NCBI GenBank assembly: GCA_005878835.1
Contig: VBMV01000071.1
Span: 1-41,465 of the forward strand
Source of the DNA: Gammaproteobacteria bacterium
GTDB taxonomy: Bacteria > Pseudomonadota > Gammaproteobacteria > Steroidobacterales > Steroidobacteraceae
Direction of reading: 5' to 3'
Length of the DNA: 41,465 nucleotides
Shown in pieces: positions 1 through 41,465 of this stretch. The notes below the pieces were generated by a model, which was given only the letters and a program-made list of their open reading frames with translations, made no database searches and had not been told where the DNA came from. Both the position numbers and the translations under genes were made by a program. Within the stretch, counting starts at the first letter, position 1; each line of letters starts with the position of its first letter.

Positions 1-1073
1 CTCTGATCGAAGGGCCCGCCGAGGGCTGCCGGGACCCCGCCGGTGAAGAAGTAGAGGAGAGACGTGGGGATCGGCCGGAAATCGAAGGCGTCTCCGGTGT
101 CGATCTCCTTGGTGCGGTTGTAGTCCGACACCGCCGTGAGCGTGCCGCCCCCCAGGCTGTAATCGAGCTTGAGCGCGACATCCGTCACGTCGCGGGTGTC
201 CGTGCCCAGGTTGTTGTTCTGGATCGGGCTCGTGACGTCGTTGGCGTTCGGCGGCGTGCTGAAATCGCTGAAGACGCTCGCTTCGTTGGCACGCGGAATG
301 ATGTAGTAGTAGGCGGTCGTCTCGGCGCGCTCGCGAAACGCCCGCAGGTCCGCGGACCACTGCTCGGAGGGTTTCCACAGCAGCCGCAGGCGCCCGGAGT
401 AATCCCGATACGGGTCCGCCTTGCGGTTCAGGTAACTGTTCTCCCGATAGCCGTCAGTGTCGTAGTAGTTGAGCGAGGCGCGATACTTCAGCGTTCCGGC
501 CGAGTCGATCGGGCCGCTGACGGCCACCTGGGCCTTCTCGGACACCCCGTTGCCCACGCCGACCCTCGCGGCACCTGAGAAGTGATCGGAAGGATCCACG
601 GTGTGAATGAGGATCGCGCCGCCGATGGCATTGCGACCGTACAAGGCGCCCTGCGGACCCTTCAGCACCTCGATCTCCCGAATGTCGGTGAGCTCCTGGT
701 CGAACTGGTAGGGATTGGTCTCGAGCACCCCGTCGACCAGCACCGCGACCGACGGCTCGCTGTTGCGCGCCTGGGAGATGCCGCGGATGGTGATGAAGGA
801 GTTGCCGACGTTCTGCACCTCGACCAGGGTCATGTTCGGGACCATCGCGACGAAGTCGCGGGGCGATTCGATTCCCGCCGCCTCGATCGCCTGCTGGGTA
901 AAGACGTTTTCGGTCACCGGCACGTTCTGGATCGTCTCATCGCGCTTGCGCGCCGTGACCACCACTTCTTCGAGTGCCGTGGCCTGGCTTTGGCCCCAGG
1001 CGGGGGCGCTGAATACGGCTGCACCTGCCAAGGCCGCCAGGAACGGAAAGTCTCTGCGCAACGCTGCGAACAT
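1..1073 (-). CDS. TonB-dependent receptor, N-terminal part (truncated by window edge)
   Basis: Outer-membrane receptor that imports a ligand with TonB energy. The visible part starts at ATG 1073, preceded by GGGAG six bases upstream, and runs off the left edge, so only the signal peptide, plug and start of the barrel are present. The protein begins MFAALRRDFPFLAALAGAAV, a signal peptide, followed by a TonB-box-like EEVVVTARKRDE. Plug-domain hallmarks follow: ITIRGIS, VLVDGV and IEVLKGPQGALYGRNAIGGAI. The gene starts 23 bases after the MetE-like gene stops, on the same strand, so it is most likely the last visible gene of the catabolic operon and imports the operon's substrate. The plug style resembles receptors abundant in sphingomonads and related oligotrophs. 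The ligand cannot be told from the sequence. Confidence 0.9.
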   Translation of the reverse strand, partial: MFAALRRDFPFLAALAGAAVFSAPAWGQSQATALEEVVVTARKRDETIQNVPVTENVFTQQAIEAAGIESPRDFVAMVPNMTLVEVQNVGNSFITIRGISQARNSEPSVAVLVDGVLETNPYQFDQELTDIREIEVLKGPQGALYGRNAIGGAILIHTVDPSDHFSGAARVGVGNGVSEKAQVAVSGPIDSAGTLKYRASLNYYDTDGYRENSYLNRKADPYRDYSGRLRLLWKPSEQWSADLRAFRERAETTAYYYIIPRANEASVFSDFSTPPNANDVTSPIQNNNLGTDTRDVTDVALKLDYSLGGGTLTAVSDYNRTKEIDTGDAFDFRPIPTSLLYFFTGGVPAALGGPFDQ

Positions 1074-1096
1074 GTGAGCTCCCTGTGTATTGATTG

Positions 1097-2158
1097 TTAG
1101 GATTTGGCGCCGCCACCCTGCCCCGTCCGCTCGGCCGCGAGCTGCAGTCGCACCATCTGCGCGCCGGCCACCATCGCCTGCAGCTTCCCGAAGGCGACCG
1201 CGCGCGGCAGGTATTTCATGCCGCAATCGGGTGCCACCAGGAGATTCGCCGGATCGACGAAGGGCAGCGCGCGGCGGATCCGGTTCGCCACAACCTCCGG
1301 CGTCTCGACGGTATGGCTGCCCAGGTCAATGACGCCGAGGATGATCTTCTTGCCGGGCAGCGCCTTGAGCACGGCGCAGTCGAGGCTCGACTGCGCGGTC
1401 TCGATCGAGACCTGCGCGCAGCGGCACTGGGCGAGCTCAGGCAGGAACGAATAGCCGGACGGGCGCACGTGAATGATGGCCGCGTAGCCGAAGCAGATGT
1501 GCACGGCCGTGACTCCGGAGATGCCCTCAAGCGCGCGGTTGATCGCGCGCAGGCCGAAGGCACGTGCTTCCTCGGGGCGCGCCTGCATGTAAGGTTCGTC
1601 CATCTGCACCACATCCGCCCCGGCATCGAAGAGATCGCGGATCTCCTCGTTCACGGCGGCCGCATAGTCCATGGCGGCGTGCTCGCGGCTTCCGCCGTAG
1701 TAGTCGATCTGCGCCTGCTGGGCCATCGTGAACGGCCCCGGAACCGTCGCCTTGACGTGGCGCCGGGTGTGACTGCGCAGAAACTCGAGGTCACGCACGC
1801 CGACCGCATGGCGGCGGCGGATCGGCGCGACAACACGCGGCACGGGGTTCGGGTGACCACTGCGATCGAGCGCGGTGCCCGGATTGTCAAGATCGATTCC
1901 ATCGAGGGCGGTCGCGAAGCGGTTGGAGTAGCTCTCGCGCCGTATCTCCCCGTCCGTGATGATGTCGAGACCGGCGTCCTCCTGTGCCTTGATGGCCATG
2001 ATGGTCGCGTCATCCTGCGCCTGCGCCAGGAACGCCTCCGGGACACGCCACAGCTCACGCGCCCGCACCCGCGGCGGGAAGCGAGCGGCGAGGCGCTCGC
2101 GGTCAATCAGCCACTCCGGCTGCGGATAGCTGCCGACGAGCGTAGTTGGAAAGAGCAT
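1097..2158 (-). CDS. MetE-like zinc-dependent methyl/alkyltransferase
   Basis: Resembles the C-terminal catalytic half of cobalamin-independent methionine synthase (UROD/MetE-like barrel), about 353 residues, without the MetE N-terminal half. All four zinc-ligand positions of MetE can be matched: H220 and C222 in VHICFGY, E253 in VSIETAQ and C312 in APDCGM. The family includes core methionine synthases and other thiol alkyltransferases such as epoxyalkane:coenzyme M transferase. A stand-alone copy in a catabolic operon may therefore transfer an alkyl group from the substrate to a thiol or folate rather than make methionine; that is inference. I chose ATG 2158 over an in-frame start at 2218 because GGGGAGA lies just upstream and the longer start would overlap the CoA-transferase gene. 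The upstream gene ends 23 bases away. Confidence 0.85.
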   Translation of the reverse strand: MLFPTTLVGSYPQPEWLIDRERLAARFPPRVRARELWRVPEAFLAQAQDDATIMAIKAQEDAGLDIITDGEIRRESYSNRFATALDGIDLDNPGTALDRSGHPNPVPRVVAPIRRRHAVGVRDLEFLRSHTRRHVKATVPGPFTMAQQAQIDYYGGSREHAAMDYAAAVNEEIRDLFDAGADVVQMDEPYMQARPEEARAFGLRAINRALEGISGVTAVHICFGYAAIIHVRPSGYSFLPELAQCRCAQVSIETAQSSLDCAVLKALPGKKIILGVIDLGSHTVETPEVVANRIRRALPFVDPANLLVAPDCGMKYLPRAVAFGKLQAMVAGAQMVRLQLAAERTGQGGGAKS

Positions 2159-2181
2159 CGCGGTCTCCCCTGTGCGCGCGC

Positions 2182-3351
2182 CTAGCTGGCCAGTGCGCCG
2201 GTCTCGCCGGGGGGCCATGTCGGCCCACCGGCCAGTGCAGCGCGGATCTCCTTGCCGTGCTGATCCAGAAGCGGTGCGGCACTCACCGATTTGGCCCGGC
2301 CGCCGTTGAACTGCAGTGCCGGCCGCACGGCTTGCTTTGCCGAGTGCGGGGCTTCGACCGGCACGACGATGCCGAGATGGCGGATCTGTGGGTCTGTTAC
2401 CACGTCATCGATGCGGTTGACGGGTGCGTAGGGCACGTCATTGGCCTGCAGTCGCTCGATCCAGTGCGACAGCGGCTCGCGCACGAAACGCGCGTCGAGC
2501 TCCAGACGCAGCGCCTCATATTCGGCGATGCGGCGCTCGCGCGGGTTGAAGCGTGGATCACTCGCAAGCTCCGGCGCCCCGAGCGCCGCGACCAGTCCCT
2601 GCCAGAACTTCTCGAGCGACGACAGGTGAATCGCAATCAGCCGCTCGTCTGCTGTGCGCAGGATGTAGGCCTGCGCCAGCCGGGGCCGGTCGGCGGAGGT
2701 CGGAGTCTGTCCGAGTGCGAAGAACGCGGCGAAGGGCTCGACGGCGAAGTGCGCCATCGCTTCCAGCATGGAGACTTCGACGTGACCGCCACGCGCGGTG
2801 CGGCCCCTTTGCACCAGGGCTGCGAGGATGCCCTGTGAGGCATAAAGACCCGTGATTGCATCGGCAAGCGCGGGACCCAGGAACTGTGGTCGGCGGTAGT
2901 CGACTACCACGCTGAGAAACCCGCTGAGCGCCTGCGCGACGGAGTCATAGCTCGGGCGCTCGGCGTACGGGCCGCTCGCGCCGAAGCCGCTGATGGAGCA
3001 GTACACGAGCCGCGGGTTGATTTGCAGCAGTCGTTCGACACCGGCTCCGAGGCGCTCTGCGGTCCCGGGCCGGAAGTTCTGGATGTACACGTCGGCCTCG
3101 CGCATGAGGCGCCGGAAGAGCTCGCAGTCCGCGCTCCGCTTCATATCGAGCGCGACGCTGCGCTTGTTGCGGTTGTAGGCCTGAAAGTGTGGCGAGTACT
3201 GGCCGCCCTGGTAGGCGCGGTACGGGTCCCCCTCGGGGCTCTCGACCTTGATGACGTCCGCGCCGAGGTCCGCCAGCATCATTCCGGCGCAGGGCCCGGT
3301 GATGAACGTGCCCTGCTCGACGACGCGAATGCCCGCCAATGTCGGTTCCAT
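2182..3351 (-). CDS. CaiB/BaiF (class III) CoA-transferase family protein
   Basis: A 389-residue protein of the formyl-CoA transferase family, which moves CoA between carboxylic acids through a covalent Asp-CoA intermediate. The N-terminus reads LAGIRVVEQGTFITGPCAGM, followed by LADLGADVIKVESPEGDPYR and the NRNKRSVALDMK segment typical of the family. The likely catalytic Asp is in LGPALADAITGLYASQG. Length is normal. It sits 15 bases downstream of the lyase-like gene and 23 bases upstream of the MetE-like gene, so the three are very probably co-transcribed. The context suggests it activates the substrate acid as its CoA ester for the lyase-like neighbour; the acid is unknown. Confidence 0.92.
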   Translation of the reverse strand: MEPTLAGIRVVEQGTFITGPCAGMMLADLGADVIKVESPEGDPYRAYQGGQYSPHFQAYNRNKRSVALDMKRSADCELFRRLMREADVYIQNFRPGTAERLGAGVERLLQINPRLVYCSISGFGASGPYAERPSYDSVAQALSGFLSVVVDYRRPQFLGPALADAITGLYASQGILAALVQRGRTARGGHVEVSMLEAMAHFAVEPFAAFFALGQTPTSADRPRLAQAYILRTADERLIAIHLSSLEKFWQGLVAALGAPELASDPRFNPRERRIAEYEALRLELDARFVREPLSHWIERLQANDVPYAPVNRIDDVVTDPQIRHLGIVVPVEAPHSAKQAVRPALQFNGGRAKSVSAAPLLDQHGKEIRAALAGGPTWPPGETGALAS

Positions 3352-3366
3352 AGCTGCGCGGGTGCC

Positions 3367-4179
3367 TCAACCGTCCTTGCTCGGCTTGAAGTCGGGAGGG
3401 GCTTCACCGTCGTAGTTGATCGCCTGCGCCGCGGCGTGCGACATGACGAAGCCGATGGCGCGCTGCTGTTCCTCGAGCAGATGGGCGACGAGCCCCGCGG
3501 TGCGCGCAAGCAGCGGCACACCCTTCAGGGCCAGCAGCGGATAACCGGCATCCAGGAGCACCGCCGGAATCGCTCCGGAGACGTTGAGCGCGAGCGGACG
3601 GCCGATGACTTCCGGCAGGAGCCGCTCGACGACGCGGGCAATCTCCGCGTGGTGCCCCGAGGTATTCGCCTCGACGGCCACCTCGAGCAGGCGCTGTGCG
3701 CGGGGATCACCGCCCCGGTGCAGCGGATGGCCATAGCCAGGGATCGCCTGCTCGGCCTCGCGGTACTCGCGCAGCACCTCGCGGGCCGCCGCCTCGAGTG
3801 AGGCAGCGCTCTTGCCGCGGGCATCGATCTGCGCAAGGAAACGACCCGCGGCCTCAGAAGAGCCGAGGACCACCGACCCGCACCCAAGAATCCCGGCCGC
3901 AACCGCTCCCTGCAGAGCCTCGGGCGCCGCCGCCAGGGTCATGCGGGAGACTTGAACGCTCGGCACCAGCCCGTGTTCGGCGATCGCCACCAGCGTTGCA
4001 TCGAGCACGCGCAGCTGAGCGGGTGTGGGCAACGAACCGGTCACCAGCAGCCAGAAGTGCTCGGTGAAGCTGATCCTGCCGATCAGTTCACGCGTCAGAT
4101 CACGCCCCCGGACGAGGATGGTCTGTTCGTTCGAGGTCGAAATCGCCGAGCTGCGTTGGTCCTGCCGCCCGATCTTCAA
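3367..4179 (-). CDS. Citrate synthase-superfamily protein, citryl-CoA lyase-like
   Basis: A 270-residue, short citrate-synthase-fold protein. Family marks are EHG near residue 69, GYGHPLHRGGDPRA (H151, H154), NVSGAIPAVLLDAG and RTAGLVAHLLEEQ. The usual LHGGA catalytic segment is replaced by ILGCGSVVLGSSEAA, with no His, which fits the citryl-CoA-lyase-like subgroup rather than true citrate synthase. It probably catalyses a retro-aldol or Claisen cleavage of a branched hydroxyacyl-CoA made by the adjacent CoA-transferase; this is inference. The start is TTG at 4179, preceded by GAGGGGG about five bases away. It is the first gene of the minus-strand operon and shares its promoter region with the divergent IclR gene. 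Confidence 0.82.
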   Translation of the reverse strand: MKIGRQDQRSSAISTSNEQTILVRGRDLTRELIGRISFTEHFWLLVTGSLPTPAQLRVLDATLVAIAEHGLVPSVQVSRMTLAAAPEALQGAVAAGILGCGSVVLGSSEAAGRFLAQIDARGKSAASLEAAAREVLREYREAEQAIPGYGHPLHRGGDPRAQRLLEVAVEANTSGHHAEIARVVERLLPEVIGRPLALNVSGAIPAVLLDAGYPLLALKGVPLLARTAGLVAHLLEEQQRAIGFVMSHAAAQAINYDGEAPPDFKPSKDG

Positions 4180-4196
4180 TTGGCCCCCTCAAGTGC

Positions 4197-4213
4197 ATTT
4201 CGCATACCGAAAT
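4197..4213. promoter_or_regulatory. Palindromic operator 1 (ATTTCG-N5-CGAAAT)
   Basis: Reads ATTTCGCATACCGAAAT, with perfect 6-bp inverted arms around a 5-bp spacer. It lies 17 bases upstream of the TTG start of the lyase-like gene. The same arms recur at 4288-4304. The site is most likely bound by the IclR-type regulator encoded next door. A weaker copy (GCGTCG-GTATC-CGAAAC) lies at 4216-4232, centred 19 bases away. Confidence 0.7.
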
Positions 4214-4287
4214 AGGCGTCGGTATCCGAAACAATATACTGGACTTGCCCCTGGACCCTCGTCAAGGCTGCTGCGCGCCCTTCCGAC

Positions 4288-4304
4288 ATTTCGGATATCG
4301 AAAT
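4288..4304. promoter_or_regulatory. Palindromic operator 2 (ATTTCG-N5-CGAAAT)
   Basis: Reads ATTTCGGATATCGAAAT. Both arms are identical to operator 1 and only the spacer differs. It ends 11 bases before the GTG start of the IclR gene, so binding there would also control the regulator itself (autoregulation, inferred). Confidence 0.7.
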
Positions 4305-4315
4305 AGACTGCGTGC

Positions 4316-5125
4316 GTGGCCAAGGGTAGGAAAACGCCGGTGCGTCGTGAGGCGATGGGCGGACTCGCAAAGGGACTCGCCGTGATCCGCGCCTTTTCGC
4401 GCGATCATGCGGCCTTGAGCCTCAGTGACATCGCGCGCAGTGCCCGCATTCCGGCCGCCACGGCACGACGCTGCCTGCTAACGCTGGAGGAGCTCGGCTA
4501 CGTCACGCGCAGCGCGCGTGATTTTCTGCTGCGCCCGAAAGTGCTCGAGCTCGGCGCGGCATACCTGGAATCGATGAATATCGAGCAGATCACCAAGAAT
4601 CACCTCGAAGAGCTGGCACGCAACACGGCCGACTCGGCAGCCCTGTGCGTGCTGGATGGGGTCGAGATCGTCTACATCGCACGCACCTCGGTGCGCACGC
4701 TGCTGCGCCTTGAAGCCCACGTCGGCAGCCGCTTCCCTGCGCACGCCACCTCGACGGGCCGCGTCCTGCTTGCCGGCGTGAGTCCGGAGCGGTTGCACCG
4801 CTATTTCCAGACCGCCAAGCTCGAAGCCCTCACCGAGCGCACCGTCACCGATCCGCAGAAGCTGCGTGCGTTGATCGAGGATTGCCGTCGCAATGGCTAC
4901 GCGGCGGTGGAAGATGAACTTGCCTATGGCGTCATCGCGCTCGCCGTCCCGGTTCTCGACCACCATGGTCGTGTGGTCGCAGCCCTCAACTCATCGAGTC
5001 ATTCACGCCGCACAACCAAGTCCAAGCTGGTGCGCGAACGGTTAGCGATGTTGCAGCAAGTGAGCCGGCAGATTTCTGCGGACCTCGCCACCGTTCCCTG
5101 GCTGTCTTTGAGCGCACAGATCTAG
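4316..5125 (+). CDS. IclR-family transcriptional regulator (PcaR/PcaU/PobR-like)
   Basis: A 269-residue regulator with an N-terminal winged helix-turn-helix and a C-terminal effector-binding domain. The stretch GLAKGLAVIRAFSRDHAALS, then LSDIARSARIPAATARRCLLTLEELGYV, resembles the PcaR/PcaU/PobR branch, which governs aromatic acid catabolism. The effector domain carries ARTSVRTLLRLEAHVGSRFPAHATSTGRVLL, typical of the family. GTG 4316 gives the longest protein; ATG 4355 (residue 14) is an alternative and still keeps the whole HTH. It is divergent from the lyase/CoA-transferase/MetE-like operon with palindromic operators between them, so it very likely regulates that operon and the hydrolase-WrbA pair downstream. 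Confidence 0.93.
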   Translation: MAKGRKTPVRREAMGGLAKGLAVIRAFSRDHAALSLSDIARSARIPAATARRCLLTLEELGYVTRSARDFLLRPKVLELGAAYLESMNIEQITKNHLEELARNTADSAALCVLDGVEIVYIARTSVRTLLRLEAHVGSRFPAHATSTGRVLLAGVSPERLHRYFQTAKLEALTERTVTDPQKLRALIEDCRRNGYAAVEDELAYGVIALAVPVLDHHGRVVAALNSSSHSRRTTKSKLVRERLAMLQQVSRQISADLATVPWLSLSAQI

Positions 5126-5193
5126 TCCCGCAAGCCTCGGAGCGGGTGCGCTTGACGACCGTCAGGTGAGACCGTAGCCTGAGTGCGAAAAAT

Positions 5194-5210
5194 TTTTCGC
5201 TATTCGAATT
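5194..5210. promoter_or_regulatory. Candidate third operator before the hydrolase gene
   Basis: Reads TTTTCGCTATTCGAATT. Each 6-base arm matches five of six bases of the ATTTCG/CGAAAT arms found twice in the divergent promoter, and the 5-base spacer is the same length. It lies 19 bases before the hydrolase start, suggesting that the hydrolase and quinone reductase belong to the same IclR regulon. Confidence 0.5.
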
Positions 5211-5229
5211 TCGGGCTAATTTCGGGCTT

Positions 5230-6075
5230 ATGCTGGCAACGAGCGCAGCGAGGAATCTGGCGACGCACCCTGTAGACCAGTACCTCACGGTGGAAGACGC
5301 GCGTCTGCGCTTCCGAGACGAGGGCGCAGGTGCTGCGGTCATACTCCTGCACGGCTGGACCCTGGACCTCGAAATGTGGGATCCGCAGGTCGCGAGGCTG
5401 CGGCAGGCGTACCGCCTGGTGCGCGTGGATAGGCGCGGTCACGGATTCTCGAGCGGCACGCCCTCAACAGCACGCGATGCGACTGACGTTGCCGCCCTTT
5501 GTCACCATCTCGGGCTGATCCGGGTCGCGGTCATCGGCATGTCGCAGGGGGCGCGTACTGCCCTTGCTTTCGCCGGCGGCGCGCCCGAGCGCGTGGACGC
5601 CGTCATTCTCGACGGACCGCCCTCCTTCGAGCTTGCCCCCGCCGACGAGGACGTGCCATTCGAGCACTTGCGAACCGTCGCGCGCACGCGCGGCATGGCC
5701 GCCTTTCGGCGCGAATGGCTGCGCCATCCGCTTACCCGACTGCGCACTGCGGATCCGCAGATGCGCGCTCGTCTCATCGCGATGATCGAGCGGTTCGCAG
5801 GCAACGAGTTCACCGATTCCCCGCTCGACTCGGACGTGCTTTCGGTACCGGCGCTGCCGCGGTCATCGAACGCGCCAGCATTGGTGCTCAGCGGCGAGCT
5901 CGACGTGCCGCGCCGGGTTCAGTGCGCCGATCGCCTGAGCGTGCAGCTGCCGCGCGCCGAGCGGGCCGTGATCACCGGCGCCGGCCATCTGCCCAATCTC
6001 GACCGGCCGGACGAGTACACCGAAACATGCCGCGCCTTTCTGAACCGGCACACGCGGGCGCGCAGCACGCCCTGA
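5230..6075 (+). CDS. Alpha/beta-fold hydrolase
   Basis: A 281-residue alpha/beta hydrolase. The oxyanion segment LLHGWTLD is at about residue 41. The nucleophile elbow GMSQGA gives Ser105, the acid is probably Asp225 in SGELDVP, and the base His253 is in GAGHLPN. VDRRGHGFSSG is typical of esterase and C-C hydrolase members. It could hydrolyse an ester, lactone or ring-cleavage product; the sequence does not decide. It lies about 100 bases after the IclR gene behind a candidate operator, and nine bases before the WrbA-like gene, with which it forms an operon. No signal peptide is evident, so it should be cytoplasmic. Confidence 0.88.
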   Translation: MLATSAARNLATHPVDQYLTVEDARLRFRDEGAGAAVILLHGWTLDLEMWDPQVARLRQAYRLVRVDRRGHGFSSGTPSTARDATDVAALCHHLGLIRVAVIGMSQGARTALAFAGGAPERVDAVILDGPPSFELAPADEDVPFEHLRTVARTRGMAAFRREWLRHPLTRLRTADPQMRARLIAMIERFAGNEFTDSPLDSDVLSVPALPRSSNAPALVLSGELDVPRRVQCADRLSVQLPRAERAVITGAGHLPNLDRPDEYTETCRAFLNRHTRARSTP

Positions 6076-6084
6076 GGAGTCGCC

Positions 6085-6699
6085 ATGCCAAGGGTTCTGG
6101 TTCTTTACTACAGCAGCTACGGCCACATCGAGGCCATGGCTTACGCGCAGGCTGAAGGCGCCGGCCGTATTGCCGGAGCGCAGGTGACCGTCAAGCGGGT
6201 TCCCGAACTGACACCGCCCGACGTCGCGCGTGCCGCCGGCTTCAAGCTCGAGCAGAGGGCGCCGCTGGCGCGCCCGGAAGAGCTGGATCAGTACGACCTG
6301 ATTCTGTTCGGCACTCCAACCCGCTTCGGCAACATGGCGGCGCAGATGCGCAACTTCCTCGATCAGACCGGCGCCCTGTGGATGAGCGGCGCACTCGTCG
6401 GCAAGGTCGGCAGCGTTTTTTGCAGCACTGCCAGCCAGCACGGCGGCCAGGAGACGACCATCACCTCCTTCCACAGCACCCTGCTCCACCACGGAATGAT
6501 CGTGGTCGGCCTGCCCTACACGTTCAAGGATCTCGCGACGATGCGCGAGGTGACCGGCGGGACTCCCTACGGCGCGAGCTGTGTAACCGGGACGGGGAGC
6601 GAAACGCGTATGCCGACGGCATTGGAGCTCGAGATGTGTCGCTACCAGGGCGAGCACGTCGCCCGAATCACGGCTCGCCTGGTCTCCGGTTCGGCGTGA
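6085..6699 (+). CDS. wrbA: NAD(P)H:quinone oxidoreductase, WrbA-like flavoprotein
   Basis: A 204-residue flavodoxin-fold protein that reduces quinones by two electrons using FMN and NAD(P)H. The FMN phosphate loop appears as [14 protein letters not shown]. The WrbA signature segments [20 protein letters not shown] and [15 protein letters not shown] follow, then [12 protein letters not shown]. Length is typical of WrbA. The start is ATG 6085, preceded by GAGGAG. It is co-transcribed with the hydrolase, so here it may handle quinone or hydroquinone intermediates of the catabolic pathway; that part is inferred from context. Confidence 0.93.
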
Positions 6700-6884
6700 C
6701 GGGTGCTACCAGATTTTCGAGCAAATGGCCGCATGAGCCACAAAAGACCGTAGCCACCCGGCGACCGGGATCGTGAGGCAGTGCACAAGTCCGCAAGATC
6801 GGTACTTGTCGCAGCTTGCTGTCGCAACTTGATGACGGGTTGCGCCAATGACACGGGATGTCCCAGCGCGTAGCATGCTCCCCG

Positions 6885-6976
6885 TACTCGAAGGGCAAAC
6901 CCGTCGTGAGGCGGGGACGCAAAGCTTCCGGTCTTGAGAGCCTAATCGGCTCGTGAAGACAGCGGGGTTGCCGGCA
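6885..6976 (+). ncRNA. Cyclic-di-GMP-I (GEMM-I) riboswitch
   Basis: The sequence carries the conserved GEMM-I elements in order: GGGCAAACC at 6893-6901, a hairpin CCCGTC-GTGA-GGCGGG with a GNRA loop, GGGACGCAAAGC at about 6914-6925, CCGGTCT, a variable stem (GAGCCTAATCGGCTC), then AGACAGCGGGGTTGCCGG at 6957-6974. The order and wording closely match the Vibrio cholerae Vc2 aptamer. It lies in the leader of the Ig-repeat lipoprotein gene, about 110 bases before its start. No T-rich intrinsic terminator follows, so control may be on translation; a CAGCC/GGCTG pairing near 7051-7067 could belong to the expression platform. Boundaries are approximate. The rest of the 6700-7086 interval shows no gene. 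Confidence 0.93.
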
Positions 6977-7086
6977 GCGCGCAATGTCTACGGTGGCGCG
7001 CGTCGTCAGTTCTCTGGTGTTGTCTCTACGCTCTCACTGATCGCGCTCTGCAGCCCGCAGCTGGCTGTCAACAGGGTGGGTCGTGC

Positions 7087-9414
7087 GTGCACATATGCAA
7101 CGTATTCGCGGTCGCTGATCTCAGGATCGGTCACCTCGCCTGGTGTACCGTAATCGCAGTCACACTCGCTGGTTGCGGCGGGAGCGACACAGCCGCTCTC
7201 GTCGTCAACGGCACGCCGCCCACTTCGGTGCAGGCCGGCGCCAAGTATCAATATATCCCGTTGGTTTCCAATCCTGCAGGGCGTCCGCTGACCTACGACA
7301 TAACCAGCAAGCCTGAATGGGCCACATTTGTTCCATCGTCCGGCGAGCTCTTCGGAACTCCGGGCAACAGCGACGTCGGCACCAGCGCGGAAATTGAGAT
7401 CGGTGTGTCGGACGGCACGACTCGCGCCATCATCGGTCCGTTCCGTATCACGGTGAACCCTCCAGCTACCCCACCGCCCGTTACGCCTCCAGCGATCGCG
7501 GGCACACCGGCCGCGACCGTGACTGCCGGTCAACCCTACAGCTTCCAGCCCATGGTCACCAATCCCGGGCGCTCGACGTTGAGCTTTACGATTGTCAATC
7601 GACCCGCTTGGGGGACTTTCAGCACCGCAACGGGTGCGCTCTCGGGAACGCCCACCACCATCAACGAGGGCACCTTTGCCAACATCCTGATCAGCGTGAG
7701 CGACGGCCACACAACCGCGTCCCTGCCCGCATTCTCCATTCAAGTACAGGCTCCCGCCAGCAACGCGCCGACAATATCGGGTACGCCTGCGCCTACGGTG
7801 GTTGCCGGCAACCAGTACGCCTTCACGCCGGCCGCAGCTGATCCGGATGGTCATGCGCTGACCTTCAGTATTCTGAACGCGCCCTCATGGGCAAGCTTCA
7901 GCGCCAGCACCGGTCAGCTGTCGGGATCCCCTCCGACAGCCGATGTTGGCGTCTTCTCCAACATCGTCATCACCGCAAGCGACGGCACCCTGACCGCCTC
8001 GCTCCCAGCCTTTTCGATCCAGGTACTGGCGCCCGCGAATGACACGCCGACGATCTCCGGTATCCCCCCAACGAGCGTCGTAGCAGGTAGCAACTATTCG
8101 TTTCAGCCGAGCGCCACCGATCCAGCTGGCAAGGTCCTCACCTTCTCCATACAGGCCATGCCCCCGTGGGCTACCTTCTCGGCGAGCACCGGAGCGCTCA
8201 CGGGAACACCCACTTCCGCCAACATCGGAACCTTCACGGGCATCGTCATCGCCGTCAGCGACGGGACCTCGACCGCCGCGCTCCCGGCCTTCTCGATCCA
8301 GGTTCAATCGCCGCCGGATCACGCGCCCGTGATCGGCGGCACGCCGTCCACAAACGTCGTCGCCGGGGCTAGCTATTCGTTCACGCCGACCGCGGGCGAT
8401 CCCGATGGGGACACGCTGACATTCTCGATCGCGAACCAACCGTCCTGGGCGACCTTCAGCAGCCGTACCGGACAGCTCTCGGGGACGCCAGCGAAAACCA
8501 ATACCGGCACGTTCTCCAACATCGTGATCAGCGTCAGCGACGGGACCTTGACCGCCGCGCTCCCGGGCTTCTCGATCCAGGTTCAACCGCCGCCGGATCA
8601 CGTGCCCGTGATCGGCGGCACGCCGTCCACGAACGTCGTCGCCGGCGCCAGCTATTCGTTCACACCGACCGCGAGCGATCCCGATGGGGACACGCTGACG
8701 TTCTCGGTTGCCAACCGCCCGTCTTGGGCGAGCTTCAGCAACACCACCGGGCAGCTTTCCGGAACGGCGACGACAGGCAATGTCGGCATCTTCTCGGGCA
8801 TCGTGATCAGCGTCAGCGACGGGACTCTCACCACCTCGCTTCCGGCCTTCGCCATTGCCGTATCTGCGCCCGCCAATCCGCCGCCGACCATCACTGGCAC
8901 ACCTGCGACGTCGGCAAACGCCGGCACGGCTTACAGCTTTACACCAACTGCTTCGGATCCGAACGGCAACGCGCTGACGTTCAGCATTCAAAACCCGCCG
9001 AGCTGGGCTTCGTTCAATACGCAATCCGGCAACTTATCCGGAACACCCGGGTCGGGCGATGCCGGAACTTATTCGAACATCATCATCAGCGTAAGCGACG
9101 GAACATCCACCGCGTCGCTCGCCGCGTTCAGTATCATCGTGACGCAGGTCGCAAACGGCAGCGCGACCGTAAGTTGGAGTGCGCCCACGCAGAACACGGA
9201 TGGCTCCGCTCTCACGAACCTTGCGGGATTCAACATCTACTACGGCACATCGGCAAGCAACCTCAACCAGTCGGTGCAAATCGCAAACCCCGGCCTGACC
9301 ACCTACGCCCTCGGCAATCTTGCGCCCGGAGCCTGGTATTTCGCGGTCAATGCCTATACGGCGGCGGGCGCCGAGAGCGCGCTCTCCAGTATCGCCAGCA
9401 AAACGATTCCGTAA
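7087..9414 (+). CDS. Surface lipoprotein with seven Ig-like repeats and a fibronectin III domain
   Basis: A 775-residue exported protein. The N-terminus has a hydrophobic stretch ending in a lipobox (VTLAGC), so it is probably a lipoprotein. Seven repeats of about 93 residues follow, each with the pattern P.I.GTP.T...AG..YSFTP.A.DP.G..LTFSI...P.WA.F...TG.LSGTP....G...NI.ISVSDGT..A.LPAFSI.V, as in putative Ig/dystroglycan-type cadherin-like domains. The C-terminal about 90 residues (ATVSWSAPTQNTDGSALTNL ... GAWYFAVNAYTAAGAES) form a fibronectin III domain. Such proteins act as adhesins or matrix scaffolds. The start is GTG 7087, with CAGGGTGGG upstream. A c-di-GMP riboswitch in the leader suggests control by biofilm signalling. 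Confidence 0.88.
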   Translation: MHICNVFAVADLRIGHLAWCTVIAVTLAGCGGSDTAALVVNGTPPTSVQAGAKYQYIPLVSNPAGRPLTYDITSKPEWATFVPSSGELFGTPGNSDVGTSAEIEIGVSDGTTRAIIGPFRITVNPPATPPPVTPPAIAGTPAATVTAGQPYSFQPMVTNPGRSTLSFTIVNRPAWGTFSTATGALSGTPTTINEGTFANILISVSDGHTTASLPAFSIQVQAPASNAPTISGTPAPTVVAGNQYAFTPAAADPDGHALTFSILNAPSWASFSASTGQLSGSPPTADVGVFSNIVITASDGTLTASLPAFSIQVLAPANDTPTISGIPPTSVVAGSNYSFQPSATDPAGKVLTFSIQAMPPWATFSASTGALTGTPTSANIGTFTGIVIAVSDGTSTAALPAFSIQVQSPPDHAPVIGGTPSTNVVAGASYSFTPTAGDPDGDTLTFSIANQPSWATFSSRTGQLSGTPAKTNTGTFSNIVISVSDGTLTAALPGFSIQVQPPPDHVPVIGGTPSTNVVAGASYSFTPTASDPDGDTLTFSVANRPSWASFSNTTGQLSGTATTGNVGIFSGIVISVSDGTLTTSLPAFAIAVSAPANPPPTITGTPATSANAGTAYSFTPTASDPNGNALTFSIQNPPSWASFNTQSGNLSGTPGSGDAGTYSNIIISVSDGTSTASLAAFSIIVTQVANGSATVSWSAPTQNTDGSALTNLAGFNIYYGTSASNLNQSVQIANPGLTTYALGNLAPGAWYFAVNAYTAAGAESALSSIASKTIP
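8311..8868 (+). repeat. Near-identical 279-bp tandem repeats inside the lipoprotein gene
   Basis: Ig-like repeats 5 and 6 begin with the same DNA (CCGCCGGATCACG...) at 8311 and 8590, 279 bases (93 codons) apart. They stay nearly identical for long stretches, while the other repeats are more diverged. This indicates a recent duplication and a site where repeat number may change by recombination. Confidence 0.8.
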
Positions 9415-9447
9415 GTCGACCAGGTCGGCCTATTCGACAAACCAACC

Positions 9448-10161
9448 CTAGCGCGTCACCTCGAGAATCTTTGCAATTCTCGTCTCCGCGTCCGTCCGGA
9501 TCTTGAACTCCACACGCCGCGAGCGCGCCGCGTCCTCCTTGCCCGATGCATCAAGAATCAGCCTCGATGAGGACAATCCGTTCGCGGTCACCAGGCGACG
9601 GAGCCAGTCGACGTCGCCGCGAACCTGGGGGAGCATCAGCACATAGAGCAGGGTTGATCTAGTCCGTGCCTGCGAAAGCTCCATGTTGTGCAGATAGGCG
9701 TCGTCGGGCGATGCAGCGCCGATCCAATCCGATGATGTATGTCCCTCAATACGGATCTCGCTGATCGCACGCAGATACTTCGGCGACCTCAGAATTCTCA
9801 CGTAGCGGGGAAAGAAGTCGTCCAAAATGTCCTTGAAAGCCGGCTTCAACTCACTGCTGCCCTGGGCAAACAGAATGTCCGGCTCCGAGAACCGGAGCGT
9901 CAGATCCGCCTTGATGAGCTGGGCGTGCCATCTGGGCAGATCCGGGGAGAACTCCTTGCGCAGCTCCTCATAGAGGGCGTCACGGGTCTCACTGTACGCA
10001 ACGGCCACCGTTTTTATCCTGCCGGCGTCCGCCTCGACCCGTATCATGTAGCACACTGCGATCAGTAGAAACATGACCATGAGCCCGGTCATCAAATCGC
10101 TCAAGGGAATCCAATGAGCTTCCGATGCGGCGGTCCGATCCGCGGACAAAACGTCGTTCAC
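9448..10161 (-). CDS. ZorB-like OmpA/MotB-domain protein
   Basis: A 237-residue inner-membrane protein with one N-terminal transmembrane helix and a periplasmic OmpA-type peptidoglycan-binding domain. The helix segment PLSDLMTGLMVMFLLIAVCY carries Asp22 at the place of the proton-pathway Asp of MotB and ZorB. The OmpA-like part includes ILFAQGSSELKP, IRIEGHTSSDWIGA and ARSRRVEFKI. It overlaps the ZorA-like gene by four bases (ATGA), so the two are translated together. ZorB pairs with ZorA as a proton-driven motor in Zorya anti-phage systems; ExbD/MotB-type partners in other machines are alternatives. The gene converges with the lipoprotein gene and leaves no room for zorC, zorD or zorE after it. 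Confidence 0.85.
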   Translation of the reverse strand: MNDVLSADRTAASEAHWIPLSDLMTGLMVMFLLIAVCYMIRVEADAGRIKTVAVAYSETRDALYEELRKEFSPDLPRWHAQLIKADLTLRFSEPDILFAQGSSELKPAFKDILDDFFPRYVRILRSPKYLRAISEIRIEGHTSSDWIGAASPDDAYLHNMELSQARTRSTLLYVLMLPQVRGDVDWLRRLVTANGLSSSRLILDASGKEDAARSRRVEFKIRTDAETRIAKILEVTR

Positions 10162-11159
10162 CGCTGCGCCCTCGTGGCCTGGACGGATTCAGCTGGATGT
10201 CGCGACACTGCGCCGAGCGTCTCCTGATTCGGCCGAACGCCCTGCCCGCTCCGACCAATCATCTGAGCGATTCTCTGCTCTATGATCGGCAACCCCTCTT
10301 TCACCTCGGCTATCAGCCCGGAAAGCAGCAGGAGTGCCCGGGCGAGCTGCTCACTCTGATTATTCAGCGCTCCCATAATGTTCTGCAGCGATCGCGCCAC
10401 TGCAGCAAATTCCGACGCCATGTTCACGATATCAGTGAAGCGTGAAGCCGCTTCCGTCATGCTCTCCCGGGTCGCGGTCTCCTGCTCTATCAAGGCCTGC
10501 AGTTGCTTCTCGTATTGAACCAGCCAGGAAACCAGCCTCGCGACGGCGGAGTTCAACTGCCTGAAGTTGTCGCCGAATTGCTCGTTGAGCTTCACGTTGA
10601 AGTCCCGGACCACTTCCGATAGGGCCCTTACAAGCGCCTTTGAGTTCGTCTCTGCAATATTCTCCGCGTATCTGTCGAATGCTTCGATCAGCCTGTCGGC
10701 GCGAGCGTTGCTGTCCGCACGCAAGAGCTTGACCTGGCTCAACAGACCGGAATCATCGCCGCCCGCAATCGAGCGGTTGAGCTGCACCAGCAGACGGGCC
10801 AGGTCGTCCACGGTGGAGCCTTCCTGCGCACCGGACGCCGGTATGGTTGCGTCGCCAAACAGCGCGACCCGGATCTTGAGCGTGAGTGCCCAGAATATCC
10901 CAACCACGGATGCCCAGAACGCCGTGCGGATTCCCCCGAGCAGGTGCGGGACACTGTTTCGAACGTCGTTCGGGTCGAAATCCAGCAGCCCCCAGGCAAT
11001 GCCCGCGAAGCAGAAGAATATGCCGAGGGTCGTCAGGATCGTGGGGCCGAGTGCCGTGGCGCGGCGTGACCACCTGAGGTGGAACAGCAGGGCAATTGAC
11101 GATATCAGTACGGTGGCGAATTGCGTAAAGCCGTTGAGATATTCCCAGATGCGTCCCAT
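10158..11159 (-). CDS. ZorA-like MotA/ExbB-family channel protein with helical tail
   Basis: A 333-residue protein. Three hydrophobic segments lie near residues 14-30, 40-60 and 75-95. The second (LGPTILTTLGIFFCFAGIAW) and third (LLGGIRTAFWASVVGIFWAL) match the pore-lining pattern of MotA/TolQ/ExbB and particularly ZorA. After residue 95 comes a long, mostly helical cytoplasmic tail rich in heptad-like segments. It is far shorter than the tail of Zorya type I ZorA proteins, which are about 700 residues. I chose ATG 11159 over 11219 because GAGGAGAAGG lies just before it and membrane homology begins there. It pairs with the ZorB-like gene by a four-base overlap. The predicted role is a proton-driven motor or sensor in the inner membrane. 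Confidence 0.85.
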   Translation of the reverse strand: MGRIWEYLNGFTQFATVLISSIALLFHLRWSRRATALGPTILTTLGIFFCFAGIAWGLLDFDPNDVRNSVPHLLGGIRTAFWASVVGIFWALTLKIRVALFGDATIPASGAQEGSTVDDLARLLVQLNRSIAGGDDSGLLSQVKLLRADSNARADRLIEAFDRYAENIAETNSKALVRALSEVVRDFNVKLNEQFGDNFRQLNSAVARLVSWLVQYEKQLQALIEQETATRESMTEAASRFTDIVNMASEFAAVARSLQNIMGALNNQSEQLARALLLLSGLIAEVKEGLPIIEQRIAQMIGRSGQGVRPNQETLGAVSRHPAESVQATRAQR

Positions 11160-11607
11160 CGCCTTCTCCTCGACACGCGACCCAGGCGGCCAGGACCAGC
11201 CGCTCGCGAACGTCCGCATGGGCCGCCAAGGAATCTACAAGCCTTCGTTAGAAGCCTGGTGGTGGTGGCGCGGGCAGGACGGCCGGCATTCTTCGGGCAG
11301 TAGCGTGTGCAACGTCCATGTAACCTTCGAACCACGACTGTACGCCGTTCGGACCACCGTTTCGACGTGCTCCGGTAACGATCCGACTCGGCGGCAGTTC
11401 AGATCTCGTAGATGCTATGGCTCGGGCCTAACCGGAGCCGTGTCGGGGCGATGACCTGCCTCGAAACGGCTCTGCGCTATCCTGCCCCGATCGCGGCCTA
11501 CCCGATCATGATCGGCAGCGACGGCGTCCTCATCCCGGTGGCGAGCTTCGGGTTCCTCAAGTCGGGCCGCTTCGCGCCGGGGGCGCTCTCGGCCTCGCGA
11601 TCGGCGG
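11160..11607. other. 448-base stretch without a confident gene
   Basis: Lies between the ZorA-like gene and the 2OG oxygenase. The first bases hold the ZorA-like ribosome binding site. An 84-codon plus-strand frame (11412-11666) contains a protein-like stretch (IAAYPIMIGSDGVLIPVASF) and shifts to another protein-like frame (GGYIAALAPVG) near 11600. This could be the remnant of an old gene, but I do not recognise it. No clear terminator or repeat was seen. Confidence 0.4.
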
Positions 11608-12297
11608 TTATATCGCCGCCTTGGCGCCTGTCGGTTGCCACAACGGCTTGCTCAGATTCTCCGTGAACGACGAGAACATGATGTTGAAGCTGATGCTGAT
11701 CCGCTCGTCCTCGCTCGCGCTCGCGTCGACGGAGTGCTGCAGGTAAGCCGGAAATACCAGCATCGTTCCGTCCTTCACTCTCACGACGACCTGGTCGGTA
11801 TTCTCGGCCGTGAGCTCGACGACCGGGGGGCGGATGATCCCGGTCTGATTGCGCGGGTCATGAAAGTTGATGGTGTCCGCGCCTGGATGGGTCCGGACAT
11901 AGTACACACCGCTCAGGAAGTTGTTCGGGTGCTGGTGCATCTTGTGCGCGGCGCCTGTCGCGAGAACTGTCGCCCAGCAGGCGGTGACTTGGTACGCGTC
12001 GTAGCCGATCCTGAGGAACCGCAGGATTCCCGGCACGACGCGGTGCACGCAGGAAACGAGATCCCGGAAGTCATCGAGCTCGTGGAGTGACTGGACCGAC
12101 TGCCACCCCTGGCCGCGCGCGAGCGGGGGCAGGTCCCGCCTCAGGCGCGCGATCGCTGCGAGCGCCTGGGCGCCGATGGCCTCGCGCAACCGTGCCTCGA
12201 GCTCGATCTTCCACACCAGCGTGGCAAACATCGGAATCACATCCGATGTCTCGCTCCGCCTGGGGCTCTGAGGGTCTGATGGCGGCTCGCGCTGCAT
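11608..12297 (-). CDS. Putative 2OG-Fe(II) oxygenase (TIGR02466-like)
   Basis: About 229 residues. The core has HKMHQHPNNFLSGVYYV, TINFHDPR, RVKDGTMLVFPAYLQHSVDA and ERISISFNIMF, which is the layout of the TIGR02466 family of 2-oxoglutarate/Fe(II) dioxygenases (double-stranded beta helix, His/Asp-His iron site, Arg for 2OG). The family begins at FATLVWKIEL, so the first 25 or so residues are poorly conserved. ATG 12297 is chosen; GTG 12315 and ATG 12231 are also possible. Members have no settled substrate and are often near peptide or prolyl-modifying genes and in phages. A small protein gene lies just upstream on the same strand and may be in its transcript. Confidence 0.8.
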   Translation of the reverse strand: MQREPPSDPQSPRRSETSDVIPMFATLVWKIELEARLREAIGAQALAAIARLRRDLPPLARGQGWQSVQSLHELDDFRDLVSCVHRVVPGILRFLRIGYDAYQVTACWATVLATGAAHKMHQHPNNFLSGVYYVRTHPGADTINFHDPRNQTGIIRPPVVELTAENTDQVVVRVKDGTMLVFPAYLQHSVDASASEDERISISFNIMFSSFTENLSKPLWQPTGAKAAI

Positions 12298-12378
12298 GGT
12301 CGAACTGCACGCCACATGATGCGCCGCGATCGAAAGCCCTGGAGCATCGGCTGTCCCGGGCTTTCGGCCTTCAACCGC

Positions 12379-12546
12379 TCAGACGGTTTCCGCCTCGGGC
12401 TCGACTTCCTTCGGCTTGTCCGTCTCGGGCTTCGGGCGATCGGCTGGCGCGCCAGGCCGCAGACGGTCAATCACAGACCTGGGCTCTTCGCGCTTCTGGA
12501 CCTTCGTCGCTCCCTGCTGCAAGAAGAATCGTTCCTCGTAGCACAT
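12379..12546 (-). CDS. Small conserved-looking protein, 55 residues
   Basis: A short gene starting at ATG 12546 with a near-perfect ribosome binding site (CAGGAGGAC, six to seven bases upstream) and ending at TGA 12379. The protein begins MCYEERFFLQQGATKVQKRE and ends in a charged, proline-rich tail (KPETDKPKEVEPEAETV). I recall small hypothetical proteins starting MCYEERFF in other Proteobacteria, but cannot search to confirm. It has no membrane segment or signal peptide. It is 60-80 bases upstream of the 2OG oxygenase on the same strand, so co-transcription is possible. Function unknown. Confidence 0.72.
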   Translation of the reverse strand: MCYEERFFLQQGATKVQKREEPRSVIDRLRPGAPADRPKPETDKPKEVEPEAETV

Positions 12547-12767
12547 GGCTGTCCTCCTGCGATGACTTTATCGTGGCTCCCTGCGGCAAAGGATAGCATC
12601 GGGGCGGCCACTGCGCGCCTCGCGTGGTTGCCAGAGGATGAGCGGGCCTGACGACCGTCACGAGCGGGCGGTCCGGCGAGCCTTCCCGCATGGGCTTTCC
12701 CGCCGATTTTCCAGACACCGAGGTTAGGTGCGATCATGACTTTGGAGGCGTGGGATGGGAAGGCGCG

Positions 12768-14552
12768 ATGAACGGCACGCTTTCACTTATCGAACTGGCA
12801 GGCCATGTGGGCCTTCTCCTGTGGGGCACGCACATGGTCGGCACCGGGGTGCAGCGCGGCTTCGGCACGGTGCTCCGGCGCTGGCTCGGCCGCAACCTCG
12901 GTCGCCGCTTCCGCGCGTTCCTGACCGGGCTCGCCGTGACCGCGCTCCTCCAGAGCAGCACCGCAACGGGTCTGCTCGCGACCTCGTTCACGGCCACCGG
13001 GGTGATCGCGCTCGCCCCCGCGCTCGCGGTCATGCTCGGCGCCAACGTCGGCACAGCACTCCTGACACAGGTGCTCGTCTTCAACCTGGCCCTGGTGGGG
13101 CCACCGCTGGTGCTCGTCGGCGTGCTCGTTTTCCGTTGGGCCGGCGGCGGCCGGGTGAAGAATATCGGCCGCATCGGCATCGGCCTCGGGCTCATGCTCA
13201 TGGCGCTCGCGGGCCTGGTGCGCACGCTGGGACCCCTCGAGGGCATTCCGTTGCTGCGCTCGGTCATGGGCGCGCTGGCCGGTGACCCCATCCTCGGGGC
13301 GCTGGTCGCAGCGGCACTCACCTGGGCATGCCACTCGAGCATCGCCATCGTGCTGCTCGTGGCGACGTTCGCCGCCACACACGTCGTCGATCCAACCGCC
13401 GCTCTCGCCCTGGTGCTCGGCGCGAACCTGGGCGGGGCACTGCCCGCGCTGGTCGACGCCTCGACCTCCGCCGCCCGGCGCCTGCCGCTCGGAAACCTGC
13501 TGGTGCGCACCGTGGGCGTGGTGCTCGCGCTGCCATTCCTGCCCGCGATCACTCGTGCACTCGAGCTCGCCGCGCCGGCTCCCGGGCGTCTCGTCGTCAA
13601 CTTTCACCTGGCGTTCAATCTGGCACTCGCCGCGGTGTTCCTGGGGTCCGTCAGAGGCCTCGCGGCCCTGCTCACGCGGTGGCTGCCGGACCCGCCGGCG
13701 CCGGCCGATCCGGGCCGGCCCGTCTATCTCGACGTCGCGGCCCTTGATTCCGCCACGGTGGCCCTTGCGAACGCTGCCCGCGAAACTCTGCGCATGGCCG
13801 ACATGGTCGAGACGATGCTCCGCGATGCGCTCGAGGTACTCCAGCATAATGATCGCACACGCGCCGAGGCGGTCGCCGCACAGAATCGTTGTGTCGATCA
13901 GCTGGGTAGCGCGATTCGCCGCTATCTCGCCGACGTCGGCGGCGAGCAGACCCTCGACCACCAGCGGGAGGGTGCACGGGGACAGGACATCCTGTCGGCC
14001 GTGATCAACCTCGAGCATGTCGCCGACATCGTCGCCAACAGTCTGGTCGAGTTTGCAGTGCGGAGTGTCAAGCGCGGCAGGGCGCTCACGGTCGAGGAAA
14101 TCGAGACCGTCGCCGCCATGCACGCCGAGCTCCTCGAGAGCCTGCGGCTCGCACTGGCCGTCTTCCTGCAGGCCGAGCCCCGGGACGCCAAGCGCCTGGC
14201 CGCGCGCAAGGGACAGTTCCGTGAGTTCGAAGCGACCGCCACGGCATTGAGCGTGCGCCTCCTGCGCAATGCCGCCGCAGCCAGCCGGGTCACCGACACC
14301 GACGCGGTCGAACCCATGGTTGAGGAGAGCGGCCTCTTCCTGCGCACGGTGCGCGACCTCAGGCGCATTCACTCGCACCTCGCGAGCTTCGCCTACCCGA
14401 TCCTGCATCGACCCCGCACCCGAGGCCGGCGCGCCACCGCGCGTGGCGTTGCCGAGGCTGGTGCCGTCAATCCGCCTGCCGCGCCGCTGCCGATTGGGCC
14501 GCCAAAGTCCACCAGCCGGACGGCTGGTCTCGAGGAGGACGACTTGGGATGA
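12768..14552 (+). CDS. Na/Pi cotransporter family protein with PhoU-like C-terminal domain
   Basis: A 594-residue inner-membrane transporter of the NptA/YjbB type, which moves inorganic phosphate with sodium. About eight hydrophobic segments fill residues 10-320, with the duplicated core: LLQSSTATG (Q62-T65) and GANVGTALL in the first half, CHSSIAIVLL (188-197) and GANLGGALPALV in the second. The second motif has His in place of the usual Gln. Residues about 330-560 form a helical PhoU-like regulatory domain (ETLRMADMVETMLRDALEVL). ATG 12768 is preferred over an in-frame start at 12690 because GGAAGG precedes it and homology begins at once. It stands alone, convergent with the GGDEF gene 20 bases away. 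Confidence 0.92.
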   Translation: MNGTLSLIELAGHVGLLLWGTHMVGTGVQRGFGTVLRRWLGRNLGRRFRAFLTGLAVTALLQSSTATGLLATSFTATGVIALAPALAVMLGANVGTALLTQVLVFNLALVGPPLVLVGVLVFRWAGGGRVKNIGRIGIGLGLMLMALAGLVRTLGPLEGIPLLRSVMGALAGDPILGALVAAALTWACHSSIAIVLLVATFAATHVVDPTAALALVLGANLGGALPALVDASTSAARRLPLGNLLVRTVGVVLALPFLPAITRALELAAPAPGRLVVNFHLAFNLALAAVFLGSVRGLAALLTRWLPDPPAPADPGRPVYLDVAALDSATVALANAARETLRMADMVETMLRDALEVLQHNDRTRAEAVAAQNRCVDQLGSAIRRYLADVGGEQTLDHQREGARGQDILSAVINLEHVADIVANSLVEFAVRSVKRGRALTVEEIETVAAMHAELLESLRLALAVFLQAEPRDAKRLAARKGQFREFEATATALSVRLLRNAAAASRVTDTDAVEPMVEESGLFLRTVRDLRRIHSHLASFAYPILHRPRTRGRRATARGVAEAGAVNPPAAPLPIGPPKSTSRTAGLEEDDLG

Positions 14553-14572
14553 CTCCCGGCAGACCAGGGCGA

Positions 14573-15652
14573 TTACGCGTTGGACCCAACGCTCACCTCT
14601 CGCATAGCGACGCCATTGCGCCCGGCCCGCTTGGAGCTGATCAACGCCTGCTCGGCGGCCTCCAGAACCGCCTGGGTGCTGGCGCCGTCCTCAGGAAAGA
14701 TTGCAACTCCCGCCGACAGGGTGATCGGTCCGAGTTGAGGATCGTTGTGCCCGACCTCGAGGCTCCGCGCTCGCTGGCGAATCAGATCCGCGCGCTGCCA
14801 CACGATCTGCCGCGACACGTTCGCCATCAGCAGAGCGAATTCGTCGCCGTCGTAGCGGGCGACGAGGTCTTCGGCGCGCGCCAGCGACACCACGCACTGA
14901 CCGACGGACCGCAGGATCGCATCACCCGCAGTGCGCCCAAGCGTGTCGTTGAATTCCCTGAAATGATCGACGTTGATCATCATCACGGCGAATGTATGGC
15001 CGTGGCGCTGGGCGCGCACTTTCTCGCGGTCCAGCGATTCCTCCAGGAAGCGACGGTTATACACGCCGGTCACTGAGTCCCGCATGGCCTGATCGTGCAG
15101 CCGTCGGTTGGCGTGCACCAGATCGTGCTCCGCCCAGATTCGCTTCTTGATCTCGAGATCGAGCGCCGTGCGCGCCACCTCGAGTTGCGCGCTGCGCTCC
15201 GCCACGCGTCGCAGGAGCCTGGCGATCGGCTGCACCAGCAACTCGACCGATTGCTGGTCCGCCACCCGAGCCGCCTCCTGCGGCGCCGGTTCGCCCAGAG
15301 TGGCACTGACGGTCGCGAGCAGTAGCTCGGGATTCGTCGGCTTGATCACGAATGCAGCGCCAAAGACGTGTGCCAGCGAGCGCGCTTCGACTTCAACGTT
15401 TGCGACCGCGCGCACCAGTACGCGCGGCTGCGGCAGGCTCGGGTCGCAGCGCATCCGCACCACGAGTTTGCATCCGTCGATGTCGGGCGCAGCGACGTCC
15501 ATGATCATGAGGTCGGGGCGCTCCAGCCGCACGAGCCTCAGGGCTTCATCGGCGTCGCCGACGTCCCGCACGCGGTTGCCGTGGTTGCGCAGCAGCGCGG
15601 CGATCAAGCGGCGGCTGGCCGAGTTGACGTCAAAGACCAGGATGTTGGCCAT
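14573..15652 (-). CDS. Response regulator with GGDEF domain (diguanylate cyclase-like, altered active site)
   Basis: 359 residues. An N-terminal receiver domain (residues 1-120) has the phospho-acceptor candidate Asp52 (LMIMDVAAP) and Lys in VIKPTN, but only one acidic residue in the usual acidic pocket (FDVNSAS). A helical linker leads to a GGDEF domain at about 185-350. The signature is D268-G-D-E-F, so the first Gly/Ala/Ser is Asp. The metal-binding Asp of the LDxDxFK motif is Asn227 (INVDHFREFND). The inhibitory RxxD site is present (R259-D262). Catalysis may be weak or lost, with c-di-GMP binding retained. It is the last gene of a run that begins with the two hybrid kinases, 21 bases after the SpoIIAA-like gene. 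Confidence 0.9.
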   Translation of the reverse strand: MANILVFDVNSASRRLIAALLRNHGNRVRDVGDADEALRLVRLERPDLMIMDVAAPDIDGCKLVVRMRCDPSLPQPRVLVRAVANVEVEARSLAHVFGAAFVIKPTNPELLLATVSATLGEPAPQEAARVADQQSVELLVQPIARLLRRVAERSAQLEVARTALDLEIKKRIWAEHDLVHANRRLHDQAMRDSVTGVYNRRFLEESLDREKVRAQRHGHTFAVMMINVDHFREFNDTLGRTAGDAILRSVGQCVVSLARAEDLVARYDGDEFALLMANVSRQIVWQRADLIRQRARSLEVGHNDPQLGPITLSAGVAIFPEDGASTQAVLEAAEQALISSKRAGRNGVAMREVSVGSNA

Positions 15653-15673
15653 GCGCTTGAGGAGTTGCGCGTC

Positions 15674-16039
15674 TCAGCGCGCACCCCTGAACCATTCCAG
15701 TGCCGACTGATCGTCGCGAAAATGCCGCACGTTGATTCCGTGCAGTCGGCCCATCAGCACGAAATACTCATGCGAGTGATCCAGCTCCTGGTCGTCCGCG
15801 ATCAGGGCGATCTTGTGTGAAGGATCGACGCCGACGTTGGTGAATCGCGCGAGAAATCCCGACCGCTCCACGGTGAACATTGGACTGGAGGCATGCACCG
15901 AGATGAGGATGTGGGAGCGGTGATGCCGCGTGGCAGAGTCGGCGACCGCGTCAAAGAACTCCCTGGCTTCCTCGGCGGTTTCCCGGTTGAAAACGTCCGC
16001 CCTCAGGTAGTCGTGTTCGGTTGCAATCCGATACACCAT
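15674..16039 (-). CDS. STAS/SpoIIAA-like domain protein
   Basis: 121 residues, no signal peptide or membrane segment. The pattern of a central VGVDPSHKIALIADDQE strand-turn and the C-terminal HGINVRHFRDDQSALEWFRG resembles the SpoIIAA-like (PF11964-type) STAS proteins. These small proteins often accompany signalling genes and may bind partners in phosphorylation-linked switches. It sits directly before the response regulator-GGDEF gene in the same direction, so it may modulate that protein. The function is inferred from fold and context only. Confidence 0.65.
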   Translation of the reverse strand: MVYRIATEHDYLRADVFNRETAEEAREFFDAVADSATRHHRSHILISVHASSPMFTVERSGFLARFTNVGVDPSHKIALIADDQELDHSHEYFVLMGRLHGINVRHFRDDQSALEWFRGAR

Positions 16040-16053
16040 GGCCCCACGAACAC

Positions 16054-16179
16054 ATGAATACCAGACGCGATGAATACCAGAGTCGATGCGACAGAAACGA
16101 CATTCGTGGATGGTTCTTATGACCCATCGGGTCAGCGGGCGGTCCGTGGGCAGGCCGGCGGCCGTGGGCAGGCCGGCGG
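16054..16179. repeat. Two short tandem repeats between SpoIIAA-like and hybrid kinase genes
   Basis: The gap holds two separate tandem duplications. ATGAATACCAGACGCG (16054-16069) is followed by ATGAATACCAGAGTCG (16070-16085), a 16-base unit. CCGTGGGCAGGCCGGCGG occurs perfectly twice, at 16144-16161 and 16162-16179. The second pair is beside the kinase stop codon. They may be replication slippage products, or the first may be a binding site for a regulator; nothing more can be said. Confidence 0.75.
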
Positions 16180-16198
16180 TCCCTCAGGCGGCCGCGGT

Positions 16199-18379
16199 TC
16201 AGGATAGACCGCTCGCGCTGCGTTCGCGGGCCGCCAGCGGGTCCGCGTCGGATCGAGGGGATTGCGCTGCCGCGACCAGGCTGAGGAGTCGCTCGCTGAA
16301 CGAGCTCACCGCCTGTTCCAGGAGCTCGCAGGTCGCACGTGCCTGCTCCTTGTGCTGCTGTGGATCGAGTGATTGCAGACTCGCCGCCAACTGCTCGGCT
16401 GCCGTCGCGCGAACGTTGCGCAGCATCCCGCGCAGCGTGTGCACCGCGCTGCCGAACGTTTCGGCATCACCGCTCTGAATCGCTTCGCGCAGGCCGCTCA
16501 TGTGCCGGGCAGACTCGCGCGCGAACAATTCCGCTATCTCAGCCAGCAGCCGCGGGTCGCCGCCGACCTGCTCGAGCAGGGTCGCCGCATGAGCCCCGGC
16601 CGACTGCACATCGGCATCTGCGCCCGCCTGCTCAGGCCTGAGGCCGAGTCGCTCGACCGCATCGAGCAGCGCCGTCGGGTGGATCGGCTTGACCAGATAG
16701 CCGTCCATTCCCGCGTCCAGGCAGCGCTCGCGGTCCCCGGCCATGGCATGGGCGGTCAGCGCGATGATCGGCAGGCGTCGCCCGCAGCGCCGTTCGGACT
16801 GACGAATCGCGCGGGTGGTGTCGATCCCGTCCATGCCGGGCATCTGCACATCCATCAAGATCAGATCGAAGCGACCGTGTTGCAACGCTTCCAGAGCAGC
16901 CGCCCCGCTGTCGACCGCCGTGATCGCGTGTCCGTGTCGCGCCAGCACGATCTGTGCAAGTCTGCGGTTCGCGGAATTGTCTTCCACCAGCAGCACGGCC
17001 AGCTTTGGCGCGCCAGGGCGTGGACGGGCGCGGCGCGCCTGGGGTGGCGCGCCACGACGCACGGGCGCCTCAGCCGTGCGATCCGCGAGCCCGAAGCGCA
17101 CCGTGAAATGAAAGGTACTTCCCTTTCCCGGCGTGCTCTCGAGCCAGATGCGGCCCCCCATCATCTCCACCAGACGGGCCGAGATGGTGAGTCCCAGCCC
17201 CGTGCCGCCATAGTGCCGGGTTGTGGAGGCGTCGACCTGCCGGAAAGGCGAGAAAACGGCCGCCTGCTTCTCCGCCGCAATCCCGACTCCGGTGTCACGC
17301 ACCGAGAAATAGCAACATAGATCTCCGTTGGCGGAGGATTCCGGCCGGACGCGCACGATGACACCGCCATGTTGCGTGAACTTGATGGCGTTGCCTACCA
17401 GATTCAGCACGATCTGCCGCAGTCTCAGGGGATCGCCGAGCAGCGCGTCCGGTGTCTGCGGCGCGACCTCCCATGAGAGATCGAGCCGCTTGGCGCTGGC
17501 CTCGATGACCAGCGTCTTCATGGCGCCGTCAATGCATTCCCTGAGCGAAAACGGAATCGTCTCCACCGTCAGGTGCCCGGCTTCGATCTTGGAGATGTCG
17601 AGAACGTCATTGACGATGGCGAGCAACGACTCGCCCGAGGCTCGAACCAGCTCCAGACATTCGCGCTGCTCCGCGGTGAGCTCCGTCTGCAGCGCAACCT
17701 GCGTCAGGCCGATGATCGCGTTCATCGGCGTGCGAATCTCGTGGCTCATGTTGGCCAGGAACTCGGACTTTGCCCGATTGGCCTGCTCGGCTGCTTGCTT
17801 GGCCACGAGCAACTCCGCGTCGGCGCGTTCACGCATCTGCATTTCCCTGCGCAGCTGGTCGTGGGCCGAGATCAGGTTCGCGGTGCGCTCGCGGATCTTG
17901 ACCTCGAGATCGTCTTTCGCCCTGAGTAAGTCGCGTTGCGCACTCCGATGCACGAGCAGCTGCGTTGCGAGGTCGGCGCTCCTCTTGTTGAGGTCGACGA
18001 AAACCGCCACCTTGGACTTCAACGCTTCGGGGTCCACGGGCTTGAAGATGTAGTCGACCGCACCGACCTCATAGCCCCGCTGCACCCATTCCCTGTGATC
18101 ATCCGCCGCGGTCAGGAACACGATGGGAGTGTACCGGGAGCGCTTGAGCTTGCGGATCAGGGCGGCGGTTTCGAACCCGTCCATCTGCGGCATGCGCACG
18201 TCCAGCAGGATGAGCGCGAAGGCGGCTCGCAGGATCCAGCGCAGCGCCTCCCTGCCCGAGGCCGCGGTCACCACGTTGCGGTCCGGGCCGCACAACAGCG
18301 CCTGCAGCGCCTTGAGGCTGTGCGGCTCGTCATCGACGACGAGAATATTTACGCCAGCCGAGTCGGTCAGGCTGCTCAT
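16199..18379 (-). CDS. Hybrid histidine kinase: receiver-HisKA-HATPase-receiver-Hpt
   Basis: 726 residues, no membrane segment. An N-terminal receiver domain (10-130) has phospho-acceptor Asp60 ([13 protein letters not shown]). A coiled coil leads to HisKA with His213 in [14 protein letters not shown], then the ATPase with [10 protein letters not shown] (N box), DTGVGI and [10 protein letters not shown] second receiver follows ([25 protein letters not shown]), then a C-terminal Hpt domain with HTLRG. It therefore carries a complete phosphorelay in one cytoplasmic protein. It starts three bases after the stop of the larger hybrid kinase, so they are co-transcribed and may exchange phosphate. 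Downstream outputs may include the receiver-GGDEF protein, which is an inference from proximity. Confidence 0.94.
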
Positions 18380-18382
18380 CGA

Positions 18383-21300
18383 CTACCTGTTCAGCCACAC
18401 GCTCAACAATGAGGTCAGCTGTTCGACGTTCACCGGTTTCGCGATGTAGTCCGACGCGCCCGCGTCGAGGCATTTCTTGCGATCCCCTTTCATCGCTTTC
18501 GCGGTCACCGCGATGATGGGCAAGTTCTTGAACTGCTCGTACCCCCGGATCATTCGGATCGTGTCGTAGCCGTCGAGCTCGGGCATCATGATGTCCATCA
18601 GCACCATATCGATGTTCGCGACGCTCTTCAGGATCTCGAGACCTTCCTTCCCGCCCTCCGCGTTGAGGACTGTCATCCCGCATTCCTCCAGAGCGCAGGT
18701 CAACGCGAACACGTTGCGCACGTCGTCGTCGACCATCAGGATCTTCCTGTTCGCCAGCCCCCGCGTCACCTCGCGCGCCTCCGTCAGCGTGCGGCTGGTG
18801 GGTTGCAGGCTGCCCAGGGCATGGTGCAGGAACAGCGTGATCTGCTGCAGCATGGCCTTGCGCGTCAGCCCTTTCTTCATGACCAGCACCTCCGCCAGTT
18901 TGCGCGAGTCCTGCTGCTCTGGGCCGCCGAGGCTTTCAGTCCCGTAGATCACTAACTGCATCTCGGTAGTTGCTTCGGACTCGGCGATCCTCCTGAGCAG
19001 CTCGATCGAGCTCATGTCGCTCAGCGAGGGGCCCAGGAGCACACAGTCGAAGGGCGCGGCGCGCAGCGCCTCGAGCACCCGTGTTCCCAGGCTGGCCGAA
19101 GTAATCTGTACCCCCGCGCAGCGCAAGCATTGCTCGACGTCCGCGCGGCGCGCCTCATCGCCGTCGGCCACCAGCAGCGCCTTGGCGTCGCGCTCGATGA
19201 GATCGCGTATCTTCAGCAGAGCCTCCCGCAACGCTTCCGAAGTCGACTCCTTGCGCACTACCGCCACGGCGCCCAAGTGCAGGCTCTCGCGTGTCTGATC
19301 CACCCGCGACACCACGCTCACGGGAATGTGCCTGGTTTGCGCGCTGTGCTTCAGCCGCTCGAGGGCCACCCAGCCATCCACGTCCGGGAGTCTCAGGGCC
19401 AGCGTGATCGCATCCGGTCTGAGCGCCTGAGCCAGTGCCAAAGCGGCGCCGCCATGGGAAGCAATGACTCCCTTGAATCCGTGCTCCTTCGCGATGTCGA
19501 GCAGTGCGGCTGCGAACCGGGCGTCGTTCTCCACGATCAGCGCGACGCGGTCGCCGGGATCGATATTGTCGTGGTCGTCGTCGGTGTGAGGCACGCGGGT
19601 AAGCGCCGGGTCGGCGCGCGGCGGCTGCGCGCGCTGCTGCGCGGCCAGCGCGCCGGGCGCCGTCGTTTCCGCGCCCATGGCCGCGGGCAGTGCCCTGCCC
19701 ACGGCCGGTTCCTTGGGCAGGGGGAGATAGAGCACGAAAGTGCTGCCCGTGCCCGGAGCACTCTCGACCGTGATCTCGCCCCCGAGCAGCCCCGTCAGCT
19801 CCCGGCTGATCGACAGCCCGAGACCGGTGCCACCGTAACGGCGGCTGGTGGTACCGTCCGCCTGCTGGAAAGCCTCGAAGATGACCTTCTGCTTGTCCGC
19901 CGGGATACCGACGCCGCTGTCCGCGACCACGAAGGCAATCACCTGTGCAGCCGCGTCCAGCTGCGCGCGCCCCGGCGACCAGCCGCTCGCGGCGGGCACC
20001 ATTCGCAGCTCTACGGTGCCCTTGGCGGTGAACTTGAAAGCGTTCGACAGCAGGTTCTTCAAAATCCGCTGCAGGCGCTTCTCGTCGGTCTCGATCACTG
20101 TGGGCAGGCGCGGATCGATGCTGATTGTGAAGTCGAGGTTCTGCTCCAGCGCGGTCGGCCGGAAGGTCCGATCGACGTAATCCTGCAGGTCCGTCAGGCG
20201 CAGCGGCCCGAAGTCCAGCGTGATGGTCCCCGACTCGATCTTCGCCAGATCGAGGATGTCGCTGATCAACGCGAGCAGGTCCGCTCCCGCGGCGTAGATG
20301 GTTTGCGCATAGTCGATCTGCTTCGGCGTCAGGTTGTCGCCGCCGTTGTCCGCGAGCAGCTTGGCCAGGATCATCAGGCTGTTCAGCGGCGTTCGCAGCT
20401 CGTGCGACATGTTCGCGAGAAACTCCGACTTGTAGCGCGAGCTCAGCGCGAGCTGCTCGGCCTTTTCCTCCAGCGCCACCTTCGCCAGCTCGATCTCGTG
20501 GTTCTTGTACTCGACCTGCCCCATCTGCTCGGAGAGCAGCTGCGCCTTGTGCTGCAGCTCGTCGTTTGCCCGACGCAACTCCTCCTGCTGCGTCTTCAGC
20601 AGGCTCTCGGACTTCTGCAGACTGTCCGCCTGCTGGCCGAGCCGGTCGTTGGTCTGCTTGAGCTCCGCCTGCTGCTTCTGCAGCTCCCTGGTCAGCAATT
20701 GCGATTGCGCCAACAGATCCCGGGTGCGGGTGTTCGCCTCGATCGTATTGAACACCACGCCGAGGCCGTCAGCGAGTTGATCGAGGAAGGAAAGGCGCGT
20801 CGCGTTGAACGTCTTGATCGAGGCGAGCTCCAGTACGGCCTTCACGTCGCCTTCGAACAGCACCGGCAGGACGACGATGCTCACAGGCACGGCCGAGCCC
20901 AGCGATGAGCTGATGCGGATGTAGTCCTGCGGTACCTCCTCGAGCAGAATGCGTTTCTTCTCGACGGCGCACTGCCCGACCAGCCCTTCCCCCATCCGCA
21001 CGACCTTCGGGAGATGTCTGTCGGGGCCGGAGGCGTAGCTGGCCACCATCTCCAGACACGGGTCGCCGCCGTGCGTCGACTGCGCGTACAGCACGCCTTG
21101 TAGCGCGTGGACGAGCGGGGCGAGCTCTGAGAGCACCAGCTGCGAGGCGACGACCAGGTCGCCCTGCCCCTGCAGCATGCGGGAAAACTTCGCCAGATTG
21201 GTCTTGAGCCAGGCCTGCTGGTCGTTCTTGCGGGTGGTCTCCTTCAGGTTGCGGATCATCTCGTTGATGTTGTCCTTCAACGCCGCGACCTCGCCCATCG

Positions 21301-22540
21301 CCTCGACCATGATCGAGCGCGTGAGATCACCCTGGGTTACGGCGGTGGCGACCTCCGCGATCGCGCGCACCTGACCGGTGAGATTGGCCGCCATCGCGTT
21401 CACGTTGTCCGTGAGATCCTTCCAGGTCCCGGCTACCCCCGGCACGCGCGCCTGGCCTCCGAGCTTGCCCTCGGTGCCCACCTCGCGCGCCACCCGCGAC
21501 ACCTCCGAGGCGAAGCCGTTCAACTGATCCACCATGGTGTTGATCGTGCTCTTGAGCTCCAGGATCTCGCCGCGCACGTCCACCGTGATCTTCTTCGACA
21601 GATCGCCCCTGGCTACCGCCGTGGTCACCGCGGCGATGTTGCGCACCTGACCGGTGAGATTGGCCGCCATCGCGTTCACGTTGTCGGTGAGGTCCTTCCA
21701 GGTCCCGGCTACCCCCGGCACCCGCGCCTGGCCGCCGAGCTTGCCCTCGGTGCCCACCTCGCGCGCCACCCGCGACACCTCCGAGGCGAAGCCGCTCAAC
21801 TGATCCACCATGATGTTGATCGTGCTCTTGAGCTCCAGGAGCTCGCCGTGCACGCCCACCGTGATCTTCTTCGACAGATCGCCCCTGGCTACCGCCGTGG
21901 TCACCGCGGCGATGTTGCGCACCTGACCGGTGAGATTGGCCGCCATCGCGTTCACGTTGTCCGTGAGGTCCTTCCAGATCCCGGCTACCCCCGGCACGCG
22001 CGCCTGGCCGCCGAGCTTGCCCTCGGTGCCCACCTCGCGCACCACCCGCGACACCTCCGAGGCGAAGCCGTTCAACTGGATGACCATCGTGTTCACGACC
22101 TTGCCGATCCGCTGAAACTCGCCGCGCAATGGCAAGCCGTCGATCTCGAGCAGCATGCGCTGCGACAGATCGCCGTTGGCCACCGATTTGATGACGTGCG
22201 CAACGGCCGCGGTGGGACGCACCAGGTCGCCGATGAGCTCGTTCACCGAATCCACCTGGCTCGCCCAGGAACCGACCGCCGCCGCAACCCGCATCCGCTG
22301 ATTGATCTGACCCGCCCTGCCGACGTCCCGGCAGATGCGCGCCAGCTCAGCGGCGATCGACTGGTTCATCTCCACCACGTCGTTGAAAGCCTGCGCGACC
22401 TCCCCGTCGCTGCCGCTCATGTCCAGCGGCATACGCACGGTGAAGTCGCCCTTCTGCAGCGCGCGCAACGCGCGCAGCAACGCCCGGCGCTCGAATGTCG
22501 GCGGGGCAAGTGTCTGCGGGGCAACATGCAGATCGTTCAT
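18383..22540 (-). CDS. Large hybrid histidine kinase: tandem HAMP-GAF-HisKA-HATPase-three receivers
   Basis: 1385 residues, no obvious transmembrane helix. Residues 24-440 form a chain of five HAMP-like units; three are close copies of 92 residues ([20 protein letters not shown]...). A GAF domain (about 460-610) and a coiled coil follow. HisKA has His713 in [14 protein letters not shown] and the ATPase has [16 protein letters not shown] and GGTGLGLSI. Three receivers end the protein. The first (about 995-1110) has Ala ([11 protein letters not shown]) and the second (1120-1240) Gly (LLGPSLSD) at the phospho-acceptor place. Only the third is canonical, with Asp1316 ([12 protein letters not shown]). 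The layout resembles soluble tandem-HAMP (Nik1-like) kinases. It is first in an operon with the second hybrid kinase. Confidence 0.94.
21371..22090 (-). repeat. 276-bp tandem repeats encoding HAMP units
   Basis: The segment beginning CTGACCGGTGAGATTGGCCG recurs at 21371, 21647 and 21923, exactly 276 bases (92 codons) apart, with only scattered differences between copies. Such near identity at the DNA level suggests recent duplication or ongoing gene conversion within the kinase gene. Confidence 0.85.
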
Positions 22541-22832
22541 CGAACCTCTCCCTTGCGGAACGCCGCCTTAGCCGGCGACGCACCCCTGGGGTGCGAGAAG
22601 ATTTCTGCCATCGTAGTGCTTGCCGCCGCGGCTCACTATCGCGCGCACGCTCGATCCGCGTGTAGCGATCCGGCGTCATGAGGTAGTCCTTCCACTACAG
22701 CCCAGCCTGAGCAGCGCCTGGGCGGCAGCTTCCAATATCGGCCGAGCGCGCCCGCCATGGACCAAATGGACCAGGTTCCCGGCGCCGCTGCGCCTCACCC
22801 AAAACGCATGAGCGCGGCAGGCTCGCCCGAGA
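22541..22832. promoter_or_regulatory. Divergent intergenic region with a perfect 17-bp palindrome
   Basis: The region lies between the large hybrid kinase (minus) and the first glycosyltransferase of the polysaccharide locus (plus), so it must hold both promoters. CGCACCCCTGGGGTGCG at 22579-22595 is an 8-1-8 perfect inverted repeat located 39 bases before the kinase start. It has no T-run, so an operator is more likely than a terminator. No gene is seen here and the promoters are not clear. Confidence 0.5.
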
Positions 22833-23987
22833 ATGAAGATCTGTCTGCTGGGTTTCGACAATCTCGCGGTTCTCTCGCCGGAGCACCGCGAGCACTACGT
22901 CGGCGGCGAGTCGGTGCAGCAGACGCTGCTGGCGCGCGCCCTCAGCGCGCGCGGCCACGAAATCAGCATGGTCACGGCGGACTACGGCCAGGCGGATGGC
23001 GCAGTCTGGGAAGGCATCCGCGTTCACAAGGCGTATCGCCCCGAAGCGGGACTCCCGGTACTGCGCTTCGTGCACCCGCGGTGGAGCGGCCTGTGGTCGG
23101 CGCTCGCGCGCGCCGACGCGCAGCTCTACTACACGAGCTGCGCCGGCATGCAGGTGGCGCTGCTCGCTCTGTTCTGCGCGCGTCGCGGCAGGCGCTTTGT
23201 CTTCCGGAGCGCGAGCGACTCGGACTGCGACCCCTCGAAACTCCTCATCCGCTACGCGCGCGACCGCTGGCTGTACGCCTACGGGCTGCGTCGCGCCGAC
23301 GCGATTCTCGTGCAGAGCGCCGCGCAGGCCGCTTCTCTGGCACGTCACTTCGGCCTCCCCGGCCGTCTGGCCGGAATGCTGGTCGAGCCGGCGTCCGCAG
23401 AGCAGGAGCGCGACATCGACGTGCTGTGGGTCGCAAACATCCGCCGCCTGAAGCGACCGGACCGCATGCTGGCACTGGCCGCCCGGCTGCCCGAGGCCAC
23501 CATTCACATGGTGGGCGGTCCGCTCCCCGGCGAGGAGGCGCTCTATGCGGAAGTCCGGCGCGAAGCCTCGCGCAGGCCGAATCTCGTCTTCCACGGCCGC
23601 TTGTCCTATCACGACACGAACGCGCTCTACGCGCGTGCCCGGCTGCTGGTCAACACCTCGGAGGTCGAGGGGTTCCCGAACACCTATCTGCAGGCCTGGA
23701 TCAACGGCGTTCCGGTCATCAGTTACCTCGACCCCGACGGTGTCATCGGCCGCAATGGGCTGGGCGCGAAAGTCGAGTCGCCTCTGCGGATGCGCCAAGA
23801 GGTGCTGCGACTGCTCGGCGACCGGAGCGCGCTCGCGGCGGCGGGCGCGCGATGCCGCGCCTTCATGGAGCGCGAGTTCGCCGAGGAGCGGATCCTCGCG
23901 CCCTATCTCGCCGCCTTCGAGGAGGTGATCCGTAATCGCAACCGCACCGCGGGAATTGCGGCCACGAGCGCGAGGCGCCATGTCTGA
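22833..23987 (+). CDS. Family 4 glycosyltransferase
   Basis: 384 residues, GT-B fold, with no signal peptide. The N-terminal domain begins MKICLLGFDNLAVLSPEHRE and has the glycine-rich loop VGGESVQQTLLARAL. The C-terminal nucleotide-sugar domain has DVLWVANIRRLKRPDRML, VGGPLPGEEALY, HGRLSYHDTNALYARARLLV and the SEVEGFPNTYLQAWINGVPVI signature, in which the second Glu of the common EX7E motif is Gln. It likely adds one sugar to the lipid-linked repeat unit on the cytoplasmic side. It overlaps the deacetylase gene by eight bases and opens the plus-strand arm of the locus. Donor and acceptor sugars are unknown. Confidence 0.9.
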   Translation: MKICLLGFDNLAVLSPEHREHYVGGESVQQTLLARALSARGHEISMVTADYGQADGAVWEGIRVHKAYRPEAGLPVLRFVHPRWSGLWSALARADAQLYYTSCAGMQVALLALFCARRGRRFVFRSASDSDCDPSKLLIRYARDRWLYAYGLRRADAILVQSAAQAASLARHFGLPGRLAGMLVEPASAEQERDIDVLWVANIRRLKRPDRMLALAARLPEATIHMVGGPLPGEEALYAEVRREASRRPNLVFHGRLSYHDTNALYARARLLVNTSEVEGFPNTYLQAWINGVPVISYLDPDGVIGRNGLGAKVESPLRMRQEVLRLLGDRSALAAAGARCRAFMEREFAEERILAPYLAAFEEVIRNRNRTAGIAATSARRHV

Positions 23988-25014
23988 GACCGCCTTCATC
24001 ATCACGATCGACACCGAGGGCGACAACCTGTGGTCGCAGCCGCGCGTCATCACCACGCACAACGCCCGCTTCCTGCCGCGCTTCCAGTCGCTGTGCGAGC
24101 GCTTCGGCTTCCGCCCCGTGTATCTGACCAACTACGAGATGGCGATATGCGACGTCTTCGTCGAATTCGGGCGCGACGTCATCGCGCGCCGCGCGGGCGA
24201 GATCGGCATGCACTTGCACGCGTGGAACTCGCCGCCCCTGGTGCCCCTGACCGACGACGACTTGCGCCACCAGCCGTACCTGATCGAATACCCGGATGCG
24301 GTGATGAAGGCAAAGATCAAGCTCATGACGCAGCTGCTGCAGGAGCAATTCGGGCAGCCGATCGTGAGCCATCGCGCCGGGCGGTTCGCCTTCGACGGCC
24401 GCTACGCCGCGATGCTCCTGGAACAGGATTATCGGGTGGATTGCTCGGTCACGCCCGGGATCGACTGGAGCGCCACGCCGGGGGCCCCGGGCGGGACCGG
24501 CGGCACCAACTACAGCCATTTTCCGGACCAGCCCTACTTTCTGCGGCCGTGCGCCATCTCCGCCCCAGCGCAAAGCGGACTGCTCGAGGTACCCGTGACC
24601 ATCGAGACCAGCCGCCTGGTCCGGCGCGCGCCTTGGGCGTATCGACCGCCGGTCATTCGCGGCCTCGCCGGTCGAATCTCGCCCCGGCACAGTTGGCTGT
24701 GCCCGGGGGAGAACGGCCTGCGTGGCATGCTGCGCGCCGCGCACGGCGCCCGCGCGCGCGGGGCGAGCTGCGTCGAATTGATGCTGCACTCCTCGGAACT
24801 GATGCCGGGCGGCAGCCCGACTTTCCGCACTGTGGCGGCGATCGAGCGCCTGTACGCGGACCTGGAAGTCCTCTTCGAGGATCTGTCCGCCTGGTGCGCA
24901 GGCTTGACGCTGCGTGAATTCCATACCCGCATGACCACGGAGGCACCCGCGGTACCGATACCGGCGGACGGCTCGCAAATGCGATTAAGGACGTCCCTTG
25001 AGGAAACCCTATGA
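23980..25014 (+). CDS. Polysaccharide deacetylase family protein (WalW-like)
   Basis: About 344 residues. NodB-like metal-dependent deacetylase motifs are present in a divergent form: ITIDTEGDN (Asp11 and Glu13 in place of the usual Asp-Asp), GMHLHAWNSPP (His78, His80), SHRAGRF, and a late LMLHSSELMPGG. This spelling resembles the WalW family found in O-antigen and exopolysaccharide clusters. It likely removes acetyl groups from an N-acetylated sugar, in the cytoplasm since no signal peptide is seen. ATG 23980 is chosen; it sits inside the glycosyltransferase stop (ATGTCTGA) behind GAGG. It overlaps the methyltransferase start by four bases. Confidence 0.82.
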   Translation: MSETAFIITIDTEGDNLWSQPRVITTHNARFLPRFQSLCERFGFRPVYLTNYEMAICDVFVEFGRDVIARRAGEIGMHLHAWNSPPLVPLTDDDLRHQPYLIEYPDAVMKAKIKLMTQLLQEQFGQPIVSHRAGRFAFDGRYAAMLLEQDYRVDCSVTPGIDWSATPGAPGGTGGTNYSHFPDQPYFLRPCAISAPAQSGLLEVPVTIETSRLVRRAPWAYRPPVIRGLAGRISPRHSWLCPGENGLRGMLRAAHGARARGASCVELMLHSSELMPGGSPTFRTVAAIERLYADLEVLFEDLSAWCAGLTLREFHTRMTTEAPAVPIPADGSQMRLRTSLEETL

Positions 25015-25886
25015 ACGATATCTCAGAGCCGACGCAGCGGTTCACGAGCGGTGAGACTCGTACTACCTATCTTGCGAAAAATCGCATTGCGGTTGGTCCG
25101 CCTGGCGACCCGGAGGAATTCCGGCGCGAGTACCAGCGCTTCGAGAGATTGCTGCCTCAGCGCACGCCGCTTCGCGTCCTGGATATTGGCTGCGGCACCG
25201 GCGCGTGGAGCGTACACTGGGTCAGTCTCGGCTCCAAAGTCACCGGAGTCGACTTTGACGCCGAATTCGTTGCCCGCGCCCGACAGCGCGAGAATCTCGC
25301 AGATAACGCCGTTTTCCGCGGGATCGTCGCCGACGCAACAAAACTTCCGGACGATATTGGAGAATTTGACGTGGTCGCGCTCAATTGCCTGCTGGAACAC
25401 GTGCCCGATTGGCGTGCCGTTATCAGGGAAGCCGTGCGCGCGCTTGCACCGGGGGGAGTTCTCCTTCTGCACACCACCAACCGCTACAACCCGTTTCAAG
25501 GCGAGGTAAATCACTTCCCCTTCTATCCTTGGATCCCGGCGCGGCTGCGTGATCGCATTCTGGCTTGGATCATGAAGCATCGCCGCGATCTTGTTAACTA
25601 CACGGATTTCCCGGCAGTGAACTGGTTCTCCTCGCCGCAGCTCTCGAAGGTTCTGCAAGACCTGGGACTCGAGGTCTATGATCGACTGGACCTCATGCGA
25701 CCGACGCAACTGACCGGACTGCGCTCGATCGCACGATGGATGCTGCCGGGCAGCGACCATCCGGCCCGTTTCAAATTCCTGTTTTACCTGGTATCACCGA
25801 CAGTCTCCCTGTATGCCCGGCGTCCAACCAAGTCCGCGGCTCCCTCGCGGGCTCAACCCGCCGCGGCGCTACGGCAAAGCTCCTGA
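25011..25886 (+). CDS. Class I SAM-dependent methyltransferase
   Basis: 291 residues. The SAM-binding motif LDIGCGTGAWSVHW is near residue 57, then VTGVDFDAEFV and FDVVALNCLLEHVPDW, followed by LAPGGVLLLHTTNRYN. This is a typical UbiE/COQ5-like fold used for O-methylation of sugars in polysaccharide loci. The ATG overlaps the deacetylase stop (ATGA). Its DNA looks less GC-rich than its neighbours, which may mean a separate origin. The stop lies 18 bases inside the tail of the convergent heparin-lyase-like gene. Confidence 0.88.
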   Translation: MNDISEPTQRFTSGETRTTYLAKNRIAVGPPGDPEEFRREYQRFERLLPQRTPLRVLDIGCGTGAWSVHWVSLGSKVTGVDFDAEFVARARQRENLADNAVFRGIVADATKLPDDIGEFDVVALNCLLEHVPDWRAVIREAVRALAPGGVLLLHTTNRYNPFQGEVNHFPFYPWIPARLRDRILAWIMKHRRDLVNYTDFPAVNWFSSPQLSKVLQDLGLEVYDRLDLMRPTQLTGLRSIARWMLPGSDHPARFKFLFYLVSPTVSLYARRPTKSAAPSRAQPAAALRQSS

Positions 25887-26681
25887 GCCGAGTGCTTCGC
25901 GCGTCGGACCGCGCCGCACGCGCGCATGCACGACCGAAACGGGCTTTCCCACCGGAGTGTGATAGTTGGCGAGCTTGAGGTAGCAGCCCTGTCCCGCATA
26001 CAGAGTCGGTCCGCGGTAATGCACAATCTGCTTGCCGTCGACCCACGCATCGAACCAGCCGTCGCCGTGCGAAGACCATCTCACGTGGTAGACGAAGTCA
26101 TACCAGCGGTTCTTCACGATCGGGCCGATCTCCCAGCGCTGGGTGGGCGAGCCCGGCGCGCCGCTCGAGACTACCGGCCCCGCGGAGATGGCGAAACGCA
26201 GCCGCGGCGGGAAGTCCGCCACATCGACCTGGAAATTCGCCTGGCCCCGCGAGCCGGTGTGATGAAAGTCGAACACCACGCCCCACGGCCACGGGTCGGC
26301 AGCGGTCGCCACCGGAAGCTCGTAGTCGGAAGGAAAGAGCAGCGAGTGTGCCCACCATTGCTCCTGTCCCTCGAAGCAGCCGCTCGCCTCGGGTGAGAGC
26401 GCCAGGTCCGCGCGCTCCGCTTCCCCGCTGCCGGCGATGTCGCGGTCGCCGGGCAAGGTTCGCAGGCGCACGCCGGAGCGCCCCGCCACCTCCACCAGAG
26501 TGACCCGATCAGGCGCCTTCGCCTGCTGGGCGAATCCGCACGCGCTCCAGGAGGCCTCAAAGCCGCACGAGAACCGCGCTGCCACCTCAGTGTGCATATA
26601 AGCGGCGCTCGCAGCGGCAACGGCGAGCAGCGACGCGAGCATCCAGTGCGTGCGTGCGCTGGCGCTCATCGACCCGCTCAC
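25869..26681 (-). CDS. Heparin lyase I-like polysaccharide lyase family protein
   Basis: 270 residues with an N-terminal signal peptide or anchor (HWMLASLLAVAAASAAYMHT), so it acts outside the cytoplasm. The body has a jelly-roll lyase pattern: EQWWAHSLLFPSDYE, WGVVFDFHHTGSRGQANFQV, RWYDFVYHVRWSSHGDGWFD and WVDGKQIVHYRGPTLY. These match the heparin lyase I-like/PL13-PL14-PL20 group that cleaves uronate-containing polymers. A lyase in the operon fits a polymer containing mannuronate and may trim or release chains. It is the last gene of the minus-strand operon, overlapping the GNAT gene by four bases. Confidence 0.8.
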   Translation of the reverse strand: MSGSMSASARTHWMLASLLAVAAASAAYMHTEVAARFSCGFEASWSACGFAQQAKAPDRVTLVEVAGRSGVRLRTLPGDRDIAGSGEAERADLALSPEASGCFEGQEQWWAHSLLFPSDYELPVATAADPWPWGVVFDFHHTGSRGQANFQVDVADFPPRLRFAISAGPVVSSGAPGSPTQRWEIGPIVKNRWYDFVYHVRWSSHGDGWFDAWVDGKQIVHYRGPTLYAGQGCYLKLANYHTPVGKPVSVVHARVRRGPTREALGSGALP

Positions 26682-27259
26682 GGCCGTGGCGCTGGGAGGT
26701 GCACGGTCGCGCCGACATCAGGGCGCCCGCCAAACGCCGCTCGGTTCAGGCGCTCGATCTCCGGGAGCTCGCTGGCGAGCAGATCGAACAGCAGCCGGTC
26801 GTAGGGTTGCCCGTCGATGAAATGGCACTGCCGCTGTCTGCCGATGAAACGAAAGCCGAGCCGCTCGGCGCTGCGCCGCGAGACGTTGTGCTCGACGATC
26901 CAGGTGTTGACTGTATGCAGTCCGAGATCCCGGAACGCGAGAGCCAGAAACCGCGACGCCGCGATGCGCCCCCAGCCCCGGCTGCGGAAGGACTTGTCTC
27001 CCGCAACGATCCAGAAAGTCCCGGTTCGCATGTTGCGGTCGACGTTGGTGAGAGCGACGATGCCAATTGGGGTGTCGTCCGCGTCCGAGGTATACAGCCG
27101 GATGAAGTTGCTCTGACGCTGCACCATGATCTTGAGCAGCGCCGGCGTGACACCCTGCGTGCTGCTGCCGAAATCGAGCCACTGGTAGTTCTCCTTGCGC
27201 TGCAGCCAGGCCGCGGCCAGCTCGAAGTCCGCAAACGAGCTGAGCGGCCGGAGCGTCAT
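26678..27259 (-). CDS. GNAT-family N-acetyltransferase
   Basis: About 193 residues. The acetyl-CoA loop is SRGWGRIAASRFLALAF. Before it, IVALTNVDRNMRTGTFWIVA forms the central strands, and LGLHTVNTWIVEHNVSRRSAERLGFRF is the classic C-terminal GNAT segment. ATG 27259 is used; it overlaps the stop of the upstream glycosyltransferase (ATGA), and the longer frame reads into that gene. It probably acylates a sugar amino group of the repeat unit or its precursor, given its place between a glycosyltransferase and a lyase. Confidence 0.88.
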   Translation of the reverse strand: MTLRPLSSFADFELAAAWLQRKENYQWLDFGSSTQGVTPALLKIMVQRQSNFIRLYTSDADDTPIGIVALTNVDRNMRTGTFWIVAGDKSFRSRGWGRIAASRFLALAFRDLGLHTVNTWIVEHNVSRRSAERLGFRFIGRQRQCHFIDGQPYDRLLFDLLASELPEIERLNRAAFGGRPDVGATVHLPAPRP

Positions 27260-28500
27260 GTCGAGGACTCCCGGCTCCGCAGCCGGCTGCCGGCGGACCC
27301 GGGCACCCTGCGGGGCGCGCTTCCGCCCCACAGAGCGTCGTAGGCTGCGAGTAACCGCGGCGCCTCGTGGCGCCATTCCAGGTGCTCCGCCACGCGCCGG
27401 CGGCCGAAGGCGCCCATGGCGGCGCGCCGTGCCGGGTCATCCAGCAGCTCGACAATCTTTCCGGCGAAATCCACTGCGTCGTTCCTGCGCGCGTATAGCG
27501 ACGCCTGCTGCGCCGAGAAACGCCCCTCGGTCAGGTCGAACTGCACGATCGGCTTGCCGAGTGCCATGTACTCCATGACCTTGTTCATGGTCGATTTGTC
27601 GTTCATCTCGTTGGCGATATCCGGGTTGACGCACACGTCGGCCGTATTGAGCATTGCCAGCAGCTCGCGGTCCGGTACGCGCCCGGTGAAGGTGACGAAT
27701 TCGGCCACGCCGAGGTCGGCTGCGAAGGACTTCATCTGCTGCAGTGACGTGCCACCACCGACGAGCCCGAACTGTATGTCGCACCGGTGCAGACCGAACA
27801 CAATGTGCTGCACCGCCCGCAGCAGGTAGTCGACCCCTTCCTGCCGCCCCATCACGCCAACGTAGCCGACGAGGTACCGCCGGCCGCACTTCAGCCGCTC
27901 ATCCGGCGCAAGCCGCTTCAGCCTGGCCAGATCCGGCCCGCTGCGCACCACAAAGACCCGCTCCGGAGCCATGCGCCCGCGCGCGATGGCGACTTGCCGA
28001 TAGGATTCATTGGTCGCGATCGAGACGTCGGCAGCCCGGAACGTCAGCCGCTCGAGGCGCAGCATCAACCGGTAGAGGAAATCACGCCGCCCGAATTTCG
28101 CCTCATAGAGCTCCGGGGCGAGATCGTGGTGATCAAACAGGAATTTCTTGCCGAACAACTTGAAGAATCCTGCGACCAGCACCAGCAGGTCAGGCGGGTT
28201 GCAAGCGTGCACCACGTCGAAGCCGCGGGTGAGCAGGACGCGCCACGACAGAATGAACGTCTGCACGATCGCGCTCGCGTACTCCAGCGCATAACCGGCT
28301 GCACTCGAAGCTTCGAGCGGCAGTCGATACCGATAGACGTAGATCGCGTCGATGACCTCGAATTTGAGCTCACATCCCGGTCCGGTGGGGCAGACGATCG
28401 ACACCGCGTACCCCGCGTCGCGCAGCGTACACGCCTCCTGCCACACGCGCCGGTCGAACGGGCTGGGCAGATTCTCCACCAGGATCAGGACGCGCCTCAC
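27256..28500 (-). CDS. Family 4 glycosyltransferase
   Basis: 414 residues, GT-B fold. The N-terminus has ILVENLPSPFDRRVWQEACT, characteristic of a large GT4 subgroup in polysaccharide loci. The C-terminal domain has YVGVMGRQEGVDYLLRAVQH, FGLVGGGTSL, FTGRVPDRELLAMLNTADVC and NDKSTMNKVMEYMALGKPIV. The start is GTG 28500, overlapping the AlgD-like stop. It adds a sugar to the growing repeat unit at the inner face of the membrane; since it follows the GDP-mannose dehydrogenase, a mannuronate donor is possible but not shown. Confidence 0.9.
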   Translation of the reverse strand: MRRVLILVENLPSPFDRRVWQEACTLRDAGYAVSIVCPTGPGCELKFEVIDAIYVYRYRLPLEASSAAGYALEYASAIVQTFILSWRVLLTRGFDVVHACNPPDLLVLVAGFFKLFGKKFLFDHHDLAPELYEAKFGRRDFLYRLMLRLERLTFRAADVSIATNESYRQVAIARGRMAPERVFVVRSGPDLARLKRLAPDERLKCGRRYLVGYVGVMGRQEGVDYLLRAVQHIVFGLHRCDIQFGLVGGGTSLQQMKSFAADLGVAEFVTFTGRVPDRELLAMLNTADVCVNPDIANEMNDKSTMNKVMEYMALGKPIVQFDLTEGRFSAQQASLYARRNDAVDFAGKIVELLDDPARRAAMGAFGRRRVAEHLEWRHEAPRLLAAYDALWGGSAPRRVPGSAGSRLRSRESST

Positions 28501-29810
28501 CAGCAGATCCCTTCGTAGACGCCGGAGGCACTGCGGGACTCGGAGACCCGCACCAGGTCGATGAGGGTCTGACGAAGCCCAAGTCGGCGCGGGATGTCGC
28601 GGAACTCGGGCGCCGCGTTGCCGATGACGATGGTGTCGGCATGCTCCAGCACCTCATCGATACTGGACACCATCAGCCCGGAGATGTGCGGAATGCGGTG
28701 CAGGATATAGTCGCGGTTGGCTCCGTGGATGCTCGCGAGCCTGACTGCGCCGTCATAAATGCGCAGCTCGAAGCCCTTGCCGAGCAGTCGCTCGGTCAGC
28801 TCGACCACCGGGCTGTTGCGCAGGTCATCGGAGCCGGCTTTGAAGCTGAAGCCGAGAATGCCAACCTTGCGGTTGCCGTGGTCGATCACCGTTTGCAGGG
28901 CGCGCTCGATCTGCAGCTCGTTGCTTGGCAGGACCGCGGCCAGAATGGGCAGCGAGACATCGAGCGATTTTGCCTTGTGCAGCAGGGCGCGCAGGTCCTT
29001 GGGCAGGCACGAGCCGCCGAAAGCGAAGCCCGGCCTGAGGTAACACGAGGACAGGTTGAGCTTGGTGTCCTGGCAGAAAATCTCCATCACGCGGTGGCTG
29101 TCCATCTGCAGGGCCTTGCAGAGGTTGCCGATCTCGTTGGCAAAGCCGACCTTGAGCGCGTGCCAGGCGTTGTCGGCGTATTTGACCATTTCAGCGGTCT
29201 CGATGTCGGTGCGGATCAGCGGCGCGGGAATGCCCGCATACAGACTGGCAAGTACGTTGCCGCTCGCGCGCGTCAGCTCTCCGATCACGGTCTTCGGCGG
29301 ATTGAGGTAGTCGTGTACCGCGGTCCCCTCGCGCAGAAACTCGGGATTGACGCACACACCGAAATCGGTTCCGGCGTGCCGTCCGGAGCTGGCCTCCAGC
29401 GTGGGAATCACGAGCTCACGCATGGTTCCGGGAAGCAAGGTGCTGCGCACCACCACGACCGGCGCCCCGGGGTGTACGCGCAGCGCGGCGCCGACCTGCT
29501 CGCAGACGCGGCGCACATGCCGGAGCTCGATGTCGCCATTGCTCCGGCTCGGCGTTCCGACGCAGACGAGAATCACGTCGGATTGCTGGATCGCGACTGC
29601 GACCTCGGTGGTCGCCGACAGCCGGCCGGCTTCGACCTGTTGCGCGATGACCTGATCGATCTCCTTCTCGATGATCGGCGACTTGCCGGCGTTGACGAGC
29701 TCCACCTTCCGCGGTTCGGCGTCGATGCCGATCACCTCGTGGCCGGCGCGCGCCAAGCATCCGGCAACGACCGTGCCGACATAGCCAAGTCCCAGGACGC
29801 TTATCTGCAC
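28497..29810 (-). CDS. algD: GDP-mannose 6-dehydrogenase (AlgD-like)
   Basis: 437 residues, almost the length of Pseudomonas AlgD, which oxidises GDP-mannose to GDP-mannuronate with two NAD+. The Rossmann motif is SVLGLGYVG. The catalytic cysteine is Cys268 in RPGFAFGGSCLPKDLRAL, the same number as in AlgD. Other AlgD-style segments are IGIDAEPRKVELVNAGKSPI, VGTPSRSNGDIEL, RSTLLPGT, NPEFLREGTAVHDY, FKAGSDDLRNSPVVEL and the C-terminal EGICW. GTG 29810 is chosen, behind GGAG; an upstream frame to 29891 is not supported. It indicates mannuronic acid in the polymer. Other UDP-sugar dehydrogenases are a less likely reading. Confidence 0.92.
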   Translation of the reverse strand: MQISVLGLGYVGTVVAGCLARAGHEVIGIDAEPRKVELVNAGKSPIIEKEIDQVIAQQVEAGRLSATTEVAVAIQQSDVILVCVGTPSRSNGDIELRHVRRVCEQVGAALRVHPGAPVVVVRSTLLPGTMRELVIPTLEASSGRHAGTDFGVCVNPEFLREGTAVHDYLNPPKTVIGELTRASGNVLASLYAGIPAPLIRTDIETAEMVKYADNAWHALKVGFANEIGNLCKALQMDSHRVMEIFCQDTKLNLSSCYLRPGFAFGGSCLPKDLRALLHKAKSLDVSLPILAAVLPSNELQIERALQTVIDHGNRKVGILGFSFKAGSDDLRNSPVVELTERLLGKGFELRIYDGAVRLASIHGANRDYILHRIPHISGLMVSSIDEVLEHADTIVIGNAAPEFRDIPRRLGLRQTLIDLVRVSESRSASGVYEGICW

Positions 29811-30730
29811 GCGTGCGCTCCGCCTCGAGCTGCGTCGCTCGGGCGCGCCGCGGGCTTGCGCGCATGCACGATCCGATGCCAGCCCCAGCACCGACCGAGC
29901 GCGCCGCGCAGGAATCCCGGCATCACCCGGCCGAGCACGCCCCAGTGACGGTGGTCGAAGAAATGGATCTCAGTGCGAAGGATCTCGAATCCCGCCAGTA
30001 ACTGTCTGGCTTCGGAAGCGTCGTAGACCCTGCAGTACGGATAGTCGGGCCCGTTGGTGTTGCGGCTCAGCCATTCCCCCTCGGAGGGGAAGCCGCGCTC
30101 GAGATAGATCTGGCGGTGCCGTTCCAGTTTGGCGCGCGGCAGACCCAGGCGCTCCAGCAGCGGGATCATTCCGGGCAGGCGCAGCAGCCGCAACCCGAGC
30201 TTGCGCAGGAACTTGATCTCCAGCGCGTAGTTGATGGAGGTTCGGTTGTAGAGCATCAGAAGAAACTCACCGCCGGGTTTGAGCACCCGGTGAATCTCGG
30301 CGACGGCGCGCTGCGCTTCGGGGATGTGCTGCAGGACTCCGAACGAATACACCGCATCGAAAGTCCCGTCCGGGAAGTCGAGCGACCTCGCGTCGCGCTC
30401 CAGAGCGACGCCCGGCATTGAAAAGGCGCGTAACGCCTGCGCGGTCGCCTCGGTCGACCCGCGGTCGACGTTGATGCCCGTGTAGAGCGCGCCGGCGCCG
30501 ATGATGCGACGGGCATCGGTGCCGACGCCGGCACCGACTTCCAGCACGCGCTTGCCGCGCCAGTCGATCCATGACAGGCATTCGAGTATGTGGGGCTGCA
30601 GCGCATAACGCTGCCGCTCGACGTCCAGAAAGAACTCGCGCGACAGCCGCTCGCGCGCACTCAACTCCGAATCGCAGGGCTGGCGGTCCCAGTGGGCTCG
30701 CACCCGCTCCTGCGCGACCGCGGCGTCCAT
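29801..30730 (-). CDS. Class I SAM-dependent methyltransferase
   Basis: About 309 residues. The SAM site is VLEVGAGVGTDARRI, then TGINVDRGS, FDAVYSFGVLQHIPEAQ and VLKPGGEFLLMLYNRTSINY. It probably methylates a sugar of the polymer or a terminal cap. ATG 30730 follows a strong GAGGAGG eight bases upstream and is preferred over 30814. The gene overlaps the AlgD-like start by ten bases. It is the second methyltransferase of the locus; the other is on the plus strand and not closely similar. Confidence 0.88.
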   Translation of the reverse strand: MDAAVAQERVRAHWDRQPCDSELSARERLSREFFLDVERQRYALQPHILECLSWIDWRGKRVLEVGAGVGTDARRIIGAGALYTGINVDRGSTEATAQALRAFSMPGVALERDARSLDFPDGTFDAVYSFGVLQHIPEAQRAVAEIHRVLKPGGEFLLMLYNRTSINYALEIKFLRKLGLRLLRLPGMIPLLERLGLPRAKLERHRQIYLERGFPSEGEWLSRNTNGPDYPYCRVYDASEARQLLAGFEILRTEIHFFDHRHWGVLGRVMPGFLRGALGRCWGWHRIVHARKPAARPSDAARGGAHACR

Positions 30731-30783
30731 GGCTAGTGCCTCCTCGACCGACCCTGGTTTTTTATCGATCCTCAAGCTGTCAT

Positions 30784-32844
30784 CTACGACTGCGCCGGAT
30801 AGTCCGATCGGCACATGAGCTCGGTCCGCAGCAGCGCGTCTCCCTCGAGTCGCGCACGCCAGACGATGGTCGGCGACGGTTGCCGCTCATCGTAACGGCG
30901 GGAAACCCAGCCGCAGAGCGGCTGCAGGCTCCCGCGGTGGAGCTGCGCGACGGCGTCGCGGTGGCGGGGCAGCTCCGCCACCAGCGTCCACTGTGCGCGC
31001 CGGATGGCAAAGCCGGCCGGCACGGCCTCGAGCGTGCAGCGCTCATCGCAGTGAAGGAAGAGCTCGACGTCGTGGGCGCCCGACATCTGCAGCCGATCCT
31101 CGATCAGGACGCGGCGCGCGCGCTTGTCGAGGGTGATCCGCCTGCGGTGCAGCACCGGGTCCGAAAGGCGCAGGTACCCGTCGTGCCAACCCTCGAACGC
31201 GTCGGCGGCGTCCGAGCTCTCCCAGGTGTCGCACCGCGCCCGCGCCTGCTTCACCCACATGAAGTCGCCGCCGGCCTGCGACTGATCCACGCCGTCGATG
31301 CGCAGCGTGTTGTGCGCGGCGGTGCCGCGGAAGTACGCGCGCCACTCGCCGCCACCGTGATACGCGTAGGTCCCGGGATCAATCAGGAACTCCAGCCCGC
31401 CGAGCGACAGCGTGAAGGCGAGCGCATCGGCATGTCCGTGGGCGGCGATACTGCGATAGCCGAGGGGACCGGCGTCCGCGACCAGACGGATCTCCTCCGC
31501 GGTCTCGAAGTCGCAACCGAGGATGTAATAGCCGCCGCCCGGGAAAGCCCGGCGGAGCGGCGCCCGCGCGCGCGGCTCCTCGACCCGGCGGAACAGCTCC
31601 CCGGCCCGCGATCCGAAGAGCCAGCGCGTCTTGTCGTCCAGCTTCCCGGCTTTCGCCTTGAGCTCGCCGCTGCCGAACAGAATCGCCCCGCTCGCGAGCA
31701 GCGAGCGATAGGTCGAGAAGTCGGGGCTCTGCGCCAGTCGCGTTACCGCGCCATCGTCGGCGTCCCCGATCATCGGCACGTTGCCGCCCGCATCCATGAT
31801 CGAGGCGAGGAAGGCGAGCATCGCCGCCAGGCGCTGCTCGTAGGACGCGGAGAAGCGCTCGCCGGCGCTGCGGCCCGCGAGCAGCGCGAGCAGCAGGAAA
31901 TCCAGCACGAATTGCTGGTAGCACACCGCCTGCTCCAGATTGGCGCCGTCGGTCGAGCTCTGCAGCAGCGCCTCGCGCTCGAGAATCTGCTGTGCCACCT
32001 GCCGCCAGTCCCGCACCGTGGGCCAGCACGGCCATGTCAGGCCCGCGATGTAGAGCCCCGCCGCCTCGCCGATGAGATGATTGTTGGCCGAGGAGTGGCG
32101 CGAGAAGTATCCGTGTATGAAACGTGCGTGCTCGTAGACGGAATCAAGCCAGAGCCGCCTGAACTCCGCCCCGCCGCTGCCGGCGAAGAAAGGCGCGGCC
32201 GCGCCGCCCGAGAGCTGCCAGGCGATCGACCAGTTGATGAGCCGGATGGCCGCCTCGAGCGCGCTGCACCAGTTGGGCCCGAGGCCCTGAGGGCAGGCCC
32301 GGATCCAGCTGTCCAGATGCTCCTTGAGAACACCCAGGTATTGAGGCTCCCGGGTGAGCGCGTAGCCCTGGGCCAGTGTCACGAGGTGCAGATGGCGGTT
32401 CACCTCCCACAGGTACTTGATGTCCCCGACCAGGCGGCGGTCGCGGTAGTTGAGCAGCTTCCCGGCGGTCAGCGGCGCCTGTGTGCCGGTCTTGGGGTCG
32501 CAGTTCCAGCGCGGCGGTGCGCCGCCGTTGGCGCAGCTGACCCCGAAGACCTCGAGCTCTCCGGCGACGATCCGATCCGCAGCCGCCACGTAGGGTGCCG
32601 CGTCGATGCCCTCCGGAGCATGCACCCACCGCGTGGCCCAGGGGCCCCGATCGGGCGACGGGATCGACCGGCGCCGCGGCGCAATCGACTCGACGTGCGC
32701 TGCGATGAGCCTCGCGGCGCGGTAGGGCAGCTCCGCCGGCGACATGCAGAGCAGTCGATTGAACCGCCATCGCAGAGTCGGGCCCCAGCTCCGGCGGAGT
32801 GGCTCGGCTTGCGCAGCGCGCACACGCGACCCCGGCTCAGACAT
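30784..32844 (-). CDS. Heparinase II/III family protein (alginate lyase-like)
   Basis: 686 residues. An N-terminal alpha-toroid (about 1-400) includes NRHLHLVTLAQGYALT, NWCSALEAAIRLINWSIAW and SANNHLIGEAAGLYIA. A C-terminal beta-domain has the family signature AHGHADALAFTLSLGGLEFL and then IDPGTYAYH, WRAYFRGTAAHNTLRIDGVDQS. No signal peptide is evident. Such proteins occur regularly in exopolysaccharide loci with unclear roles, and may cleave uronate-containing glycans. The start ATG overlaps the glycosyltransferase stop by eight bases (ATGTCTGA), the same junction seen at 23980. Confidence 0.88.
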   Translation of the reverse strand: MSEPGSRVRAAQAEPLRRSWGPTLRWRFNRLLCMSPAELPYRAARLIAAHVESIAPRRRSIPSPDRGPWATRWVHAPEGIDAAPYVAAADRIVAGELEVFGVSCANGGAPPRWNCDPKTGTQAPLTAGKLLNYRDRRLVGDIKYLWEVNRHLHLVTLAQGYALTREPQYLGVLKEHLDSWIRACPQGLGPNWCSALEAAIRLINWSIAWQLSGGAAAPFFAGSGGAEFRRLWLDSVYEHARFIHGYFSRHSSANNHLIGEAAGLYIAGLTWPCWPTVRDWRQVAQQILEREALLQSSTDGANLEQAVCYQQFVLDFLLLALLAGRSAGERFSASYEQRLAAMLAFLASIMDAGGNVPMIGDADDGAVTRLAQSPDFSTYRSLLASGAILFGSGELKAKAGKLDDKTRWLFGSRAGELFRRVEEPRARAPLRRAFPGGGYYILGCDFETAEEIRLVADAGPLGYRSIAAHGHADALAFTLSLGGLEFLIDPGTYAYHGGGEWRAYFRGTAAHNTLRIDGVDQSQAGGDFMWVKQARARCDTWESSDAADAFEGWHDGYLRLSDPVLHRRRITLDKRARRVLIEDRLQMSGAHDVELFLHCDERCTLEAVPAGFAIRRAQWTLVAELPRHRDAVAQLHRGSLQPLCGWVSRRYDERQPSPTIVWRARLEGDALLRTELMCRSDYPAQS

Positions 32845-35134
32845 GGGCGCCCCGGCGGCTCGGTGCGCGCGCGCACAGCTGCGCGTACACCCCGGAGAGC
32901 TCGGCTGCGAGCCGGCTGATGGAGTAGCCAGCCACGATGGTCGTACGGCTCGCCTCGCTCATGCGCGCGAGCGCCGCGCGATCGCCGGCTAGCTGGCGGA
33001 TCGCGGCGGCAATCGCCTGCGCAGAGCGCCCCTCCATCAGCAGACCGTTGACCCCGTCGGTGACCAGCTGCGGTATCGCGCCCACCCGCGTAGCGATCAC
33101 CGGAACGCCTGCGGCCATGCTCTCGAGCAAGGCGTAGGGAAGTCCCTCGCAGTTGCTCGTCGGCAGGAGGGAAACATCGGCCCGCCGCAGCAGCGTGAGC
33201 TTCGCCACCCCGTGCACCTGTCCCGGGAAGGAAACGCGCTCGAGCCCGCGCGATGCTGCGAGCTGCCGCAGCGCGAGCTCCTCCGGGCCGCTGCCGGCGA
33301 TGATGAGCTCGGTGGCGATACCCTCGGAGCACACGAGCGCCACGGCCTCGAGCAGCTCGTACAGGCCCTTCTCGCGCACGAGCCGCCCCATGTACAGGAG
33401 CCTCAGCGGTGCATCCGGGGCTGCGGTCTTGCGCTCCACGGCGGCGTAGTGAGTGCAATCGACGCCGTTCGGGAAAGCAAACACCGGGGTCGAGCCGACG
33501 AAGCCGCGGAAGGCGTCGCGCTCCGGCGCCGACACGGCCACGATCACGTCGGCGAAGCGCAGCGTCGAACGCAGGAGAGCCGCGAGCAGCCGATATCCGC
33601 GGCAGAACACCTGCGGCAAGGCTCCGCCGTGCACCTGGTAGAGGACCCGCGCGCCGCAGAGCTTCGCCACGATGAGGTAGGCGAGATCCCGCCAGTAGGC
33701 GCGCGGGGTGAGCGCGGTGTTGAGGTGCACGATCGCGGCGCGCTTGCGGAGTACCGCCGCCGCCAGGCGGAAGGGGCTCACGATGAGGCGCGCGGCGCGC
33801 CCGACTGCGCCCTCGTCACGGCCCTCGCCGCCCACCTCGAAGTGGATCAGCTCGAACTTCTCGGCGAGGCGCGAGCTCATCAAGAGACTCAGGTGCGTGC
33901 TGATGCCGCCCACAGCGTCGAGCCGCGGCCCGAGCAGGAGGGCCGTCGCCCGCGGAACATCGGTCTCGGGAGCGTCGTGGCCGGCAGCACCTGCGGCCGC
34001 GCGGGCCGTGACCTGCTCCACCGAACCGCACACCCCGAGCAGCAGCCGCTCGTAACGGTCGATCATCGCCTCCTCGTCGAAGGCAGCTTCGGCCTTGGCG
34101 CGGGCGCTGCGACCCATCGCGAGCCGGGTGTCACGGTCTGTGAGCTGCGACAGACATTCAACCAGTGCGCCGGTATCGCCCGGCGGGAACAGCAGTCCAT
34201 TGCGCCCCGGCTCGATCAGCTCCGTGGCTCCGCCGACCTGCGAATGCACCAGCGGCTTGCCCATGGCCATGGCCTCGATGGCCGCGAGCGACAGCGCCTC
34301 GGTCGTCAGGCTGCAGAGGCACACGACATCGCAGGCCGCGAGGTACGGCCTGACGTCTTCGCGGAAGCCGGTGACGGTCACTTCGCGCTCGACACCGAGC
34401 GTGCGCGCGCGCGCTTCGACCACGCCCCGCGTCGGGCCGTCGCCGACCAGCAATCCTCTCGCGGGGAGGCCTGCCCGGCGCAGCCGTGCGATGGCTTCGA
34501 TGAGCTGGATGTGGTTCTTCTCGGGCCGCAGCACCGCGGTGATCCCGATCACGTAGTCGCTATCCGCGTAGCCGAGCTCGGTACGCAATGTGTGCCGCTC
34601 GAGCGCGCTGCGGTGGTCCTGAAAATGCCGCGTGTCGATGCCGTTGTGGATCACCGTGTTGCGGCGTGACAGCAGAGCACGACGCATGCAGTAGCGCCGC
34701 TGGTTTTCGGATACGAACACGGTGCAGTCCACCGCCGCCCACATCAACGGCCTGTAGGCGAGCAGCTGAGCCTCCTGCTTGAGACCCGGTGAGCTCGTCG
34801 AGTGATAGATCAGGATCAGCGGCGCTCGTATCCGCGACCAGCCGCGAGCAAGCGTCGCGTACATCAGCGCATAGGCGTTCGCCGCAAGCAGCGCCGAGGG
34901 CTGGATGCGCGCCACCTCCGTCGCAAGGCGGCTCACTGCCTTGAGGTCGAGGTAGCGGGAAGCCCCGAGACTGAATGTCGTCCCGGCGGCTTGCAGGCGC
35001 AGCCGCGCACGCAGGTCGCTTTCGGGCTTCACGTAGCCGAGGTGGCACTCGTGGCCGCGCTCGGCGAGTCGGTTCGCGAGCGTGATAGCCTGACGCTCCG
35101 CGCCCCCGTGGGCCAGCGAGCCGGTGAGGATCAT
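32837..35134 (-). CDS. Double glycosyltransferase: two GT4 domains in one protein
   Basis: 765 residues made of two complete GT-B family 4 units. The first (about 1-370) starts MILTGSLAHGGAERQAITLA and has VLRPEKNHIQLIEAI, VGDGPTRGVVEARA and TEALSLAAIEAMAMGKPLVH. After a linker (about 370-394), the second starts LLLGPRLDAVGGISTHLSLL and has LYMGRLVREKGLYELLEAVA, IIAGSGPEELAL and NCEGLPYALLESMAAGVPVI. There is no stop or frameshift between them. It probably adds two successive sugars. The frame extends to 36490, but that extra part is out-of-frame reading of the flippase gene. ATG 35134 overlaps the flippase stop (TGATG); GTG 35143 is an alternative. Confidence 0.88.
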   Translation of the reverse strand: MILTGSLAHGGAERQAITLANRLAERGHECHLGYVKPESDLRARLRLQAAGTTFSLGASRYLDLKAVSRLATEVARIQPSALLAANAYALMYATLARGWSRIRAPLILIYHSTSSPGLKQEAQLLAYRPLMWAAVDCTVFVSENQRRYCMRRALLSRRNTVIHNGIDTRHFQDHRSALERHTLRTELGYADSDYVIGITAVLRPEKNHIQLIEAIARLRRAGLPARGLLVGDGPTRGVVEARARTLGVEREVTVTGFREDVRPYLAACDVVCLCSLTTEALSLAAIEAMAMGKPLVHSQVGGATELIEPGRNGLLFPPGDTGALVECLSQLTDRDTRLAMGRSARAKAEAAFDEEAMIDRYERLLLGVCGSVEQVTARAAAGAAGHDAPETDVPRATALLLGPRLDAVGGISTHLSLLMSSRLAEKFELIHFEVGGEGRDEGAVGRAARLIVSPFRLAAAVLRKRAAIVHLNTALTPRAYWRDLAYLIVAKLCGARVLYQVHGGALPQVFCRGYRLLAALLRSTLRFADVIVAVSAPERDAFRGFVGSTPVFAFPNGVDCTHYAAVERKTAAPDAPLRLLYMGRLVREKGLYELLEAVALVCSEGIATELIIAGSGPEELALRQLAASRGLERVSFPGQVHGVAKLTLLRRADVSLLPTSNCEGLPYALLESMAAGVPVIATRVGAIPQLVTDGVNGLLMEGRSAQAIAAAIRQLAGDRAALARMSEASRTTIVAGYSISRLAAELSGVYAQLCARAPSRRGAHV

Positions 35135-36660
35135 CAGTCGCACCGCGCCGCACCCCCGCTCACGACTTCGCGCCTCATGGCCTGCGCCGCAGGCCCGCGA
35201 AGGCGGCCCGCCAGGCCGCACACGGCGACGAGCGCCAGATACGCCACCGCCAGCAGCACACCGCCCGCGGCGACACGCACCTCCGGCCCAAACCCCGCGG
35301 GCACGCGACTCACGAGCACCCACGAGAGGACGCCGGCGAGCACCGCGCACAGCAGCAGCAGTCCCAGCGAGCGCCAGTCCTGCAAGTGGCGCCAGGGGAT
35401 GCCGGTGCAGCGCGAGATGCGCCACAGCGTGCCCACCTGCTCGAGGTAAATCGCAGTCACGCTGCCGACCGCCGCCCCCGCGAGGCCGCCGGCGCGCGCG
35501 CAGGTCCAGCTGAGAGCCACGGACAGCACGAGCGCGAGCGCGCCGAGCCGCATGCTGAATGGGCCCTGCCGCAGCAGCAGCATGAGGGTGGCCGGCTCGA
35601 TCACCAGCGCGATCAGCCCGAGAATGTAAATGCGCATCACGGGCGCGGCGGCGACGTACGCCGACGTATAGATGATGGTCACGATCTCGGCGCTGAACAC
35701 AAACGCAAAGACAAGCACCGGATACAGCAGTGCTGCGGCGAGGACGCTGCCGCGACTGTTGAGCTCGAGCATGCCGCGCAGATCGCCGGTGGCCTCCAGG
35801 CGGCTGATGCTCGGCAGGAACGCCTGCTGCACCGACACCCGGCAGAGGTGCACGAGGGGACTCAAGAGCGCGGCGATCGAGAACGAGGCGAACATTCCAA
35901 CGGAGAACAATGCGGTCGCGACCCACTGATCCGCCTGCGCGCGCAGGCCGTAGAGGGCGCCCGTGAACGCGAAAGGCGCCGTTTGCCGCAACTGCCGAGT
36001 GAAGGCGCGCCGGCGCAGGAACGGCCCTTTGAGGCCGTGGTATCGCGCCACGTAGGCGAGCAACAGCGCGAACTTGAAAATCGCGAAGCCGAGCAGCGTC
36101 AGCAGGATGGGCTCGAGCTGGCGCGTCAGGACGGCCGCCGCGGACAGCGCGACGGCGCGCAGCGCCGAAAGACCGATGATCGTTCTCGTCTGCCACCTCA
36201 CGCGCTCTTCGGTGCTGCCAATCAGGTCGAGCAACGACGCTACGACCCAGAACATCACGAATGTTGGCAGCAGCGCCCCGTTGGACGAGAGCTCGCGCAC
36301 GTTCCGGGGCAGCCATGGATCCCACCCGCTCACCGCGCAGGCCGCGATCAGCCCCGCTGCGCTCAGGTACAACAGCGCCTGGTTGATGTAGAGGCGCTTC
36401 TCTTCGTCGCCCGAGCGCGGCAGGAAGTAGAAGAGACCGGCGGCCATCGCCTGGGTCACCACCGCCATGACGGTTCCCGCCACCAGCCACAGCAAGCGGT
36501 AGCTGCCGAAGGCTTCGGGTGTCAGGTAGCGCACCAGCACGACCGGCAGGAGGAACTGGATCGCGTAATCGATGGCGTTGGCGGCGCCGAGCGAGATGGC
36601 CCGGTGCCCGAGCCTGTGCGGCACGGCAGGGGCGGTCGCGGCGCCGGTCCCCGAGCTCAC
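35134..36660 (-). CDS. Polysaccharide flippase (Wzx-like, MOP superfamily)
   Basis: About 508 residues with 12-14 hydrophobic segments. It begins, after a short leader, with RAISLGAANAIDYAIQFLLP and contains VRYLTPEAFGSYRLLWLVAG, QADQWVATALFSVGMFASFS and VVHLCRVSVQQAFLPSISRL-like repeats of the oligosaccharide flippase family. It would move lipid-linked repeat units across the inner membrane. The start is GTG 36660, overlapping the ligase stop (GTGA). The open frame continues to 38058, but that upstream part is a shadow of the ligase gene. It forms a Wzx/Wzy pair with its upstream neighbour. Confidence 0.87.
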   Translation of the reverse strand: MSSGTGAATAPAVPHRLGHRAISLGAANAIDYAIQFLLPVVLVRYLTPEAFGSYRLLWLVAGTVMAVVTQAMAAGLFYFLPRSGDEEKRLYINQALLYLSAAGLIAACAVSGWDPWLPRNVRELSSNGALLPTFVMFWVVASLLDLIGSTEERVRWQTRTIIGLSALRAVALSAAAVLTRQLEPILLTLLGFAIFKFALLLAYVARYHGLKGPFLRRRAFTRQLRQTAPFAFTGALYGLRAQADQWVATALFSVGMFASFSIAALLSPLVHLCRVSVQQAFLPSISRLEATGDLRGMLELNSRGSVLAAALLYPVLVFAFVFSAEIVTIIYTSAYVAAAPVMRIYILGLIALVIEPATLMLLLRQGPFSMRLGALALVLSVALSWTCARAGGLAGAAVGSVTAIYLEQVGTLWRISRCTGIPWRHLQDWRSLGLLLLCAVLAGVLSWVLVSRVPAGFGPEVRVAAGGVLLAVAYLALVAVCGLAGRLRGPAAQAMRREVVSGGAARCD

Positions 36661-38135
36661 GTCCGCCCGCCGCGCGACTCGTCCTGCGCGATGTCCGCAG
36701 CGCCGGACTGCCGCCCGCGATAGCCGTACATCATGCCGATCGCGAGCCACAGGAAGGCCTGCTCGGGGCGCGGCGTCAGGCTGCTGTCGGTGAAGTCGGA
36801 AACGAGCATACCCACGAGGCCCGCTGCCGCTCCCTGAAAGAATCCGCGCAGCCCCGCGGGGATGTCGGGATCCTTCGCCATCGCGCGCAGTCCTTTCCAC
36901 GCATGCGCGAAGTAGGCGCACAGCAGTACCAGCCCCGTCAGGCCCATGTCGAGCGCGGCCTGCAGGAAAGCGTTGTGCGGATGGTTCACCGCCAGCGTCA
37001 CGGTTCCCGCGCCCCGGCGCATGGTATCCGACCAGAGCATCGCGCCGATGCCGTTGCCGAACAGCGGATGGTGCAGGACCTCCGGCAGCAGCGGCAGCCA
37101 CAGCCCGTTCACCCGTCCCGCGCTGATGGCATCGATACCCGCGCCCTGCCCGGCGGAGAGTCGCTCGTAGATCGCCTGCGGCGCGAACAACAGGGCACCG
37201 CCCACGGCGACGCAGGTGATGATCAGAGTCCTGGCGCTGAAACGCCGCAGCACGTACAGCACGGTCGCCACCGCCATCGCAACGAACCCGCCGCGCGAGA
37301 AGGTCAGGACGAGCGCCACCAGGCTCAGTCCCAGGGCGAGGAGCAGCGCCAGCCGCAAGCCACGGCTCTCGGAGTCGGACCAGGTGAACAGCGCGAGCGC
37401 AACGGCGCTCGCGTACAGACGCCCGAAGTCGTTGGCGTGCATCCCGAGCGGCGAGAGAAACTCGCGCGCCTCGCTGCTGGCGAGCTGGTTGAGCGACATG
37501 CCCGAGTGCGCCACGTACACCGGCACCAGCACGTCCATGATGCACATCGACATGATCACCGGGATGAGCAATTTCTCCGGGCGCGCCGACTTCGCCACCG
37601 CGGCCCCGGCCAGCAGCGCAAAGACCACCATGAGCAGTGGTTTCGCCACCCACTCCCGCAGGTAGGCCGCGGCATTGGCGAAATCGAGCCCCTGAAAGAG
37701 GATGAGCAGCGCGGGCGCGATTTCGTGGATGTGGCGCGAGCCGATGGCGCCCGCGATCACGATCGGCACGATGTAGAGCCACAGGAGCGGTTGCGGCAGG
37801 AACTGCGGCAGGCTCCGGTCGGCCGCCGCATGCAGCAGGCACGAGAAGAGCGTACCGACCAGCAGGAGGTTGAGGGGATTGAGCCCGACGACCCCGAACA
37901 TCTCGTGCGGAAAGAGCGTGCTGCTGCCCGATATCGGCATCAACACAATGAGCAGCACGACGCCGATGCGGAAATCCACGAGGATCAGCGTGCAGGCGAT
38001 CAGCGATGCGCACAGATAGAACGAAGTGAGTCCACCGGCCGCAACGGCGATACCCCACAGCGCTCCGAGCAGCCCGATCATGAGCAGTACCGGGCGCTCG
38101 TTCAGGGCGGCGGCTGTGAGACTCCGGGTCCGCAA
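36657..38135 (-). CDS. O-antigen ligase/polymerase-like membrane protein (Wzy/WaaL type)
   Basis: About 492 residues with some 10-12 hydrophobic segments. The Wzy_C signature is at TFSRGGFVAMAVATVLYVLR and the periplasmic loop includes GHPLFGNGIGAM-like HHPLFGNGIGAML and NHPHNAFLQAALDMGLTGLV. These are hallmarks of the O-antigen ligase superfamily, which joins repeat units or transfers glycans. I chose TTG 38135 because GGAGG sits five bases upstream and hydrophobic homology starts soon after; earlier codons read into the EpsG-like gene. It lies 19 bases after that gene's stop and overlaps the flippase by four. Confidence 0.87.
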   Translation of the reverse strand: MRTRSLTAAALNERPVLLMIGLLGALWGIAVAAGGLTSFYLCASLIACTLILVDFRIGVVLLIVLMPISGSSTLFPHEMFGVVGLNPLNLLLVGTLFSCLLHAAADRSLPQFLPQPLLWLYIVPIVIAGAIGSRHIHEIAPALLILFQGLDFANAAAYLREWVAKPLLMVVFALLAGAAVAKSARPEKLLIPVIMSMCIMDVLVPVYVAHSGMSLNQLASSEAREFLSPLGMHANDFGRLYASAVALALFTWSDSESRGLRLALLLALGLSLVALVLTFSRGGFVAMAVATVLYVLRRFSARTLIITCVAVGGALLFAPQAIYERLSAGQGAGIDAISAGRVNGLWLPLLPEVLHHPLFGNGIGAMLWSDTMRRGAGTVTLAVNHPHNAFLQAALDMGLTGLVLLCAYFAHAWKGLRAMAKDPDIPAGLRGFFQGAAAGLVGMLVSDFTDSSLTPRPEQAFLWLAIGMMYGYRGRQSGAADIAQDESRGGRT

Positions 38136-38154
38136 CGGAACCTCCGAGTCCGCG

Positions 38155-39045
38155 TCAGAATCTGTTGAGCGCGGTGCCGACGACGAGGGCGCCGGCATCA
38201 CGGAAGTCCCGCACCAACCCGGCGGCATCGTCGATACGCGTGTGGTTCGCGCGGGCGAGCACCAGCACGCTGCCGGCACTGAAGGCGACGCTCTGCGCGT
38301 CGGCGTTCTCCCTGGCCGGCGGCGTATCGATCAGGATCACGTCGTATTCGTTGCGCGCGAGCTGCAGGAACGTCGTCAGCGCCGGTCGCAGCAGCAGCTC
38401 CTGCGGATTGGGTGGTCGGGCGCCGGCGGGCAGCACCGCGAGCGGGCCGAACGCGGGCACCGGCATGGCCGCCTCATGCCCGGCGCGTCCCGAGAGCACC
38501 GCCGAGAGGCCAACCCGGTCCGAAACATTGAAGATCTCGAACTGTCGCGGCGCCCTGAAGTCTGCGTCGATGATCAGCGTGCGCAAGCCCAGCTGCGCGA
38601 ACAGCACGGCGAGGTTGGCGGTCACGTAGCTGCGGCCCTCGAACGAGCCGGGACTGGCGATCGCCAGCGCGCGAGGCTCGCGTTCGAGCTTCGACCATTG
38701 AATCAGCAGCTGCGTCCTGAGCGCCCGCAGCTGCTCGGCGTTGGGGTGTAGCGCATCGCGGGAAACGGCCAGATCGGCACTGAAGGCATCGCCGTCGGCC
38801 GGCAGGTACGGATAGTCGTACTGCTTGGCCAGGGCCGCGCGCAGGTCTTCCAGAGTAATCAGTTGCAGCCGCAGCGCGGCTTCGCCGAATCGCACGCCGC
38901 GCGACTCCTGCAGCCTGATCACCTGCTCGATGCCCGCGCGGTCGAGCTTGCCCTCGGCGGCCAGGATGTCGCCGATACGCAGGTCGCGGCGCACCACCGA
39001 GCCCTGCGCTGCATCCAGCGGCAGAATTCCGTTGCGGTCTCTCAT
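38155..39045 (-). CDS. epsG: EpsG-like chain-length tyrosine kinase with N-terminal MshEN-like domain
   Basis: 296 residues, like the TIGR03029 EpsG family. Residues 23-46 (RIGDILAAEGKLDRAGIEQV...Q) and 52-75 (RFGEAALRLQLITLEDLRAA...Q) form two 24-residue motifs separated by five residues, the layout of the c-di-GMP-binding MshEN domain. The kinase part has SPGSFEGRSYVTANLAVLF as Walker A (Arg138 in place of Lys), TLIIDADFRAP as Walker A' and VILIDTPPARENAD. The protein ends ALNRF without a Tyr-rich tail. It partners the chain-length protein EpsF, whose gene stops six bases upstream. c-di-GMP binding is predicted, not shown. Confidence 0.88.
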   Translation of the reverse strand: MRDRNGILPLDAAQGSVVRRDLRIGDILAAEGKLDRAGIEQVIRLQESRGVRFGEAALRLQLITLEDLRAALAKQYDYPYLPADGDAFSADLAVSRDALHPNAEQLRALRTQLLIQWSKLEREPRALAIASPGSFEGRSYVTANLAVLFAQLGLRTLIIDADFRAPRQFEIFNVSDRVGLSAVLSGRAGHEAAMPVPAFGPLAVLPAGARPPNPQELLLRPALTTFLQLARNEYDVILIDTPPARENADAQSVAFSAGSVLVLARANHTRIDDAAGLVRDFRDAGALVVGTALNRF

Positions 39046-39051
39046 GGTGCG

Positions 39052-40335
39052 TCACTGAGGCCTGGGCAGCGCGCGCAGCACCGTGGCCGGCGGGCCGAGC
39101 AGCAGGCGCGCGCGCTTGCGCTTGCCCTCCTCGCCGAGCACGGCGAGCACCGGTACTGGGCTCGCGCTCTGCAGGTCTTCCGGGGAGCGCACCCGCGGAT
39201 CGTGCATCTCGAGGAGTGCCGCCAGAATGCCGCCGAGCACTACACCGGTGAAGAGCGACAGCGCGATGTTGAGCGCGATGTTGGGGCGGTAGGGCTTCAG
39301 CGGCGCCACCGCCGGATTCAGCACCTCGACGTTCGTCTGACTCGCCCGGCTGTCGACCTGACTCACGACGTAGCGCTGCATCGCGGTCTCGTAGGCGCGC
39401 TCGGCCGACTGCACGTTGCGCACGAGCACCGTCTCTTCCGGGGCCTGCGGCCCCGCACGGCCCGTCTTGAGAGCATCGTCCGGCCCCGCTTCGATCCCGG
39501 CGGCCGCCGCGCCCTCAGCGAGCTTGCGCATCTCCGTCTGCAGTCGGGTGCGCAGTGTCTGGTTCTCGGAAACCTGGCGCCGGTACACGGGGTGGTTGGC
39601 GCCGTACTGCGTGGCGAGCTCCTGAAGCTTCTCCTCTCCGTGCAGCAGCTCGGCCTTGAGCTGCTGGACGAAGGCATTGTCCGCGACCTGCGGGATGCTC
39701 TCCGGATGCTGCGTGGCCTTCGCCTGCACCGCAAGCTTCGCCTGCGCGAGCTTCGCCTGCGCATCCTCCAGGTTGGCGCGCAGGCCCTTGAGCTGCTCGT
39801 CGAACCAGGCCGCTGCCTTGCGCGTCGGGGCAACGCGCAGCTCGAGCATCGTGTCGACATAGGCCTTGGCATACGCGTTGGCGATCGCCGCGGCCCAGCG
39901 CGGATCGGCGCAGGTGAAGCTCGCCTGGATGACGCTGCTCTGCGAGGTCTCCGCCTTGAAATTCCGCCGTAACACCTCGACCAGCAGCTCTTCGGTGCGG
40001 CCACTCCTGGCCCCCCTCATACCGAGCGCGGCCAGCGCGCCCGGTGACTCCGCGAGGCGCAGCTCCTGCGCCACCGCGCGGGCGACCTTGGGGCTCGTGA
40101 GGATGTCCACCTGCGTCTGCAAGTAGCTCATGCGCTCCTGCGGCAGCACGAGCGGACGCAGCGCATCGCTGAGGGACTGCTCGTCCCGCGTGTCCACCAG
40201 CAGCGATACGGTTGCGCGATAGCTCTTCGGCATCGTGAGGCTCGCCAGCGTCGCGGCCAGCACGACCGACGCCAGCGCTACGACGAAGACCCGGCGCCGG
40301 GCACGCAAGGCCCGCAGCAGCTGTCGCAGATTCAT
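39052..40335 (-). CDS. epsF: Chain-length determinant protein (Wzz/EpsF-like)
   Basis: 427 residues. The N-terminal transmembrane helix is FVVALASVVLAATLASLTMP, and the C-terminal one (about 357-380) is NIALSLFTGVVLGGILAALL. Between them is a periplasmic domain with long coiled coils (RANLEDAQAKLAQAKLAVQA and QYGANHPVYRRQVSENQTLR). This is the Wzz/PCP co-polymerase layout, closest to EpsF (TIGR03017) and lacking a fused kinase, which is supplied by EpsG. It sets polymer length with the ligase/polymerase. It starts 12 bases after EpsE ends. Confidence 0.9.
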   Translation of the reverse strand: MNLRQLLRALRARRRVFVVALASVVLAATLASLTMPKSYRATVSLLVDTRDEQSLSDALRPLVLPQERMSYLQTQVDILTSPKVARAVAQELRLAESPGALAALGMRGARSGRTEELLVEVLRRNFKAETSQSSVIQASFTCADPRWAAAIANAYAKAYVDTMLELRVAPTRKAAAWFDEQLKGLRANLEDAQAKLAQAKLAVQAKATQHPESIPQVADNAFVQQLKAELLHGEEKLQELATQYGANHPVYRRQVSENQTLRTRLQTEMRKLAEGAAAAGIEAGPDDALKTGRAGPQAPEETVLVRNVQSAERAYETAMQRYVVSQVDSRASQTNVEVLNPAVAPLKPYRPNIALNIALSLFTGVVLGGILAALLEMHDPRVRSPEDLQSASPVPVLAVLGEEGKRKRARLLLGPPATVLRALPRPQ

Positions 40336-40347
40336 GGCCTCGTTGCC

Positions 40348-41160
40348 CTAGAACAGCCGCTCGCGGACCAGGATGACGTCATTGGGCTGCACGGCATCCG
40401 TCGGCCGTACCTCCCTGAGGTCGCGGATCTGGCCGTCCGGCATCCTGCGTTGGATCTCGAGCCCGTGCAGCGTGCCGCGCGCCGTGAGTCCGCCACCGAC
40501 CGAGAGCGCCTGCATCACCGTCATGTCCGGCTCGAGGCGGTAGGCACCGGCGCGCTGCACTTCCCCGTAGATGTAGAACTGCGGCGCCCGTTCCACATAA
40601 ATCACATCGCCGTTCTCCAGGCGGATGTCGTGCGACATGTCGCCGGTTCGATACATGGCTGGAACGTCTATCGATGTCCTGCTCGGCTTGCCATGATTGT
40701 TGAGCATCACGACGACGTTGTCGTCGCCGCCCGGGCTGATGCCGCCCGCCAGCGCCAGGACGTCGGTCAGTTTGCTGCTCACGTCGTCCAGCGGGTAGCG
40801 TCCCGGTCGGCCGACCTGCCCGAGCACCGATATCTGTCGGCTACGCACTTGCAGCACGCTCAGATTCACTTGAGGCCTGACCACGAATTTGCCACGGGCC
40901 AGCTGTTGCGCGATGCGCGCTTCGGCATCCGCGGGCGCGAGGCCGCCGATGACCACCTCGCCGATCAACGGGAAGTTGATCGCGCCGCGCTCGGAGATGC
41001 GCGCCTCGGTGGTGAGGTCGGGGTTCTGGAACACGGTGATGCGGACCGTGTCGCCGTCGCCGAGCAACTCGTTCGACCCGCCGACCGCGGCTTGCGATGC
41101 GATCAGCGCGACAAGCGCATAACCGACTCGATAAAGAACGGCTCGTCTGGCTGGTCCCAT
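40348..41160 (-). CDS. epsE: Polysaccharide export protein (EpsE/Wza-like)
   Basis: 270 residues. The signal peptide (VGYALVALIASQAAVGG) has no Cys, so unlike Wza it is probably not a lipoprotein. The Poly_export domain includes LLGDGDTVRITVFQNPDLTT, ISERGAINFPLIGEVVIGGL and LVVRPQVNLSV-like KFVVRPQVNLSVLQV. SLBB-type segments follow: ISVLGQVGRPGRYPLD and FYIYGEVQRAGAYRLE. It matches the exosortase-type EpsE proteins (TIGR03027-like). It forms the outer-membrane channel for the polymer. It is the first gene of the twelve-gene minus-strand operon. No strong ribosome binding site precedes ATG 41160. Confidence 0.88.
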   Translation of the reverse strand: MGPARRAVLYRVGYALVALIASQAAVGGSNELLGDGDTVRITVFQNPDLTTEARISERGAINFPLIGEVVIGGLAPADAEARIAQQLARGKFVVRPQVNLSVLQVRSRQISVLGQVGRPGRYPLDDVSSKLTDVLALAGGISPGGDDNVVVMLNNHGKPSRTSIDVPAMYRTGDMSHDIRLENGDVIYVERAPQFYIYGEVQRAGAYRLEPDMTVMQALSVGGGLTARGTLHGLEIQRRMPDGQIRDLREVRPTDAVQPNDVILVRERLF

Positions 41161-41358
41161 GCCACAGTAAGCTAGCCGTCACACTTTATCGTCCCGTTGC
41201 TCGCTCGCTAGTCCGACCTACCTATTGCGGTAGCTTCGTCGACATAATTACTCTACGTGCCGGTCGAGATCTAACGATATAATCTGTCGTGTTGGGTTGT
41301 TTGATTGTCGTCGTAACGCGACGTAAGTGTGTCGCGATTGAACGACACGGGGGTTCCG
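41161..41358. promoter_or_regulatory. Divergent promoter region of the exopolysaccharide operon
   Basis: A comparatively AT-rich gap between epsE (minus) and a secreted-protein gene (plus). TATAAT occurs at 41278-41283 on the plus strand, without a good -35 hexamer, so the promoter may need an activator. Short inverted repeats are CTACC-TATTGC-GGTAG near 41218-41233 and GTCG-TAACG-CGAC near 41310-41322. These could be regulator sites. Start sites cannot be fixed by eye. Confidence 0.45.
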
Positions 41359-41465
41359 ATGAAACTGTTGCGCGCAAGTGCGGTCGCGGCGGCGATCTTC
41401 GTGTTGGCGCCGCCGCCGCCAGCCAGCGCCCAGATCTCGCCCAACGCGGTGTGGTCGTGCGAGTT
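41359..41465 (+). CDS. Secreted protein, N-terminal fragment (runs off window)
   Basis: Begins with ATG 41359. The first 25 residues (MKLLRASAVAAAIFVLAPPP...SAQ) form a signal peptide with a likely cleavage at ASA-Q, followed by ISPNAVWSCE. Only 35 codons are inside the window, so the product cannot be named. It is divergent from the export gene epsE and may belong to the same locus. A GGGGG stretch upstream (41349-41353) is a plausible ribosome binding site. Confidence 0.65.
   Translation, partial: MKLLRASAVAAAIFVLAPPPPASAQISPNAVWSCE

Follow-up and report, generated by a model that had tools for sequence, protein, structure and literature searches.

The 41,465-nucleotide stretch analysed here (the window) carries a zorA-zorB gene pair of the type II Zorya family, in that order and in an accessory position, which retains the residues of the pore and of the peptidoglycan site and has neither a recognisable zorE nor the conserved tip of the ZorA tail. 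We propose, with a probability of roughly 0.55, that the pair represents what is left of a type II Zorya system, its ZorA5B2 core, after zorE and the ZorE-associated tip of ZorA were both lost in the lineage, and that this core is now decoupled, without Zorya-type defence and with constraint fading in the window's own branch. After such a loss, ZorB would still grip peptidoglycan and protons would still pass at Asp22, turning a shortened ZorA rod that would have lost the ability to deliver a nickase where a phage attacks; the leftover activity, if any, may be ion flow or envelope sensing.

This proposal is to be read against what has been published on type II Zorya. According to the accessible text of PMC11890865, defence requires every component of Zorya II as well as the ZorA tail, mutations of the tail abolish activity, and so do mutations of the ion and peptidoglycan residues of type II ZorB. 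In the model given there, ZorB senses a disturbance of the peptidoglycan, ion flow turns ZorA, and upon infection the ZorA rod recruits ZorE to the membrane, and there ZorE nicks DNA. Type II ZorAB without ZorE gives no protection in that account (PMC11890865), so an anti-phage activity of the window pair as a minimal defence system is possible and not favoured; ZorAB is likewise described as not sufficient in the available part of PMC8565338. By sequence, the window pair keeps the sensor and motor parts and has lost both the delivery end and the effector; a decoupled core is therefore favoured over a working minimal defence. The preliminary description of this locus had offered three possibilities, namely a minimal defence system, a system with an unknown effector or a machine with another job. 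None of them is established by the present analysis, and a fourth that was absent from its list, with the pair as a remnant of a once complete Zorya II, is no less likely.

A diverged type II ZorAB pair

The two open reading frames are intact, lie on the minus strand and share the four bases GTGA (10158-10161, read from the sequence), in which the zorA stop meets the GTG start of zorB; the overlapping arrangement reported in the preliminary description is thus confirmed. The zorA-like gene (10158-11159, minus strand) encodes 333 amino acids of a type II ZorA motor subunit. Its start is placed at the ATG of 11159: a longer frame opens at 11219, yet the alignment to relatives begins at 11159. 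The zorB-like gene (9448-10161, minus strand) encodes 237 amino acids with a membrane Asp22 and an OmpA-type peptidoglycan-binding domain (Pfam OmpA, 7.6e-8). Asp22, which had also been pointed out beforehand, occupies a column that is invariant across 16 aligned ZorB rows, and the alignment shows D22, H141, S143 and the arginines of SRRVEF all retained, so that the protein has the membrane aspartate and the peptidoglycan-binding residues of type II ZorB.

Both proteins are assigned to type II by their PADLOC matches, ZorA to ZorA2 (PDLC00637, E 9.5e-96) and ZorB to ZorB2 (PDLC00641, E 9.7e-92), values that exclude a chance match. The best type I ZorA model reached only 1e-13; for ZorB, the model labelled ZorB1 (PDLC00609) gave 7.7e-53, weaker than ZorB2, and the best ZorB3 model 9e-6. 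The top NCBIfam matches are also type II models, though under their cut-offs (128 bits against 700 for ZorA with the equivalog NF041792; 240 against 400 for ZorB with NF041787), and the window pair is therefore regarded as a diverged member. The closest solved structure is the type II ZorAB of Sulfuricurvum kujiense (PDB 8VVI; 7.9e-53 for ZorA, 3e-56 for ZorB). Membership of MotAB, ExbBD or TolQR was rejected: Pfam MotA_ExbB, which matches five other places of the genome, has no match in the window ZorA, the profiles favour Zorya, and MotB-type NCBIfam models reach at most 33 bits on the window ZorB, against 240 for the ZorB2 model. The earlier suggestion of ZorAB rather than MotAB or ExbBD, for which a profile search against ZorA/ZorB, MotA/MotB and TolQ/TolR models had been advised, is borne out, and the type can be specified as II. 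By homology to 8VVI, the pair would be expected to form a ZorA5B2 assembly with ion flow.

Absence of a recognisable zorE and of the ZorA tail tip

For ZorE, the designation of the pair as an orphan, without effector on either side, is supported by the window, by the assembly and by another lineage of the same genus; for ZorC, ZorD, ZorF and ZorG it holds among the 14 window proteins scanned with PADLOC, none of which matched. A ZorE profile run against the window's own assembly (4.18 Mb, 186 contigs, 95% complete) gave no match at E<=1, tblastn with ten ZorE proteins or fragments against the window gave nothing at E<=0.5, and tblastn and profile scanning of the window detected no zorE remnant. 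No ZorE HNH nickase was thus found encoded with zorAB in the window or the assembly. The site occupied by zorE in relatives is here a gap of 33 bp (9415-9447), free of any remnant, between the zorB stop and a convergent gene for an Ig-like repeat protein (7087-9414). Neither this direct neighbour nor the one upstream, a 2OG-Fe(II) oxygenase gene (11608-12315), matches a Zorya effector, and ten more window proteins compared with PADLOC yielded no Zorya gene. Two partial PADLOC matches elsewhere in the window concern SduA (over 58 positions, in 18383-22540) and mad2 (positions 282-417 of 492, in 29801-30814). Two further genomes with such a ZorA, G790 and G192 (the latter containing the sister locus L018), have no ZorE at E<=0.01, the former being an assembly of 7.9 Mb with 6% contamination and the latter 81% complete.

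The survey of relatives comprised 24 zorA loci gathered from genome contigs and searches at two thresholds. With the PADLOC profile at E<=1e-3, zorA matches occurred in 11 of 200 kinship-ranked genomes; at E<=1e-15 the overlapping sets gave 5/396 in the order, 14/369 in the class, 8/398 in the phylum and 4/217 in the family. Plasmids contributed 16 records with zorA relatives, four of which were retrieved. ZorB patterns in viral contigs led to 18 loci with at most 51% identity to the window ZorB, none of 63 stretches with ZorA patterns in viral contigs was confirmed, and one phage record contains a ZorB-like place. At 46 loci, a set that includes the window and leaves out G790, the ZorA core reached 150 bits or more, and 40 of these were judged, L018, L023, L024, L030, L038 and L158 being set aside for a contig end or a missing zorB. 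Beside zorB, the N-terminal domain of ZorE was matched in 38 of the 40, the exceptions being the window and L019, and the HNH domain in 34, the six without it being the window, L042, L020, L039, L040 and L019; the counts include near copies (L155/L156 and L186/L187) and so lack independence.

Four of the loci without HNH encode, beside complete ZorA and ZorB, a ZorE of about 188-204 amino acids that ends before the HNH domain according to tblastn (L042 11118-11681; L020 11889-12500; L039 4126-4713; L040 4191-4778), and the PADLOC ZorE profile covers positions 3-187 of 282, or similar, in L006 (the same locus as L042), L020 and L039. By eye, the four proteins retain the N-terminal domain and its CxxC residues. 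This domain is DUF8245 in the accessible text of a preprint (PMC13192584), in which residues within it are needed for defence together with the HNH. Between L039 and L040 the silent sites of the ZorE gene are saturated with a dN of 0.228, from which we infer that the nuclease-free ZorE is being kept and that the Zorya II of these two loci is under strong constraint; dN/dS is 0.06 for zorA and 0.023 for zorB of the same two loci, where dS is high as well.

Alternatively, the Zorya II of the window could be complete, with a ZorE gene located away from zorAB or diverged beyond recognition, an explanation that we consider very improbable. ZorE can indeed be hard to recognise, since L019 and L081 keep only its first 30-38 residues, fused to other sequence (weak matches, E 1.6e-4 and 8e-7, where three proteins were searched), and an assembly that is 95% complete in 186 contigs also speaks for this explanation. 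Against it count the empty assembly search at E<=1, the position of zorE close to zorB in 38 of the 40 judged relatives and the concomitant absence of the ZorA tip. Viewed by eye, the L019 gene (11872-12474) starts with about 30 ZorE-like residues, followed by a likely membrane segment of other origin. At L081 (4767-10243), ZorA has 1343 residues and a repeated tail, ZorB is enlarged, and the first 38 or so residues of ZorE are fused to a tail rich in Lys and Ala.

The second absence concerns the ZorA tail. Type II ZorA proteins terminate in a conserved segment, L-D-x-A-L ... S-x-x-F-V-x-D-Y-x-P-L-T, and the aligned window ZorA ends before it with the proximal tail present, so that the full cytoplasmic tail with its tip is absent and the missing piece corresponds to one definable unit. 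The stretch beyond the final membrane helix measures about 240 residues (helix limits set by eye), as had been described; the type I ZorA then taken as the yardstick has to be replaced by the solved type II ZorA, whose length of 378 residues makes the window protein 45 residues shorter. The tail of the type II protein spans residues 100-378 in the accessible text of PMC11890865. The last residues of the window ZorA align without gaps to the ZorA of G790, and the tail is therefore simply shorter. The ZorA of G790 ends within the tip region and that of the window ends earlier, in register; to judge from this alignment, the tail is shortened at two different points in the two proteins. A tip remnant past the zorA stop was sought and rejected, the last 63 bases scoring no better against L042 than shuffled sequence (139 of 1000 shuffles reach the score).

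Tip scores were computed for 59 ZorA proteins on their C-terminal 75 residues; the profile applied to each came from the C-terminal 60 residues of the remaining proteins, leave-one-out and thinned, with near copies excluded and with the window, L075 and G790 never in training. The scoring left out L018, L024, L030, L038, L082 and L189, which are cut or without zorB, and the cores below 85 bits (L084-L086, L159-L161 and L166). The window and L075 share the lowest score of the 59 (1.2 bits) and G790 follows with 5.4, the other 56 ranging from 8.2 (L153) to 84.6, so that the three loci without a recognised ZorE have the three lowest scores, by a thin margin between G790 at 5.4 and L153 at 8.2. 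Among the 56 higher scorers, L023 and L158 run off their contig before zorE, L083 has the tip and a next gene that is not assignable, and nothing but the start of ZorE is present in L019 and L081. The profile was rebuilt after a first version had given 0 for nine ZorE-bearing loci (L036, L153, L163-L165 and L167-L170; also for L166), and the same nine then scored 8.2-28.9.

The three low scorers fall in two lineages according to the trees, and the association of the ZorA2 tip with ZorE is accordingly taken as suggestive rather than statistical. L075 (5097-6979) is a tip-less ZorAB without adjacent ZorE, located between a phosphonate-binding gene and glnD; it lies on a long branch of the tree and is a second case unrelated to the window, and the sole ZorE-profile match in its genome covers 51 positions of the HNH part. 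A BarA-like kinase beside it was considered and rejected, the protein being a GGDEF-EAL protein. The missing tip points to a lost effector interface, and the tip may be the docking site of ZorE. The joint absence of the segment and of ZorE in two separate lineages, together with its retention beside HNH-less ZorE proteins, names a docking candidate of about 45 residues, whereas the accessible part of the published Zorya II account names no docking site on ZorA. Among the titles and abstracts listed, our literature search showed nothing on a ZorE-less type II ZorAB or on a link between tip and ZorE; a structural paper in Nature 2025 (doi 10.1038/s41586-024-08493-8), which lies outside its coverage, may bear on both.

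Phylogeny, accessory setting and upkeep

In a tree of ZorA and ZorB together with 21 rows, the window groups with L018 (100/100), then with G790 (99/96) and then with L042 (100/100), which is the nearest outgroup of the clade and has both the tip and a nuclease-free ZorE. The AU test rejected a grouping of the window and L018 with L042 to the exclusion of G790 (p 0.020) and did not reject L042 with G790 (p 0.34); both groups were chosen after inspection of the tree, and the order of G790 and L042 is therefore likely rather than certain. If zorE was lost in the common ancestor of the window, G790 and L018, the pair has been kept for long without it.

The distribution is patchy. Such a ZorA occurs in only four of 217 family genomes, three of them from the window's genus, which has 58 genomes in the set, and zorAB is placed differently in the window genome (G000), G192 and G790. 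The sister genome G156 shares window positions 2042-6701 and much of 11618-17674, in pieces 91-95% identical, and contains nothing of 6702-11617, zorAB being absent from its matching region. Comparison of window positions 11608-14552 with L149 showed the oxygenase and phosphate-transporter-like genes in swapped order in G156. In G192, zorA comes after a CHASE3 kinase gene; after the same kinase gene in G000:C68 there is no zorA match, and a masked run is close by. From this patchy placement in G156, G192 and G000:C68, we conclude that zorAB is an accessory segment. Upstream of zorA, the region shared with the zorA of the sister G192 (L018) extends over 11160-11454 (minus strand, local alignment), homology stopping at 11454. 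It is followed by a gene fragment, judged permease-like by eye (11484-11618, plus strand), which has a longer copy in G000:C155 and is 80% identical over 139 columns to L152 1340-1474, within an open frame of 317 codons; this fragment marks a rearrangement at the edge of the zorAB segment. Sequence resembling it, about 120 bp long, recurs across the genus in many genomes. As for an insertion site, no RNA family was detected at 9000-12400 and no tRNA in the window, and the direct repeats amount to one 14-base pair only.

This accessory pattern counts against the recruitment of the proton-driven machine to a housekeeping job in the envelope or in transport, outside defence: so small a share of the family has the gene, and its place changes between G000, G192 and G790 and is empty in G156. 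We rate such a role as improbable, even though distant ZorAB-like pairs with conserved neighbours do exist (L084, L086 and L082, gene names by eye). L084 (3266-4818) and L086 (4426-6068), from two genomes of one genus, have no recognised ZorE and share as neighbours a translation-factor-like gene and a protein of 216-217 amino acids; both genomes also carry a Zorya II with a ZorE-like gene (L076, L078), and the distant pair may be a housekeeping motor. L082 lies beside gat-like genes. Other unusual architectures were met in the survey. L159, L160 and L161 (about 4950-6460), on viral contigs, have the reversed order of a ZorB-like gene followed by a short ZorA-like gene of 256-271 amino acids, and no ZorE match was found there. 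At L030 (9890-11432), the HNH end of ZorE comes immediately after zorA, with no match to zorB or to the ZorE N-terminal domain, and the locus has the look of a Zorya II in decay. In L186, L187 and L188 the Zorya II locus has beside it another, distant ZorA-like frame of 865 or 690 codons, accompanied in L186 and L188 by a ZorB-like frame; these are perhaps tandem Zorya systems.

The upkeep of the pair was evaluated from substitutions. Over 314 codons, zorA of the window and L018 differ by 14 synonymous and 33 non-synonymous changes (dN/dS 0.77). Seven control genes, four compared with G192 and three with G156, gave 0.23, 0.70, 0.16, 0.29, 0.24, 0.09 and 0.06; zorA differs from six of them (Fisher p 7.7e-7 to 0.0068) and not from one (p 0.85). 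With one control at 0.70, a value of 0.77 drawn from 47 changes speaks only weakly for decay. The 31 residue differences between the two ZorA proteins divide into five on the window branch, eight on the L018 branch and 18 that are unplaceable. Between the window and G790, dN/dS is 0.26 for zorA (dS 1.4) and 0.087 for zorB (dS 2.9, near saturation). Conserved ZorA sites are changed at 9 of 55 in the window and 8 of 55 in L018, relatives having 0-20 of 55-75, so that the window ZorA is not visibly more eroded. At 59 conserved ZorB sites, the changes number none in the window, one in G790, three in L075 and 11 in each of L084, L085 and L086, and at a laxer cut-off the window ZorB has none of 83 changed; the L018 contig lacks its zorB and the 3' flank. 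The evidence on upkeep thus points in different directions, constraint over the clade and weak constraint in the newest branch.

It is in this light that a maintained two-gene derivative has to be weighed, in which ZorAB would do without ZorE and work by letting ions through the opened channel or with a tip-independent effector encoded elsewhere. The clade formed by the window, L018 and G790, with no ZorE in the window and G790 genomes and none in the incomplete L018 genome, the intact frames, the unchanged ZorB sites, the low ratios to G790, the unrelated tip-less L075 and a patchy spread like that of a defence gene are all consistent with it. The lack of protection by type II ZorAB alone and the loss of activity upon tail mutation, both from the accessible text of PMC11890865, and the ratio of 0.77 to the nearest sister argue in the other direction; moreover, the neighbours at the three clade loci differ by eye, so that no candidate partner stands out. 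We hold such a derivative to be possible, on the unlikely side. Were the pair still functional, a Zorya motor would act without a nuclease, which is not foreseen by the published model. It can be hypothesised, tentatively, that a Zorya-derived rotary motor lineage has been kept without nuclease, its shortened-tail ZorAB acting in the envelope of the genus by ion flow or through an unlinked partner, and that the type II tip is a ZorE docking module, kept with at least the N-terminal part of ZorE, even a nuclease-free one, and lost when ZorE is lost. The decoupled core, which we prefer, has in its favour the type II best matches, the lack of a ZorE match in the genome at E<=1, the lowest tip scores and the zorA ratio of 0.77; the intact frames, the ZorB with 0 of 59 sites changed and the window-G790 ratios of 0.26 and 0.087 count against it.

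Comparison with known systems

The MotAB stator, ExbBD and TolQR have in common with the window pair, by homology, a 5:2 motor plan. Zorya types I and III share the ZorAB motor plan with it and are set apart by their further genes, neither zorC and zorD nor zorF and zorG being among the scanned window proteins. The HNH-less Zorya II-like loci (L042, L020, L039 and L040) have ZorA and ZorB close to those of the window, and differ in retaining the ZorA tip and the ZorE N-terminal domain that are absent there. Type II Zorya, as represented by 8VVI, differs from the window, which is without a recognisable zorE and has a ZorA that stops before the conserved tail tip; the two are alike in the ZorA motor domain, the proximal tail, ZorB over its full length, the membrane aspartate, the peptidoglycan-binding residues and the order zorA-zorB.
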